DNA from: a virus
Direction: 5' to 3' (one strand)
Length of the DNA stretch: 63,403 nucleotides
IMG/VR virus record: IMGVR_UViG_3300026512_000012
Span: 1 to 63,403 of that record
Shown here one piece after another: positions 1 to 63,403 of the stretch. Both the position numbers and the translations under genes were made by a program. Position 1 is the stretch's first letter; the number at the start of each line of letters is the position of its first letter. A model generated the notes under the pieces. It saw only the letters and a list, made by a program, of their open reading frames with translations, ran no database searches and had not been told where the DNA came from.

Positions 1-1
1 A

Positions 2-313
2 TTATGGCCTGAAATCATCCAATATATTTCAACAGTAGAGGATGCTGCATATTTAGTTGATTTAATTAATTATAATGCTGATGATGATTTATTCATTGGT
101 TATTTAGTAGCTAAATTTTATGATAAGTATGTTCTAAAAGAAAGAGGACAAGCTATTACAACTGCTCAATCTATTATGATTGAAAAGTTAATTTTAGATA
201 ATTTTGATATAATAAATTATAAATTAACTACTAAAGAAAAAAAGTTAATTCAAAATATGAAACTTAAAGATCAAAATACATTTTTTGATATTGCATCAAA
301 ATTTATAAATTAA
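2..313 (+). CDS. 3' end of an unknown gene (partial)
   Basis: An open frame enters from the left edge and stops with TAA, giving 103 visible residues. The visible part is mostly helical, rich in Asp, Ile and Lys, with no motif I recognise. It lies 10 bases upstream of the VWA gene and is probably co-transcribed with it. In N4-like phages the gene before the VWA gene encodes an AAA+ (MoxR-like) ATPase, so this may be the C-terminal tail of such a protein. That is inference from gene order only, because the ATPase core would lie outside the window. Confidence 0.7.
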   Translation, partial: LWPEIIQYISTVEDAAYLVDLINYNADDDLFIGYLVAKFYDKYVLKERGQAITTAQSIMIEKLILDNFDIINYKLTTKEKKLIQNMKLKDQNTFFDIASKFIN

Positions 314-323
314 AGGATACAAA

Positions 324-1760
324 ATGACAGAACAAGAATTTCTATCTAAAATAGAACATGAAGTATTTACTTCAATACTTACTCAAACTAATTTATTGTT
401 AGCTCAGAGTAAAACAGCATTTTTAGCTACTGGTTTATTTTTAAATTTACCAGCTGCTATTCAATTAAAACAAGTAGATACTCTTTATGATGAAGATTAT
501 CCATTACCTAAAAAATTATCTATTCAAGATTTAATAGATTCTGTTTCAACAGATATTACTGATGAAAAAGTTGTATTTACAATTTTTTATCAAGATAAAA
601 AACATCTAAAGAGATTAACTAAAGTAATTGATAAATATATTATTTATTTTTCATATAAATATTTTGCAGCTTTACAAACAATATTAAGAAAACATACCAC
701 TAATGCATATCAAGCAGCAATGTTTCGTATTGTGCAAAAGAATGAATCTCCTTTCTATCTTATACAGGTAGCATCAACATACGCTATTAATAAATTTATT
801 ATTGAAATGATAGATTTAATAAATAATACTAGTAAATGGGAAACTATTAGATCTATTATACCTGTATATACAGATCAAACTTTAGTTACAGAAGTACAAA
901 TTCTTTTAGATATGGTTAAAAATTCACCTAAGCTTAAGATTAAAAAAGTTAAAGGAAAATATGTTAAAATTTCTACCATAAATATGGAATATATTACTGA
1001 AGAAAAACAAGATGCTTTACCTAATGATTCATTTAATGGTGCTCAATCTATTGGAAAACAAGATAGATCAATAGTCACTTTGTCAAACCAATTACAACAA
1101 TCTATATCTACATCCACTAAAGGTACTGCTATTGGTACGCTTATGAATCAATTATTTGATGAAATAAAAATTGATGCTAATTGGTTTAATAAACTTAAAA
1201 AGTCATTTGAAACTACTATGTATCATAAAACTCAAGGAGGTTCAACTTCTTGGGAAAATATTTCTCAAACTTACAGACATATTTATACAGCACCTGTTAC
1301 ACAAAATACTGAATCTAAAGTTAGATTAATTATATCTATTGATACATCTGGCTCTATACATACAACAGAACTTCAAAAAGTTTTATCTATAATCAAACAA
1401 CATTCTAAAAAAATTGCAGAAGTTTATATTTATCATCATACTTCAGATATAGTTGCTCAATATCATATTGTAGATACAAACGATATTCAAAATAATTTTA
1501 AATTTAAACAAGCTTTTAGTTGTAGAATGGGTACAGGTGGTACATCACATTTTAGAGTATTTAAAGCTATTAAAAAGCTTAAAATTAAAAACCCTGAAGA
1601 ATGGGTATATATTTGTATGTCTGATATGTATTCTGATATAGAATCAGCATTACCTAAATACCCAATTATTAGTAAACTTACACCATATTGGTTAACAACT
1701 TCTGATGGTCGTAAACTTAATCCATCTATAGTAGGTGGAACTACAATTGTAATGCCGTAG
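324..1760 (+). CDS. VWA-domain protein (N4 gp25-like)
   Basis: 478 residues. The C-terminal third has a von Willebrand factor A fold with a metal-ion adhesion site: DTSGS at residues 340-344, a Thr in GGTS at about 407, and an Asp in the strand ending MSD at 434, all in the expected order. The first 300 residues are helical and not recognised. Such VWA proteins usually work with a MoxR-type AAA+ ATPase in protein-complex remodelling, and N4-like phages carry an ATPase/VWA pair among their early genes. An AAAGGA-type ribosome site precedes the ATG. The stop codon lies inside a long inverted repeat (1748-1780). The domain call is firm; the role in infection is unknown. Confidence 0.85.
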   Translation: MTEQEFLSKIEHEVFTSILTQTNLLLAQSKTAFLATGLFLNLPAAIQLKQVDTLYDEDYPLPKKLSIQDLIDSVSTDITDEKVVFTIFYQDKKHLKRLTKVIDKYIIYFSYKYFAALQTILRKHTTNAYQAAMFRIVQKNESPFYLIQVASTYAINKFIIEMIDLINNTSKWETIRSIIPVYTDQTLVTEVQILLDMVKNSPKLKIKKVKGKYVKISTINMEYITEEKQDALPNDSFNGAQSIGKQDRSIVTLSNQLQQSISTSTKGTAIGTLMNQLFDEIKIDANWFNKLKKSFETTMYHKTQGGSTSWENISQTYRHIYTAPVTQNTESKVRLIISIDTSGSIHTTELQKVLSIIKQHSKKIAEVYIYHHTSDIVAQYHIVDTNDIQNNFKFKQAFSCRMGTGGTSHFRVFKAIKKLKIKNPEEWVYICMSDMYSDIESALPKYPIISKLTPYWLTTSDGRKLNPSIVGGTTIVMP

Positions 1761-1780
1761 AAAATTTCTACGACATTACA
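1748..1780. promoter_or_regulatory. 33-nt hairpin between the VWA and ligase genes
   Basis: The left arm TGTAATG-C-CGTAGAAA and right arm TTTCTACG-A-CATTACA pair around a single central base, giving 15 pairs with one C/A mismatch. It overlaps the VWA stop codon (TAG, 1758-1760) and ends 16 bases before the ligase start. No T run follows, so it is not a standard intrinsic terminator. It could be an RNA stability or processing hairpin, a translational control element, or a DNA cruciform recognised by the phage RNA polymerase. Confidence 0.6.
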
Positions 1781-1796
1781 TTCACTAAGGATTAAT

Positions 1797-2870
1797 ATGA
1801 CATTACCAACATTATACAAACGTACTAAAACTAATTCTATTCAAATATGCGATATTACTACTTCAACAGATACTTATACAGTATCTTTTGGTAAACTTAA
1901 TGGTAAAATGCAAACTAAAACAACTATTTGCTATCCTAAGAATATTAATCGTAGTAATGCCACTACAGTTGAGCAGCAAGCAGTAATAGAAGCACAAGCC
2001 AAATGGAATAAAAAGATAAAATCTGGTTATTCTACATCAAAAGAAGCACCAATTACTGTACAACTTCCTATGAAAGTTGGTAAGTATCAAGATTATGAAT
2101 CTAAAATTAAATTTCCGGCTATTGCTACTATTAAATACAATGGAGTTAATGTTATATTTCGAATTGTAGATAATATTTTAAAATGTTATTCAAGAGGTGG
2201 TGAAGAATATCAAGTACCACCTCATTTAAAGCAACCTATTTTAAATACTTTACTAGCTTATAGACAATCATCTATTAATTGTGAATTGTATTCTCATAAT
2301 GAGTACTTACAAGATATACAAGCAGCTGTTACAAAACATAATAATTTAACTTCTAAATTAATAGCTATAGCATTTGATTTTCCAGATTTAAATCTTAATT
2401 TTGAAAAGAGACATAAAGTATTACAAACTATAACAACTATGCATGTAGCATATCCTGAATTTATTAAAGTACATAATCATACAGAAATCAAATCTTATCT
2501 TTCACATGCTATGCATAATGGTTATGAGGGATTAGTTATTAAAAATTTAAATGGTATGTATAAATATAATATTCGTACATTATCTCAATTTAAATATAAA
2601 CTAACACAAGATGCAGAATTTAAAATTAAAGCTTTTTCAGTAGATAAAAATAAACATCCTGTATTCGTATTAGAATCAAAAGGTGGTGATTTTAAAGCTA
2701 AACCAAAAGGTACTAATGAGCAACGATCAGCTCTTTTACAACAAGCACCAAATTTAATTGGAAAATATGCTACAATAGAATTTGAAACTTACAGTAAATT
2801 AAATAAACCATTAAAACCTGTGTTTATTCAAGTTCGTAATTGTGATAAATCAGGAAATCCATTGGAATAA
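1797..2870 (+). CDS. ATP-dependent DNA ligase with WGR-like N-terminus
   Basis: 357 residues. The nucleotidyltransferase core shows motif I as KYNGVN with the adenylated Lys at residue 113 (usual form KxDGxR, so Asp is replaced by Asn). It also has ELY of motif III, EGLVIKN of motif IV with Glu at 244, and the KYK of motif V. The first 80 or so residues resemble a WGR domain, a small nucleic-acid-binding module fused to some phage ligases. The expected role is sealing nicks in replicated or recombined phage DNA. An AAGGA site precedes the ATG. Ligase is near certain; the WGR label is moderately sure. Confidence 0.88.
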   Translation: MTLPTLYKRTKTNSIQICDITTSTDTYTVSFGKLNGKMQTKTTICYPKNINRSNATTVEQQAVIEAQAKWNKKIKSGYSTSKEAPITVQLPMKVGKYQDYESKIKFPAIATIKYNGVNVIFRIVDNILKCYSRGGEEYQVPPHLKQPILNTLLAYRQSSINCELYSHNEYLQDIQAAVTKHNNLTSKLIAIAFDFPDLNLNFEKRHKVLQTITTMHVAYPEFIKVHNHTEIKSYLSHAMHNGYEGLVIKNLNGMYKYNIRTLSQFKYKLTQDAEFKIKAFSVDKNKHPVFVLESKGGDFKAKPKGTNEQRSALLQQAPNLIGKYATIEFETYSKLNKPLKPVFIQVRNCDKSGNPLE

Positions 2871-2872
2871 CT

Positions 2873-3154
2873 ATGCATGAATACCAAAATATTAAAAATG
2901 ATAATGAATTTTCTTTTAAATTATTTAAAAAATATTGTGAAAGAAATAAGCCAAATTCATTTGATATTAAAAAATATATAGATATTTGTTATCTTATATC
3001 AAAAAATAAATATAAACCATTACCAGAACGATTTTTAATATATTTATTAAAAAATTATTATTCCAAAAATATACTTAAACCCTATGACCCATTTTATAGA
3101 TATTTAAACATACCCTCTCATATACTAAAATTATTAAACAAGGATAGGCACTAA
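2873..3154 (+). CDS. Unknown protein, 93 aa
   Basis: A short basic protein rich in Lys, Tyr, Asn and Leu, without a recognised motif, signal peptide or membrane segment. It starts 2 bases after the ligase stop with GGAA upstream, and the next gene starts 1 base after its stop, so all three are probably translated from one message. The composition is typical of small AT-rich phage early proteins. No function can be proposed. Confidence 0.75.
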   Translation: MHEYQNIKNDNEFSFKLFKKYCERNKPNSFDIKKYIDICYLISKNKYKPLPERFLIYLLKNYYSKNILKPYDPFYRYLNIPSHILKLLNKDRH

Positions 3155-3155
3155 A

Positions 3156-4313
3156 ATGACAGATGAAGAGAAAAAAATTTTAAAAAATATTTTACAAGCT
3201 AAAGATATAATGAAAACAAAAACTATTTATAATAATATTATAGTTAATGGTTATACAAATTTAGAAGCATTAAGAAATAGACTATATATTGAACAAGTAT
3301 CTGAAGAAACATTTATATTTATAACAAGTTTATGTTATACATCTTTTCCTAAAAATGGAAGATATATGCCTTTATATATTCTTACATCTTTACGAAATAC
3401 TTATAAAAATTTATGTAAAAAATCTTTATATAATGTAATTATACAAACTAAAAATTTTTATTATGATTTAACAAGTGAACAAGCTGAAAAGATTTTACCA
3501 GATCTTTTATTAAAAAAGTATTATAAAAATAAAAATACTAAAATTAAACAAAATGAATTATTAAATATTACTTTAAATACTTTTGCTTTTAATATATTTA
3601 AAAACAATATAAGTAAACTAAAATATATAACAATTAAAGATTCTTTATATTATTTAAGTATATTAAGAGAATTACAAATAAAAACTATAAATAATTCAAA
3701 ACATGAAAATTATCATCGTAACGATAAAGTTAAGTTATTGTTTGAATATGCTGGACTTATTTTTAATAAAACTAGAAATCCAAATACAAAAATTTATAAT
3801 AATTTAGAAAAATTAAGTAAATGTAATAGTTTATGTAGTTCTTATCAATATTGTTTACCTAATACATGTTTAGAACGAATAACAGATTGGAATTTTTTTG
3901 AAGAAAAATTTACTGATTTGAATTTTACATTTACTTTTTCATATAATCTATTTAGTAATATTATAACACATTATGTAAAATTTGATGTACATGCAGTATT
4001 TAATACTCTAAATTATACTAGTTTTAGTAATTTAGATATTCATAGAATTGAAAGTTTAAAAAATTATTCTGATAATACACTTAATGTTTTATATTATTTG
4101 TTAAAATATACTTCTAAAATAAATAAAACTTTTGCTAAAATGAAATGGGTTAAAGAAATAGTTACATTATTAGAATCCACTACATTACCTGAATTTAGAT
4201 ATAATAACTCAAGAGAACTTTATAATTTTGAAACTTATGTCTATAAACAACTTGAAGTAATCTCAATAAATGAAAAATTCCCACAATTTCCATTAAAGAA
4301 TAATAATGATTAA
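3156..4313 (+). CDS. Unknown protein, 385 aa
   Basis: A Lys/Asn/Tyr-rich, mostly helical protein with no motif I can name. A segment around residues 227-240 has clustered cysteines (KCNSLCSSYQYCLPNTC), which could bind a metal but does not match a named zinc finger. It starts after an AAGGATAGGC site and its 3' end overlaps the RuvC-like gene by 8 bases, so it belongs to the same transcript. The unbroken length in such an AT-rich sequence supports a real gene; the role is unknown. Confidence 0.8.
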   Translation: MTDEEKKILKNILQAKDIMKTKTIYNNIIVNGYTNLEALRNRLYIEQVSEETFIFITSLCYTSFPKNGRYMPLYILTSLRNTYKNLCKKSLYNVIIQTKNFYYDLTSEQAEKILPDLLLKKYYKNKNTKIKQNELLNITLNTFAFNIFKNNISKLKYITIKDSLYYLSILRELQIKTINNSKHENYHRNDKVKLLFEYAGLIFNKTRNPNTKIYNNLEKLSKCNSLCSSYQYCLPNTCLERITDWNFFEEKFTDLNFTFTFSYNLFSNIITHYVKFDVHAVFNTLNYTSFSNLDIHRIESLKNYSDNTLNVLYYLLKYTSKINKTFAKMKWVKEIVTLLESTTLPEFRYNNSRELYNFETYVYKQLEVISINEKFPQFPLKNNND

Positions 4314-4758
4314 TTATTTTATAGCATTTGATCCAGGTGCTAATGGGGCTATGTGTATTTTAGGATCAGATAATTCAACTCAATTTTGGGATTTTAAATC
4401 ATCAAATATTTCTGGTTATACAATTGCTTTATCAACTGTTACTCCAGCTTTAGTTGCAATAGAAGCAGTATCATCTATGCCTGGGCAAGGTGTTAAATCT
4501 ATGTTTTCATTTGGACAACGATTAGGTGAACTTGAAGGTATGTTACAAACTCTTAATATTGGTTATATTAAACCAAGACCTCGTGAATGGCAAAAAGTAT
4601 GTCGTATTAAACCTAAATCAGGTAAAAAAGGAGTCTATGATGTTATCTCTAAAATTTATCCCAAAGCCATTCTCAAAGGTTCTCGTGGCGGTCTTCTTGA
4701 TGGTCGCTGTGATGCCCTTGGTATTGCTCATTATTTACGAACTATCTATAATAACTAA
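4306..4758 (+). CDS. RuvC-like Holliday junction resolvase
   Basis: 150 residues, the normal size for RuvC-family nucleases. The RNase H fold is shown by Asp9 in FDPGANG, Glu53 in VAIEAV, and Asp132/Asp136 in DGRCDALG near the C-terminus, which together make the acidic metal site. The segment PGQGVKSMFSFGQRLGELEG also fits RuvC. It should cut four-way junctions formed during replication and recombination before packaging. It overlaps the upstream gene by 8 bases and lies just before the polymerase. A different RNase H-fold nuclease activity is possible but less likely. Confidence 0.85.
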   Translation: MINYFIAFDPGANGAMCILGSDNSTQFWDFKSSNISGYTIALSTVTPALVAIEAVSSMPGQGVKSMFSFGQRLGELEGMLQTLNIGYIKPRPREWQKVCRIKPKSGKKGVYDVISKIYPKAILKGSRGGLLDGRCDALGIAHYLRTIYNN

Positions 4759-4767
4759 ATAAAAATT

Positions 4768-4947
4768 ATGAAATTAAAAAATTATAATGATTTTGAATAT
4801 AGTATTTTAAAAAAGGTTATTCATAAATTTACAAAACAAGAATTAATAAATTTAGATAACAGTATTTTTAAAATTACTGATTCACAAATATACTATAAAT
4901 TTAATGAATTATTACGATCACAATTACATAAACTGAAAAAGGAATAA
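4768..4947 (+). CDS. Small unknown protein, 59 aa
   Basis: A 59-codon frame starts at ATG 4768 and ends at TAA 4945-4947, one base before the polymerase ATG. It fills the gap between two sure genes, and its end supplies the polymerase ribosome site (AAAAAGGAATAAA). Its own ribosome site is weak. The product is Lys/Leu/Asn-rich and probably helical, with no known motif. Tight spacing and the absence of stops support it, but such a short frame could occur by chance. Confidence 0.55.
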   Translation: MKLKNYNDFEYSILKKVIHKFTKQELINLDNSIFKITDSQIYYKFNELLRSQLHKLKKE

Positions 4948-4948
4948 A

Positions 4949-7060
4949 ATGCTAACAATAGTCTATGATATTGAAACAACTGGTTTGTCTATTGATAGTA
5001 ATATTCATTGTATAGGTTTACAATGTATCCTAGATGACCAAATCCAACCTGTTAAATGTTATACATCTCTTTATACTCCTAATAGTAATGGTAACCTTAG
5101 AGGGGCTCTTAAGCTACTTAAAACAGCAGATATTCTAGTTGGACATAACTCTATTAGTTATGACACACCTTTAGTAGAACATTTCTTTAATACTAAATTT
5201 AAAGCAGAGCAATTTGATACATTATTATTATCTAAATTAATGTTTAATAAAGAACAACTTATGAATATGGATCGCGGAATACCCCTTATAGAATCAAAAG
5301 ATTGGGGTAAATACTCTTTAGATACTTTTGGTAAGCGTTTAGGAACATTTAAAGATCATTATGAAGATTGGACTAAACTAACAACAGAAATGGTTGATTA
5401 TTGTAAACAAGATGTTAAAGTAACAACAACTCTTTACAATAAACTACTATCTATGCCTAATTTTCCAACACAAAAAGTAATTGCAGTAGAAAATCAAGTA
5501 TTACAAATTATTAATCAACAAGAACAAAATGGTATTTATTTTGATAAAGAAAAAGCTAAAAAATTATCTTTAAAATTAACATTTGAAAAAATATCAATTG
5601 AAAATAAATTAGCTAAACAATTTAGACCTATGTTTCTACCAGATGGCAAACCACAAAAAACTAACCGTAAAATTAAACGAAAACTTTATATACCTAATGA
5701 TAATTATAAAAATCAATGGATAGCATATACACCTTATTATAAACCATTAAAACGATTTAAATCAGGTAAATTAAAATTACCAGCTAAAAATAAATATAAG
5801 TATTTTAATACTCCACATAAACTCATCTATATTGAAAAAGAAGGTGAATTTCAAAATATTAAACTTACTAAATTTACAGCTACTGATAATCAAATTAAAG
5901 TATGGTTAAAACGATTATATAATTTTGAATTTACTACTTATACAGATAAAGGTAATGTTAGAGTAGATCGTGACGATCTTGAAGCATTAGGAGATTACGG
6001 TAAAAATCTTAGGCGTCTCATGAAAGTAAAAAAGGATTTATCACAATTATCAGATGCTACTGGTTCGTTATTCAACAATATTCGTGAAGATTCTACCATT
6101 AGTACACATATTGATACAAATGGAACTGCTACGGGTAGGTTTACATCTAATAGCCCTAACCTTTCACAAATTCCTTCTCAACAAGAATTTAGAGAATTAT
6201 TTTGTGTTCCATCTAATGATTATGATTTTATAGGTACTGATTTTGATGGAGCAGAAAATGTAGTTCTTTCAGAACTTTTATACCCATATGATAATGGAAA
6301 TCTTGATCATATTATAAATCATGGTAATAAATCTAAACAAACTGATCTTCATTCACTTAATGCAAAAGCTATGAGTTTACCTACTCATACCATCTCAAGA
6401 GATGATGGAAAATCTATTTGGTTTGGTAAATTATATGGCTCTTCTCCAACACTTACAGGTTTTACAATTTTAGGTAATTCTGATTATACAAATTATACAA
6501 CTACTGAATTTGAAATTATGGAAAAGAAACTTAAAAAAAGAGCTGTTAATATTAAAAGTAATTCTAATTTATTTTATCCTATCAAAAAAGGACAATTAGT
6601 ATTATTTAATGAACAATTAATTAAACAAGCTTTATTTGGTAAATATGTTCAAGAGAAACTTACAGAAAATACAATAGGACTTGCTGAATTAGAAAGAGAT
6701 TTAGCTAAACAATATCATAAAACAAAATCTGTTGGAACCTTAGGTGGTAGAGTACTTCATGTTAATAGTAGTCATAAAATGCTTAATTATTCTTGTCAAG
6801 GAGCTAATGCAGAAGCTATTAAATATTATCTTATTGAATATCATAAACAATGTGAAAAATTAGGAATGGTACATGGTTATGATTATAAACAAAATTTATG
6901 TATCTATGATGAAGTAGATATAACTTGTAAAAAGAAATGGACACCATACCTTAAAGATATTCTTAAAGAAGCTTATACTACAATTTCAAGACAATTAGGT
7001 ATGCAGACCACCTTCACAGGTGAAATAAAAATAGGTGATAATTGGTGGCAAGTTCATTAA
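4949..7060 (+). CDS. Family A DNA polymerase with 3'-5' exonuclease
   Basis: 703 residues. The N-terminal proofreading domain of DEDD type has YDIETTG (Asp7, Glu9), GHNSISYDT and YCKQDVKVT. The polymerase domain has GTATGRFTSNSPNLSQIP before motif A, motif A DFDGAE (Asp431, Glu436), motif B as R484-x3-K488-x7-Y496-G497, and motif C at YDE with Asp654. Motif C has Tyr653 where most family A enzymes have His. There is no 5'-3' exonuclease domain, as usual in phages of the T7 and N4 groups. This is the phage replicative polymerase, in the same arm as the ligase, primase and helicases. Confidence 0.95.
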   Translation: MLTIVYDIETTGLSIDSNIHCIGLQCILDDQIQPVKCYTSLYTPNSNGNLRGALKLLKTADILVGHNSISYDTPLVEHFFNTKFKAEQFDTLLLSKLMFNKEQLMNMDRGIPLIESKDWGKYSLDTFGKRLGTFKDHYEDWTKLTTEMVDYCKQDVKVTTTLYNKLLSMPNFPTQKVIAVENQVLQIINQQEQNGIYFDKEKAKKLSLKLTFEKISIENKLAKQFRPMFLPDGKPQKTNRKIKRKLYIPNDNYKNQWIAYTPYYKPLKRFKSGKLKLPAKNKYKYFNTPHKLIYIEKEGEFQNIKLTKFTATDNQIKVWLKRLYNFEFTTYTDKGNVRVDRDDLEALGDYGKNLRRLMKVKKDLSQLSDATGSLFNNIREDSTISTHIDTNGTATGRFTSNSPNLSQIPSQQEFRELFCVPSNDYDFIGTDFDGAENVVLSELLYPYDNGNLDHIINHGNKSKQTDLHSLNAKAMSLPTHTISRDDGKSIWFGKLYGSSPTLTGFTILGNSDYTNYTTTEFEIMEKKLKKRAVNIKSNSNLFYPIKKGQLVLFNEQLIKQALFGKYVQEKLTENTIGLAELERDLAKQYHKTKSVGTLGGRVLHVNSSHKMLNYSCQGANAEAIKYYLIEYHKQCEKLGMVHGYDYKQNLCIYDEVDITCKKKWTPYLKDILKEAYTTISRQLGMQTTFTGEIKIGDNWWQVH

Positions 7061-7084
7061 ATCAAATTGATTTAGAATTGTATA

Positions 7085-7105
7085 GGGAGTTTAAGTTCAA
7101 CTCCC
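7085..7105. terminator. Hairpin after the DNA polymerase gene
   Basis: GGGAGTT (7085-7091) pairs perfectly with AACTCCC (7099-7105) across a 7-base loop, and GATTTTAT follows. It lies 24 bases after the polymerase stop and 44 before the next start. The short T-rich stretch makes it a possible weak terminator or a 3'-end protecting hairpin. Confidence 0.5.
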
Positions 7106-7149
7106 GATTTTATATAAAATACAATTAATTAAATAATAAAGGAAATATA

Positions 7150-7488
7150 ATGCGAAAAATAACAGCATATATTAGAGCTAGAGAATTAGCTAAGAATTTA
7201 AAAAGAAATTATTATCATCCTGAAAGATCCACTTTAAAGAGTAAAAATTATTGGGAATATAGTTCCCAAAATACTGAACAAAAGTATAATACTTTAATGG
7301 CAATTAAACTTAATAGTACATTTTCGGAATTTCCAAAAGAATTTATACCATATTGTGATGAATGTGACGCTCAAATTTTAGGTGATTACTATTTAACAAT
7401 TGGACAAGATCCTGAAATTGGAGGCCCTAGCATTTCTCCTATTTGTCCTCAATGTGTAAAAAACTTATGTAAACTTATACAAGAATAA
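7150..7488 (+). CDS. Small protein with a four-cysteine zinc-binding motif
   Basis: 112 residues with a good AAAGGA ribosome site. The C-terminal half has CDEC, then about 30 residues later CPQC, followed by another Cys, an arrangement able to bind one zinc ion. The N-terminal half is basic and Tyr/Asn-rich. Lying between the polymerase and the primase-like gene, it could be a replication accessory or nucleic-acid-binding protein, but nothing in it proves this. I cannot assign a family. Confidence 0.75.
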   Translation: MRKITAYIRARELAKNLKRNYYHPERSTLKSKNYWEYSSQNTEQKYNTLMAIKLNSTFSEFPKEFIPYCDECDAQILGDYYLTIGQDPEIGGPSISPICPQCVKNLCKLIQE

Positions 7489-7508
7489 CTAAATAATAAA
7501 GGAATATT

Positions 7509-9719
7509 ATGTTAGAAAAAACTAAAGAATATTTAAAAAATGCAGGTGCTCTAAACACAACAATGGCTCCTATAATTCAATTACTTATTAAAGCAATGCC
7601 TGATCCTACTATTCCTTTACGATTTAAACAAACATTAGCAGTATCAGAACTAATGTTATTTGCTTCTCATCTTCGTAGAAACATACAACATTGGGATTCT
7701 ACATCAGTACCAACTAATGCTATTACATTTATTTTATCTACATCAGGATCAGGTAAAGACTCATCTGTCAAAGCTATTCGTAAATGTTTTACAGAAGGTT
7801 ACAAGATTATTGATAATCACCGTAAATCAGTAGCTAAACAAAAAGCTATTACTAAAGCATTCGAAGCAGGTCTTGAAATGCCTTCTGAATTTGCAACTTA
7901 TAAAGATTTCTATATTAAACCAGAAGAACTATTTGCTGCTCCTGATTCTACTATTAAAGGTCTAACTAAACATTTTAATCAGCTAGAAGAATCTGGAATA
8001 GGTGCCGGCTATGTTTATTCAGGTGAATTTTCAACAGAAATGTCTAATGGTTCAGCAGGTGAACTTATGAAATTTATGTCAGAAGTTTATGATACTGGAA
8101 ATAAAGAAATTAAACTTATAGGAGCTAAAGATGAACAACTTAAGTCACTTAAATCATTACCTGTTTCAGCTTTATTTCAAGGTTCAGCAGCACCTATTCT
8201 ATATGATGAAAATATTAAAAAATTATTTAAAACTGAATTTAATAGTAAACTTGCTCGAAGATCATTCTTTTGTTTTATTAAAAAAACTATTACTCTTAAA
8301 ACTTATACAGGAAAAAATGCTGTTAAAGATATGTTACAAGATGAAATAGATCTTGAGAATCAAGCAATAGAAACTAGAAAACAAATTAATAAAGCTATAA
8401 AAGATTTAACTACAAAAGCTATTCCATTAGTTAATCAACCTTTAGAGATATCCCCTGAAGTTAGAGAAATATTCTTAGTATATAAAAGATATAATAATGA
8501 AATAGCTAAATCTTTAGAAACAACTCATCCTATTTCTGCACTAGTACGAAAACATCTACAATGGAAAGCTTTAAAATTAGCAGGTGCTTTATCCATTTAT
8601 CCAGATCATAGCCAAGTAGAATTAATAGATTATATTTATGCTATAAATTATTGTGAATTAATAACACCAGATATATTATCATTTGAAGAAGAACTTGTTA
8701 AAGAACCTTATCAATATTTTGCTGATTATATGAAGTCAATAGCCATATCTAATAAGGCTACTATTACACTTCATCAATTACGCAAACTTGGCTACATACC
8801 AACTACAGGTTCGTCTAAAAATCGTCTTATAGAGCTTACTAAATTAGCAGCTTCTTATGATCCACAAGGTGTTTACTTACCAACTGAGAATAGTATTACT
8901 TATGAACATCTTGAACCGACACCAATATCTGGTGTTTCATATGTGCCAGTATCAGGTTCTAAACAACAACGAGCTAAACAATGTGCTACTAATTTTCAAT
9001 TTCAAGAAATAACTTTTCCTCAAATTGCTAATTTACTTAAAAAAGATTTAGCATATTCCTCTTTTCAATTTAAAGATGGAATAAGAGGCAAAGATAGCAT
9101 CATTGGAGGTACTAAATGGATTATTTTAGATATAGATAATTCAGTAATAACTGCTGAAGATTGTCATTATATCCTACAGGATATTAACCATCATATTGCT
9201 TTAACATCTGATTCAAATAATGATTTTAAATTTAGAGTAATCCTAGAATTAGACTCATTTGTTGATATAGATAATAAAATTTGGAGATATTTTATAGAAT
9301 CTATTGCTTCATCATTAGCATTAACAACAGATTTCTTACCTAAATCTCAAATATTCTTTTCATATGCTGATAGAGAAGTCTTATCAATAACTGATAAAAT
9401 GCCTATCCAAGCTAGAGATCATATCTTAATAGCAACAGATAAAGCTACTGAAAAGATTAAACCTGCTAAAGCACCAACAAAAACAGAAGCTAAAGCATTA
9501 ATAGACAATCCATACTCAACATTTAATTTTGCTTTTGAGTGTCCTGAAAATGGTTCAGGTACAAGAACATTAATAGCAGCTGCATTCAAAGCTAAAGAAT
9601 TAGGTATGGATAATGATGCTATAATAGAATTACTTACTAAAATCAATGATTATTGGGCATCACCTATGCCTACACAACGATTTCAAGATACTATATTATC
9701 TGTAGTACAACGATTATAA
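7509..9719 (+). CDS. P-loop ATPase / AEP-like primase fusion (N4 gp43-like)
   Basis: 736 residues. The N-terminal half has a Walker A, STSGSGKDS with Lys83, and a long helical region like the DUF3987 ATPases found beside phage primases. Near the C-terminus, LDIDNS (Asp541, Asp543) followed by a strand with KFRVILELDS and then KSQIFFSY resembles the catalytic core of archaeo-eukaryotic-type primases. The last 65 residues, GSGTRTLI...WASPMP, look like a PriCT primase tail. I infer a primer-making enzyme with its own ATPase motor. The order, ATPase before primase, is the reverse of many prim-pol/helicase fusions. The ATPase part is firm; the primase part rests on motif reading. Confidence 0.7.
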   Translation: MLEKTKEYLKNAGALNTTMAPIIQLLIKAMPDPTIPLRFKQTLAVSELMLFASHLRRNIQHWDSTSVPTNAITFILSTSGSGKDSSVKAIRKCFTEGYKIIDNHRKSVAKQKAITKAFEAGLEMPSEFATYKDFYIKPEELFAAPDSTIKGLTKHFNQLEESGIGAGYVYSGEFSTEMSNGSAGELMKFMSEVYDTGNKEIKLIGAKDEQLKSLKSLPVSALFQGSAAPILYDENIKKLFKTEFNSKLARRSFFCFIKKTITLKTYTGKNAVKDMLQDEIDLENQAIETRKQINKAIKDLTTKAIPLVNQPLEISPEVREIFLVYKRYNNEIAKSLETTHPISALVRKHLQWKALKLAGALSIYPDHSQVELIDYIYAINYCELITPDILSFEEELVKEPYQYFADYMKSIAISNKATITLHQLRKLGYIPTTGSSKNRLIELTKLAASYDPQGVYLPTENSITYEHLEPTPISGVSYVPVSGSKQQRAKQCATNFQFQEITFPQIANLLKKDLAYSSFQFKDGIRGKDSIIGGTKWIILDIDNSVITAEDCHYILQDINHHIALTSDSNNDFKFRVILELDSFVDIDNKIWRYFIESIASSLALTTDFLPKSQIFFSYADREVLSITDKMPIQARDHILIATDKATEKIKPAKAPTKTEAKALIDNPYSTFNFAFECPENGSGTRTLIAAAFKAKELGMDNDAIIELLTKINDYWASPMPTQRFQDTILSVVQRL

Positions 9720-9828
9720 AGTATGAAAGATTAAATATACACATTACTGTTACCTAATTAGCCCTACATTCAATTTAAATACTTAATTTGATGAATCCAT
9801 TAGACACATACACAAATAAGCTTAAAAC

Positions 9829-9866
9829 GGATTGTAGAACATATTATTAGTATTGTTCCACAATCC
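9829..9866. promoter_or_regulatory. Long hairpin upstream of the 79-aa gene
   Basis: GGATTGTAGAACA (9829-9841) and TGTTCCACAATCC (9854-9866) pair over 13 positions with one mismatch, around a 12-base AT-rich loop. It sits in a 177-base gap after the primase-like gene and 30 bases before the next ATG. No T run follows, so control of the next gene, or a promoter recognised as a hairpin, is as likely as termination. The rest of the gap shows no gene. Confidence 0.5.
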
Positions 9867-9896
9867 ATTTAAATACTCAAACTTAAAGGAACTATA

Positions 9897-10136
9897 ATGA
9901 AATACTTTGCTACATTTGGTAGTGATCAACTACAAAATTTTAATGTTAACCCTATGAAGGTAATGTTAACTAGTAACAATGAGCATACACTAAGAACAAG
10001 ATTGCAAAAACCACCATTCAATAATAATTATTGTACAACATATCCTATCGAAAGAGCATCAGAAATGATTAAAAAATACAATATGCAATTATATACCATA
10101 GAAGAATTATTAAAATTACAATCCAAGGAGAATTAA
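9897..10136 (+). CDS. Unknown protein, 79 aa
   Basis: A small soluble protein with an AAAGGAACTATA leader before ATG and no motif I recognise. It opens a two-gene unit with the next frame, whose ATG follows its stop directly. Such small proteins just after a replication gene and before a regulatory gap are common as phage takeover factors, but there is no sequence proof. Confidence 0.7.
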   Translation: MKYFATFGSDQLQNFNVNPMKVMLTSNNEHTLRTRLQKPPFNNNYCTTYPIERASEMIKKYNMQLYTIEELLKLQSKEN

Positions 10137-10358
10137 ATGACAACATTTACAGTAATATACAATCCACCTTTATCAGTAGATTTTATATTTAAAGTTAAGC
10201 TTAACATAACACCAAGTATGGTTGACCTTTCAGAAGAATCTGCTCAATATCCAATTGAACACTTAATTAAAGAATACAAACATTATATAGAATTTGAAGA
10301 AGATATTAAAACATTGCAAGAATATTTAATTAAAGGTATATCCTATATAGAGATATAG
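10137..10358 (+). CDS. Unknown protein, 73 aa
   Basis: It starts directly after the stop of the 79-aa gene with AAGGAG as ribosome site, so the two are translated as a pair. The product is acidic, with mixed strand and helix and no recognised domain. It is the last gene before the noncoding region that precedes the RepL-like gene. Confidence 0.7.
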   Translation: MTTFTVIYNPPLSVDFIFKVKLNITPSMVDLSEESAQYPIEHLIKEYKHYIEFEEDIKTLQEYLIKGISYIEI

Positions 10359-10452
10359 ATGTTCTAAATAACAAATTCAATACTAATATATTTTTATGTT
10401 CCCATTATTATTATATATTAATAGAAGCGTTTTTTAATATATACACTAAATA

Positions 10453-10464
10453 CCTAAATTTAGG
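10453..10464. repeat. Perfect 12-bp palindrome CCTAAATTTAGG
   Basis: A perfect dyad in the gap between the 73-aa gene and the RepL-like gene, 26 bases before the direct repeats. It may be an operator or part of a replication origin. One palindrome in AT-rich DNA can arise by chance, so its weight comes from its position. Confidence 0.5.
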
Positions 10465-10481
10465 GAAGTACAGCCATTTTG

Positions 10482-10537
10482 ATATGTATGTGAGAGTTTA
10501 CATTTGTGATAATATGTACTAGTGAGAGTTTACATTT
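10482..10537 (+). repeat. Iteron-like direct repeats upstream of the RepL-like gene
   Basis: GTGAGAGTTTACATTT occurs exactly twice, at 10490-10505 and 10522-10537, 32 bases apart, about three helical turns. Each copy is preceded by ATATGTA (10482-10488 and 10512-10518). The second copy ends 38 bases before the ATG of the replication-initiator-like gene. Spacing by whole helical turns suggests a protein binding both copies on one face, as with iterons or operators. With the palindrome at 10453, this 217-base gap is a candidate origin or autoregulatory region. Confidence 0.6.
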
Positions 10538-10575
10538 ATTATATTTTTCAGTAACCACATAAAAAAGGATAACAA

Positions 10576-11118
10576 ATGGTGGATACAACGCAATATACGG
10601 CAATCAAACAGAAGAGTACTTTAAAAATTGTTAAAAACAAATTTGGCGATACTATAAAAGATTCAACTGTAAAAACAATTGTATATAAAAAAAGATTAGT
10701 AAAAACAGGAGGCATGCGTAGAGTATGGATAGGAAAACTAAATACAGCTTTAGAACAAGTTATAAATTCTAATATAGATTTTAAAATTATATCTTATATA
10801 TTAGGGCATCAAAGTACTAAAAGCTTTATTAAAAATCAATACAGTAAAGCTATAGGTATTAATGAATTAGCAAATATGTTTAATGTATCCCGTGTAAAAA
10901 TTAGTAGTTTAGTTAGAAAACTTATAGAAATAGATATTATAAAGAAACATAAGCGTATTCTATATTTAAATCCATATTTAATTTTACCTTATGGTAATAG
11001 TACAGATGACAATTTTATATTACAATTAATGTGGTCACATAATTATGAAAAAACAGAGGATGAATTAAAAGAAGAATATAAAACTCTTCTAACTATTGAT
11101 AGAAAAATAGAAATTTAA
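10576..11118 (+). CDS. RepL-like plasmid replication initiator / winged-helix protein
   Basis: 180 residues. Residues 50-140 follow the RepL pattern: a helix ending KIISYILGH, then a winged helix-turn-helix (GINELANMFNVSRVKISSLVRKLIE read in parts), then a wing KKHKRILYLNPYLILPYG. In RepL proteins this region binds the plasmid origin and starts rolling-circle-type replication. The spaced direct repeats just upstream are plausible binding sites. It could instead be a MarR-like regulator of the downstream operon. The start is fixed by AAAAAAGGATAACAA. Fold likely; replication role inferred. Confidence 0.65.
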   Translation: MVDTTQYTAIKQKSTLKIVKNKFGDTIKDSTVKTIVYKKRLVKTGGMRRVWIGKLNTALEQVINSNIDFKIISYILGHQSTKSFIKNQYSKAIGINELANMFNVSRVKISSLVRKLIEIDIIKKHKRILYLNPYLILPYGNSTDDNFILQLMWSHNYEKTEDELKEEYKTLLTIDRKIEI

Positions 11119-11140
11119 AGCTTTATTGAAAGGAATATAA

Positions 11141-12553
11141 GTGACACAAAAAGAATTAAATAAAGAAATTATTATAGAAACCATAAAAATGAATGGTTTC
11201 AGTATAGGTAAAATCATAAAAGGTAAAGGATTAGAAATACTGTTACCTAGTTTAAAAGTATTTATTCCTTTAAGTAACTATGATTGTTCCAAACAATCTC
11301 AAATACAATTAGCAAAAGATCTGATCAAACTCGAAGGAAAAGAGTTGATTGGAGAATTTGATGATTTTGATGGTTTAACTTTTTCGAGAGGAAATCATGA
11401 TGATAATCTTTATTATGGGGATTATTCACAAATACATGGAGAAAATTACGATACTCTTGATATAGACGACTGTGAATATTTCAATGGGAGATTAGACTAT
11501 GTAAACAATAATCGTCTAACTGATTTTTGGCAATTTAATGAATTAAATGAAGATGGTTGGTTTGATGAAATTGATCCAAAAGATGGATATACAATCTTCC
11601 ATAGAAAAGGAAAAGATTTCTACATATCTCCTTCTTTAGAAGAAGAAAATATAGAAATTGCTTTTTGGGATGGAACTCTTAAAGAGTATAACGAGGAAAG
11701 AAAATACCAAGAATATGAGAATTGCTGGAATACAGAAGTATTTATAGCTATGACTTGCACAAGAAACAGTGAGATTGAAACAAAACTTTTTAATATTCTT
11801 TTAGATAAAAAAGAAAATTTAGAAAAAGAATGTTATATCTATAATGAACTAGAACTTGGTAATCCTGTTGAGGAGTGTTTCGATTATAATGATAAAGTAT
11901 TCGATACTTTTTTTCTTAATATTATTTTTGAAAAAGATATGTGGGAAGCAAAAAATTATATCCTCGAAAATCTTGATTGGAATAAAAATATAAAAGAAGC
12001 TTGTCAAGATATTAATTCTAAATTACTTCAAGAATTTGTAACTTTTAATATTGATGGAACTATGATTATTAAAAGTTATCAAAATGAAAGTATTATAAAA
12101 CTTACAAGATTAAAAAATCTAAAAAGATTACAAAATCGTTTTGGTTATAAACTTGTTTGGAGTGTAGTTAATCTTAGTGCTATTGGAGCTTATAAAACTT
12201 ATGGTTTAGCTATAAAAGTTGGCCAAGAGGAGTATCACTTTGAGATGAAAGAACTATTTGATGAAGAGATAAGAGTTGTTGATTTTATCAGTAGTATTTT
12301 ATCTTCAATTCAAAGAAGAGTTATAATGCAAAAAGCAAAAGAGAAATTAAAAACAAATGCTAATAAAGTATTTGTTGGATTTGAGGACTCTTTGCAATCA
12401 GGTAATTGTTACTTTGGTACAGAGGATTTTTGCCAAAGACATCAAATTGATACATCAAAAGTTGGTGCTATTAGAGGTGATATTCTATTGGAAATGGAAA
12501 AATCAGCATATACCGAAAGAGCAGTTATTCAAGCAATTATGGCACATATATAA
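11141..12553 (+). CDS. Unknown acidic protein, 470 aa
   Basis: It starts with GTG after AAAGGAATATAA. It is rich in Asp, Glu, Asn and Tyr, with no recognised enzyme motif. The C-terminal 65 residues (VGFEDSLQSGNC, then FGTEDFCQRH) include a small Cys/His cluster that might bind metal. Base and codon use differ from the flanking genes: more GAG and GAA, CTC and CTT leucines, and less extreme AT. It follows the RepL-like gene closely. The pair could have entered together as a plasmid-like segment, which is inference. Confidence 0.75.
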   Translation: MTQKELNKEIIIETIKMNGFSIGKIIKGKGLEILLPSLKVFIPLSNYDCSKQSQIQLAKDLIKLEGKELIGEFDDFDGLTFSRGNHDDNLYYGDYSQIHGENYDTLDIDDCEYFNGRLDYVNNNRLTDFWQFNELNEDGWFDEIDPKDGYTIFHRKGKDFYISPSLEEENIEIAFWDGTLKEYNEERKYQEYENCWNTEVFIAMTCTRNSEIETKLFNILLDKKENLEKECYIYNELELGNPVEECFDYNDKVFDTFFLNIIFEKDMWEAKNYILENLDWNKNIKEACQDINSKLLQEFVTFNIDGTMIIKSYQNESIIKLTRLKNLKRLQNRFGYKLVWSVVNLSAIGAYKTYGLAIKVGQEEYHFEMKELFDEEIRVVDFISSILSSIQRRVIMQKAKEKLKTNANKVFVGFEDSLQSGNCYFGTEDFCQRHQIDTSKVGAIRGDILLEMEKSAYTERAVIQAIMAHI

Positions 12554-12576
12554 GAAATTCAATATAAAGGAAGATA

Positions 12577-14757
12577 GTGGCTCTTAATAAAAAGCAACAA
12601 CAAGTTTATAACCGAATAGCAACAGGTAAACATAAAACATTGTTAGTGGGTGAAGCAGGTTGTGTAGATGCTAAAACTGAATATCTTACACCAACTGGTT
12701 GGAAGTATATATCTGATTTTACACCAAATGATAAGATAGCTACAATAACTAAAGATAAAGAATTATTATGGGAACAACCTTTAGATTACATAAGCATACC
12801 AGGCAAACATAAAGCCTATTTAATAGCAGACAGTACAAAGCGTTCTAAAATTAATATGGTATTAACACCAAATCATCGTATGCCTTATGTATCTAAAGAA
12901 AATAGTAATGAATGGAATACAGATACTGTAGCTAATGTAATTGGTAGTTTAACCAATAAAAGAGTACTTATTGGTTTAAAAACTGTAACAACATCTATAG
13001 CTCTATCTGATTGTCAATTACAACTACTGTTAGCAATACAAGCTGATGCAAGTATAATTAAAAGAAAACATCATTTTTATGTAAGATTTAAATTAAAAAA
13101 AGAACGAAAAATACAACGATTACATAAATTATTAAAACTTAACAATATAAAATACACAGAAACATATACAGCTCATAATTATACGAATATTAGCTTTGTT
13201 TCGACGAATACTGATATTGTTTCTAAAGATTTAACAATTTTGTATAATGCTTCAGTACAACAAGCAAAATTAATAGCTGAAGAAGTAACATACTGGGATG
13301 GTTCAAAATACAATAGAACTAATAATCCAATATTTTATAGTGGTAATAAAACTAATATTGATGTTATTCAATATTGTTTTATGTTAGCTAGTAATACTAT
13401 GGCTTCTATAAAAACAAGAGATAGAATAGGTACAACAATTCTTAAAGGATCTGATTATAAAGTAAAAAATATACATTATGAAGTTGGAATGACACTTACA
13501 GAATCAGTATATATGCATAAAAAATATGTAACTGAAATTACTATAAATCATCAATATTGTTTTACAACTTCTACATCTTTTTGGTTAGCTAGGCGTAATG
13601 GATTTATATTTATAACAGGTAATAGTGGTAAATCATATACAGTTTCAGAAATTGTTAAAATATTTAATCCAGAGAATATAGCATTAACAGCTACAACTCA
13701 TAAAGCTAAAGCTGTTATTTCACAAATGACAGGTGTACAAGCAAATACTGTTCATTCATATTTTGGATTTAGAATAATTCAAGACAATTATAAACAAACA
13801 TTAGTATTTACAGGTAAACAAATTCAACCTAAAAAACTTGTTATTGTTGATGAAGTTAGTTTATTACCTCAACAAATACTAGATCATTTATTACATCTTA
13901 ATAAAAAACGTATTATCAAGCAACTTCTACTTATAGGAGATCCTGTACAATTAAAAGCTGTTTCTAACCCACCAGACTTATCACCCTTTTCTAAGCACAC
14001 TATTGAGCTCACAGAGCAAATGAGACAACAACCTGAAGTTTCACTTACTGAATACTTTACACGCCTTAGAACGGCTATAGAGACTACTAAAATGCCAGAT
14101 TTAAAAACTGTTGTTCCTAACATTACTTTTATAGCCTCACATAAAGAATTTTGTTATACTTACAATGATTGTAACACCAATAAAAAAATCTTAGCTTATC
14201 GTAATATAGTTGTTGATAAATATAACAATTATATACACGGTGCTAATATATTTAGAGAAGGTGATGATGTAATTATTGATAAACCTTTGGGTACAGCTCG
14301 TAATGGTGATGAAGTAAAAGTGCGTAAAGCAACTGAAGATGATGAAAAATTTACTGTTTTTGTACGAACTACAGATGGTATAGATTATAAAATTTATCAC
14401 TATAAATCTACTTCTGCTGTTAATAATCAACTTGAAATCTATCGTAAAGCCAATGATAAAGCTTCTTATTGGAAGCTATTTAATAGTAGTTTTAGACTTA
14501 AACATTCATATGCTTGTACAGTACATAAAGCCCAAGGTGAAACTTATGATACAGTTTTTGTAGATGTAGCAGATATTCTAACAGCTTATCAAGCTAAAAA
14601 ATCTCGTTATAATAATCCAATACCTTTAGACACATTTTTAAGACTTTATTATGTTGCTTTAAGTAGAATGAAATCTCATGCTTATGTATATACAGGTGCT
14701 GATAATAAAGGTCGTGATTATAAACAATTAAAATCAAAAGGAAAACAACTTGAGTAA
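12577..14757 (+). CDS. RecD/Dda-type SF1 helicase with intein
   Basis: The frame encodes 726 residues from a GTG start. Removing the 321-residue intein leaves a 405-residue helicase. The joined Walker A reads GEAG-SGKS. Further motifs follow: TTHKAKAV (Ia), LVIVDEVSLLP (Walker B), LLIGDPVQLKAV (III), ELTEQMRQQ (IV), YACTVHKAQGETYDTVF (V) and YVALSRMK (VI). This set marks an SF1B, 5'-3' enzyme like RecD2 or T4 Dda, for fork movement or recombination. The methyltransferase gene overlaps its end by 8 bases. Confidence 0.9.
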   Translation: MALNKKQQQVYNRIATGKHKTLLVGEAGCVDAKTEYLTPTGWKYISDFTPNDKIATITKDKELLWEQPLDYISIPGKHKAYLIADSTKRSKINMVLTPNHRMPYVSKENSNEWNTDTVANVIGSLTNKRVLIGLKTVTTSIALSDCQLQLLLAIQADASIIKRKHHFYVRFKLKKERKIQRLHKLLKLNNIKYTETYTAHNYTNISFVSTNTDIVSKDLTILYNASVQQAKLIAEEVTYWDGSKYNRTNNPIFYSGNKTNIDVIQYCFMLASNTMASIKTRDRIGTTILKGSDYKVKNIHYEVGMTLTESVYMHKKYVTEITINHQYCFTTSTSFWLARRNGFIFITGNSGKSYTVSEIVKIFNPENIALTATTHKAKAVISQMTGVQANTVHSYFGFRIIQDNYKQTLVFTGKQIQPKKLVIVDEVSLLPQQILDHLLHLNKKRIIKQLLLIGDPVQLKAVSNPPDLSPFSKHTIELTEQMRQQPEVSLTEYFTRLRTAIETTKMPDLKTVVPNITFIASHKEFCYTYNDCNTNKKILAYRNIVVDKYNNYIHGANIFREGDDVIIDKPLGTARNGDEVKVRKATEDDEKFTVFVRTTDGIDYKIYHYKSTSAVNNQLEIYRKANDKASYWKLFNSSFRLKHSYACTVHKAQGETYDTVFVDVADILTAYQAKKSRYNNPIPLDTFLRLYYVALSRMKSHAYVYTGADNKGRDYKQLKSKGKQLE
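12661..13623 (+). mobile_element. Intein in the helicase Walker A, with LAGLIDADG-like segment
   Basis: Residues 29-349 of the helicase frame. The N-terminal block begins CVDAKTEYLTPTGW after GEAG. Block B is VLTPNHRM, with the Thr-x-x-His typical of inteins. The C-terminal end is FIFITGN followed by Ser of SGKS. The last two residues are Gly-Asn, so the usual penultimate His is missing. In the middle, LLAIQADAS and EEVTYWDGS look like two worn LAGLIDADG motifs of a homing endonuclease. The upstream extein Gly and downstream Ser restore a perfect P-loop. Splicing is expected; endonuclease activity is doubtful. Confidence 0.88.
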
Positions 14758-15397
14758 TCTTAAATATTATGATATTTTATATATCGATCCACCATGGCAA
14801 TTTAATAAAAGATCTAATACCTCCACAAAATTTGGTGGAGGAGCTATGGCACACTATTCAACTATGCCGATGTCAGAAATTAAAGCATTAGATTTTTCAT
14901 TACCATTAAAACCTAATGCTTTAGTGTATTGCTGGATAACATTAGCTAAATTACAAGAATGCATTACAGCTATTCAATCTCCAACATTAAAGTTAGTAGC
15001 TACAGGATTTGTATGGATAAAAACTAATCCTAAATTATCAACATCAATAATAACAACTGATAAGCCTCAAATTTATTATCAAAATAAAGGTTATTCAAAA
15101 CCATTTTATGGTGTAGGTAATTATACAGCATCTAATGCTGAAATTTGTTTAATATTTCGTAAAGGTAAAATGCTAAAATATGAAAATAAAGTATCACAAG
15201 TTATTATATCACCACGAGATAAACATAGTAAAAAACCAATAGAAGCTTATGATAAATTAGAAACTATGTATCCTCATAGTAAATTTAGTAAACTAGAATT
15301 ATTTGCAAGAAATACAATGGCATACTTCGATACCATAGGTGATGAATTAAATAATATAAATGTTAAAGATTTTCTAAATAAATATAAGGATAAATAA
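14750..15397 (+). CDS. MT-A70-family adenine N6-methyltransferase
   Basis: 215 residues. The catalytic DPPW is at residues 13-16 (ILYIDPPWQF), followed by MPMSEIKAL, then ALVYCWITLAKLQ and the GFVWIKTNP strand, and ISPRDKHSKKPIEAYDKLETMYP near the end, all MT-A70 signatures. It should methylate adenine N6 in DNA, using S-adenosylmethionine, and may protect phage DNA from host restriction or mark it. The start is TTG with AAAAGG upstream, overlapping the helicase by 8 bases. No partner restriction enzyme is seen. Confidence 0.88.
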   Translation: MSNLKYYDILYIDPPWQFNKRSNTSTKFGGGAMAHYSTMPMSEIKALDFSLPLKPNALVYCWITLAKLQECITAIQSPTLKLVATGFVWIKTNPKLSTSIITTDKPQIYYQNKGYSKPFYGVGNYTASNAEICLIFRKGKMLKYENKVSQVIISPRDKHSKKPIEAYDKLETMYPHSKFSKLELFARNTMAYFDTIGDELNNINVKDFLNKYKDK

Positions 15398-15675
15398 TGC
15401 TTAGTACAGAACAGTTATATGGAATATCTAAACAAGTATTAGATGAAAAGATTTATAATGCAATCAAAAAAGTTATGGATCAAAATCTCGTTAAATGCCA
15501 TATAAGAGCCTATCTAATTTCAGATGCAATAGCATCAACTAGAATAGCTATACTCAAACAGAGACGATTTGACCTAGTACAGAAAGGTTTTACAAAGATG
15601 ACTAAACAAGAAAGTTTTCGCATAGATGAAATTACAAGAGCCATATCTTTTTGGCGTAAATTAAATGAATATTAA
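15397..15675 (+). CDS. Unknown protein, 92 aa
   Basis: Its ATG overlaps the stop of the methyltransferase (TAATG), so translation is coupled. The product is basic and probably all helical, with no named domain. It heads a run of three short genes between the methyltransferase and the nuclease. No function proposed. Confidence 0.75.
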   Translation: MLSTEQLYGISKQVLDEKIYNAIKKVMDQNLVKCHIRAYLISDAIASTRIAILKQRRFDLVQKGFTKMTKQESFRIDEITRAISFWRKLNEY

Positions 15676-15685
15676 GGGATTACAA

Positions 15686-15856
15686 ATGAAAATAATAATG
15701 TTAGATTATTCAGATGGTACAGCTAGTATATTTTCTATACCCAATTATATATTAGAAGTAGAGAATTACTTAATAAAATATTATAATTATAAAGAATCAG
15801 AAATGAATTGGATGCAACTAAATAAATTAGAATTTAATAATCTAGGAGAAATATAA
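15686..15856 (+). CDS. Small unknown protein, 56 aa
   Basis: I choose ATG 15686 rather than the in-frame ATG at 15665 because AAGGGA (15674-15679) lies at proper distance from 15686. The stop overlaps the next ATG (TAATG at 15854). The product begins MKIIMLDYSDGTASIFSIPN, is acidic, and could form a small alpha/beta unit. No known family. Confidence 0.6.
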   Translation: MKIIMLDYSDGTASIFSIPNYILEVENYLIKYYNYKESEMNWMQLNKLEFNNLGEI

Positions 15857-16344
15857 TGATAGCAATTGGTTCGTATGACTATGAAGGTTTAATTAAATCT
15901 TATTTAAATCAAGATAGAAAATATGCTAAGACAGCTTCAGGTAGATTATCATATGAGGGTAATATTTTATATTCATATAATACTAGAATAGCTGAAATTT
16001 TGAATAATAATATACTTTTGATGGATAATAATGCTACAAATCATTCTGCAACTACTTCAAAACAAGTAAATAAATTAAAAAGTTTAATTACAAAACATAC
16101 TATTATAAATGTTGTGGATTTAGATACAAAAATTACAATTAATTGGTATCTTATAGATAATCTAATCCAAAAATATAAACGAGCTAGATCACAACATAAA
16201 CTAGATATGTATGCAAATCAAATTAAAGGTTATTATAATCAAATTTTATGGCAATTAAATTACTATGAAATTGATAAGCGTACTAAACAGTATAAATATA
16301 AATATAAAATATATAAACAATTATTTGAATTAAAATTGTTATAG
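15856..16344 (+). CDS. Unknown protein, 162 aa
   Basis: Coupled by TAATG overlap to the previous gene. The protein is basic, rich in Tyr, Lys and Asn, with long helices toward the C-terminus and no membrane segment. No recognised motif. Position between the methyltransferase and the recombination genes hints at a DNA-related role only by neighbourhood. Confidence 0.75.
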   Translation: MIAIGSYDYEGLIKSYLNQDRKYAKTASGRLSYEGNILYSYNTRIAEILNNNILLMDNNATNHSATTSKQVNKLKSLITKHTIINVVDLDTKITINWYLIDNLIQKYKRARSQHKLDMYANQIKGYYNQILWQLNYYEIDKRTKQYKYKYKIYKQLFELKLL

Positions 16345-16380
16345 TACAAGATTTGTAAAATATAAATTAAAAGGAATTAA

Positions 16381-17295
16381 ATGAGTAAACTTAAATTACT
16401 AACAGCTCTTGATTACAATAATGGTGAAAATGTAATTAAACCCAATCAATTTAGAATATCCGCATCGGGTATATCTAGATTTTTCACTAATACTAATCAA
16501 TGGTGGAGAGAAAATTTCTTAAATGAATCAGGATTTATATCCTCAACAGCATCAGTCTTGGGTACTTGTGTACATTACTGTGCTGAATGTTATGCTAAAA
16601 ATAAGACTATTTCTAAAGAAAATCAATTAGAAATTAATAACTATATTCTTAAACATACAGAGCCTGCTTATGAAGATTACAATGAGGAAATTTCTTTAGA
16701 AGTAATTGAATCACAGTATAAAGTTATGGCTATGAACCTTATTAATAATGAGCTTCAATCACATATGCCATCATTAGTAGAACCATTTATAGCTCATGAA
16801 GTATTGCCAAATATATTTGTAGGTGGTTCTATAGATGCTCTAGAAGGTGTCATTTTAGATGATAATGGTAATTTCAAACAAATAGGGCCTGCACTTATTA
16901 ATGATTATAAAACTACATCTTTAACACCTGCTAGAATACCTAAAGTATTAAAATATGAATATAAACTCCAATTACTTACATATGCTTGGGTACTTAAACA
17001 AAAAGGCATAACTGTTGATCGTATTAAAAATACATATATTACTCGTCAAGATATAAATAGAATAGGTAAAACAGGTAGGCCTCTTAAAGATTACCCATCA
17101 GAAATTATTACAATTATTGAAAATATAACTGATGAATCTATAGAGTATATAGATGGTATAATTCGTGTTATTGCTTCTAGTGTAGATCACTGGGATAAAT
17201 ATCCAGAGCATAGATACCTACTAGCACAAGATTGGAGATTACATCCAGATTATAAACAACCTACTAAACCAACAAGTGCCGAATTATTCGGTTAA
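16381..17295 (+). CDS. PD-(D/E)XK nuclease, Cas4/RecB-like
   Basis: 304 residues. The nuclease core is read from HEVLPNIFVGGSIDAL (Asp152), DYKTTS (Asp175 and Lys177 of the D-x-K motif) and QLLTYAWVLK, the Q-x3-Y motif of RecB-family nucleases. Near the N-terminus, FRISASGISRFF and GTCVHYCAECY match the opening of these enzymes. Cys in that segment may be chance, since a full iron-sulphur set is not evident. It should trim DNA ends in recombination, with the Sak4-like ATPase and SSB-like gene immediately downstream. Confidence 0.82.
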   Translation: MSKLKLLTALDYNNGENVIKPNQFRISASGISRFFTNTNQWWRENFLNESGFISSTASVLGTCVHYCAECYAKNKTISKENQLEINNYILKHTEPAYEDYNEEISLEVIESQYKVMAMNLINNELQSHMPSLVEPFIAHEVLPNIFVGGSIDALEGVILDDNGNFKQIGPALINDYKTTSLTPARIPKVLKYEYKLQLLTYAWVLKQKGITVDRIKNTYITRQDINRIGKTGRPLKDYPSEIITIIENITDESIEYIDGIIRVIASSVDHWDKYPEHRYLLAQDWRLHPDYKQPTKPTSAELFG

Positions 17296-17316
17296 TACAA
17301 CAACCGTAATGTTGTA
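17296..17316. promoter_or_regulatory. Short hairpin between nuclease and Sak4-like genes
   Basis: TACAACA (17296-17302) pairs with TGTTGTA (17310-17316) around a 7-base loop, directly after the nuclease stop and 29 bases before the next ATG. No T tract follows. It may stabilise the upstream message end. Confidence 0.4.
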
Positions 17317-17344
17317 AAACTAACATATTATAAAAGGATAATAT

Positions 17345-18064
17345 ATGGCAAACAAAAAACCAGGTGTTAAATTACTTTTAACAGGTCTCAGTTCAAGTGG
17401 TAAAACTAATGCTCTTAAAACATTAGACCCTAAGACATCCTTTGTTATATCAATCGATGGTAAGCATTTTCCATTTCCAATACCACACGCTAACTTCTCA
17501 ACATTTCCAGATATTAATGGTCTCATTAATGGTTATGAATCTAATGGTACTCATATTGATGGTATAATTGATAAGATTAATAAATTCAAAGAAGCTACTG
17601 GTAAATTACCAGAAACTATAGCTGTAGATACAGTATCTCGTGTATTTCAAATCATAGCTGATAATTGTAGTCAAACTTATAAAGGATTTACAATTCATTC
17701 TATGATTAGCAAGGAAATTGCTCAATTCAATCAATTTCTTGAAGTTACATTAGTAGGTAATGGTATGAATGTTATATCCACTACTCATGTAACACTTAAT
17801 CCAGATACAGGTACTTATGAGGATGCTTCATCAGGAGCTTATCGTAAATCAGGTGGAGCTATTTCTGTTCATGATCATGTAGCATTTTTTCATATTGTAA
17901 ATAAACAATATCAAGTAACACATAGATCACCAGGATTACCTTGTAGAACATTGTTACCACAAGATAAATTACCAGATACACAATCAGCAAATGATTATTC
18001 ATTGGCAGAACATATTAAATTGTTATCTGAAACAAATGGCGAAATAGAAAAGTTTGTATTTTAA
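17345..18064 (+). CDS. Sak4-like RecA-fold ATPase (recombinase)
   Basis: 239 residues. Walker A is GLSSSGKT with Lys20, and the second acidic strand is ETIAVDTVSRV. ISTTHVT, then a stretch with GAYRKSGGAISVHDH, follow as in the AAA_24/Sak4 group of short RecA-like phage proteins. These stimulate single-strand annealing together with an SSB, and here the next gene looks like that SSB. The length is typical of the family. The ribosome site is AAAAGGATAATAT. A role in phage homologous recombination is inferred from family and context. Confidence 0.8.
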   Translation: MANKKPGVKLLLTGLSSSGKTNALKTLDPKTSFVISIDGKHFPFPIPHANFSTFPDINGLINGYESNGTHIDGIIDKINKFKEATGKLPETIAVDTVSRVFQIIADNCSQTYKGFTIHSMISKEIAQFNQFLEVTLVGNGMNVISTTHVTLNPDTGTYEDASSGAYRKSGGAISVHDHVAFFHIVNKQYQVTHRSPGLPCRTLLPQDKLPDTQSANDYSLAEHIKLLSETNGEIEKFVF

Positions 18065-18101
18065 ATACTAAATTAATAAAAAATAATAAAAGGAAATAAA
18101 T

Positions 18102-18755
18102 ATGGCATTTATGACAATTGACAAATCAGCAGCAGGTGTTACTGAAAAAGACGGCAGTAAGTATATTAATACTTCAGGTATATATCCAGTAAAAATTAAT
18201 TTTGCTAGTGTAGTACAAGGAGATAATGGTGCAGTATCTGTAACATTTAATTTTGATTATGAAGGAGGTACATCAACACTTTATGGACTAGGTATTAAAA
18301 ACAATGATGGTTCAGATAACTTTAGAAAACCTATTCTAAATAAATTAGCTATTATAGCAGGACTTGAAGGTTCAATAGCTGATCCAGTAACTGAAACTAG
18401 AACAGTTGGTAAAGATAAAACAGCTAAAGAATTTATGGTTCTCCAAGATTTTACAGGACTTGAGTGTTTAGTTAGAGTTAAACAAACTTATTCACTTTAT
18501 AATGGTAAACTTCAAGATAGAAAGACTATTGAGGGATTTTATAGACTTGATGGTGCAACAGCAGAAGAAATTATCAATAATACTGAAATAGGTGTTAAAC
18601 TTAAGAAAGATAAAGAATATGCTGATGTAGTTATCTATGATAATGGTTTGACTGAAGAGAAAGTTAAAGAACTTAAAAAAGCTTCAGCTAATGGTACTGC
18701 AGCATCTGCTACAGCTAGTACAACTAAAGCACCTACTGCTAATCCATTTGCATAA
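18102..18755 (+). CDS. Single-stranded DNA-binding-like protein
   Basis: 217 residues. The first 150 are mostly strands, as in OB-fold or phage DUF669-like single-strand binding proteins. The tail is low-complexity Ala/Thr and ends PTANPFA, close to the acidic-hydrophobic tips of phage SSBs but without acidic residues at the end. It sits between a Sak4-like ATPase and a UvrD-type helicase, the usual place for a recombination SSB. Its stop overlaps the helicase ATG as TAATG. No sequence motif proves DNA binding. Confidence 0.65.
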   Translation: MAFMTIDKSAAGVTEKDGSKYINTSGIYPVKINFASVVQGDNGAVSVTFNFDYEGGTSTLYGLGIKNNDGSDNFRKPILNKLAIIAGLEGSIADPVTETRTVGKDKTAKEFMVLQDFTGLECLVRVKQTYSLYNGKLQDRKTIEGFYRLDGATAEEIINNTEIGVKLKKDKEYADVVIYDNGLTEEKVKELKKASANGTAASATASTTKAPTANPFA

Positions 18756-20248
18756 TGTATGATTGGACACAAGAACAGTTAAATATCTTTGAAGCAGTTG
18801 CTTCAAAGGTAGAAGGAGGTAACCTGCTACATGAGTTCATTAAGATCTCCGCTGTAGCAGGTTGACAAAGTTCATCTAAAACTACAGTATTAGTTGAAAT
18901 AGCTAAACGATTTAAACAATTTACACCATCTGGTACATTTAGATATCTTGTATTTGGTAATGCAAATGCTGCTGAAGCTAAACAGCGTTTTGGTAATACA
19001 GCTGAGTGTTCTACTTTACATTCTTTAGCATATCAAGCAGTAGTAAAACAATATAAATTAAAACTACCATTAGTTAATTTTATATCTTGGAAAAATACAT
19101 TACCTAAATTACGTCCAAAATATGAATATTTTATAAAAACCACAGAGCTTATAAATAATTTTTGTAATTCGAATAGTCTATCATTTAATGATTATTTAGA
19201 TGAAATATCTATAGATGATGATGAACCACATGCATTAGCTGCTAAAGATATTCTTACTGCAATGTATGATGGACAAATGCAAGCTACTCATAGTTTTTAT
19301 TTAAAATTATATCATATGGGTGTAATGGCTGGCAATATTAAGCCACATCCTACAGATATACTAGCAGTTGATGAGATAGGTGATGCCACTCCAATTACTA
19401 TTGATATTATTGAACAATACCCTGCTAAGCAAAAGATTATTGTAGGCGATCAAAAACAAGCTATTTTTAAGTTTATGGGATGTATAAATGGTTTTGATTA
19501 TTTCCATGATAAAGGTATTAAATTACCACTAACACAATCATTTAGAGTATCACAACCTATTGCAATTGCTATAGAAACTTTTTGTAGAGACTATATAGAC
19601 CCTGATATGGATTTTAAAGGAACCCCTAGATTGCTCCCTCCTGATACTTCAAAAGCTATTATTACTAGAACTAATACTCAACTTATAGATGAAATGATTA
19701 AATTAAATTTAGAATCTAAACCATATAAATTAACTTCTACTACTAAAATTAATCAAATCTTTAAATATCCATTATTTCTAGCATATGCTAAAGTAGGTAC
19801 AACTCAATATGATCCAGAATTAAAAGAACTTCAACAAGATGTTAATTTATGGGCTAGTATATTACCTGGACCTGATAAACCATCGCTTATGAAATTCTTA
19901 TTAGATGAAAATCAAGAGAATGAACAATTAAAAATAGCAGTAAAACTTATTCTTAAATATAGTAATAATACTGTTATAGAAACATACAAAAATGCTAATA
20001 AACATATTGGTATTGATTGTGATTTAACATTAACTACAGCTCATTCTAGTAAAGGTTTAGAGTTTTCACATGTACATATAGCTGATGATCTTAATAGGTC
20101 TATAGAACCTATTATAGAAGCTTTTAACAATGATTCTTCTTATGTACCAACCATTGAAGAACATACTGAACTTCTTTTATATTATGTTGCTGTTTCACGC
20201 AGCATATTTAAATTAACTAATGCTAAATGGCTTTTTCAAAACCTTTAA
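18755..20248 (+). CDS. UvrD/Dda-like SF1 helicase interrupted by in-frame UGA
   Basis: From ATG 18755 the frame runs 498 codons to TAA, with one UGA at codon 37 (18863-18865). The start MYDWTQEQLNIFEAV is the Q-motif type. Walker A reads AVAG-stop-QSSSKTT, and removing nine bases (UGA CAA AGU) restores AVAGSSKTT. Downstream motifs are intact: STLHSLAY, LAVDEIGDA, KIIVGDQKQAI, TQSFRVSQ, TTAHSSKGLEF and YYVAVSR. No start with a good ribosome site lies shortly after the UGA. Either the UGA is read through, or the gene was recently broken, or the base is a sequence error. The intact 460-codon remainder argues against old decay. Confidence 0.75.
18821..18863 (+). promoter_or_regulatory. Inverted repeat abutting the in-frame UGA
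   Basis: AACCTGCTACA (18821-18831) and TGTAGCAGGTT (18853-18863) are perfect 11-bp arms around a 21-base loop. The last base of the right arm is the first base of the UGA codon. A strong Shine-Dalgarno-like AAGGAGGT (18813-18820) touches the left arm, and an out-of-frame ATG begins at 18831. In mRNA this hairpin would sit just before the UGA. It could affect decoding, or mark a recombination scar. Confidence 0.65.
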
Positions 20249-20261
20249 ACTATTCATAAGC

Positions 20262-20276
20262 TTGTACACTGTACAA
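20262..20276. promoter_or_regulatory. Perfect hairpin/operator upstream of the HU gene
   Basis: TTGTACA-C-TGTACAA can fold as a 6-bp stem with a 3-base loop. It lies in the 93-base gap between the second helicase and HU, 65 bases before the HU start. N4-type virion RNA polymerase promoters are small hairpins with 3-base loops, so this is a candidate. A symmetric repressor operator is equally possible. TATGGT/ACCATA (20286-20309) forms a weaker dyad nearby. Confidence 0.45.
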
Positions 20277-20341
20277 TACAAATTCTATGGTTCAAGCGAT
20301 CGTACCATAAACGAAGTAGCCCATTCCTAAAGGAAAATTAT

Positions 20342-20632
20342 ATGAATACATTTACTAAAGCAAATTTAGTAGAAAGAATCGTAGAATCCAATGATATTGA
20401 ATCTAAAGCAGCTGCAAAGCGTGTTTTAGAACTTATTATTGAAGTAGTTAAAGAGCGTACAGCCGCAGGAGATAAAGTAGATATCTCAGGATTATGTTCT
20501 TTTAAACCGACTATTCAAGCAGCTCGCTCAGGTATTAATCAGTTAACTGGTAAGCCTTACAATAGCCCTGTTAAGAAAATTGTTAAAATTAAACCTTCGG
20601 CATCTTTTAAAAAGTTAATGGTAGACTCATAA
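20342..20632 (+). CDS. HU/IHF-family DNA-bending protein
   Basis: 96 residues, the normal HU size. The N-terminal helices are like NTFTKANLVERIVESNDI, followed by VDISGLCSFKP in the strand region and the C-terminal body strand VKKIVKIKPSASFKKLM. The usual flexible-arm sequence GRNPxTG is altered to ARSGINQLTGKPYNSPV. HU-like proteins bend DNA and could assist phage replication, recombination or transcription. The ribosome site is AAAGGAAAATT. The next gene overlaps its stop as TAATG. Confidence 0.85.
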   Translation: MNTFTKANLVERIVESNDIESKAAAKRVLELIIEVVKERTAAGDKVDISGLCSFKPTIQAARSGINQLTGKPYNSPVKKIVKIKPSASFKKLMVDS

Positions 20633-20973
20633 TGAGTTCTGCTGAAAGATGCATAGCAGAAGCTAAAGATGAAATACCGCAAAAGGGTATTAAATACGAT
20701 AATGATAAACTTCGTTATTCATTAATACCTCCAATTGCTCTTAGAGCTTTAGCTTCTATATTAACTTATGGTGCAAAAAAGTATACTCCTAATAATTGGA
20801 AATATCTTCCAAACGCTAAAGAGCGTTATACAGATGCTCTTTATCGTCATTTAGAAGCATACCGTAGTGGTAAAAAAGTAGATGAAGAATCAGGTAAACC
20901 TCATCTTCATCATGCATTTACTAATCTTATGTTTTTAATATGGTTTGAGGAAAATAAATGCCAATCCAGTTAG
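20632..20973 (+). CDS. dATP/dGTP pyrophosphohydrolase-like protein (DUF5664)
   Basis: 113 residues. The sequence KGIKYDNDKLRYSLIPP, then LTYGAKKYTPNNWKYL, then a helix with LYRHLEAYRSGKK and HLHHAFTNLMFLIWF fits the all-alpha phage family annotated as dATP/dGTP diphosphohydrolase. Members hydrolyse purine dNTPs to monophosphates and in some phages adjust pools for modified bases. It is next to ribonucleotide reductase, consistent with nucleotide control. I see no PurZ-like gene in the window, so base replacement is not shown. It overlaps the next gene by 16 bases. Confidence 0.75.
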   Translation: MSSAERCIAEAKDEIPQKGIKYDNDKLRYSLIPPIALRALASILTYGAKKYTPNNWKYLPNAKERYTDALYRHLEAYRSGKKVDEESGKPHLHHAFTNLMFLIWFEENKCQSS

Positions 20974-23231
20974 CAAAAAATAAACAACATAATGTGGTAA
21001 AGCGTAATAGTTCAATTGAACCATATTCATCTAAAAAATTAACTAAAGCTATTAATTGGTGTACTGATAATAATAAAGTATTAACTAAGACATTACTAAA
21101 TGCATTATCTATTAAAATTTATGATAAAATTAAAATTGATAAACTTTGGGATGAAGTTATAAATACTGCTTCTAATTTAGTATCAGAAATGTACCCAATT
21201 TGGGATAAAGTTGCTGAAAAAGCATATTTATTAAAAGTGTATAAAGAAACTTATAATAGTAATCCACCAAATAAATGTTATCCTAATTACTATGAAACTA
21301 TTAAAAAAGGTGTATCTGCAAATGTTTATACACCAGATCTTCTTACACACTTTACTGAAGAAGAGTTTATAACCTTAGGTGACTACATAGATGAAAGTAG
21401 GGATATAACTTTTCCTTTTATAGGTTTAATTACTTTAATGGATAAGTATGCTATTAATTATACCTTAACTAAAAAATTAGAATTACCTCAACATATTTAT
21501 ATGCGTGTGGCTATAGCACCATATTTATATGATAAATCTGAAAATAGATTAGAGAAAATAAAAAAAAGATATGATGATTTAAGTACATTCCTGTTTACAG
21601 AAGCTACTCCCAAAATGGTGAATAGTTTAACACCTAAACCACAATTAGCAAGTTGTGTATTAAATGAAGTTGATGATACAACTGAAAGTATTAATTATAC
21701 CGATACTGCATTATCAACTTTTAGTAAATATGGTGGTGGTTTAGCCTTAGATATTAGTAAATTACGATGCACATTATCACCAATAGGTAAAAATGGTGGT
21801 AGATCAGATGGTCCAATACCTTTCATAAAAAAATTTGAAGCTACCATAGGAGCATTTAATCAAAACGGTAAACGAAAAGGTGCTCTTGTTATTACATTCC
21901 CATTTTGGCATTATGATGTAAAAAATCTTCTTATGTTAAAAGATGCAGGAGGTAGTGAAGACACTAGAGCTAGAACTTTACAATATGCTATTAAATGGTA
22001 TCATATACTTACTACTCGTATTAAAGAAGATGGTTATATAACATTATTTGATCCAAAAGAAGTTCCATTATTAAATCAAACATATGGTGATAAATTTAAA
22101 AAAGCTTACTTAATGTATGAACAAAAAATAGGTATTAGAAAACAAAAAGTACCTGCTAGAGATTTAGCTTTTTTGATTAGCAAAATTAGATCAGAAACAG
22201 GAAATTTGTATATTACATTTGTTGATAATATTAATAAACAACGAATGACATATGCTCTAGTTTTTGCTTCTAATCTATGTCAAGAAGTTGTTTTACCTGT
22301 TAAAGCTAGTACAGACTTTACATCTAAAATTTTAATAAATTTTGAGACAGATAATGCATATACTATAAATACAGCTAAAACTGGTGAAATAGCTTTATGT
22401 AATTTATCATCTATAAATATTATGAAATGGATTAAGTTATCTCATATTAAAAAACAAGAATTTATACATAATTTATTAGAAGCTTCTGATAATTTAATTA
22501 CTCACCAATATTACCCTATTAAAGAGGGTGAGTATGCTAATAAACGACATAGGGCTATTGGTATAGGAGTATCAAACGAAGCTGCTTATGTGGCTAGTAA
22601 TAAATTGCTCTATACTGATAAAGAAACTGAGCTACTACTTCATGAATTATATGAAGATTTATCTTACTATATTTTAGAGGGTTCAGTAAAGTTAGCTAAA
22701 GAACGAGGTGCATATTCTACTTATAAAGATTCTTATTGGTCTCAAGGATTAATACCATTAGATTTATCATTATCTAAAATTACTTATGAGTATAAACATG
22801 ATTGGAGTTATTTACGACAACAGATAAAAAAATATGGAATTAGATTTTCATATCATATGGCTATAGCTCCTACAGCTACAAGTAGTCAGATAATCCGAGC
22901 TACAGAAGGTATAGAACCAGTTAAACAATTATCTATGATGAAAGAAGGTACTTATACTTTACCGATTTTAGTTCCTAATATTCAACAATATAGACAATGG
23001 TATCAATCAGCTTTTGATATTCCTATATCTACAACAAATACACTAAATAGTATTAGACAAAAATTTGTAGATCAATCCATATCATTTAGTCATTATTATC
23101 AAACTACTGATAGTAGTTTTGAAATAATTAATGATATTATTGATGCAGAATCAAAAGGACTAAAAACATTATATTATTTACAACCATTAAAATCAGATTT
23201 AATAAAAGGTTGTGAATCATGTTCATCTTAA
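20958..23231 (+). CDS. nrdA: Ribonucleotide reductase large subunit, class Ia
   Basis: 757 residues. An ATP-cone-like N-terminal region is followed by the ten-stranded barrel. The motifs are LASCVLNEVDD (first redox Cys), SNLCQEV with the radical Cys441 between Asn439 and Glu443, ALCNLSSIN (partner Cys), and the phosphate loop APTATSSQI. The C-terminal tail GCESCSS holds the CxxC redox pair (752 and 755). It reduces ribonucleoside diphosphates to deoxy forms for phage DNA synthesis, with NrdB from the next gene. A GAGGAAAATAA ribosome site lies inside the preceding gene. Confidence 0.95.
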   Translation: MPIQLAKNKQHNVVKRNSSIEPYSSKKLTKAINWCTDNNKVLTKTLLNALSIKIYDKIKIDKLWDEVINTASNLVSEMYPIWDKVAEKAYLLKVYKETYNSNPPNKCYPNYYETIKKGVSANVYTPDLLTHFTEEEFITLGDYIDESRDITFPFIGLITLMDKYAINYTLTKKLELPQHIYMRVAIAPYLYDKSENRLEKIKKRYDDLSTFLFTEATPKMVNSLTPKPQLASCVLNEVDDTTESINYTDTALSTFSKYGGGLALDISKLRCTLSPIGKNGGRSDGPIPFIKKFEATIGAFNQNGKRKGALVITFPFWHYDVKNLLMLKDAGGSEDTRARTLQYAIKWYHILTTRIKEDGYITLFDPKEVPLLNQTYGDKFKKAYLMYEQKIGIRKQKVPARDLAFLISKIRSETGNLYITFVDNINKQRMTYALVFASNLCQEVVLPVKASTDFTSKILINFETDNAYTINTAKTGEIALCNLSSINIMKWIKLSHIKKQEFIHNLLEASDNLITHQYYPIKEGEYANKRHRAIGIGVSNEAAYVASNKLLYTDKETELLLHELYEDLSYYILEGSVKLAKERGAYSTYKDSYWSQGLIPLDLSLSKITYEYKHDWSYLRQQIKKYGIRFSYHMAIAPTATSSQIIRATEGIEPVKQLSMMKEGTYTLPILVPNIQQYRQWYQSAFDIPISTTNTLNSIRQKFVDQSISFSHYYQTTDSSFEIINDIIDAESKGLKTLYYLQPLKSDLIKGCESCSS

Positions 23232-23240
23232 AGGAAATTT

Positions 23241-24335
23241 ATGGAATGTAAAAAAATCATATGTGTAAAAATAAAACCTAAAGATACAAAATTATTTTTT
23301 GGGGATTTTAATAATTATATTAGAATTAATCAGATTAAGTATCCACAATTTAAAAAATTATATGAACATTCTGAATCTAATACTTGGTTTATGAATGAAA
23401 TTGACTATACTTCAGATATAGCAGGATTTAAGACATTACCAAATCATGCTCAAAGAATGTTTAAATTAAATATTGTATATCAAACTTTAATGGACAGTGG
23501 TGTCACTAATATATTTGATTATATAGCTCAAATAACATCTGTTCCAGAATTGCAATATACTTATAAACGCATTAGTATTGAAGAATCTATTCATGCTGCT
23601 TCATATAGTAATGGTTTAGAAGTAGTTTTTGGGCAAGAAACGAATGATATTCTTGATCTTGTTTATTCAGATGAGCATATTCAAACTAGAATGATTAATG
23701 AGGTAAATGGTGCTGATAAATTTATTGATTTGTGTATCCATAAAAGTTTAATTAATGATGAAGCTAAAAAATCATTATTAACATTATTAGCAGCAACTTA
23801 TATATTAGAAGGAATTAAATTTCCATTTTCATTTTTTGTTACTTGGACTATTAATAAAGCTTATAATAATCCTATTCAAGGGTTTTCACGAGCTTTAAAA
23901 TTAATAGGCCATGATGAAATGACATTTCATACAGTAGTAGGTAAAACTGTTATTAATTTATTAAAGACAGATAAATATCAAGGATTTAAACATCTGTTTG
24001 ATAATGGTTGGTTTTCCAAAATGTTTAATTCATTACTGCAATTATCAGTACAACAAGAATTTGAATGGAACTCTTATTTACAACAAGAAGGTTCAATTCC
24101 TGGTTATACTAAGGATATTGGTAAACATTTTATTAAATATTGGGCAGATGTTCGTGCAAAAGATATTAAAGAATTACCATTATTTAATGAAAAATCTTCT
24201 GATATAATTGAATGGTATAACAAATATAGAAATCTTAATGGCACTACAACAGCATTACAAGAAGCAGATACTACTAACTATCAAAAAGGTAAATTAGTAA
24301 ATGATTTGAATAAATTTAATAAAGGAGTTAGATGA
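23241..24335 (+). CDS. nrdB: Ribonucleotide reductase small subunit, class Ia
   Basis: 364 residues, ferritin-like four-helix core. The di-iron ligands are in EIDYTSD, EESIHAASY (Glu115, His118), ILEGIKFPF and GHDEMTFH. The radical tyrosine is Tyr122, four residues after His118, as in E. coli NrdB. It generates the tyrosyl radical used by NrdA. It ends with TGA inside an ATGA overlap with the next gene. This is one of only two TGA stops I find, and a TAA follows in frame two codons later. Confidence 0.95.
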   Translation: MECKKIICVKIKPKDTKLFFGDFNNYIRINQIKYPQFKKLYEHSESNTWFMNEIDYTSDIAGFKTLPNHAQRMFKLNIVYQTLMDSGVTNIFDYIAQITSVPELQYTYKRISIEESIHAASYSNGLEVVFGQETNDILDLVYSDEHIQTRMINEVNGADKFIDLCIHKSLINDEAKKSLLTLLAATYILEGIKFPFSFFVTWTINKAYNNPIQGFSRALKLIGHDEMTFHTVVGKTVINLLKTDKYQGFKHLFDNGWFSKMFNSLLQLSVQQEFEWNSYLQQEGSIPGYTKDIGKHFIKYWADVRAKDIKELPLFNEKSSDIIEWYNKYRNLNGTTTALQEADTTNYQKGKLVNDLNKFNKGVR

Positions 24336-24634
24336 AACAACTAACATTTGAAGAATACATAAAGTTTTTAGACTTTACCGATAGGGTAAATGCTCTATTT
24401 AATGAAGCAGCTATTGAAGATGCTTCAACTCATATAAATGATATTGCAGGAGAATATATGGCAATTAACCCAACAGAACCAACAAAAACAGATAAAACTA
24501 TAAATAGGATAGATACTATACTTAATAATTATACTAAGCGATTAGTAACTGATTCTAAAGACAATATAGCACGCCCCGAAGTAATTCAAACACTATTAGC
24601 ATTAGCTCAGCTTAGAACACAATTAGGAGCTTAG
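24332..24634 (+). CDS. Unknown protein, 100 aa
   Basis: ATGA-coupled to nrdB, with AAAGGAGTTAG as ribosome site inside the nrdB end. It is a small, probably helical, slightly acidic protein without a known motif. The next gene starts immediately after its TAG. Position between nrdB and a MazG-like gene suggests the nucleotide operon but gives no function. Confidence 0.7.
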   Translation: MKQLTFEEYIKFLDFTDRVNALFNEAAIEDASTHINDIAGEYMAINPTEPTKTDKTINRIDTILNNYTKRLVTDSKDNIARPEVIQTLLALAQLRTQLGA

Positions 24635-25009
24635 GTGGAAAGTAAAAAACAATTTTACAATCAATTAGAACAGACTATTCGTTGGAACACAATCAGGGGT
24701 AACACCCCTGATACTTACTCTAAAGATTTAGAAGTATCTATGTTGCAAGAAGAGCTTAATGAATATAAAGAAGCTACAGATTTGTCTAATACTGTTAAAG
24801 AGCTTTTAGACATATTATTTGTTACTTATGGTACATTAAGTAAATTAGGTTTGCCATCTACAGCTATTGTTGAGTGCTATGGGACAGTTATTCAATCTAA
24901 CAATCAAAAGTCTAAAACAAAAAATGCTGCAGGTAAAATTACCAAATCAGTAAATTTTGTTAAAGCTGAACCACAAATAGCAAAAATACTTAAAAAGTAT
25001 TTTCTTTAA
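24635..25009 (+). CDS. MazG-like nucleotide pyrophosphohydrolase
   Basis: 124 residues from a GTG start. The acidic metal motif is EELNEYKEA (the EExxE type), followed about 14 residues later by KELLDILFVTYG (ExxD type), and a third helix IVECYGTVIQSNNQKS, as in all-alpha NTP pyrophosphohydrolases. Phage MazG homologues hydrolyse (d)NTPs or may lower ppGpp-like alarm signals. It is the last plus-strand gene, and its stop overlaps the stop of the convergent 1336-residue gene by three bases. Confidence 0.78.
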   Translation: MESKKQFYNQLEQTIRWNTIRGNTPDTYSKDLEVSMLQEELNEYKEATDLSNTVKELLDILFVTYGTLSKLGLPSTAIVECYGTVIQSNNQKSKTKNAAGKITKSVNFVKAEPQIAKILKKYFL

Positions 25010-28000
25010 AGTTCATGAAAAACAGGTGGTATTACCACCTGTTTTACCATTTCCATTACACCAAAATGGTGAAACATACTAAATGGTCCATTTAATACAG
25101 CACTGCTATCTACGATATCTGCTGTATCAATATTTGTAGTCATATACAATGCTTCTTGACCTAACATAACTGCTGCTGCTCGTATCGGATGTCTGTACAA
25201 TAACATCATTATTGCTTTTTGTATTCTTATTGCGTATTTACTGAATACTATCAATCCCATTTTATTCATTTTTGATAATAACGCTGAATCAGGATATGCA
25301 TAGTTAATAAATACTTCTCTAATATTATCTGTTATTTTTTTATTTGATATGACTAATTCTTTTTTAGTCATCATTCTACCATGTTCTTTATAAAATTTCT
25401 TTTGGGTTTTAACTTGCATTTGTACAAATTGATCATATCTAGCTACAAAATCACTTTTATTTACTGCACTATATATAAATTTAAATGTTTCTGTTTTATC
25501 TGTCATATAAATTTTATTACCTATAGTCTTGTATATTTCAGGAACATCTTTTGTTCTGTCTTCCATTAATTTTACTAATCTATTTCTACTAGCTGTATCA
25601 GCTTCAGCATCTTCCATTATTAGTGTAAATAATCCAGCATCTATTAAGGGTTTAATTGCCATATTATTCATATTATTATCAATTTCTTTTATTCGCATAT
25701 CATACTTGTTAGTTTGTTCACTTAATTTTCTAGCTTCTAACTGTATTCGTTCATTACGATCTGCTATATACATATTTAATTCATTCCAAGCTTTAGTATA
25801 ATTATTTATTATATGTCGTGGATTACCACCTGTCATCATACTATACAGAAAGTTACTTATTATATTATCTGCTATTACATCAAATAGTTTTATTACTACA
25901 CTTACTTTAAATAAACTTACAAATGCTTCCCACATATTCTCTAATTTTTTTAATAATAATTTTAATGGTTCTGGCAATTGTTTAACTCCAAACATATTTG
26001 TTATACTTAATTCTCTATATCCAAACATTCCTAATAATAAATTTCTTTTAACCCATAATTCTCCACTCGTTAATGCTACTGATAATTTTCCTAACTGTAA
26101 TTCTGTTAATTCATTATATTTACTACCTAATAATTCTTTTAATAAACTCTTAGATAATGGTTTTATTTCTAGTTCTTTAGCACCTTTTTCACTTTTAATT
26201 TCTACTGCTTCTTTTAGTTTTCTTAAAGTATCTTTAAATTCTGGTGGCAATATACTAGCAATATCGCTTATCATAGGATCATTACTAAATAAATCTATTT
26301 TTACATATTCATTATTTTGAATATTTCTATGTAATGGTGTCATTTCTGCCATATCTGCTAATAACTCTTGCATTACTATTTCATTTTGTTTTGCAGATTC
26401 TTCCACATCTATTTGATGTGCTACCATTCTTCCTAATGCATTAAATCCATTTACTTCCATTCCTAAATATTTTAATTTATCTTCCATACTTACATTAAAT
26501 CTGTATTCTACAATTTTTCCTTCATTATTAAATTCAGGTGTTATTACACCTTCTAAATTTACTTTTTGCCCCTTCATTATTTTTTTATTTAATACTTCTG
26601 TATATATTTTGGCATCTTGTACTCCTTTCCATGCTATTTTAGTAGCTCCATCTATTCCACTCTTTCTAGCATTTTCATACATACTTCTACCAACTTGCCT
26701 ATCTCCTACATATCTTATAGCACTTTTATTAAATGGTTGTATTAATCTATCTGTACTAACATATAGTCCCATTCTTTCACCATTATAGTCAAATTTTGTT
26801 TTTTCTAATTCCCTTACAAATTTATACCCCCGTGCTTCTAATCTTTTTTTATCTTTCATTCTTCCTACAAGACTAGTAACAAAAGCATCATATGTCTCTC
26901 TTACAGTACCTTTTTTAGCATTCAATACATCTACATCTTTCTTTCTACTCATTACATTCTTAGCGTGTGCTGTATGCATTCTACCAAAAGCTACAACGCC
27001 TTCACTATCTTCTTTAATTAATTCTGCTAGTACATTTTTTGCAACGCTATCAGTATTTTTTAATGCTTCCAAACTTACCATTTCATCTATTGCTTCTACT
27101 ATTTCTTCATTAATCGGTTTTTCACTTCCACTTCCCATCATTCTAGCTATTGCAGTTGCATTTCTTAACTGTACTTCTGTACCTTTTCCTGTTAGCATCA
27201 TTTCTGCCAACCCTTTAACTTGAAATCTATAAAACCTCATTTCTTCTTCAGATACTTTATTACTTAACCACTTATCCAATTGTTTTAGTCTATTATCAAT
27301 AGCTTTTTCACTTGTTATAAATTTTAAAGCTTTTTCTCCATATTTACTTAGCAATAGTGCTCCATCGCTCATTTGCAACACTATTTGCAATGCTGCTGAT
27401 TCCTCCTTACTCAATTTTCTTTTAAATAATTGTTTTCCTAATAATGCTAGATTATTGGCTAATGCCATTCTTTCTTCATCTATTTGTACTGACATTAATC
27501 CTAAATTTTGTGCTAGATTATCCATAGGAGTTGTTTTCTTTATTTGTCTAATAGCAGTTTGTACTATTCCTTCTGGTTTCATCTTTAGTGCTGTCATTAG
27601 AGCTTCTAATGTTCCTGACATACTAGGACTTGCTACTAAATGCCCAAACAACCCTGCATACCATCTTGCCTTCTTCCATAGTGGATCACTTATTTTTGGT
27701 TTACTGTTAATTAATCTTTCATTCATTGTTTCACCATACTTACTTAGTGTTTCATACCATTTTTCTTCTAACCCATCTACCCATTCGTTTATTTTTGTAA
27801 ATGGAGTCTCTACTACTTTTCTCTGCATTTTTGTTTGTGCTATGGCAAATGCTTCAAGTACTACCATTGCTGCTTGACTACCTTTCATATTAGGCTTTTC
27901 ACCATTCCACATTGCTATTGCTCTAGTAACTAGTTTATTTATCCAATTCATTATTTTATTAAATAGTGTTCCACCACTCTTTTCTTCTTTTTCCATAAAC

Positions 28001-29016
28001 CCATCTAGTTTTTCAATTACTCCTTCATGAGTTACTGAATATGCTAAAAATTCTTTTAAATCATTATTAACATATTCTAATCTTTCTTTAGCTATCTCTT
28101 CTTCTATTTCTCTATTTATTACTATTTTTGGCATGAAGTCTTTATATGTTAATCTCTTCATTGCTTCTTTTCTTAATTTTTTCAATCGTGTTAATGCGTG
28201 AGCTACTTGTCCTTTAGCATTTTCCATTGCAAACACGCTTACAGCGTGTACTAGTTCATGTACAAATACTGTTACAGCACTCATTTCATTTCCATATTTA
28301 ACTGCTGTTGTATTTACATTTAGATATATTCCTTTATCTTTTACTGTGTTTATATGTCCATCATTATATTCAGCATTTTCGTCTACATACACAGCCATTT
28401 CTGGTATAGCTCTTAACATTGGTCCTAGTATTACTCGTACAACATTTTCTAAATGTTTATACATTTTATCACTAATTCCTACAGCATCCATTTTTTTCAA
28501 CTTTCTCATTAATCCTAATACTGATTCTACACTATTTATTTTACTTGCTTTTAGCACTTCTTCATAGTTTTTACTATCGTTAGTTTTACCATTAGCCCCA
28601 TACCTACCTATGTCTTCTATACTACCTTTTTCAGTATCCACTAACTTAGCATTTAATGTATATCTTTTTGCACTTCTTGGAAACAGTGCCTCTACTATTA
28701 CATTCCCTTCAGTACTGGCCTTACCACCTACAATATTTATTGGTTTATTTTTATATTTTGGTTTTAGTATATTCATTTTTGCTACTTGACTTATAGTTAA
28801 ACTAACTTTAGCTTGTTTAATACCTCCTGTAGCCTCTCTAAGCCGTCCTAACTCTTCTACTACATTCAACATCTCTTGTTCTTCAGGACTCAATAGCATT
28901 CCTTGTAGGTCCATCTTTTTTACTTTTATATAATCTTCTACGGCTTTCTTTTCATCCAAACTAGCATCACTATTTTGGACTCTATTTAATACATTCTCAT
29001 AACCACATTTAGCCAT
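25006..29016 (-). CDS. Giant internal virion protein, 1336 aa, with zincin motif
   Basis: It starts with ATG after AAAAAGGATGTTAA and is the last gene of the late arm. FVHELVHAV at about residues 252-260 contains HELVH (His253 to His257) in a hydrophobic helix, typical of zincin metalloproteases. The rest is Lys/Glu/Met-rich helix, with repeated amphipathic stretches and a C-terminal region with short hydrophobic runs (LLLGMFGY, FKVSVVIKLFDVI). Position directly after the virion RNA polymerase and helicase giants suggests a DNA-ejection or cargo protein. A protease acting on virion or host proteins is possible. No family name is certain. Confidence 0.7.
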   Translation of the reverse strand: MAKCGYENVLNRVQNSDASLDEKKAVEDYIKVKKMDLQGMLLSPEEQEMLNVVEELGRLREATGGIKQAKVSLTISQVAKMNILKPKYKNKPINIVGGKASTEGNVIVEALFPRSAKRYTLNAKLVDTEKGSIEDIGRYGANGKTNDSKNYEEVLKASKINSVESVLGLMRKLKKMDAVGISDKMYKHLENVVRVILGPMLRAIPEMAVYVDENAEYNDGHINTVKDKGIYLNVNTTAVKYGNEMSAVTVFVHELVHAVSVFAMENAKGQVAHALTRLKKLRKEAMKRLTYKDFMPKIVINREIEEEIAKERLEYVNNDLKEFLAYSVTHEGVIEKLDGFMEKEEKSGGTLFNKIMNWINKLVTRAIAMWNGEKPNMKGSQAAMVVLEAFAIAQTKMQRKVVETPFTKINEWVDGLEEKWYETLSKYGETMNERLINSKPKISDPLWKKARWYAGLFGHLVASPSMSGTLEALMTALKMKPEGIVQTAIRQIKKTTPMDNLAQNLGLMSVQIDEERMALANNLALLGKQLFKRKLSKEESAALQIVLQMSDGALLLSKYGEKALKFITSEKAIDNRLKQLDKWLSNKVSEEEMRFYRFQVKGLAEMMLTGKGTEVQLRNATAIARMMGSGSEKPINEEIVEAIDEMVSLEALKNTDSVAKNVLAELIKEDSEGVVAFGRMHTAHAKNVMSRKKDVDVLNAKKGTVRETYDAFVTSLVGRMKDKKRLEARGYKFVRELEKTKFDYNGERMGLYVSTDRLIQPFNKSAIRYVGDRQVGRSMYENARKSGIDGATKIAWKGVQDAKIYTEVLNKKIMKGQKVNLEGVITPEFNNEGKIVEYRFNVSMEDKLKYLGMEVNGFNALGRMVAHQIDVEESAKQNEIVMQELLADMAEMTPLHRNIQNNEYVKIDLFSNDPMISDIASILPPEFKDTLRKLKEAVEIKSEKGAKELEIKPLSKSLLKELLGSKYNELTELQLGKLSVALTSGELWVKRNLLLGMFGYRELSITNMFGVKQLPEPLKLLLKKLENMWEAFVSLFKVSVVIKLFDVIADNIISNFLYSMMTGGNPRHIINNYTKAWNELNMYIADRNERIQLEARKLSEQTNKYDMRIKEIDNNMNNMAIKPLIDAGLFTLIMEDAEADTASRNRLVKLMEDRTKDVPEIYKTIGNKIYMTDKTETFKFIYSAVNKSDFVARYDQFVQMQVKTQKKFYKEHGRMMTKKELVISNKKITDNIREVFINYAYPDSALLSKMNKMGLIVFSKYAIRIQKAIMMLLYRHPIRAAAVMLGQEALYMTTNIDTADIVDSSAVLNGPFSMFHHFGVMEMVKQVVIPPVFHEL
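25019..25045. terminator. Bidirectional terminator between the two gene arms
   Basis: AAAACAGGTGGTA (25019-25031) and TACCACCTGTTTT (25033-25045) are perfect 13-bp arms around one base. The ends are A-run on the left and T-run on the right in both readings, so it can work as an intrinsic terminator for plus and minus transcripts. It lies 10 bases after the plus-arm stop and inside the last codons of the minus-strand 1336-residue gene. That position makes it a shared end for both operons. Confidence 0.85.
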
Positions 29017-32000
29017 TTAACATCCTTTTTCATTTACATTTAACAATTCTTCTGCTACATTTGTTGATATCGTATTGAATAAATCTTTAATTATATTTTT
29101 ACTAGATAAATCTTTTCTTTCTAAAAATGCATCAGTAAGTAGATTTTTTAATTCTTCTTTATCTTTGTTTGGTAATTGATTAAATAAATCTATTAACCAA
29201 TTACTAAATTTCTTCCACCAACCCCATGCTTCACCTTTTTGTCTAACAGCTTGTTCACCTATAGCTTGTACTAATGCTTCTTCACTTCCCCATTTTTTAA
29301 TAGCTTCTTGTACTATTGGGGTATTTTTAAACCAATGTATATAAAAATGTGCATATTCATGTGAAGGCGTATCAGTAGTAGCTATACTTGTGTTTATCAG
29401 TATTTTCATAGCATCTAAATCTGCCATACCTTTAATTCTATTAGTATTACTCTTTTGAAAGTATTCAAATCTGTATTCATCAGGGATTAACTCTTCATGT
29501 GGGAATGTATATACATTTGCACTAGGGGTGTCAAGTACCTCTTGAGAAACTAATTCACGATTTTCATAATGTGTGATGATATAAGGTGAAACACCATCTT
29601 CATGGTAGTCTATTGTTTTTATCCAACTACCTTCTTTATTATAATACTCTTTTCGGGATAATAAGCCATCTTCTGAGTACATTGCCCTAATACCTATTCT
29701 ACGCCCTATTTTATCTATTTCTCCTACTATTGTTTGGTAATTCCCATAATATATATTTTCTTCTAATAAAGTACCTTTACCACTTTGTAAATCTATATCT
29801 GCTTTTTTTTCAAACCATTCATCTTCATACATATTATAAACTTTGCTTATAGTAACACTATGGTTATTTGAAATATGTCTATCAACAATTTTTATATTGT
29901 TATTGTTATACTCTATATAAGGTTTAGTAATATCATTCTTATCACCTTTATATCTCATTACTATAGTTTCGGTATTAAGATTATTATTTTTTATATCATA
30001 TTTTAGTAATTCTGTCCATCCATTTAGTTTTCTTTTTATAGGAATGTACTCATCAGTACTATTGTCAGCTCTATCCCACCAGGAATATTCATCACCAAAA
30101 TTGCTAGCACTAAAAGCTATTAATTTTCCATTTTGAAATGCAATATATTTACTTCCTGCATATTTTTCGTTCCACATAGTCCAGGAATCTTTAGTAAGCT
30201 TACCATTATCATCAGTGTAAGTTAAACACCATGGATTGGCACTTTTACCCCAGTAATGGTTTATTATTTTTCTTACAGCTAATTGACCATTTTTTGTGTT
30301 ATCCACGCTGTACAACACTATTTCTCCAACATCTTTATTTTTTACTATTTTTTTATTTGTAAATTCTGGTATTGTGTCAGGATTTAACTTAGCACTTTTA
30401 TATGTATCTTGCTTTATATCTTCACCATATTTATCAAATATTTCATTAGGATTATTGAATTGCATAGGATCTATCTTTTTTGTAGCTGCTAGTCTAACTG
30501 CTCCTATCATTTTTTCACCATCTTCTGGTAGTAGTAAATTGCCGTCAATAGTCCATTTAATAGCGATATTATAATATTTGTTTTGATCTTTTTCTTTTAT
30601 GATACTATTATTATCAATGTAAGTTTCTATACTATCTAATACTTGTTCAATATTTTGTAAATCAGGTCTTTTTTTATGTAGTCTATTACTATATTCTTTT
30701 CTTTTTTTATTTCCTATTTGATATAAATTATTAACTGATTGATTACTAATAATTTCATTAGGACTCTCTATATACTCAATTTCTGGATAAAGTTTAGCTA
30801 ATCTATTCACCATTTGTTTAACTAGATCTTTATCGTATCCTATATCAGTACTACCAGTAGTTTGAAATTCTATTGTATTATCATTACTACTATTATTTAC
30901 TTCTTTTTTAATATTAGATTGGGATTTATTCATATCTACCTCACCGTTCCAACCTAATTTACTTAATATATTTTTGTCTCCTACTATGATTAATTGTTCC
31001 TTAGCTCTACTAACAGCTGTATAACCACTCATAGCCTTCTTTAATGATTTAGTATTACTATCATTATTACCACCCATTTTGACAGCAGTATCCCAAATTA
31101 CTGTATGTATAGTTTGGCCTTGTGCTTTATAAGTAGTTACTCCATATGCATATCCTATAGCAACAGCACTAGGAGTCATTTCCTGCAGTCTTGCAATAGT
31201 CTTCAGCATACCAAAATTAACTTCCTTATCATTTTCTTCTGTTATAAGTGTACTAGTTTCGGTACCGTTATCTTGTATTTCATTTTTATAAATTTCTGTA
31301 TATTCCTGCATAGCTTGTTTATACAATTCTTGTATTTCACCATTTCTGCTTTGTAATAAAGTTTGCATATCTTTGAATATACTTAAAGGAATTACTATAG
31401 TTGTTTCTATTTCTTTATCAGCTAATTTATATTTTAGAGTAACTGCAGATAATTTTACATCATTTTTATACATAACTGAGTATAATATTTTTCTACCTCT
31501 TACATAATTTGCTATAAGAGAGTTCTCAGCTATCTGTGCTGGTGTTGCATCTTCAACTTTTGTAACTTTAAAAACCATACCATTGGTATAGTTTGTATTT
31601 GTAATACCACTAGTTAAAGCACTTTCAAATAATACTACTTGATCCTTACCAGCAATTAATGGATTAGCTTCAGGTTTATTATCTTTAAATAATGCTTTTC
31701 TAATTTTATTATTAAACTCAGCAATATTTTTGTTATTAAATGCTACATAGGCTATTCGCTTACCTTGTGCAATATTTTTATTAAATAATCCTACAATTGC
31801 TTTCCATGTGGCACTTTTACTATTGTCAAAATGCTTACTTAATATAAACCCAACTTCTCCATCAGATGGCATACTGCTAACATCTAAAGACTTGTTGGCA
31901 TTTGGAATTTTAATAGCTCTATCACGCCTTTTTAGCAATGTTTCTACTAGACTTGCTACATGTGAAATTACACTAAACAACTTACTATCTACATTTTGTC

Positions 32001-35000
32001 TTTGTTGTTTTGATAGTGTCATTACCTTAATTCCGTTTAGTACTTCTATAGTATTTGAACCAAGTTTCTCCTGTTGAGACATTCCTATTACTCTTGCCAT
32101 TATAGGGCTTAAAACCTCTATGCTAGATACAGGAGGCAATTGGTGATAGTCACCTAACATCACTATACTGAACTTATGCTTAGCATTTGTCAATATATTT
32201 GATAATGCTACTAATTTTTTAGTATCATCTATTGATAGCATACTTGCTTCGTCAACAACTAACACAGCTGGTCCGAATTCTAATTGTGCTTGTAATGCTG
32301 TTAGCAGTGAAAACCTGCCATTAGGTATACTGATATTTGTCATTTCATCATATTCCATTTCTGGTTTATCAGTAGTACCAACTTTCATTCCTGCCAGTAA
32401 GGATGATATAGTTCGGATATCTTTTCTTATAGATGTCCCACTCATTGTTGTAGTCATACTTTCTAATACATTTGTAGCCTGGTGTGTAACTGCTGCCCCT
32501 ATGAATTTTATAGGTGTATTCGATGTTTCAGCAAGTAATTCAATTGCTCTCCCAATAACAGTTGATTTTCCTGTACCACCCATTCCTTGTACTATCAAGA
32601 GGCTATCTTCAACTTTATTAGATGTTCTTGTAAAAAGTTCAACAGCCTTATCCAATAATTTTTTCTGATCTTCATTAGCTTCAAACTTACCTTGCAATTT
32701 ATATCTATCTTTTTCTGCAAGTGTATTGTTACTATTATTATTACTACTATTACTATTACTATTACTACTATCAATAGATTTTAATAAATTTTCCGTAGTT
32801 AGTTCATTGTCAGTTAGATTTAATTCATATATTAAATTAATACCATCTTTTAATGAATCTAATGAACCTTCATTACTTATAGTATCATAAGCTTTTTGTT
32901 GTAGTTCTGTTAGCTTTTTACCATTAGTTTTATTTTCATAGGCTTTTTTTAATACATCCCATTTTACACCCAATGAGTTGAGAAAATCATCTACAACCTG
33001 TGTATGTAGACTATAAGCCTTTTTCCTATTATTCCTAGAAAAACTATTTCCTTTATCATCTACTTTAGTAGTTATTTCTCCAGTAACATTAGTTCTATTT
33101 TCAGTACTCATATTTTCTAATAGTGTACTTAATAATTTGTGTAAATTTTCTTTTTCAGTTATTTTATTATCGTCTATCTTTTCTTGTATAACATTCTTAT
33201 ATGCTTTTACTAGTGTCTTTATGAACAGCCCTTTACCTTTACTGCTCCATCTACCATTCCCAATATTATGTGTAGAATGCTCTAAAAATTCTACACCACC
33301 TCTTTTAGTAATTTCTTTAGTAATTTCTTTATGTGTTTTTAATTTAAGTTCTATCAACTTTTGCATTAACTCTGTATCATGTTCATCACCTTTAGCTCCT
33401 TCTGGTATCTCTCTAATTTGAGCATTATTTGCTTTATACCATGCCTCAACACTATGTCCCCATACATTCGCAGCTGTTCGTTTTTGTCCATTTTTAAACC
33501 AAACTCTACTAACTTTTTCAGGGGCTTTTAATTTCCATTCTTTGGGAGGTTCAATATCAAATTCTGATTTTGATGCACTACCTCTAGCATAACTTACATT
33601 TGTTAAAGCTACCCCTAAAGGATCTTCGGATTTAGTAGATATTTCAATACCTTGTATATTACTATTATTATTAATTGTTGTATGCTTAGTATTTATATCT
33701 TTATTCTTAAAATCTTCTGCTATCGCTATTAATGCAGTAACATGATTAATTTGTTCTCCTTTAGCTGTTCCGCTATATCGTAATTTACTAGCATTATTTA
33801 TTATATCTAAATTATTAAGAATAACATTTCGTCTTTTTTCCAACACCTTGTAATCACGATTGTAACCATCAGGTAATATATTGTATTTTAACCATTTATA
33901 ATATGCTATAGAAGCAGCATTATTGCCACCAACATAATAATCTTCAGGCTTTTTAACATAGTTTTCCTTAGTAACAAATGGATTACCAAAATTAATAGGT
34001 TTACCATTTCTCATAACCCATAAACCTTCGTCTGGATCTATTCTTGTAATAACTATCTTATTGAGTATATCTAATATGTCTTTATCAGATATTTTATCAC
34101 TAGCAGTATTTGGTTGTACTGTTTTATTATTATTACCATTTTTATTTAATCCTAATATATCTCTCATTTGCTGTTTCCAATCAGAATCCATCATATTAAC
34201 AGTTGGTATTCCTTTTCTTCTAGCCATTTCAACAGCTTGCCCAGTACCACCGTCTGGTCTTAAAGGGTTCTTAGATTCTTTTGCGTAAAAGATTACAAAA
34301 TCTACAGGTTTGTCTAAATTTTTACCAAATACTTGGAATGTATTTCTTGCATGTAAATCTAAGGAATACCCACTGAGGTTAGCACCAGCTGGATGAATTT
34401 CTTTTGCTATAGTACGAACTTTATCATTGGCATCATCTGCAGTAAAAATATTTTTATTAGTTATTTTATATTCTGGGTTATGAAATTTAAGGTTATTTTC
34501 AGGGATTACATTACCATTTTTATCTGTAGAAATCCAGTTACCATTAATCTGTTTATTCCTAACAGGTATCCCTGTTGTGGTGTCATATTTCATACGCACA
34601 CCTTCAAATGCTTTATCTGCTCCATTAGCATGTCCACTATTTAAAGAATACCCTTCAGCTTCTAACCATTTAGATATTTCATTCATTTTTTCCATTACAT
34701 CTATAGGTGTTTCTCTACTACCTACACCTGCATATACCATAGTTTTTTGCCCAGGTACATATTTAGGTAACTTATCAAATTTTGGTGTACTAGTAGGTTC
34801 TTTAATACCTTTCAGCTTATTTAGCATTTTATTAGCATAATCTCTTCGAGTTTTCCAATATGCAAAGTATCTAGTTTTCTTGTAATTATCTTTGGAAATA
34901 TCGTCATCATCAAACTCAAGTGTGTCTATAAATTTATTATAATTTTTTTCACTGTATGATTCTGCAAGCATTGTTAAAAATTTGTATCGTAGATCTTTAT

Positions 35001-35349
35001 CTTCTCTAGTAGTTAGTTTTCTACCTAATTCTTCCTCCAAATCCCCTATATAATCTTTTACTGAAAATTTACCACCATCAATATAACTAGTAATATTAAA
35101 ACTCTCATCTTCTATATTAAAATTTAACAAATCTTTTGCTTTGATTATGTTACCATCTTTATCTTTTGCTGGTAATCTATTTATTAACTCTTCATTTTTT
35201 TTTGTCGGTTTGAACTCCCCAAACTCTGTTGTATAGTCATCCATTTGTGAAATTAAATCTAGCAATTGTTTCTTTACAGCTTTTGATAATTTTTCATTAT
35301 TACTTAATTCTATAGCTCTCTCATACATTCTATTTATATTACATTTCAT
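29017..35349 (-). CDS. Giant polyvalent virion protein: SLOG-like, SF1 helicase, zincin-like
   Basis: I choose ATG 35349, overlapping the upstream stop as TAATG, over a TTG six bases earlier; 2110 residues. Around 205-400 lies a Rossmann segment, VYAGVGSRETP with LNSGHANGADKAFE, like YspA/DprA SLOG proteins. A central RecD-type helicase has Walker A GMGGTGKS (Lys928), LVVDEASML (Asp1033), MLGDYHQLPP, TTYKAQGQT and AVSRAKEQL. Later come NPWCLTYTDDNG with W-rich surroundings and repeats of the YYNKEGSW type, then SHEYAHFYIHWF near 1997, an HExxH motif. Such mixtures match phage polyvalent proteins delivered with DNA. The domains are read by motif; delivery is inferred from location. Confidence 0.75.
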   Translation of the reverse strand: MKCNINRMYERAIELSNNEKLSKAVKKQLLDLISQMDDYTTEFGEFKPTKKNEELINRLPAKDKDGNIIKAKDLLNFNIEDESFNITSYIDGGKFSVKDYIGDLEEELGRKLTTREDKDLRYKFLTMLAESYSEKNYNKFIDTLEFDDDDISKDNYKKTRYFAYWKTRRDYANKMLNKLKGIKEPTSTPKFDKLPKYVPGQKTMVYAGVGSRETPIDVMEKMNEISKWLEAEGYSLNSGHANGADKAFEGVRMKYDTTTGIPVRNKQINGNWISTDKNGNVIPENNLKFHNPEYKITNKNIFTADDANDKVRTIAKEIHPAGANLSGYSLDLHARNTFQVFGKNLDKPVDFVIFYAKESKNPLRPDGGTGQAVEMARRKGIPTVNMMDSDWKQQMRDILGLNKNGNNNKTVQPNTASDKISDKDILDILNKIVITRIDPDEGLWVMRNGKPINFGNPFVTKENYVKKPEDYYVGGNNAASIAYYKWLKYNILPDGYNRDYKVLEKRRNVILNNLDIINNASKLRYSGTAKGEQINHVTALIAIAEDFKNKDINTKHTTINNNSNIQGIEISTKSEDPLGVALTNVSYARGSASKSEFDIEPPKEWKLKAPEKVSRVWFKNGQKRTAANVWGHSVEAWYKANNAQIREIPEGAKGDEHDTELMQKLIELKLKTHKEITKEITKRGGVEFLEHSTHNIGNGRWSSKGKGLFIKTLVKAYKNVIQEKIDDNKITEKENLHKLLSTLLENMSTENRTNVTGEITTKVDDKGNSFSRNNRKKAYSLHTQVVDDFLNSLGVKWDVLKKAYENKTNGKKLTELQQKAYDTISNEGSLDSLKDGINLIYELNLTDNELTTENLLKSIDSSNSNSNSSNNNSNNTLAEKDRYKLQGKFEANEDQKKLLDKAVELFTRTSNKVEDSLLIVQGMGGTGKSTVIGRAIELLAETSNTPIKFIGAAVTHQATNVLESMTTTMSGTSIRKDIRTISSLLAGMKVGTTDKPEMEYDEMTNISIPNGRFSLLTALQAQLEFGPAVLVVDEASMLSIDDTKKLVALSNILTNAKHKFSIVMLGDYHQLPPVSSIEVLSPIMARVIGMSQQEKLGSNTIEVLNGIKVMTLSKQQRQNVDSKLFSVISHVASLVETLLKRRDRAIKIPNANKSLDVSSMPSDGEVGFILSKHFDNSKSATWKAIVGLFNKNIAQGKRIAYVAFNNKNIAEFNNKIRKALFKDNKPEANPLIAGKDQVVLFESALTSGITNTNYTNGMVFKVTKVEDATPAQIAENSLIANYVRGRKILYSVMYKNDVKLSAVTLKYKLADKEIETTIVIPLSIFKDMQTLLQSRNGEIQELYKQAMQEYTEIYKNEIQDNGTETSTLITEENDKEVNFGMLKTIARLQEMTPSAVAIGYAYGVTTYKAQGQTIHTVIWDTAVKMGGNNDSNTKSLKKAMSGYTAVSRAKEQLIIVGDKNILSKLGWNGEVDMNKSQSNIKKEVNNSSNDNTIEFQTTGSTDIGYDKDLVKQMVNRLAKLYPEIEYIESPNEIISNQSVNNLYQIGNKKRKEYSNRLHKKRPDLQNIEQVLDSIETYIDNNSIIKEKDQNKYYNIAIKWTIDGNLLLPEDGEKMIGAVRLAATKKIDPMQFNNPNEIFDKYGEDIKQDTYKSAKLNPDTIPEFTNKKIVKNKDVGEIVLYSVDNTKNGQLAVRKIINHYWGKSANPWCLTYTDDNGKLTKDSWTMWNEKYAGSKYIAFQNGKLIAFSASNFGDEYSWWDRADNSTDEYIPIKRKLNGWTELLKYDIKNNNLNTETIVMRYKGDKNDITKPYIEYNNNNIKIVDRHISNNHSVTISKVYNMYEDEWFEKKADIDLQSGKGTLLEENIYYGNYQTIVGEIDKIGRRIGIRAMYSEDGLLSRKEYYNKEGSWIKTIDYHEDGVSPYIITHYENRELVSQEVLDTPSANVYTFPHEELIPDEYRFEYFQKSNTNRIKGMADLDAMKILINTSIATTDTPSHEYAHFYIHWFKNTPIVQEAIKKWGSEEALVQAIGEQAVRQKGEAWGWWKKFSNWLIDLFNQLPNKDKEELKNLLTDAFLERKDLSSKNIIKDLFNTISTNVAEELLNVNEKGC

Positions 35350-38300
35350 TAACAACCCTTAATGTCATCTTTAATACCGAAACTATTCCGTAGCACTAGT
35401 GGTAACTTATTATATGCCTTCATTATATCTTCTTTTATCTTATCATTCGCTTTTGCATTTGGATAATATTCATAACCAGACTCTTTCGTTAATACCATAT
35501 GCTGTATTGTTATATGCTTACTATATAATTCCTTTCTAAACTTCTCATTAGATTGTGCATATGACCACAATTCAGTTAATACCTTTTTAGGGTCATTCTC
35601 AGACTCACTTACTACCTCTTCTAATTCTTCATCAGTTAGTAAGTCTAATACTCTTTCTAGTGTTTTAGACACTTCCCCTAAATAATTCCATTTTTTACTT
35701 ACTAATATTACTCGTTTATTATATTCTCTAACTATATCTTCCACCGATGCTAATCCCATTATAATTGCATCGTGCACTTCTAGTACACCATACTTATCCG
35801 CTATTGCTCCCATTATTGCTGCATCTAGTGTATGTATTGGTATTACTCCACCAGCTGCTCCTGCTTCTGCTAACCATTTCTTTAGGGCACTGTAACTAAT
35901 TTGCTGTGGTTTACCATCTTGTATCTTAAATGCTACACCTCTACCCAATTTATCTTTACTTAGTATATCATTACCTCTGAATAGACTATCTAGCAACCTC
36001 TCTTTGAATATAGCTATTGAGTCTTCTATTCCTTCTGATAATGGTCCAGCTATCACTGGAAAATATTTCATTAATTCTTTATCTGCGAATACTTTTTCTA
36101 TCATATCTTTTGTTATTCCTACATTAGTTCCCTTTTTAGCCATTTCTTCCAATTTTTGCATAGCTTTCATATTCCATACATCATATGCTATTTTCATTGC
36201 ACTATTTACAGCTTTGTTTATCTCTATTATATGTTCAAATTTATCTTTGAGGACCTGTTCTACTACTGTACCGTAACTATCTGTAACAGTTTTTCGCATT
36301 ACTTCACCTAATGTTTTACCATTCTCTGTATCTATTACATAACCTTCCCAGTCGTTCTTCATTGCATAATTCATCAAATCTATTGCATTATCATCAACAC
36401 CAAATGCTTTTAACATTTGTTCTACATCTTCTAAACTACCACTATTAAGTACTTCTTTTTCAACTTTAGCCATTATAACATCTGTCATTTCTTTAATATT
36501 TTTTACAAACCCTGCTCCATATTGGAATGTCATAAATGGCGGTTTAAGCAGTGCCCTAGCTTCTGGCGTTACTATTGTTATGCCATCCACTACTTTACTC
36601 ATTTCTTTTAGTAACCCTTTAAACCAGTTATAACCTTCTCTTAATCCCACTCCATAGTCTGCTGCTTTATATTCTTCCTTATTATCTTCTTGTTGTGTAA
36701 TTGACTCATCTATAGCTTTGTCACTTAGTGCTACTGCTAATGTTTTATATGCATCTACTAACTTACCATTCGCCACTATATCAGGAAATGCTTCATTAGT
36801 TCCATCTACAAACATCCCAGTTTTCGCTAACCATTCCTTAACTGTTACTTCCCCTACATCTAAATCAGCAGCATATTGTAATAATTTCAACCCGAAACCA
36901 CTTGTTACTGCATCCGTTTCTATTTGAAGTGTAGTTTTTACTTGCATACTTCCATCATTGATAGCTTTATGCATTAAACTTAATGCTTCCAACCCATCAG
37001 CTACATGCCCTATATTTTTTAATCCTATTTTTGTACCATTAATATTAAATTCTGTCATTTCATTACCATTAACTAAATTTTGCCATTGCTCCATTAGATT
37101 ATTATAGTTATTATCTTTCACAAGTTCTTCTACGAACTTTAGTGAATCTTCTATACTTTCTTTATCTATGTCAAATCCAAATGATAACGCTATTGCTAAA
37201 CTGAGTAGTGTTCTATCTGTTTTATTATTTAAATTAATATTTGCTACTTTTCTATTAGCTTTTATTAACCATCTAGCTAACTTTTTACCTGTTTGTGGGT
37301 TTGCTCCAGCACTATCCAACATGTATCTTGTATTTTTTGATATAAACCATTTAAACCATATACTATTTGCTGCTCTGCCTTCTTTTATATCATCTACTAC
37401 TTTTAATACACCATCTATTTCTCTTTCTATGTCCCTATTTACGGATATGTTTGATTGTCTTAGTGTATATGTCTGCCCTTTTAATACTTCTGGATCTATG
37501 TACCCCATTGCTTTTAATAGCACATTCTTATTCATTTTTAGCAATTGTTCCATCTTTTTATTTCCATCATCTATACCTTTTACATACCATTCTATATCCA
37601 TTATTTTCTTTACATGTGCTTGAGCCATTGCTGGTGCTTTAGTTATACTATTTCTGCGTATTTCTATTTCTCCATTTATATTTGGCTTACTATATAATGG
37701 ACCTGCCACATTAGCGGGTACTATTAATTCTAATTCCAATTCTCTAAATTTCTTACCAGCATTTACAGCTACATCTTTATTCACTGTGAATGTCACTACC
37801 TTTACACCTTCTGCTCCATCCCCTAACAGTTTCGCTCTAGCCTCTCTAGCATCACTTATTTCTTTTTCACTAACCTCTGGATTTTCTGCTTTGAACAGCA
37901 TATCCCCCATATCTAATGCTCCAGTCTCTTTCACATTTATTAATCCTAATTCTCTACCTAACTCTATCACATGCGCACCCATACTTTGTTCTAGCATTGA
38001 GTATCTCTCTTTAGGATTATCTACTTTGCTATCTTTTTTTCTCTTTAGACCCATCAGCTTCAGTGTATTTTTACCGACACTATCTGATAGATATTTTATT
38101 GGTCTGCCTATTTTTCTATAGTACTCCAGCACATCTGGTGTAACATTCTCTACACCATAATCATTTGTTACATCTTCAGCAGTCATCGGTACTTCATATC
38201 CTCTACTACCTAATAGTTCTTTCAGAGCCAATACCATAGCCAGTGCTGTCTCTTTAAACACTTCACCACCATCATCATCAGTACCTTTAGGTTTTGTATA

Positions 38301-41300
38301 TATTAATGCCCTTGCAGGAGCTTTTCTATACATCATCTGCTGGTTAGCTTTTATAACCTTACCATTTTCATTTGTACCTATTTCCAAATTATCTTGCCAT
38401 ACTGGTCCTATATTTTTTAAGGCATCAGCAGCAGTTTCAGCTTCAGCTTTGGCGGCTTCACCTAAGTATTCTACGGGTACACTTGCTATTATACTTTCTG
38501 TCTTTTTATCTGCTTCAGCAATATCATTTATCTGTGTATCAAACAATCCATCTTCAACCTTACCTGTACCTTTCCTTAGTGGGGATATATAAGCATTCTT
38601 CAATCTACTCTCAATTATCTTAGCTCCTTGATACTTAGCTTTTAATACCTGTATTCTTTTACGCAGTTTAGTTGTAATTTCCTTTTGTTCATTAATAGCT
38701 CTAACTTTAGCTTTAGCTTCCAACTCTAGTTCAGTAATACCTTTCTTTTTTTCATAATTATCTATTTTCTTTTCTAAACTGTTTACTCGATTATTCCACA
38801 TATTTATAGTATTTATATGCTTTTTATATTCTTTATCTAATTTATTTTGTTTCTTTTCTAGATCCTGTAAATCTTCTTTATAACCATTCAACATCATTAT
38901 TATCTTTTTGATAATATTCTTTATGCCGTCTTTTAACTTATCTAAACTAGTTTGTAATTCTTTTCTTTTTTTAGCCAACAATGCCTTTCCACCTCGTAGT
39001 TTAGATTGGACTACTTCTATTTCTTTAGCTAGTTCTCTATGTTCAGCTTCTATTTCTTTAATTCGATTTTTAGCAATTTCTACTGCTTTCCATGGTTTAC
39101 CTTTTTTATCCATTAAACTGCTATACTGATTTCTCCAAGCATTATATTGTTTACTAAATGTTCTAGTTATACCATTAATAGTAGCTTTTAATCCTTCATG
39201 TATTTCTTTGTAATGATTAAGTCTATTTTGATGTTCTATTAGTCTCTTACTGACATTAACAGCTGCTATTCTAGACATTTTAGCATCTTGACTTCTTTCA
39301 CCTACTTCTGGTACCCAGTCTAACATTTTACGCTCATGTAGAAACTTCGGCTCTACCTTACCATTTAATTCATCTTTTATTCTACTATATACTTCTATTG
39401 CTTTGCTTTGTTGTTTTATCGTAGCTCCCTCAGCAATACCTTTCTCCCACGCTTTTAATGGCACTGCCTTTATTACTTTATTCTCTTTCAGGCTTTGCAT
39501 GTACTTATTGTTTATCACATTTATATATTTCTTTTGTAGCTTATCCACTATTTCTGGATTATTCTTAGCTAGTGCTTTAACTTCATCTGTTACTTTCTCA
39601 CCTTTAACAAACTTGATTAGGTTTTTCATTCCTTCTTCATCAACATTCTCTTGTACAGGCTCGCTATTGTTATTATTATTGGCATTAAGCTCTGTTTCTT
39701 TCTCCTCTACTAATCTTTCAATATATTTAGGATTGTTTTGTAGTAGTTGTCTTATCTTTTTATCATCTTCCTCTGGTAGTATCAATCTATTTTCTGCATC
39801 TCTAGGTAAACTGAACACTGTTTCTAGTAATGGTTTGATTACTTTATATCCTTTATCACCTTTATACTCTTTAGTTACATCTATCCCTTGATAAATGTTA
39901 TTCTCACCATCATCACTATTTTTCTTCTCTTCCCCATCTATTATAGTCTGTAATTTATTAGGGGCAGAATCCCCATTTACTAATTTAGCTACCATTGCAT
40001 TCAGTGTGTGTACTTCGCTACTGACTGTATTTACTAGTTTCAATGTACTTGATGGTTTCAACTGTTCTTTTATTTTACTATCTTCATTTAATATATCTGC
40101 TATCAACTCGTAGGCATTTACTTCAAATTTACCATCTTTACCATCCACAGCTGCTGCATATTTCACAACTTTATTTTTACTCTCTAGTGCTCTCTTATAC
40201 TTACTATCTTCTCCATACTTCTTTATTGCTTCTTTAGCAGCATCATACACAGCTTGGTTATACTCTTTGTAGTTCCAACCATTACCATTCTTATAGTCGT
40301 TTAGTTCGGGCATCTTCACACCCATCAACTTTGCAGCATTTGCTATATAATCATCTGTTAGTGCTTTTCTATCTTTTATAAGATTTTCATTATTTCCTTT
40401 GTCATATGTTGCACTTGTCAAGTATGCCATACCTTTTTTTACAGCTATAGCATCCATATCGGGATTGTCTTTGATAATCTCATTCAGATATTCTTTCACA
40501 TCATTCTCTACTTCTTCATATGTATTTAGCAGTCTATTTCTTTTTTTCTCTTCTATTCCAGCAAATCTTTGGATACTTGCAGTATCCCCTTGTTGGAATA
40601 GTTTCGCCATACCTTCATACCCTCTGAAACCTGTATCTATTATATTCTGTCGTACTGTTGACATAGTATCTGTTAGTATCTCACTTCTAGCTCTCCTATC
40701 CAATAGTGCTTGTTTCAGGTCTTCTAATTGTTCTTTACTAGCTTTCCGTTTAAACTTCTCATCATTTACTAAATTATCAATATATTTTTTAGCTATATCA
40801 TCATTATCTATCTCTGTTATAGCATCTAATAATTCTTTTACTCTTCTAGAATCCGATCCTAACACTTCATGATCTACTTTACCATTAGGCATACTTTTCT
40901 GCATTACTTCTTTTACACGCTCATTGAATGTCTCAGCATGCTTATTGAATATGTTTAACTGTTCTTGTGTAACTGTACTATTTTGAAACCTTTGCTGTAT
41001 ATATTTTAATCTTTTAGCTATTGCCCCAAGATCGTCACCAGCTGTTAATACATCTAAATCTTTTAGATGTGTGTCTAGGCTTTTTCCATCCATTTCTTGC
41101 ATTTCTTTAGATGTTTCTGGATCTATTACTTCATTGTCTGGATTTATATCCTGTTGGTTTTTAACCGTACTTTTTATAGTTTGCTTTACTACATTTGTCA
41201 TTGGTTTTATTGCATCTAGTGTATCACCAATTATACCACTTGCTGCTCTTGGACTTGCCATATGCACACCACCTGCAACACCAAACGCTGCACCTTGCAC

Positions 41301-43754
41301 AGCATCATGAAATGCTCTATTTAATGCTTCAGTAGTATTACCATCTTTATACACACTATCAAAACCTTGTATAGCACTTTGTATTGGTTCTACTACTAAT
41401 TCTGCTAAACCACCTTCAGCCAATTTAGCTCCACCACTAATCATTCCTGTTACAAATTTAGTAGCTCTCTTTTTACCTATTGCTTTTAAGAACCCAGATA
41501 AGCCTTCTTTAGTACCTAATAGTGCTATTTTATCTCCAGTTATTTCTAATTTAGCTCCAAGATAGTTTCCTGCTAGACTCAGCAATGCATGCCCTATTGA
41601 TGCTCTCTCACCATATTTATCATAATATTCGTCCATATCCTGTTCAGTCATTAATGCACCAAGGTGTAAATCATCTGCATTTTTTACTAAGAACATTTTT
41701 AATTTATCTTTAACAGGAGCCTTCATTAATGCTTCAGTACTGTTATTTATTAATAGTGAAGCCGATTTTTTAGTATCTTCACTTAATATCATTTTATTTA
41801 AACTTTGTTCCGTCTTTTCACTTATTGCTTTACCACTAGCTTTTAATGTAGCTAATTTTGCTTCAGCTTTTGCGGATTCTTTTAAAGCTTTTTCAGCTAC
41901 TTTTCTAGCAGCTTCTTTACTCATTAACTCAGCTATACCTTTCCCAGCAAGTTTAGCTGTTGCTTTCTCAGCAATACCAGTTACAAATCCTATTGTGTAA
42001 CCAAGGCTTTTAGATGACATTTCAGGGGATGCAAATGCTGCCTTAGTCATATTCCATAGTGCATGCAGATTAACATTACCATATGTGGATGGATCAGTAG
42101 CCTCAACATTTTTAAATGCTTCTTGTTGATATTTCTCTGCTTCTTCTGATTTACTCCCTAAATTTCTTAGGAATTGTGCACCATCAATGTAATTCTCTAA
42201 TTTATCCATTCTATCTTTTGTTAGCACTTTTACATTATCAGCCATTCTATTTGCAGTTTTATCATCATAACCCCATATATACTTTGCAGATCCGTAAACA
42301 CCTGCAGAGAACAAGTCATTAGCTATCTTAGCTGTATCCCCAGCTGCTCTCGCAAAACTACCTGTAAAGCCTCTTATATTAGTACCTGTCCTATCTACCC
42401 AGCCTTCTTCTTCAGGGGCTACAGTTACAGGTCTATTCAAGTAATTAATATAAGCATTCTTACCTAATTCATAATATTCTTTCCCAGTAGTATTATTGCT
42501 ATCAGTCCTATTTAAATTTTTGCTACCATTAGCACCTAATAAATGAGCAGCAAATGTTTTACCTATTAAATCTCCCATATCCTTTGAAGAACTTTTAAAT
42601 TTCTTCATGTAGTCTACGATTGATTCTAATGCTACTTTATCTTGTACACTAGGATTTTTTAAGAAATCATCTTTACTTTTAATACCGTATTTACCTGTCC
42701 AATTATCTGGATTATTTAATCCCTTACTATCTGTTCCTTTTTTAACCATTCCTAGGTCTTGTAGTCTCATTGCTCCGAACTGATAGCCACCTATATAACT
42801 ATGGCCAGGTTTCATATCTTCACTATAATTACCACTACTTTCTCTCATTTTTAATGTATTAAGCATTTGTAACAATAAGTCACTATCCATTTTCACATTC
42901 TTAGACGATGCATGGTTATATGTATCTTTAGAATCTGCTATCTTAGCTATATCAGTTAAGCTCATACCTTTTTCAGTATCACCTTCAGCATTACCCCAGA
43001 TACTACCATCTTTAACTATTTCTGTATAGCTTCTACCTGCTTTATCTTCATAGTGCTTCCTATCTCCTAATAGATATTTTCTACCATTTAAATCTTGTTG
43101 CCCACCGTGGAGATATGCTTCAAATCCTTTAGCAGTATCTACATCATTAAGCATCAATCCATTTATACCATCTCTAGCTGGTTCATAACCACCTGTCATA
43201 CCTGGCTTCTCATACTTTGCATAGTTTTGTATCAATTGTGTTTCAGGGTCTATACCGCTGTCAGCATCAACTGTAAAGTATCCTGCTTTCTCATAACCAT
43301 CTTTTAAATTTCCATGATATATACCACCTATTTTACCATGTATTATTTCGTGATTATCTACTTTTCTGAAGGTTTTATCTTTAGGTTCCCAATAATAACC
43401 ACTATCAACAAAATCACTTGTTATTTGTTGCCTATGGGCATTACTATCTTCATTATATATCTTATTTTGGTTTGAATACACATTACCATTTATTACTGAT
43501 ATACTGTCATCCATATTACCTAATTCGTTTACTTTCTGTTTTCTCCAATAATTTATTTGATTATCATTGTTACCATACTTGCCATTAAGTTGTTCTATTT
43601 TTTCTTGTTTTCTTTGCAATAAATTTTGTATTTTATCCTCAGATTTATTTTGAGATAACTCTGGTTGTGCAGATTTAATTTCAGGAGTATTTTGTTGTGT
43701 TAGTTCTGATGCAGTATCTACATCATTCTGTGCTAGTATTTCAGCGATAGTCAT
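35349..43754 (-). CDS. Virion RNA polymerase with transglycosylase-like N-terminus (N4 gp50-like)
   Basis: 2801 residues, ATG after AAGGATACACA. Near residue 305, KMRESSGNY and IGGYQFG resemble lysozyme/transglycosylase folds (catalytic Glu305). Glycine/alanine-rich helices follow to about 900, and long coiled coils at about 1500-1750. The C-terminal third holds single-subunit RNA polymerase motifs in order: KNTRYM (Arg2143, T/DxxGR position), TDAVTSGFGLKLLQ (motif A, Asp2281), R2400-x3-K2404-x3-MT-x2-Y2412-G (motif B, exact T7 pattern) and EVHDAII (motif C, Asp2662). The spacing resembles N4 virion polymerase. It should be packaged, ejected and transcribe early genes. Confidence 0.85.
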   Translation of the reverse strand: MTIAEILAQNDVDTASELTQQNTPEIKSAQPELSQNKSEDKIQNLLQRKQEKIEQLNGKYGNNDNQINYWRKQKVNELGNMDDSISVINGNVYSNQNKIYNEDSNAHRQQITSDFVDSGYYWEPKDKTFRKVDNHEIIHGKIGGIYHGNLKDGYEKAGYFTVDADSGIDPETQLIQNYAKYEKPGMTGGYEPARDGINGLMLNDVDTAKGFEAYLHGGQQDLNGRKYLLGDRKHYEDKAGRSYTEIVKDGSIWGNAEGDTEKGMSLTDIAKIADSKDTYNHASSKNVKMDSDLLLQMLNTLKMRESSGNYSEDMKPGHSYIGGYQFGAMRLQDLGMVKKGTDSKGLNNPDNWTGKYGIKSKDDFLKNPSVQDKVALESIVDYMKKFKSSSKDMGDLIGKTFAAHLLGANGSKNLNRTDSNNTTGKEYYELGKNAYINYLNRPVTVAPEEEGWVDRTGTNIRGFTGSFARAAGDTAKIANDLFSAGVYGSAKYIWGYDDKTANRMADNVKVLTKDRMDKLENYIDGAQFLRNLGSKSEEAEKYQQEAFKNVEATDPSTYGNVNLHALWNMTKAAFASPEMSSKSLGYTIGFVTGIAEKATAKLAGKGIAELMSKEAARKVAEKALKESAKAEAKLATLKASGKAISEKTEQSLNKMILSEDTKKSASLLINNSTEALMKAPVKDKLKMFLVKNADDLHLGALMTEQDMDEYYDKYGERASIGHALLSLAGNYLGAKLEITGDKIALLGTKEGLSGFLKAIGKKRATKFVTGMISGGAKLAEGGLAELVVEPIQSAIQGFDSVYKDGNTTEALNRAFHDAVQGAAFGVAGGVHMASPRAASGIIGDTLDAIKPMTNVVKQTIKSTVKNQQDINPDNEVIDPETSKEMQEMDGKSLDTHLKDLDVLTAGDDLGAIAKRLKYIQQRFQNSTVTQEQLNIFNKHAETFNERVKEVMQKSMPNGKVDHEVLGSDSRRVKELLDAITEIDNDDIAKKYIDNLVNDEKFKRKASKEQLEDLKQALLDRRARSEILTDTMSTVRQNIIDTGFRGYEGMAKLFQQGDTASIQRFAGIEEKKRNRLLNTYEEVENDVKEYLNEIIKDNPDMDAIAVKKGMAYLTSATYDKGNNENLIKDRKALTDDYIANAAKLMGVKMPELNDYKNGNGWNYKEYNQAVYDAAKEAIKKYGEDSKYKRALESKNKVVKYAAAVDGKDGKFEVNAYELIADILNEDSKIKEQLKPSSTLKLVNTVSSEVHTLNAMVAKLVNGDSAPNKLQTIIDGEEKKNSDDGENNIYQGIDVTKEYKGDKGYKVIKPLLETVFSLPRDAENRLILPEEDDKKIRQLLQNNPKYIERLVEEKETELNANNNNNSEPVQENVDEEGMKNLIKFVKGEKVTDEVKALAKNNPEIVDKLQKKYINVINNKYMQSLKENKVIKAVPLKAWEKGIAEGATIKQQSKAIEVYSRIKDELNGKVEPKFLHERKMLDWVPEVGERSQDAKMSRIAAVNVSKRLIEHQNRLNHYKEIHEGLKATINGITRTFSKQYNAWRNQYSSLMDKKGKPWKAVEIAKNRIKEIEAEHRELAKEIEVVQSKLRGGKALLAKKRKELQTSLDKLKDGIKNIIKKIIMMLNGYKEDLQDLEKKQNKLDKEYKKHINTINMWNNRVNSLEKKIDNYEKKKGITELELEAKAKVRAINEQKEITTKLRKRIQVLKAKYQGAKIIESRLKNAYISPLRKGTGKVEDGLFDTQINDIAEADKKTESIIASVPVEYLGEAAKAEAETAADALKNIGPVWQDNLEIGTNENGKVIKANQQMMYRKAPARALIYTKPKGTDDDGGEVFKETALAMVLALKELLGSRGYEVPMTAEDVTNDYGVENVTPDVLEYYRKIGRPIKYLSDSVGKNTLKLMGLKRKKDSKVDNPKERYSMLEQSMGAHVIELGRELGLINVKETGALDMGDMLFKAENPEVSEKEISDAREARAKLLGDGAEGVKVVTFTVNKDVAVNAGKKFRELELELIVPANVAGPLYSKPNINGEIEIRRNSITKAPAMAQAHVKKIMDIEWYVKGIDDGNKKMEQLLKMNKNVLLKAMGYIDPEVLKGQTYTLRQSNISVNRDIEREIDGVLKVVDDIKEGRAANSIWFKWFISKNTRYMLDSAGANPQTGKKLARWLIKANRKVANINLNNKTDRTLLSLAIALSFGFDIDKESIEDSLKFVEELVKDNNYNNLMEQWQNLVNGNEMTEFNINGTKIGLKNIGHVADGLEALSLMHKAINDGSMQVKTTLQIETDAVTSGFGLKLLQYAADLDVGEVTVKEWLAKTGMFVDGTNEAFPDIVANGKLVDAYKTLAVALSDKAIDESITQQEDNKEEYKAADYGVGLREGYNWFKGLLKEMSKVVDGITIVTPEARALLKPPFMTFQYGAGFVKNIKEMTDVIMAKVEKEVLNSGSLEDVEQMLKAFGVDDNAIDLMNYAMKNDWEGYVIDTENGKTLGEVMRKTVTDSYGTVVEQVLKDKFEHIIEINKAVNSAMKIAYDVWNMKAMQKLEEMAKKGTNVGITKDMIEKVFADKELMKYFPVIAGPLSEGIEDSIAIFKERLLDSLFRGNDILSKDKLGRGVAFKIQDGKPQQISYSALKKWLAEAGAAGGVIPIHTLDAAIMGAIADKYGVLEVHDAIIMGLASVEDIVREYNKRVILVSKKWNYLGEVSKTLERVLDLLTDEELEEVVSESENDPKKVLTELWSYAQSNEKFRKELYSKHITIQHMVLTKESGYEYYPNAKANDKIKEDIMKAYNKLPLVLRNSFGIKDDIKGC

Positions 43755-43771
43755 TGTGTATCCTTACAGTA

Positions 43772-43796
43772 TAGTTAGCTTCATTATAACTAACTA
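43772..43796. other. Weak hairpin upstream of the virion RNA polymerase gene
   Basis: TAGTTAG (43772-43778) pairs with CTAACTA (43790-43796) around an 11-base loop in the 67-base gap between the 830-residue gene and the polymerase gene. No T run in either direction. It may be a message-processing or weak stop signal; AT-rich dyads of this size can be chance. Confidence 0.3.
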
Positions 43797-43821
43797 CACT
43801 TTAAGAATTACTTATTTAATT

Positions 43822-46314
43822 TTACAGAGTGTCTATTAAATTTTGCAATTGTTCAGCAGGACTTATATTGTTTACAGACGTAACTTGTTTAGCTTTTTTA
43901 ATCTTTTTAGCCGCATCAGTAGCTCTTATTGTATGTATTTTTTTTAATCTTTTTACAATAGGCTCTATGTATTTAACATCTTTTTCAGACATGTTAGGAT
44001 TTTCTTTTATAAATTTTTTAATACTTCTTATTGTTTGGTATTTAAAATCTTTTGGTGCCATATAATTATAACCCATACCTGTTTTACGCATACTAGTACT
44101 TTTATTAAAATTATTTTGAAGATCTTCTATAAATTGATTAACTTTTGGTGATTTTAATTTATCAATTTTAGTCATTACATTATTAAATACTTCTGCATAT
44201 TGTTTATTTGCTTTAATTGCAAATGCTTTTTGTAATTTAGATACAGGAGTATTAGCTCCTGTTTTTTCTAAGATTCTTTTTGTTAAGTTTATACCTGGTG
44301 TGCTATTGACAAGCTTTGCTCCATACTTTCCTACTATAGGTAACTTACCAGCATACTTAACAGTTTTTAGAGCAGTCCCTGGTGTAAGTGCAAATGAGCC
44401 TATTGTAGCCATATTATTTAATGTATCTTGAGAATATATTGAATTATTTTTAGTCATTCTATTTATGGCATCATTTGATACTTTATCTAAATCTTTCCTT
44501 GTTTGATTAAATATACCATCTGTTGCTGAATTATAGCTATCTTTACCAGTAACTATATCTTTTAAATTCATAGCAGCATCTTGGGGTAGTTCAGCAAACC
44601 ATGATAAACCACTTAGTGTTTTAGCTCCTATAGACTCTGATATATTTTTTACAGCTTTTCCAGCAAATCTTAATCTATCCCCTAGACTGTTTGGCATAAA
44701 CCCATGTTTATCATAATAATTATTAGTAATATTTACTTTATCTTGGTTAGTAAGACCACTATTTTTAAGATAAATAGGGTCTTTAAATACTTCTAAAATA
44801 TCAGATGGGCCCTTCTCTAAAGCAGTTGTTATCATTTTTATAGCATTATTTCTTTTTTGTGTATTTATTAATGAATTTGGTTTTAATGTAGTTTTATCCC
44901 AATTAGAATTAATTAACATACTCTGTAACCTATTATAAGCTTCAGTATTATCATGATTTCCTACAGTACTAAGTTTTTTATTTTTATTCCAATTAGAATT
45001 AATTAACATACTTTGTAATCTATTATAAGTTTCAGTATTGTTATGATTCTCTACAACATTAAGTTTTTTATTTTTTGATTTAGTAGTTAAATCTTCACCT
45101 AATGTACTCTTATTTACTGGCTTTAATGCATTTTCAAACAACCTTGTAATAGCATCTCTTTTGGCTTCTGCAGGATTTGTATTGAGTGTAGTTAATTTCT
45201 TAAGTAATGTATTTATTTTATTTTTATTATTTATAATACTTTCAGTCATATAATCTTGATACTCATTACTACCTTTTATTAATGATACAGGTTTATAATG
45301 ATGTAGTGGATCTTCATCAGGGTGCATCCTTAAATATTCTTGATCCGCTGTATTCAATACATCTTTCCCAAGCTCTGTATTATGTAATCCAAATCCACCA
45401 GCACTTTCATCCATATCTGAATTTATTAAATATTTAATCCTGTTTTCAGAGTAATTATTATTTCTCATTGTCTGTATTAAATCTCTTAAATTACTAGCAT
45501 CTATACCTACCCCTTTAGGTGATATTTTTTTGGCAATTCTATCTTCAAAATCAGCAAATAATTCTTTATCTTTTTTATTTGTATTTTCTTTTGGCACGAA
45601 TATTGTTTTACCTGTATCTGCATCTTTATAATATATTCCTTTAGTATTACTTCTAACACTACCAGCACTCTTACTACCACTGTTAGATTTTAATAGTGCC
45701 CTCATATCAGTGCCTATGTTTTTAGTATATCCTTCTATCTGCTTAGCTAAACTATTCTTTTCATTGTTTATAGCTGTTATTTGAGCAGCTCTAGCCGCTT
45801 TTAAATTAGTGGCTATATCAGATGTGAGTTCTAATCCAGCATCTGCTACTTTCTTAGCAGCTTGTTGATTTCTTTCTAATTCAGTTAATCCATATTTAGG
45901 GTTATCTACTAATGTATTTGCTGCATTACTTATATTCAACTGAGCCTTAGCTTTAGCCATTATATCTCTTAACATATTCCCAGTAATATTAGACTTTTTT
46001 AAAGCATCATTATCAGTTATATCTACACCTTGTGTAGCTTTTACTTCCTCAGGGGTTAGTGTAGCTTTATCCCATTCACTTTGAGGCATTAAACTATTAA
46101 CATCTCTACTATCTGGATTCAAGTATGCTTTTGTAAACATATTATTAGCTTTTCTAGTATCCTGTTTATATTTATACTCTTCATCAGCTCTCTGATTAGC
46201 CCTAAACAATAATGCATTTCTCGCATTATTTTGTCCTATTTGAAGTTGTCTATCAATATTTTTTTGTCTTTGTTTGTCTAACCCATCTAAGAATTGTAAG
46301 AAAGCTGATTGCAT
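43822..46314 (-). CDS. Internal virion protein, 830 aa
   Basis: ATG after GGAGTATATA. It is Asn/Lys-rich, with a helical N-terminus (LDGLDKQRQKNIDRQL), a 30-residue tandem duplication (about residues 412-472), and a mildly hydrophobic Gly/Ala stretch near 640-700 (SFALTPGTALKTV). There is no enzyme motif. It lies directly before the virion RNA polymerase gene and after a small internal-type protein, matching the place of N4 and T7 ejection proteins. I infer a capsid-internal or tail-channel protein; sequence identity to a named family is not visible. Confidence 0.7.
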   Translation of the reverse strand: MQSAFLQFLDGLDKQRQKNIDRQLQIGQNNARNALLFRANQRADEEYKYKQDTRKANNMFTKAYLNPDSRDVNSLMPQSEWDKATLTPEEVKATQGVDITDNDALKKSNITGNMLRDIMAKAKAQLNISNAANTLVDNPKYGLTELERNQQAAKKVADAGLELTSDIATNLKAARAAQITAINNEKNSLAKQIEGYTKNIGTDMRALLKSNSGSKSAGSVRSNTKGIYYKDADTGKTIFVPKENTNKKDKELFADFEDRIAKKISPKGVGIDASNLRDLIQTMRNNNYSENRIKYLINSDMDESAGGFGLHNTELGKDVLNTADQEYLRMHPDEDPLHHYKPVSLIKGSNEYQDYMTESIINNKNKINTLLKKLTTLNTNPAEAKRDAITRLFENALKPVNKSTLGEDLTTKSKNKKLNVVENHNNTETYNRLQSMLINSNWNKNKKLSTVGNHDNTEAYNRLQSMLINSNWDKTTLKPNSLINTQKRNNAIKMITTALEKGPSDILEVFKDPIYLKNSGLTNQDKVNITNNYYDKHGFMPNSLGDRLRFAGKAVKNISESIGAKTLSGLSWFAELPQDAAMNLKDIVTGKDSYNSATDGIFNQTRKDLDKVSNDAINRMTKNNSIYSQDTLNNMATIGSFALTPGTALKTVKYAGKLPIVGKYGAKLVNSTPGINLTKRILEKTGANTPVSKLQKAFAIKANKQYAEVFNNVMTKIDKLKSPKVNQFIEDLQNNFNKSTSMRKTGMGYNYMAPKDFKYQTIRSIKKFIKENPNMSEKDVKYIEPIVKRLKKIHTIRATDAAKKIKKAKQVTSVNNISPAEQLQNLIDTL
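44901..45077 (-). repeat. 90-bp tandem duplication inside the 830-aa gene
   Basis: Two copies of a 90-base unit start at 44901 and 44991, each beginning AATTAGAATTAATTAACATA on the plus strand. They encode two 30-residue copies with the core NRLQSMLINSNW preceded by NHxNTExY. The copies differ by scattered substitutions, so the duplication is not brand new, and the frame is kept. Confidence 0.85.
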
Positions 46315-46323
46315 TATATACTC

Positions 46324-46905
46324 CTAATATGTTTCAGATACATGTTTGTATTTAGGTGCTGTTACGGTGAATCCAGATTTTGCAGCAGCTTCCATACTAG
46401 CTTCTTTACCAGCTAGTAGGTTTTCATACTGGGTAGCAGCTAAACTGTAATCTTTAGCATACTTATGTCGTGTGTCTGCTAATTGTCGGTTTAGCAATTT
46501 AGCATTTTTATTTGTGTTATGCATGCTATACCAATCCATACCTATTCCGTACAGACCTTTACCTGCTTGTACCATATCTGAGCTCATAAATCCACCGCTA
46601 ATTACTTTAGTTTCCATTTGGCCTGTCTTAGGATTAAGCTGGGTTACCGTAGTATCATTGGGCTTACGAAAATTATCCCAGAAACTACCACTTTTACCTT
46701 TATAGAATAAATCATTAGCAAATCCACTTACATGTCCATTATTAGTCATTGCTTTATTTATAATTGGGGTTACATTAGTACCTGTATTAAACAAGTTATT
46801 TACATCTACTCCGCCTATTAAATTATTAAGATATGTGTTAAAATCACTACTTGCTAGTGATACTGTATCAGGCATTGTATTAAATACAGAAGGTTTTGTT
46901 GTCAT
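46324..46905 (-). CDS. Small internal virion protein, 193 aa
   Basis: ATG with TAGGAGTATATA upstream. The N-terminal 60 residues are Asn/Ser-rich and flexible. The middle has a Gly-rich helix (GKGLYGIGMDWYSMHN), and the C-terminal half is one long charged helix with Ala-rich ends (AATQYENLLAGKEASMEAAAK). This shape resembles small pore-forming ejection proteins such as T7 gp14. The gene stands at the matching place, before the larger ejection proteins. Function inferred by shape and order. Confidence 0.6.
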   Translation of the reverse strand: MTTKPSVFNTMPDTVSLASSDFNTYLNNLIGGVDVNNLFNTGTNVTPIINKAMTNNGHVSGFANDLFYKGKSGSFWDNFRKPNDTTVTQLNPKTGQMETKVISGGFMSSDMVQAGKGLYGIGMDWYSMHNTNKNAKLLNRQLADTRHKYAKDYSLAATQYENLLAGKEASMEAAAKSGFTVTAPKYKHVSETY

Positions 46906-46936
46906 TATATACTCCTAGTTATACTCATTACAAACA

Positions 46937-49900
46937 TTATACCATAATATTTGTATGATTTAGATTATTAACATCAAGTTTATCAGCTTGATAATCTACA
47001 CTTGAAACATACGATAACATTTTAGATCCGAAATCAACAGACATATATACATCGGACACTTCTACTTCATCATACATTTCACCTTCAACCATATCTAGCA
47101 TAGAATCTGCAAATATAGCTACGCTATCTTCTTGTACTCCAAATTCTCTCATTTTATCATCTAACTTTTTAGTAGCTTTAGATACCATATCTATGTACTT
47201 TTCTGTGTATTCCATAGCATCTTCCATTTCACCTTTCACATACTCTTGATATCCAGTAGTTACTAAATTCCCACCCATCAGTATTTTATCTAGTGTTGAC
47301 ATTTTAGTTATATATGTTTTTATATCTGCTATTATGTTATCTATTGTTATGGTCTTAGTAGCTGCTTCTGCTGTAGTAGTAGCCAAACTCTTTGCTGCTA
47401 AGTTAGCACCATGCATTATAACTATTGTTAATATCATTTGTACCCATGGTGACATATTTGGAAACATTACTGATAGTCCATAACCAACTACCATTGCCTC
47501 AGCTCCAGCAACTAGATAGCCTGCAAACCCTTTTAATGCACCTAGTGCAGGAAATGCTATCATTATTGCTATAGTTGCAATTATTAGTATAAATCCAAAG
47601 AATCCTCTTTGATACCACTTAACTTTTGTTACTTTTCTTGCATATATGAATAAAAATATATTATCATTAAATATTGCAGAATATTCTTTTATACTTAATT
47701 TTCTATTTATAACTTCTGGATATATAATTATTAGTTTTTGTAAATCTGCTGAGGGGGTACTATTATGGTTAAACCAACTATTGTTTACTTTATTTTTTGT
47801 AGTAACAGTATAACTACCATCAGCACTTGTTAATGTCATTGTTATATCATGATATTTATATCTGTAAGCAGTATTACCAACAATTCTGTAAACATATACT
47901 ATTTGACTATATACATCTACAACAACATCATAGGGTTCTTCATCATGCTCACAAGTTGTATATGAGTAGCTTTCTATTACTTCTCTTACTGTTCTCATAT
48001 AATATTTTTTTCTATGCCCTGTAATATTCAGTAACCCATATTCATCTGTATTATCAAAATTATCTATTACATTTTGTTCTATTGTATATGTATATGAAGC
48101 GTCCATACTATAACTATGTATATGGTAAGTCTTTGCTGTATCTAATACCATACCATTACCAGTTATCATATCTGCTAACATATACATTATTTTTGCTCTA
48201 GCATGCGTATCATCAGTTACTAGTGTCTTATCTTCATTGAATATTCTCAAACCACTTACAATACTAGCTGTGTACACATCTGCATTATCACTTACTGTAT
48301 CTATTAAATTATCTACACCTTCATTATCTATCCCTAAAGGATTTAGTACTTTTTTGAGTTTATCGGTCTTTTTAGCCGTATGTGTGTATAATGTTTTCTT
48401 AGCATATCTCAATGTTATAACAGGAGTTAGAACAAAACCTTGTGTGGCTTCCATTAACTGAGGTGTTTTTTGTATCTGTGCCTTAACAATTGTCCCATCT
48501 TGTTTTTTACCTGTTACAGTAACTGTATCTACTGTTAATTGCTCTAATGGACTTTTTGTAAATACCGCTGTAGCTTGGTAACTGTCTATGTATATATTAC
48601 CAACTGTACTTCTTACTACTTTTGTATTAGGATTATCTATCAGTATATTTTCATTTATTAGTACTGTTTGCAATCCAACAGTATCTTTATTCGCTATACT
48701 TATTACAGTATCTGACTGCCATCCACTACCACTAGGTATTGATAAGTATGCTGTTTTTATGAAATCATATGCACTTATTTTTTTTAAATCTAATGCTCTA
48801 TAGTTTACATAACTATCTTTAGCTATTGTTGGTTTTCTTTTAGTAGTAATCAATGGCATACAACTTATTACAGGTTGTGTGACAATTACAGTAATCTTGT
48901 ACCCTACAGGTTCATACTCTGTGACTGTTACATCTCTTACAACTTCTGTTACTGTATTTACTTCATTACCATCATCATCTATCCTGGTACCAGCTGTGTA
49001 TGTTTTTGTTTCTATAGTAGTAGTTATTGTTTTTCTATCACCTACAACACTATATACTGCTGTGTATTCCCCTACATTAGTAGTTTGTGTTATTGTAGTT
49101 TCATCTATATTATAATAATCAGTATCTGTACTTTCAGTACTACTACTAGTACTTGTATCTTCAGGGACTGTATCCGAATCAGTTGTACTTGAACTACTTG
49201 TGCTGCTATTTATTATTGATTTTGCTTTACCAGTAATTACAATATCTATACCAAATGTATTTGTAGGTTCTGATACCACCCCTACTGTTGTTATTGTGCC
49301 ATCTGTAGTAGTGATACTATCTGATATTTGCGTAGGTGCTATTACAGTTTTAGTTGCTATTAAACTACCATCTTCAATAGTTCCTATTAAATCTCTAGGT
49401 CTTTTTAACCAATACCATAGCTGATTTTGATAATCTTCCATATATTCTAATGCATCCGTAGGATGCATTATTCCTGTTATATCAGTAGCAGTTATTGTAG
49501 CCATAGCAATCGGTACAGGTTCTATCCTTGTTTCGTAATTATTACCCCATTTACTTATGACTAATACTTTATCTGTTGTTGAGTTTACACTATTTAAAGT
49601 CCGTGATGTATTACCACCATTTATTATAAACGCATAAACTCCATTAGCTCCTGCAACTTTACATTTAACATTTGTTAAATCACCTAATACATACTGCATA
49701 TCATTTATATCTGTTGATTCTTCATCAACTTTGTAACTCTCTAATACTACAGTTTGATTACCTACCATATTCCTTAACTTTTGCTCCAGCTTATCCTTAT
49801 CATATGTGTATGCTGTAAATGTATTTTCTGTGGCTACTCCAGCTTTTACCATATAATCTGTTGAGAACTTCTTACGGATTTTATGTAGCATATGCCAAGC

Positions 49901-50056
49901 AGTTTTACTATAACCCTCAATACCATTTTGTTGATAGGCTTTAAACAATTGTAATTTAGTATTTCTCCACAAGTCTCCTTGCAATGATGTAGCATCTTTC
50001 AATGCTATTACATCATAACTTCTACTTACAACTGTTTTACTGCTAAATAAGCCCAT
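46937..50056 (-). CDS. Large structural protein with hydrophobic block, 1039 aa
   Basis: The first 800 residues are Thr/Val-rich beta structure with a Ser/Thr/Asp low-complexity linker at about 290-320 (STSSSSTTDSDTVPED). Residues 810-890 hold several strongly hydrophobic stretches (GFILIIATIAIMIAFPALGAL, LTIVIMHGANLAA read in parts), followed by an acidic tail. There is no cleavable signal. It lies between the fibre-side genes and the internal proteins. I infer a virion protein with a membrane-interacting domain, perhaps forming a channel at DNA entry. It does not resemble a named family by eye. Confidence 0.7.
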   Translation of the reverse strand: MGLFSSKTVVSRSYDVIALKDATSLQGDLWRNTKLQLFKAYQQNGIEGYSKTAWHMLHKIRKKFSTDYMVKAGVATENTFTAYTYDKDKLEQKLRNMVGNQTVVLESYKVDEESTDINDMQYVLGDLTNVKCKVAGANGVYAFIINGGNTSRTLNSVNSTTDKVLVISKWGNNYETRIEPVPIAMATITATDITGIMHPTDALEYMEDYQNQLWYWLKRPRDLIGTIEDGSLIATKTVIAPTQISDSITTTDGTITTVGVVSEPTNTFGIDIVITGKAKSIINSSTSSSSTTDSDTVPEDTSTSSSTESTDTDYYNIDETTITQTTNVGEYTAVYSVVGDRKTITTTIETKTYTAGTRIDDDGNEVNTVTEVVRDVTVTEYEPVGYKITVIVTQPVISCMPLITTKRKPTIAKDSYVNYRALDLKKISAYDFIKTAYLSIPSGSGWQSDTVISIANKDTVGLQTVLINENILIDNPNTKVVRSTVGNIYIDSYQATAVFTKSPLEQLTVDTVTVTGKKQDGTIVKAQIQKTPQLMEATQGFVLTPVITLRYAKKTLYTHTAKKTDKLKKVLNPLGIDNEGVDNLIDTVSDNADVYTASIVSGLRIFNEDKTLVTDDTHARAKIMYMLADMITGNGMVLDTAKTYHIHSYSMDASYTYTIEQNVIDNFDNTDEYGLLNITGHRKKYYMRTVREVIESYSYTTCEHDEEPYDVVVDVYSQIVYVYRIVGNTAYRYKYHDITMTLTSADGSYTVTTKNKVNNSWFNHNSTPSADLQKLIIIYPEVINRKLSIKEYSAIFNDNIFLFIYARKVTKVKWYQRGFFGFILIIATIAIMIAFPALGALKGFAGYLVAGAEAMVVGYGLSVMFPNMSPWVQMILTIVIMHGANLAAKSLATTTAEAATKTITIDNIIADIKTYITKMSTLDKILMGGNLVTTGYQEYVKGEMEDAMEYTEKYIDMVSKATKKLDDKMREFGVQEDSVAIFADSMLDMVEGEMYDEVEVSDVYMSVDFGSKMLSYVSSVDYQADKLDVNNLNHTNIMV

Positions 50057-50067
50057 ATTCTATTCTT

Positions 50068-50970
50068 TTAATCTGTTGTTAAATCTACACTATTATCAAC
50101 TCTTTGAGCTATAATATTTGCTAATTTATCTAGTTTACTCCAATGTGTAGGTGTTACTATAGCTCCATCAGCATCTGCATACACCATTGCTGCACCACCA
50201 GATGCTTCTTTATACAGATCTTTCAACAAACTGTCATCTAACGCTGCTTTCTGTCTATCATACAGGCTAGCTTGTTTTTCTTTTACTATTACATCTTTAT
50301 CTTTTACGGCTCTAGTTGCTATTCCATTTAAGCCTGCTTCAGATTTTTGTTTATCGATTAGCTCTTTATTAGCTAATGTTTGTTGAATTTGAGCTTCTTT
50401 TAAGGCATCATTTCTAACACTTGCTGAGATAGTTTCTTGTTCTTGTGTTTGCAATAGGGATATTTCCCTATTTAGTTTATCATACTGTTTATCTTTTAGT
50501 AGCCTATCTTTAATACCATTTTCAGTTAATTCTATTCTTTGAGTACTTACATACTCAGTTTCTGCTTGTAACTTTATCACTTCTTTCGGTAATATATTCG
50601 TATATTGGTACTGCTGTGCTTTTATCTCTTCTGTAATCTTATCTTTTTGTGCTTGAATTAACAGTATATCTTCTCTTTCTTTAGCTAGTTTATAACCAGC
50701 ATCTCTATTCTCTACAGCAGTCTGTAACGCTATCGTCATTAATCTGTCTGTAGTCTGTACAGTTATATCTGTTATAAGTTTAGACAACATTTCAGTTTTT
50801 TCTCTAACTGATAATGTGTTATCTGGTTCATTAAAATAACTTAATAATGTTTCTTTAGCTCTAATATATAAACTATTCTCACCTGTAGTTTCAGCTACTA
50901 ATTGCCTATATGGAGTTACTATATCCAAATCCCCTGTTGCTTCTTTTATAAATTCTTCTGTATTTGCCAC
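50068..50970 (-). CDS. Coiled-coil structural protein, 300 aa
   Basis: A long helical protein with heptad-like Leu/Ile spacing and Gln/Glu/Lys richness from about residue 60 to 240, ending in a short globular part (ASGGAAMVYADADGAIV). A related but shorter coiled protein is at 56104-56616. Proteins of this type serve as tail needles, connectors or fibre stems. It follows the large tail protein and precedes the 1039-residue protein. No family name is firm. The ribosome site is AAAAAGGATAATAAG. Confidence 0.65.
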   Translation of the reverse strand: MANTEEFIKEATGDLDIVTPYRQLVAETTGENSLYIRAKETLLSYFNEPDNTLSVREKTEMLSKLITDITVQTTDRLMTIALQTAVENRDAGYKLAKEREDILLIQAQKDKITEEIKAQQYQYTNILPKEVIKLQAETEYVSTQRIELTENGIKDRLLKDKQYDKLNREISLLQTQEQETISASVRNDALKEAQIQQTLANKELIDKQKSEAGLNGIATRAVKDKDVIVKEKQASLYDRQKAALDDSLLKDLYKEASGGAAMVYADADGAIVTPTHWSKLDKLANIIAQRVDNSVDLTTD

Positions 50971-50993
50971 TTATTATCCTTTTTAATTTTTAA

Positions 50994-53900
50994 TTACTTT
51001 AAATACCCTACATACGAAAGTTCTCGTGCAGTATAATATGTTTTATATGTACTCATTTGTTCTGGAAAAACTTTACCCATTAAATAATATGTGTAGTCTT
51101 TTTCTACTTCTAGTGTAAAACTATGAGTAGCTACACCACTAATATGAAATTGCCAATCTGGATCACCAGAACTAGGTGCAATACTTTGTCTTTTTAATAC
51201 TCCAATAAGAGGAGTAGTACATTGATTATCTTCACCATCTTTAAGAATAATATTTACTGTAATAGTTAGTGTTACTTTATCATTAACAAATGGTTTATTT
51301 GGTATTTCAATATATGCATGCATATATTTAAATTTTTCGTCATCATCTAAATACTGTTCATCAGTAAATTTTTCTGAGTCTTTTATTGTAATAGCAGGTA
51401 ATCTTGCTATATCTATAGTCCCAGTTTTTATAGAATCAGCTTCAATTGTTGCACCTTTTATACTTCCACCTTCAATACTTGTACCTTTTATATACCCACC
51501 TTGAATATTTGGATCATCAGTAGTACCTTGTGCTTCACTATTTAAAATAAAATTTTCAGTAGTATTTTTTATATACACTTTATTAGTGGTTAAATCAATG
51601 TATGTTTTATTATCCTTTGATGATAGTTTACCTGCTGCAATATTATCGGCATTTAAATTAGTCACACCTATTGCACTAGCATCAATAGTTCCTGTTGTAA
51701 TATTACTGGCATTTAAATTAGTTACAGTTACTTTATCAGCATCAATAGTCCCTGTTGTGATCCTACTACCATCTATAATAGTTTGTTCTGTTAAAGAGGC
51801 ACCTATCCACTTAGTTAATACAGTATTTCCTTCAATCAAAGTAATATCAGTTATATAAACTGACTTACCAGCAGTTTCTTTATCATTTATTTTAAACCTT
51901 AATAGTGATGTATCTATATCTTTATTTAAAAGTGCAAAGGAGAAAGTATGTGTAAAAACTTGCCAATCACTTGTAGTAGATGCTGTAAATACCTCATTAT
52001 ATTTATTAGCTTCTACATCAGTTAATTCTAATTCACAGTCAATTAAAAATGGATTATCAGATGTAGCCTCATCAGTTTTTATTTTTAAAAACATACTATA
52101 AGTAATGTTATCTTTTAATTTAACAGGTATTTCTGCTATGGTACTATCACTACTTTTAATTCCAAACCCTGAATCACCACCTATCAAAGGGTGCTGATAA
52201 TTAGTTGTTGCCTCACTAATCATGCCCTTATTGATCATATTAGCTATTCTATTATTTACAGCATTTGCAATATTACTTATTTTTATTTTATCAGTGTCTA
52301 TAGTATCTGCTTTTATATTATCACCTTCAATAGTATTGCTATGAATTTGATATGCAGTAATGCTCCCAGTAGTAATTTTACCGCCATCTATAGTTGTAGT
52401 ATTGGTATTAATAGCATTTGCTACTTCATTTGGAGCTAAACTACTAATTAATTGATATTCATGATTTGCATTTACTATTAACGGTTCTATAGAACTTTCC
52501 GTACTTGCATATACACTACCTATTTCTAAAGCTGTTTTCATATCAGCAGTTACTACACCTGCTTTAATCCCAGTACTTGAATTTATACTAAATGTTTTAC
52601 CTACACTGTCATCAGTAAATTCATAAGTATAAATATTAAATCCGTAATGTACACCCCATGTCCCTATTGTATATTGATGATTATCCTCATCTATATACAC
52701 TAATAACATTGGTCGAGTATTAGGAATTAAGTTCCAACTATAAATAGTAGCAATCCCTTTACTCTCATCTGTTATAGTAAATTCTCCTGTAATACCTGGC
52801 ATACCAGGTCCTCTAATAGTTTTAGGACCTCCTTGCACACTGCTAAATTCTACTGCACCATTGAATTTTATTTGTACATCATCACTATCACCATCCATAT
52901 CTATTGAAAATGGATTAAATACTTTATTACCAGGAACCCCTGCTTTTGTTATTGCAAAATGATCAGCACTTATATTAAATTGACTCTGAACAGCACTTCC
53001 ATCACCAAAACTCCATCCTGTGACTGAACCTGTCTCAGGATCTGTTAGTAGTTTGTTTGCACCCCCTATCCAACCATAAACAGCAGCTTTTTCTATTGGT
53101 AGTAATTCCCAACTTAAATTACCATTATTACTAACATACTTATATAGTTTATTAGTTTGTGCGTATACTCCACCATAGTTTTCATCAGTTCTTCTCCATA
53201 AATCTCCTACTGATGGTTGTACATTGTTACCATTACCAGCAGTATCTACAAAATCTGATTCACCTGGAGCAGGTGATGCACTGTTACTAGTAAATAGATG
53301 TATGTTATGAGATTCCATCGTAGTTGCTTGTACAAACTTCGACAAATCTTCTGTGTATTTTGTAGTTATTGTCCAATTACTTCCATCATATGTGTATATT
53401 TCTTTACTCTCATATGGGTATAGTTCCCAATTCGCAGTATCAGTAGCAGGTGCTTCCGTTTCAGTATCTGCTATATCGTTTTTAGCTTTATATGATTTAT
53501 ACTTTTCACTGCTATTACTCCTATATTTAACTATATCTCCAATGTCATATTCTTTTACACTCCATTCATCAGGCTCAGCAGGTATCCACATATCATTTAT
53601 TTCAGGATTAGTTGGAATATCAATTTGTACATATATTGCTTTTTTAGTATCAATCTTATCATAAACTATATCAGGTACTTCCATTTCTACCCATTTATAA
53701 TCAAATTCTGTATCGTTACTTTCATTTGGTATTTTACTATATATGTATTCAGTATTTTTACCTTGATATGTAGCTATTACATTGTCAGCATTATCTTTAA
53801 TCTTAATAGGATCAGTACTAGTATTTTTCCATAAATCACCTATATACTTATCTAAATCAGAACTATCAACAACTCCTATAGCCGTAGTATGATTTGCAGG

Positions 53901-55676
53901 AACAGTATTTTGATAAAATGTTTCAGCTTTTTTATCTACTTGTGCTTTAATATCATTAACAAATGGCATATAAGTTTTATCTTTCCATTTATCAAATTCT
54001 TGCTGTACATCAGCTATAGCATATTTATAGTTTTCAATTTTTACCCATTGTGTTGGTGTGTGCCCTTCAACATACCTATATATCTCCCCTTCTATATACT
54101 CATTTCCATTATTATCTGTAACATCACTTTCAGGTATCCATAAATCCCCTGTCTGTATAGCTATGCTATGCCCATTAATTACTCTTGATGAAGGAACACT
54201 ATCTCCACCAAATATAGTTCTTTTTCCATCTGCTGTATCTTGTGCCCTTGAAGCATCACTTAAAGCTTTTGTTATATCTACATCTGTTATATATACCCAA
54301 TAATATACAATACCTCTATCTGGGCTATCATCACTTATATCGTTATATACATACCTATAAGCTCTACCTGTCAGTCTATCGTAGTATAAATCTTTTAAAT
54401 GCCTATCTCGTTCAGTAGTAGTAACATCTTTGTCATTATCCACTCTAGGCTGAATACCATCTGTATCATACCAATAATAGCCATCATCTATTTTTACATT
54501 ATCTATTTCATACCATTCAGATTCAGCTGTATTAATTTTATATATTGATAACCATAGAGCAGTATCGGAAAAATCTGTATTCGTTAAATCTACTGTGTCA
54601 TTATCCCCTAAGTACTTATACATTTGACTATGTACTAATTCAAACACAAAATCATTTGTTACAACATCAGCAGATGTGTTGTCACTGCTATATTTAGCAT
54701 CATTCACACTAAACTCAGGAGTACCGTCTTTAAACCAAGTTGTTATTGCTTTATCTACTTGTATTTGCAAATCATTTATTTGAGTTGTTAATTCATTATT
54801 AAGAGTACTTAATCCTATATTTATTTTTTCAATAGCATCCTGATCCATTCGTACCCAACCATCACCATTAGGTCCTAGAGTACCACCCAGATACTGATAA
54901 TATATATCCCCTACTTGCTTAAATTGTCCTAATTTAGGGTCAGTACCTTCAACCCATTGTGTAAAATGCCCTGTAACCACTTCACTATGTTCTTGCAATG
55001 TTACATCTAATCCATCATACTTAGCAGTTAAATCTTGTTCAATACTCGCTCTAGCTTGATTAGCATCAGCTATTGTTTCATATGTTAATGCTAAATCTGC
55101 TATAGAGTCTTTGTTATACTTACTCTCTAATTTAGTATCTATTTCTGCAATAGCTGCATTAACATTTGCTATTGTTTTGTATGTAGTACTCAAGTTTGCT
55201 ATTGCTGTATTAGTATAATTTTTATATTCGCTTCTTAAAGCTGTAGTAGCTATTGCAATAGCCTCATCAACAGATGATGATACTTTATAGTTTATATCTA
55301 ATTCTGCTGTTATATCCCTATCTCCAGACTCTAATTCACTTCTTAATCTTGTCTCTACATCTCCAGTAACTATTGTTAAACTTTCATTTAATCCATTTAT
55401 TGATGCTGTTATACTGCTACTTAGATTATTTAATTGTTCTTCTATATTTTTAAATTTACTATTTATAGCTTGATTTATGGCTTCCTCAACCCATTGAGGC
55501 ACACCGCCTAGTAATTGTCCTTTATACATCCCAGGTGAGCTTAAAGTATATTCTGTATTTAATACTTCAATTGTCTTTTGAGCTGTTGTTGCAGTTTCAT
55601 TATTATCAACTACTGATACACTGTTTCGTTTAATTGATGTTGTCTCATCTTTAATAGCTTGTATAGTATTCGACAT
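50994..55676 (-). CDS. Tail fibre / tip protein, 1560 aa
   Basis: ATG after AAGGAATATT. The N-terminal 260 residues are helical with Ala/Ile/Asn repeats (SVDEAIAIATTALRS, TYKTIANVNAAIAE). The middle has repeated modules, each with a D-L-W or D-I-Y-Y segment and a W-V-x-M/I (GDLWIPESDV, GDIYYQYLGG), like receptor-binding tail proteins with carbohydrate-like modules. Residues about 1100-1450 contain turns of GTIDAD/NLNASNI and GGKITTG, similar to the C-terminal part of lambda J-type host-specificity proteins. It probably makes fibres or spikes that contact the host surface. A chaperone or enzyme site is not seen. Confidence 0.8.
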   Translation of the reverse strand: MSNTIQAIKDETTSIKRNSVSVVDNNETATTAQKTIEVLNTEYTLSSPGMYKGQLLGGVPQWVEEAINQAINSKFKNIEEQLNNLSSSITASINGLNESLTIVTGDVETRLRSELESGDRDITAELDINYKVSSSVDEAIAIATTALRSEYKNYTNTAIANLSTTYKTIANVNAAIAEIDTKLESKYNKDSIADLALTYETIADANQARASIEQDLTAKYDGLDVTLQEHSEVVTGHFTQWVEGTDPKLGQFKQVGDIYYQYLGGTLGPNGDGWVRMDQDAIEKINIGLSTLNNELTTQINDLQIQVDKAITTWFKDGTPEFSVNDAKYSSDNTSADVVTNDFVFELVHSQMYKYLGDNDTVDLTNTDFSDTALWLSIYKINTAESEWYEIDNVKIDDGYYWYDTDGIQPRVDNDKDVTTTERDRHLKDLYYDRLTGRAYRYVYNDISDDSPDRGIVYYWVYITDVDITKALSDASRAQDTADGKRTIFGGDSVPSSRVINGHSIAIQTGDLWIPESDVTDNNGNEYIEGEIYRYVEGHTPTQWVKIENYKYAIADVQQEFDKWKDKTYMPFVNDIKAQVDKKAETFYQNTVPANHTTAIGVVDSSDLDKYIGDLWKNTSTDPIKIKDNADNVIATYQGKNTEYIYSKIPNESNDTEFDYKWVEMEVPDIVYDKIDTKKAIYVQIDIPTNPEINDMWIPAEPDEWSVKEYDIGDIVKYRSNSSEKYKSYKAKNDIADTETEAPATDTANWELYPYESKEIYTYDGSNWTITTKYTEDLSKFVQATTMESHNIHLFTSNSASPAPGESDFVDTAGNGNNVQPSVGDLWRRTDENYGGVYAQTNKLYKYVSNNGNLSWELLPIEKAAVYGWIGGANKLLTDPETGSVTGWSFGDGSAVQSQFNISADHFAITKAGVPGNKVFNPFSIDMDGDSDDVQIKFNGAVEFSSVQGGPKTIRGPGMPGITGEFTITDESKGIATIYSWNLIPNTRPMLLVYIDEDNHQYTIGTWGVHYGFNIYTYEFTDDSVGKTFSINSSTGIKAGVVTADMKTALEIGSVYASTESSIEPLIVNANHEYQLISSLAPNEVANAINTNTTTIDGGKITTGSITAYQIHSNTIEGDNIKADTIDTDKIKISNIANAVNNRIANMINKGMISEATTNYQHPLIGGDSGFGIKSSDSTIAEIPVKLKDNITYSMFLKIKTDEATSDNPFLIDCELELTDVEANKYNEVFTASTTSDWQVFTHTFSFALLNKDIDTSLLRFKINDKETAGKSVYITDITLIEGNTVLTKWIGASLTEQTIIDGSRITTGTIDADKVTVTNLNASNITTGTIDASAIGVTNLNADNIAAGKLSSKDNKTYIDLTTNKVYIKNTTENFILNSEAQGTTDDPNIQGGYIKGTSIEGGSIKGATIEADSIKTGTIDIARLPAITIKDSEKFTDEQYLDDDEKFKYMHAYIEIPNKPFVNDKVTLTITVNIILKDGEDNQCTTPLIGVLKRQSIAPSSGDPDWQFHISGVATHSFTLEVEKDYTYYLMGKVFPEQMSTYKTYYTARELSYVGYLK

Positions 55677-55684
55677 AATATTCC

Positions 55685-56101
55685 TTATAATTCTTCTGTA
55701 GTAGTATCTTCTTGTACAGGAGGTGTAGTAGCATCATATACACTTATTGCTGCTATATTCTCTATTATAGAGGTTATAGCCACAGTGTTATCTGTAAAAT
55801 ATATCTGTAATATTCCTTTATATAATGGCTTACTATAATACCCATCTACTTTGTCACCTCTCTCTACTTGTAATCTTTGAGTATTCGTTGCAGTCATACG
55901 GCACATGACTATACCTTTTTGAGCATCTTGTACTATTACAGGTATTACGAACATTGTCTCCCCATCTTCAGTTTTCTTTATTACGAGACTACTATATTGC
56001 GGGTCTAGATGTGCTAAATTTTGTGGTAAAAAACTATCTCTTTGTAACACCCTGAGTGTAAAGACATACTCTAGTCCCGTAGGTATTGTAATATTAGTCA
56101 T
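55685..56101 (-). CDS. Small tail/structural protein, 138 aa
   Basis: A beta-rich protein (YVFTLRVLQRDSF, LVIKKTEDGETMFVIPVIV) with an acidic tail (TPPVQEDTTTEEL). Placed between the coiled 170-residue gene and the fibre gene, it may be an adaptor or fibre-base protein. The stop of the gene upstream and this ATG are 2 bases apart. No recognised family. Confidence 0.65.
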   Translation of the reverse strand: MTNITIPTGLEYVFTLRVLQRDSFLPQNLAHLDPQYSSLVIKKTEDGETMFVIPVIVQDAQKGIVMCRMTATNTQRLQVERGDKVDGYYSKPLYKGILQIYFTDNTVAITSIIENIAAISVYDATTPPVQEDTTTEEL

Positions 56102-56103
56102 TA

Positions 56104-56616
56104 TTACCCTTTCACTTCATTATACATATTCTGTATAGCAATATTTGTTAACAAATCTGGTACATTATCTGCTTTACCATTATTATAAATAGTTGTCCAT
56201 GAACCTGTTTGTATTTTAAGTAATTCTATAGGTATTTCTTTTTCTAATTTAATTATTTGTTGATCTTTTAATAATAAATCTTTAGTTGATTGATTTTCAG
56301 CTATTAACTTTTTACTATCTATTTCTTCTGTTTGAGCTTTAGTCAACTCAATTTGAGCTTCAATTTGTTTCTCTTGTAGAGTATATTGAACACTTTGTGC
56401 TATTACATTTTGAATAGCTCCTAAATATACAGTAGCATACTCTTTACCAACAATTCTACCACTATCAAATTCAACTTTAATGTTACCATTAACAGCTTCC
56501 ATCAATTTATCGAATATACCTGTACCTTGCCACTTATACCCACCATCACTATTACCAACTATTGAACCATTTACTAATTCATTTATTTGTATATCTGTAT
56601 CCATTTTATACCTCAC
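56104..56616 (-). CDS. Coiled-coil structural protein, 170 aa
   Basis: The N-terminal third is mixed, with GGYKWQGTGIFDKLMEAV, and residues 75-135 form a coiled coil (KQIEAQIELTKAQTEEI). The C-terminus is short and polar. It shares composition and helix pattern with the 300-residue coiled protein at 50068, so both could be parts of one needle- or stem-like assembly. It overlaps the next upstream gene by 11 bases. Function not known. Confidence 0.65.
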   Translation of the reverse strand: MRYKMDTDIQINELVNGSIVGNSDGGYKWQGTGIFDKLMEAVNGNIKVEFDSGRIVGKEYATVYLGAIQNVIAQSVQYTLQEKQIEAQIELTKAQTEEIDSKKLIAENQSTKDLLLKDQQIIKLEKEIPIELLKIQTGSWTTIYNNGKADNVPDLLTNIAIQNMYNEVKG

Positions 56617-56968
56617 ATATAAATATTATTGTAAATACATTTGCAGTAATACCTATATTTTTAATACTAACACCACTTGTAGTTTTTGTTACTTCTACAT
56701 TTGTAGCTAGTCCTTTTAGCTCTACTGCACCGTCTTCATCAAAATCACTTGTAGCTTTTGCATATATTTCAACATTTTTATATTTTGTAGGTTTAGGGTT
56801 ATGTTCAACTTCCCCTTCATACATAGGAGTAAAGATGGCATTATTTAATGATATAGTAACAGTATCATTTAATCCAATAGTTACATTATCTTTTTTATAG
56901 AATACTGTTCTTTTTACTGCTGTAGGAGTATATACTGTACTCTCAAAATTAATTGTACCATATGCCAT
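56606..56968 (-). CDS. Small beta-rich virion protein, 120 aa
   Basis: ATG after AAAGGATATAAT. A beta-sandwich-like pattern with alternating polar and hydrophobic residues (TVYTPTAVKRTVFYKKDN, VTISLNNAIF) and Val/Thr richness. It lies between the head decoration region and the tail genes, so it may be a decoration, neck or tail-tube protein. No known motif. Confidence 0.65.
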   Translation of the reverse strand: MAYGTINFESTVYTPTAVKRTVFYKKDNVTIGLNDTVTISLNNAIFTPMYEGEVEHNPKPTKYKNVEIYAKATSDFDEDGAVELKGLATNVEVTKTTSGVSIKNIGITANVFTIIFICEV

Positions 56969-56991
56969 ATTATATCCTTTATACTCTAATT

Positions 56992-57013
56992 ACAACCTAC
57001 CTTAGTAGGCTGT
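56992..57013. other. Short hairpin between two head/tail genes
   Basis: CCTAC (56996-57000) pairs with GTAGG (57005-57009) around a 4-base loop, with ACA/TGT outside after one mismatch. It stands 11 bases after the end (minus sense) of the LEM-like gene and before the 120-residue gene. No T run follows on the minus strand, so perhaps a processing site or weak pause. Confidence 0.4.
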
Positions 57014-57023
57014 ATTAAAGTAC

Positions 57024-57521
57024 TTATTTTATTTTTGCAAGCTCTGAATGATACTGTATAGAATATCTTTTTCTTAATACTGTATTATCAAGTCCTGTAT
57101 TTTGGTTTCTTACTGTTACTTGCATAAGTAGACTTTCTAGTACTCCTAAATGCCCTACAGTTACTTCTATTGGCTCATTTAACGGCAACAGTGCTGTTCC
57201 TAAGTCAAAGTACTCGTTACCACATGTAACTGATGCTACAGTTGTGTACATATTCTCTTTTGGATCATTATCTGTTATTGTTACTATTTTTGTTTTTCTA
57301 GCTTCTTTTTCTGCTTCTTTTATTTTTAATCTAAATTTCATTTCTGGATCATTTATATTAATACCAGTATCTCCAGCTTCTTGTTCTTTAATTTTAACTG
57401 GTACCTCTTTTGCTTTATAGGCTTCTTCAATTCTTTTTGCCAATGTTTCTTCCCCAATCTTTTCGCTGTACTTTATACCCAGCTCATCTGCTTCAGTTTT
57501 TAATTCTTCTATTTTACTCAT
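57024..57521 (-). CDS. Head-associated protein with LEM/HeH-like N-terminus, 165 aa
   Basis: I choose ATG 57521 because AAAGGAATTAG stands just upstream; a longer frame to 57557 lacks a site. Residues 2-35 (KIEELKTEADELGI with EETLAKRIEEA) match the two-helix LEM/HeH unit seen in small phage head and neck proteins. The C-terminal 80 residues are beta-rich, with VTVGHLGVLESLLMQV. Next to the capsid gene it may be a decoration or head-completion protein. The domain call is tentative. Confidence 0.6.
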   Translation of the reverse strand: MSKIEELKTEADELGIKYSEKIGEETLAKRIEEAYKAKEVPVKIKEQEAGDTGININDPEMKFRLKIKEAEKEARKTKIVTITDNDPKENMYTTVASVTCGNEYFDLGTALLPLNEPIEVTVGHLGVLESLLMQVTVRNQNTGLDNTVLRKRYSIQYHSELAKIK

Positions 57522-57592
57522 TATACTAATTCCTTTATGGTTTTTTAGTCTTGTCAAAGATGTTCAAGACATCAACATATTTTCTATTTTAC

Positions 57593-57619
57593 ATTAAGGG
57601 TGCTTTAAGCACCCTTAAT
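57593..57619 (-). terminator. Perfect hairpin downstream of the major capsid gene
   Basis: ATTAAGGGTGCT (57593-57604) and AGCACCCTTAAT (57608-57619) pair over 12 bp with a 3-base loop, beginning 11 bases past the capsid stop on the minus strand. On that strand the following bases are AT-rich without a T run. It may be a partial terminator that sets high capsid mRNA relative to downstream tail genes, or an RNase-protecting 3' end. Confidence 0.65.
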
Positions 57620-57629
57620 ATTCTAGTAT

Positions 57630-58814
57630 CTATTTAGATACACATACACTCATTCTTAGTACTGCTTCTGGCTTCAATAGAATTGACGCATAAAAGAAGT
57701 TATAACTAAAGAATCCTTTAGTTGCATAAGGGTTGTTCAAACTTGCATCTGAAGGAGCTTTAGCATTAAACTTAATTCTATTCATACCTCTTAGTCCTAC
57801 AGTTGCGATTGCATCTTGTGATGGAAACAATATATAGTGAACATCAAAGTTACTACCATTGTTAGCCAAATCACCGACATAATTGTCACCCACAGCAGCA
57901 CCACCACCTATATTAGCTAGTGCACTTTCAGATTCAATGAATCTAGCTTCATGCATTGCACCTACTTCACCTTGAGCAGCAGTTTTTGGATTACCATACT
58001 TATGGAACGGTACATATACATACTCAGTCTCAGCACCAGAACCTCTAGTTAAGTTTTCTAGATCACCTTTTACATCTGAACCTATAATAGCATAGAAAGC
58101 TTTAGCAACAGGTTTTGTACCAATCTTAGTAGAACCTTCTACTATTGATGTATTTTTCTGTGCTCTATTTCTAACTAGACGTCTTATACCTTTTCTAATC
58201 AAGTTATAACTAACTCTCCACTTAACATCTTCTGAACCATCGTCAGCAATACCATTAGCCATACCAGCATCAGTAGTTGCAGTACCTGCAAACATTTGAG
58301 TAGGAGTATTTAGCATATCTATTTGTAGTAAATCTTCATATCTACTATTAGCTAGTGCACCTAGTTCTTCTCTATATCTAACTTGTATAGCATCTTCTGA
58401 GAATAATTCTACTTCGTCAGTATAAGGCAACATTTCACCAAATCTAGCAAATGAAGTTGAGAATGTTATTTTCTCTAGTTTTCTTTCATTAGTAGCTCCA
58501 ACACCTTCTGTCAAACTTGCACCTGTACCATCGGTAGCTAGCAATTGAGTTCTAACTGTATTTAGATCTCTACCTGTTAGAAATCCTTTTGAACCAAATT
58601 CAGGATCTGTGATTTGATTTCTATCATACATATGTAGAAATTTACTAATCTTGTATGTTTTACCCCTCTTCTTTGGTTGATATTTCTTAGTAGCAAATTG
58701 TCCATAGACATTTACTCTATTAGCCGCTTTTATCCCTGCTTTGTCATAGAAGTGCAATATAGTATTTGCTCCACTAGTACTGTTTGTTCCGTTTCCATAT
58801 ACACTTGTAGCCAT
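57630..58814 (-). CDS. Major capsid protein (N4 gp56 family)
   Basis: 394 residues, close to the length of N4 gp56. The start is MATSVYGNGTNS, followed by LHFYDKAGIKAANRVNVYGQ and YKISKFLHMYDR. Later come EGVGATNERKLEKITF, ARFGEMLPYTDEVELFSED, a Gly-rich loop and SYNFFYASILLKPEAVLRM near the end. This pattern of a short N-arm, E-loop and long strands is that of N4-type HK97-fold capsid proteins. It lies between scaffold and head-completion genes. The capsid role is near certain from order and family resemblance. Confidence 0.88.
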   Translation of the reverse strand: MATSVYGNGTNSTSGANTILHFYDKAGIKAANRVNVYGQFATKKYQPKKRGKTYKISKFLHMYDRNQITDPEFGSKGFLTGRDLNTVRTQLLATDGTGASLTEGVGATNERKLEKITFSTSFARFGEMLPYTDEVELFSEDAIQVRYREELGALANSRYEDLLQIDMLNTPTQMFAGTATTDAGMANGIADDGSEDVKWRVSYNLIRKGIRRLVRNRAQKNTSIVEGSTKIGTKPVAKAFYAIIGSDVKGDLENLTRGSGAETEYVYVPFHKYGNPKTAAQGEVGAMHEARFIESESALANIGGGAAVGDNYVGDLANNGSNFDVHYILFPSQDAIATVGLRGMNRIKFNAKAPSDASLNNPYATKGFFSYNFFYASILLKPEAVLRMSVCVSK

Positions 58815-58844
58815 TTTATTTTCCTTGTTTATATTTTATATAAA

Positions 58845-60110
58845 CTACAAATTATCCTCTAACTTTTTATACCATTCTTCGAATGCTTCATCGCTATCTT
58901 CTAAATAATCTGTAGCTGTTTTCTTACCAGCCCTACTTCTTGTAGTACCAGCTGCCTTCCGTTTAGATGAGTTAACAGATCTTTCATTTCTTTTAACTTC
59001 TTCAGCTTTTATTTTTGCTAATCTGTTTGCCTCTATCTGAACAGCTTTTTCTTGTTGCTCTTTTTTTTGTGCAAGTGCTTGCTGAACCAACTCTTGTTGT
59101 CTTTGCTCTGTCAAATACTGTGCACCAGCTGCTTTGTAATACTCAATGTCTGATCTTTTTCCGCCATCTAGTACTTTCAATTTCATAGCTCTAGGACTTA
59201 CTATATCAAACATTCCATTTTTAATATCATTATGTAACCCTACTATATCATTAGGATTTGAAGCCATTGCTTCTTTACTGACATCATCCCATTGTTTCAC
59301 TATTACATTTTCTGTTATAGCAAATTCAGGATCTGCACTTATACTTTCTAGTACATCATCTACAGTAATCTGATCAGCTGTTCTGCCATACCTAGTAGGT
59401 ACGAACTCTTTAGCTTCTTCTAATTCTAATTCCATAGGATCCACACCAGCTCTCTTTATGATTGCTGCTACTGCTTCTGGTTTCTTTTCATTTATAGCAT
59501 CTGCTAATAAGTTTAAATCATCTACAGATAACTTAGCAGCTACTGCTGTATCTACAAGCTCTCTGTGACTTTTTATACCCTGTGTCTTTTTTGTATAGTC
59601 CACTGACTGCCCAAACACTGTTGGGTAACTATCCAACATTTCTTGAATAGTAAACTCAAAATCTTTACCAGCTGCTTTGAACTTTCTTTTTTCATCTAGG
59701 TCTATAACTAGTTTATCATTTTCAGATTTTACTTCCTCATTAGGTTTTCCGTTATTGTTAGTCTTGTCAGACTCATCTTCGGTTCCTTCTTTTTCAGTAT
59801 CTTCTGAATCTTTTTCACTGTCATTATCACCATTACTATCATCTGTTACGGAATCCTCATCAGAGTTAACATCACTATCATTCTCATCTAGTTCGTGCTC
59901 TTCTGCAGGTTGTTCCAAATCATCATCATCTTCATCACTATTATCATCTTCAATATCATTAACGCTATTCTCTTCTGAATCGTCTTGTATTGAATCATCA
60001 TCATCTATACTTGCTTGGGCTTCTTTGAAAGCTGCTTCTAGCTCTTCATCATCCATATCGAACAATTCTTCCTCACTGTATCCAGTGTTAGTTTTTTGTT
60101 CTGCACTCAT
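58845..60110 (-). CDS. Capsid scaffolding protein
   Basis: 421 residues. The first 130 are extremely acidic (Asp/Glu/Ser-rich, with DDDDLEQPAEE). The middle is helical, then comes a Gln/Lys/Glu coiled part and a basic C-terminal section (SSKRKAAGTTRSRAGKK) ending in an amphipathic helix with EEWYKKLEDNL. That layout is typical of scaffolds that bind the inner capsid by the C-terminal helix. It stands directly before the capsid gene, as in N4 and T7-like phages. The acidic region may be degraded or lost at maturation, but no protease gene is obvious nearby. Confidence 0.8.
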   Translation of the reverse strand: MSAEQKTNTGYSEEELFDMDDEELEAAFKEAQASIDDDDSIQDDSEENSVNDIEDDNSDEDDDDLEQPAEEHELDENDSDVNSDEDSVTDDSNGDNDSEKDSEDTEKEGTEDESDKTNNNGKPNEEVKSENDKLVIDLDEKRKFKAAGKDFEFTIQEMLDSYPTVFGQSVDYTKKTQGIKSHRELVDTAVAAKLSVDDLNLLADAINEKKPEAVAAIIKRAGVDPMELELEEAKEFVPTRYGRTADQITVDDVLESISADPEFAITENVIVKQWDDVSKEAMASNPNDIVGLHNDIKNGMFDIVSPRAMKLKVLDGGKRSDIEYYKAAGAQYLTEQRQQELVQQALAQKKEQQEKAVQIEANRLAKIKAEEVKRNERSVNSSKRKAAGTTRSRAGKKTATDYLEDSDEAFEEWYKKLEDNL

Positions 60111-60430
60111 TACTTATCCTCATCTATATCTATAGTTTCATCATCTTCTTCAGCACCTATGGACTTACCTAGCTCTTTAATTGTATTGAAATGGTCTTGT
60201 AATGCACTTACAGCTATTAAACCTTCCATAACATCTGTTCTAGCATTTGCAGCTTTTACAGAATCGTGTGATAATATTCCTACACCTGTTACAGCTTTGT
60301 CTGTAAAGTACCCATCTAGTATTACTTTTTTAAAGTCTGTATTATTATACAATCTTTCTAATGCTTCTGCTTGGTCTAGCCAATACCCTGAATCTTCTCT
60401 ACTTATTGCTACTCGGTTAATCATATCCAT
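60110..60430 (-). CDS. Small head-region protein, 106 aa
   Basis: ATG with AAAGGAATCATA upstream. A helical protein with an acidic C-terminus (GAEEDDETIDIDEDK) and no recognised motif. The scaffold ATG overlaps its stop, so they are co-translated. In N4-like phages a small gene of this type precedes the scaffold, but I cannot name it. Confidence 0.65.
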   Translation of the reverse strand: MDMINRVAISREDSGYWLDQAEALERLYNNTDFKKVILDGYFTDKAVTGVGILSHDSVKAANARTDVMEGLIAVSALQDHFNTIKELGKSIGAEEDDETIDIDEDK

Positions 60431-60457
60431 TATGATTCCTTTGGTTTAAATTTTGAT

Positions 60458-60510
60458 CCCTATTATAGGGCTATCAATACAAGTATTATACATTGTACTC
60501 ACTTAAGTTT
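60458..60510 (-). promoter_or_regulatory. Intergenic hairpins and possible -10 element
   Basis: In the 91-base gap before the 106-residue gene, CCCTATTATAGGG (60458-60470) forms a 5-bp stem with a 3-base loop. CTTAAG occurs twice 5 bases apart near 60504-60520. On the minus strand, TGTATAAT stands near 60480 as a candidate -10 box, but I see no good -35. The gap may hold a late promoter or a message break between the portal block and the scaffold/capsid block. Confidence 0.35.
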
Positions 60511-60521
60511 TTCTTAAGGCT

Positions 60522-60788
60522 CTACATACCACTTGCTGCCAGGCTTGGTTCTCCACTAGGTTGAGGGGTTTGCTGTGATGCTTGTTGTTGTTGCTGTATC
60601 AATTGTATAGCCATATCTATAACTTCTTTAGGTACACCCATTTTTAACAACTCTTCTGGTGTTTTACCACTCATAAGTAGTTGTACAACTTTCATAACTA
60701 ATTCTTTCATTTGTGCTTGTTGATCTTCTTGAGGAGAAACTGCTTCTCCCATTCCAGCAGCTGCTAGACTTTGTCCTTGTGGTTCCAT
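60522..60788 (-). CDS. Small Gln-rich head protein, 88 aa
   Basis: A low-complexity protein with a central helical hairpin (KVVQLLMSGKTPEELLKMGV, then VIDMAIQLIQQQQQ). It is bracketed by near-identical ends, SLAAAGM at residues 7-13 and SLAASGM at the C-terminus. Similar short proteins lie next to portal genes in several podoviruses. Ribosome site AAAGGATATAAA. Function unknown; perhaps a portal or scaffold partner. Confidence 0.65.
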   Translation of the reverse strand: MEPQGQSLAAAGMGEAVSPQEDQQAQMKELVMKVVQLLMSGKTPEELLKMGVPKEVIDMAIQLIQQQQQASQQTPQPSGEPSLAASGM

Positions 60789-60806
60789 TTTATATCCTTT
60801 ATTCTA

Positions 60807-61214
60807 TTAATATTTAATACCATTATTAGCATTGTACATCATTTCTGCTAAAGCTGCATCACCTTGTGCATTCTGACTATCTTGTTTTCTATATCTTTCA
60901 TCTTCAGTATCATGTAATTTTCTAAATGCCATAGTGGTGTTCATATTTATCGGCCTACCTACTACATCTCCCACTGGTGTCATATCTAGTTCTCTACCAT
61001 CATTTCCTAACAGTCTTTCATACATACTTTTCACACCATGCTCGACACCTGCTTGAAATCCAGCTTTTGCTAATCCTAGATCTGCTTGCTGTTTACCAGC
61101 ATTCATTGCTTGTTGCAATGCTAAGTTTATATTGTGCTGTAATGTTTCATCTTTAGCTGCTTGGGCTATTCTAGCATTTTCATTATTTTTAGCCACTTCA
61201 CTTGTTATACTCAT
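60807..61214 (-). CDS. Portal-adjacent protein, 135 aa
   Basis: The ATG overlaps the portal TGA stop (ATGAG), so it is coupled to the portal. The protein is helical and Ala/Gln-rich in the first half (NLALQQAMNAGKQQADLG), polar afterwards. No known motif. Likely a head-completion or internal protein by place only. Confidence 0.65.
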   Translation of the reverse strand: MSITSEVAKNNENARIAQAAKDETLQHNINLALQQAMNAGKQQADLGLAKAGFQAGVEHGVKSMYERLLGNDGRELDMTPVGDVVGRPINMNTTMAFRKLHDTEDERYRKQDSQNAQGDAALAEMMYNANNGIKY

Positions 61215-63217
61215 CTCATTACTCCTATGTTTTTATCATCTGCCAGTTTCTGAAATGCCATCGATTCCATATTAGCCTTAGCAGCTTGTTCAGCTTTTTC
61301 TAGTTCCATCTGATGTTTTAATACCATCTCTTCCTGTTTTCTTTTAGTATCTACTTCTTCATCTGTTTTAACAAATTCTAAATCTAGTTTATCTTTCTCA
61401 CTCAGTATCTTTTCTTTATCTGCTAGTAATTTTTGAGTCTGTGCATCTTTATACCTAGCTTGTGCCATTTTCTCAGCTCTATCTGCATCATCTTCATGAC
61501 TAGCAGATTTTATAGCTTCAATCTCAGCTTGTAGCTTTTCAACCTGTAACTGTTTAATTTGTTGCTCTAATGGATCAGGTTCAGGTTTAAAGTTTTCTAA
61601 CTCTGCTTCTAAATCAGGCATTCTGTTTAGTTTTGCCATCTTTTTCATTAGCATTGTAACTAATTTTGGGTCACCTTTTGGTCCCATTGTTTGTAGTAAG
61701 AAACTTAACTCTTGTGCTTTACTATGATTATCCTCAGCTGTTCTTACTTCTATATCTATATCTATTCTACCTTCTAAATCATCTCTTCTTATTGTTACAA
61801 ATTGTTCATTAGTTACTCTAATAACTTCTTCATTACTTAGAAATTCACTATTATAAGCCATCCATTTTCTCATTAATGGTTTAATCAAATTCTCTGCAAT
61901 ATTTCTTACTATATCCATTCTTCTTACTGTTGTAGCATCAAGTACACCCCTTGTGGCAGTTGCACTACCACTTCCCAGACTATTACCACTGATACCCCTA
62001 CTGAAACTTTTAATTCCTGTTAAACTCTCAACTTCATTATTCATCATTTCTATCATATTAAATGCACTACCTGGTATTTGATTATAACTTCCTTGCCATA
62101 TCCCAGGTTGTGTCATATTATATTCAAAATTCTTACCTGCTAGGAATTTCTTTTTTTGTGTGCTATCTAATGCACCCTTCATTATTCCAGTCTGTCCATT
62201 AGTACTAGCAGCCATATTATTTATAATACCCCTAGTAACGGCTGTTATCACTTGCTGTTGGTCTGCTATTAAATCTAAATTGTTCTCACCGTGTATTTGA
62301 AATGGTATGCTACTAAATGGCACAACTAGAAATGGTGCTTTTTTATCTGGATATGGATTATCCTCTAATCTAATTACAATATCATCTACCCAGGCACATA
62401 CTATTTGTTCTACGATACCATCACCATTTACATCATAATTACCCCAATATTCATACACTACTATTTTCTTCCTAGGATCATCCTGAAATCTAAATTTTGT
62501 TTTATCCTCTTCTTCATAATCAGCATCATCTGCGGCATCCATCATATTTTTAGCCACTAGCTTTAAATTCTTATATCTACCATCAGCTCTTAATGTACTC
62601 AAATCTGTTTCATATCTATATATCACAAACTGTGCATTATCTAAATTATCCTGACATGTAGGATCTACAAATACATCTTCACTTCTACAGACGGTAGCTG
62701 TTGGTTGATTCTTTATAACTACAGTTTCTTCTACTATTTCAGTAGTTATAAACTCTTCACCATATTCATTTTGTTTAACTACTTCTACTTCTTTAGTTAC
62801 TTTTTTATCTTCATAGTCCCAACCTACCTGTACAAACAATGTAGCATCTACATCTAATACTTTTAATGCTTTAGTTATAAAGTTATATCTATCAAACTGC
62901 CTACAAAATTGATAGTTCAATAATGTTTCATTCTGTCTCGCAGGTTCTACATCTTCAACTGTTATTGGTGTACATTTTATTATTCTAGGAGTGCTAACAA
63001 ATGGATCTTTTAAACTGGCATGAGCCCATTCACTTTGTCTTTTAGCTACTTTCGGTACAATAGAGCTTTTATCTTTTTCTTCGTTACCATACTTATCGCC
63101 ATTATAAGTGTGTCTTCTTTGTTCTATCTTACTATCATTATCATTTTTTAAATCTTCAGCACTTTTTAAGTCAGCTTTTAAACTCTGTAATAGCGTTCTT
63201 TTATCAATTTTACCCAT
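61211..63217 (-). CDS. Portal protein (N4 gp59-like)
   Basis: 668 residues, ATG after AAGGATATCTT. The first 130 residues (LKSAEDLKNDNDSKIEQRRHTY, SIVPKVAKRQSEWAHASL) fit podovirus portals. The middle has ATLFVQVGWDYEDKKV, a wing with repeats of E/V, and ATVCRSEDVFVDPTCQDNLDNAQ. The clip/stem part includes GISGNSLGSGSATATRGVLDATTVRRMD, and the C-terminal 130 residues form a charged coiled coil (barrel). It makes the dodecameric DNA gate of the capsid. The stop is TGA in an ATGA-type overlap, with in-frame TAA two codons later. Confidence 0.9.
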   Translation of the reverse strand: MGKIDKRTLLQSLKADLKSAEDLKNDNDSKIEQRRHTYNGDKYGNEEKDKSSIVPKVAKRQSEWAHASLKDPFVSTPRIIKCTPITVEDVEPARQNETLLNYQFCRQFDRYNFITKALKVLDVDATLFVQVGWDYEDKKVTKEVEVVKQNEYGEEFITTEIVEETVVIKNQPTATVCRSEDVFVDPTCQDNLDNAQFVIYRYETDLSTLRADGRYKNLKLVAKNMMDAADDADYEEEDKTKFRFQDDPRKKIVVYEYWGNYDVNGDGIVEQIVCAWVDDIVIRLEDNPYPDKKAPFLVVPFSSIPFQIHGENNLDLIADQQQVITAVTRGIINNMAASTNGQTGIMKGALDSTQKKKFLAGKNFEYNMTQPGIWQGSYNQIPGSAFNMIEMMNNEVESLTGIKSFSRGISGNSLGSGSATATRGVLDATTVRRMDIVRNIAENLIKPLMRKWMAYNSEFLSNEEVIRVTNEQFVTIRRDDLEGRIDIDIEVRTAEDNHSKAQELSFLLQTMGPKGDPKLVTMLMKKMAKLNRMPDLEAELENFKPEPDPLEQQIKQLQVEKLQAEIEAIKSASHEDDADRAEKMAQARYKDAQTQKLLADKEKILSEKDKLDLEFVKTDEEVDTKRKQEEMVLKHQMELEKAEQAAKANMESMAFQKLADDKNIGVMR

Positions 63218-63271
63218 AAGATATCCTTAGTATTTCTGACTCATTATATCATTAACTATTTTAAGTTTTAT

Positions 63272-63403
63272 TTAAACTCTGTCAAACCAGCCAACGAATT
63301 TTTCATTTGCTGGATGTGTTATATCTAAATTATAATACCTCATAAACTGTAAACCATTCAAGACTTTTAGTAGTCTTCGTTCTTTAACTTTATGAACTGC
63401 ATC
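63272..63403 (-). CDS. 3' end of an upstream late gene (partial)
   Basis: A frame enters from the right edge on the minus strand and ends at TAA (63272-63274), giving 43 residues ending FVGWFDRV. It is basic at first and then polar. It stops 54 bases before the portal start, in the same direction. A terminase large subunit or a head-tail gene would fit the order, but the fragment holds no diagnostic motif. Confidence 0.5.
   Translation of the reverse strand, partial: DAVHKVKERRLLKVLNGLQFMRYYNLDITHPANEKFVGWFDRV

Follow-up and report, generated by a model that had tools for sequence, protein, structure and literature searches.

This locus raises the question of how the parts of an N4-type virion RNA polymerase (vRNAP) could travel together when they are encoded as separate proteins. 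The window, by which we mean the whole stretch of DNA analysed, is a virus record of 63,403 bases. It carries N4-like portal, major capsid, gp54/55/57, primase, helicase and ssb genes in N4-like order, as expected of Schitoviridae, and its matches to the Schitoviridae gene set comprise phrog_1216, 1357, 2050, 2130, 2120, 2135, 1967 and 743. RNAPII (gp15/gp16) and terminase (gp68) were not found among the ORFs searched, nor was the early region found in the contig, from which both ends of the genome appear to be missing. The initial annotation had placed an N4-type virion RNA polymerase in a 2801-residue ORF at 35349-43754, at the C-terminal end of the protein and not centrally as in N4. The ORF is real and both the identity and the position of the polymerase proved correct. 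Its features, all on the minus strand, are as follows.

35349..43754, minus strand: piece 1 (P0001), 2801 aa from an ATG start, N-terminal part and RNA polymerase domain
42453..42869, minus strand: lysozyme/transglycosylase-like domain, P0001 residues 296-434 (phrog_27932, E 1.7e-23)
35352..38498, minus strand: polymerase region, P0001 residues 1753-2801, equivalent of the N4 mini-vRNAP (AlphaFold2 and Foldseek)
37326..37328, minus strand: Arg2143 (KNTRYM), equivalent of N4 R1421 (alignment)
36912..36914, minus strand: motif A Asp2281 (IETDAV), equivalent of N4 D1556 (alignment)
36519..36557, minus strand: motif B R2400...K2404...Y2412, equivalent of N4 K1667/Y1675 (alignment)
35769..35771, minus strand: motif C Asp2662 (HDA), equivalent of N4 D1948 (alignment)
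35352..35354, minus strand: Cys2801, last residue of piece 1, inferred coupling cysteine (sequence and the cysteine rule set out below)

P0001 matches PHROG 2206, 'virion RNA polymerase' (E 6.8e-54), and its best cultured N4-like match by tblastn is the group of Alteromonas AD45 phages (26% identity over 815 residues, E 3e-46). Arg2143, Asp2281, R2400/K2404/Y2412 (within the motif B sequence RALLKPPFMTFQYG) and Asp2662 are all at the residues first assigned to them and, in a MAFFT alignment of P0001 with N4 gp50 and seven other vRNAPs, the five catalytic residues R/D/K/Y/D share the N4 vRNAP columns in order. In N4 gp50 these are R1421/D1556/K1667/Y1675/D1948, which correspond to mini-vRNAP R424/D559/K670/Y678/D951. 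Judged from the PHROG and tblastn scores, the match to vRNAPs is far above chance. An AlphaFold2 model of residues 1753-2801, built with 47 sequences, gave a pLDDT of 83.9 and a pTM of 0.85. The fold comparison that had been suggested as a check returned the N4 mini-vRNAP first (3c3l, E 7.5e-26, TM 0.63): the first ten Foldseek matches in the PDB were N4 mini-vRNAP and N4 gp50 (E 7.5e-26 to 2e-21, TM about 0.6), with the mini-vRNAP crystals ahead of the gp50 cryo-EM structures and the T7 (E 1.6e-12) and mitochondrial polymerases later, so that the fold is nearer to N4 mini-vRNAP than to T7 RNAP. A phmmer search of P0001 against the PDB gave no significant match, and neither P0001 nor the C-terminal piece described below, as single queries, found close relatives in the viral contig collection. 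Within the known N4 vRNAP family this polymerase is a new and highly divergent member. The active-site assignment is based on alignment and predicted fold. Packaging in the virion, ejection and early transcription by this polymerase are inferred from homology and late-operon position only.

Two other features of the locus may be recorded here. The lysozyme-like domain, at whose start the pYD6-A vRNAP match to P0001 also begins, lies inside the polymerase protein, and the phage may bring its own wall-cutting domain; for the N4 ejection proteins, in contrast, an absence of peptidoglycan hydrolase activity has been reported (PMC12633501). Two late ORFs of 300 and 1560 aa (50068-55676, minus strand), with only weak tail-protein PHROG matches, separate the gp53-like from the gp54-like gene; N4 has none there.

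The usual N4-type vRNAP combines its three domains in one chain of about 2,800-3,800 aa. In the window the N4-type C-terminal domain is present but encoded separately, as P0003, and the polymerase is C-terminal in P0001 because this domain is a separate downstream gene. The genes of P0001 and P0003 are 6.3 kb apart with P0002 between them, and the three domains are not on one giant polypeptide.

29017..35349, minus strand: piece 2 (P0002), 2112-codon ORF, 2110 aa from the ATG at 35349, between P0001 and P0003
35341..35343, minus strand: Cys3 of piece 2, coupling inferred (sequence)
34135..34746, minus strand: DprA-like domain of piece 2 (phrog_768, E 2.5e-48)
30967..32610, minus strand: SF1 (Dda/AAA_30-like) helicase domain of piece 2 (phrog_325, E 6e-34; PF13604, E 2e-15)
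29347..29361, minus strand: zincin-like HEYAH in piece 2 (assigned by motif alone)
29020..29022, minus strand: Cys2110, last residue of piece 2, coupling inferred (sequence)
25006..29016, minus strand: piece 3 (P0003), 1336 aa, homologous to the C-terminal domain of N4 gp50 (phrog_2206, alignment and Foldseek)
29005..29007, minus strand: Cys4 of piece 3, its sole cysteine, coupling inferred (in the low-confidence N-terminal arm of the model)
28246..28260, minus strand: HELVH zincin motif of piece 3 (motif; an HExxH is likewise conserved in the C-terminal domain of N4 gp50)
43822..46905, minus strand: pair of ORFs (830 aa; 193 aa) where N4 has its gp51/gp52 ejection-channel genes (synteny)

P0003 matches the C-terminal third of phrog_2206 (profile 2285-3044, E 3.8e-128) and aligns with the N4 gp50 C-terminal domain along most of its length. 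When its predicted model was compared with the PDB, only N4 gp50 fell below E 0.001 (9pnt, E 1.7e-18); about 150 N-terminal residues of the model are of low confidence. P0001 ends 139 residues past motif C Asp2662 and the N4 RNAP domain ends at 2101, 153 residues past D1948, so the window split falls at the matching site. The flexible linkers of N4 gp50 are residues 907-1006 (NTD-RNAP) and 2102-2123 (RNAP-CTD) (PMC12633501). The 830- and 193-aa ORFs have no cysteine and no family match.

The joints between the three pieces share one peculiarity. P0001 ends in KGC and P0002 begins MKC; P0002 ends in KGC and P0003 begins MAKC. All cysteines of the three proteins are at these two joints except Cys1708, the one internal cysteine among the three of P0002 (3, 1708 and 2110). 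Viral contigs were scanned by polymerase homology, not by cysteine, and gave 78 non-redundant loci at 90% identity. Cysteine is present on both sides at 50 of the 52 listed junctions between polymerase and C-terminal pieces (POL-to-CT), and the remaining two are produced by a spurious small ORF in locus L077 that breaks one real cysteine-tipped pair (an opposite-strand 278-aa ORF at 13333-14169 between the polymerase and C-terminal pieces; the pair is kept). In the split pieces of this N4-like set every inner end has a cysteine within about 6 residues, the N-terminal one mostly at residue 3 or 4. Inner junction ends hold 128 of the 133 cysteines of 105 pieces, where 1.12 would be expected under random placement, and outer ends have none (0/39 chains). 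A caveat to these counts is that the piece upstream (NTD) was identified in part from its own cysteine; the POL-to-CT counts do not share this weakness. Among other genes of the same loci an N-terminal cysteine was found in 4/218 and a C-terminal one in 7/218, and the internal cysteines of the vRNAP proteins numbered 8 per 265,164 aa against 222 per 98,385 aa in these control genes. Exceptions with internal cysteines are P0002 (Cys1708), L031, L048 and L083. Fused vRNAP chains lack any cysteine in 14 of 16 cases, L014 and L059 having two or one. The vRNAPs of LUZ7 and LIT1 have been described as devoid of cysteine, which was linked there to periplasmic disulfide formation (PMC3715699). Remnants of a split intein were considered and rejected: the cysteines of the N4-like set, within about 6 residues of the ends, leave no space for intein halves.

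Pairs of cysteines are also present where inserted genes separate the pieces, and partners that are not adjacent retain them (G001, G003 and L027). In G001 the NTD piece (1515 aa, ending EEGCV) and the POL+CT piece (beginning MAC) lie 5.7 kb from each other, and other genes intervene. The genes between the vRNAP pieces in L018 (G001) and L106 (G003) include a cysteine-containing protein of 1.3-1.4 kaa, and in L027 unrelated genes separate the N-terminal vRNAP piece from the polymerase piece. HExxH motifs occur in ten inserted proteins and an SF1 helicase in four, the window's P0002 being included in both counts. Locus L041 (6188-16456) has a fused POL+CT chain that ends SCDC, and the contig stops about 490 bases later; by the cysteine rule a further piece starting MxC should exist. 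A scan of the genome collection gave one match, L080, from a MAG that carries the label Sulfolobales. Like the AD45 group it is split, with ends DHC and MTIC; it is likely a misbinned phage, and therefore no host was learnt from it.

The same arrangement might arise trivially if one N4-type gene had been broken by sequencing or gene-calling error, or if the pieces were joined by readthrough or frameshifting. P0002 and P0003 do share a frame with a single TAA between them, and such artefacts are real: Shigella phage pSb-1 has three ORFs broken within domains and no terminal cysteine, L103 has no start codon, a 17-nt overlap and no terminal cysteine, the break in L051 is artefactual and again without terminal cysteine, and L070 was counted among the artefactual breaks. 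All four were rejected as true splits. The true splits, by contrast, have start codons, fall in the linkers between domains and have pieces set apart by entire inserted genes or by kilobases of other genes; they form a deep supported clade and carry the cysteine pair that the artefacts lack. Breakage or readthrough is already refuted for most splits, and we regard it as very improbable overall. For AD45-P1 a gene-calling mistake or readthrough was suspected and its two ORFs were joined in a survey that removed proteins under 2500 aa (PMC10654107).

Equally, the cysteines could be a by-product of translation signals, with the gene-end AAAGGATGT acting as ribosome-binding site for the next gene; both window ends read KGC and overlap a likely ribosome-binding site. 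The N-terminal cysteine remains unexplained in this way, and other genes of the same loci mostly lack a C-terminal cysteine (7/218, as given above). The reading is refuted because non-adjacent partners and opposite-strand partners (in the phages crAss001 and DAC15, see below) keep their cysteines, and next to no chance is left for it.

The POL/CT split maps to one clade of 27 rows (support 99/96), the window included, when 50 polymerase domains are placed on a tree, and therefore its junctions represent one event kept over large divergence and not independent trials. The NTD/POL split requires six state changes on the tree and insertion of a middle protein seven, with cysteines present each time. 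By descent, as inferred from these sequences, the polymerase is still classed as N4-type despite the split, which it shares with 27 of the 50 tree rows.

A second lineage has the same pattern. The crAss-like virion RNAP is of the two-barrel type, unrelated to the N4 type. We examined seven crAss-like phages (phi14:2, crAss001, DAC15, Fpv3, cr55_1, p-crAss and crAss002); cr273_1 was left out because its in-frame stops under table 11 suggest a different genetic code. Cysteine is present at 10/10 junctions and 0/14 outer ends, and 20 of 43 cysteines are at joints against 0.18 expected. In phi14:2, g067 ends TIC, g066 begins MAC and ends ECK, and g065 begins MSC. The crAss001 gp47 and DAC15 gp78 genes are opposite in strand to their partners, and some crAss pieces have several internal cysteines. 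crAss002 gp33 fits the rule only from a downstream start (MSC) and not from the annotated one; in that gene (L127, 12151) the annotated start is probably 32 codons early, and the downstream Met gives MSCTPSN. Near its virion RNAP gene, p-crAss (L132, 26941-28208) has two genes with the annotations thioredoxin and truncated thioredoxin. A reciprocal terminal-cysteine rule is demonstrated, as a pattern in sequence, across the split clade and the crAss-like trains.

We propose that the window encodes a three-protein, disulfide-coupled N4-type vRNAP train, a reading to which we give a probability of roughly 0.7, with the bond and its function inferred. The train would run from the N-terminal part with the polymerase (2801 aa) through the DprA/helicase cargo (2110 aa) to the counterpart of the N4 C-terminal domain (1336 aa), and the C-terminal cysteine of each piece would pair by disulfide with the N-terminal cysteine of the next. 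These bonds would stand in for the flexible peptide linkers that join the N4 gp50 domains, and the low-confidence N-terminus of the P0003 model would suit a flexible coupling arm. N4 gp50 itself behaves as beads on a string, must pass a channel of roughly 35 Å, and its C-terminal domain inhibits transcription (PMC12633501). The coupled pieces might be packaged in fixed order and ratio and ejected as a single thread through the narrow tail, after which the reducing host cytoplasm would break the bonds and release separate enzymes; release of the C-terminal domain could also lift the autoinhibition that has been described in N4. Such joints would offer places for inserting extra cargo, such as helicases and zincin-like peptidases. 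No disulfide between the pieces has been observed, and its inference has its basis in the cysteine pattern and in homology. Virions assemble in a reducing cytoplasm and the timing of oxidation, after lysis or in the host periplasm, is unexplained; nor is anything shown that would stop mispairing of C-end to C-end. A thioredoxin or Dsb-like protein was not found by Pfam among the ten small or unassigned window ORFs scanned.

The reciprocity would be explained equally well if the paired cysteines joined neighbours non-covalently, as shared metal ligands or as a thiol docking clasp among several copies; an N4 virion contains about four vRNAPs. Zinc sites shared by several chains are possible in principle, and some ends have two cysteines (L087, 'VCNDGTSC'). 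However, the ends usually have a single cysteine, and conserved His, Asp or further Cys neighbours are lacking, so that metal binding would require several chains. Virions outside the cell are in oxidising surroundings, and the crAss001 virion is known to contain disulfides. We hold non-covalent pairing to be unlikely, though it deserves to be kept in mind. In crAss001 virions gp47, gp49 and gp50 are present in an estimated up to six copies each, and the inter-protein disulfides are in tail and portal-vertex proteins, i.e. elsewhere than in the RNAP pieces (PMC10172136). A further reading is that the cysteines do not pair with one another but attach the pieces elsewhere, be it to another virion protein, to a lipid or to a scaffold; the identity of the partner is without direct proof and the cysteine rule names none. 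Against this, outer ends lack cysteines in both lineages, fused chains have none at the fused joint, and cysteines occur on both sides exactly where a split exists; we give such attachment only a slim chance. For the disulfide train, we think it rather probable, if by no means assured, that two unrelated lineages, N4-like and crAss-like, thread ejected giant proteins through reducible disulfides, that uncoupling frees the cargo and possibly activates the polymerase, and that the joints are cargo slots.

Comparison with known systems places the window among relatives. N4 gp50 (PDB 2po4, 3c3l, 9pnq, 9pnr and 9pnt) shares the polymerase fold, the catalytic residues, a C-terminal domain with HExxH, a terminal place in the late operon and the near absence of cysteine inside the protein; it is, however, one 3500-aa chain without cysteine, whereas the window has a separate gene for the C-terminal domain, an inserted 2110-aa protein and cysteines at the joints. 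The cultured Alteromonas phages vB_AmaP_AD45-P1 to P4, in which the vRNAP is annotated as a potential frameshift, are split at the window's joint, with a 2514-aa ORF ending KHCKQ and a 1419-aa ORF beginning MTIC. Their coding part has no further cysteine and, unlike in the window, no gene is inserted between the pieces. The crAss-like trains (phi14:2 g067-g066-g065; crAss001 gp47-gp50-gp49) likewise consist of several giant ejected RNAP proteins with cysteines at all inner joints and at no outer end, but differ in their unrelated RNAP type, in variable gene order and strand, and in more internal cysteines in some. Polyvalent proteins are also giant ejected proteins with N4-like RNAP, zincin peptidase and lysozyme, yet were described as multidomain single polypeptides (PMC5512222); searching its text turned up neither cysteine nor disulfide nor splitting. 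No literature linking split vRNAPs with terminal cysteines was found in open-access papers and, although prior mention is not excluded, the reciprocal terminal-cysteine architecture is undescribed as far as that literature could be searched.

How megadalton proteins pass through a 35 Å tail with their order and ratio kept has yet to be explained (PMC12633501, PMC10172136). The near-perfect cysteine rule in two unrelated lineages suggests a directly testable answer, a reducible covalent train, and its joints suggest a redox-cleavable coupler for protein delivery. 'Broken' vRNAP genes, earlier joined or length-filtered in a survey, become a real class. The rule predicts co-travelling proteins and gene starts (e.g. 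crAss002 gp33), and it marks unknown genes as injected cargo.
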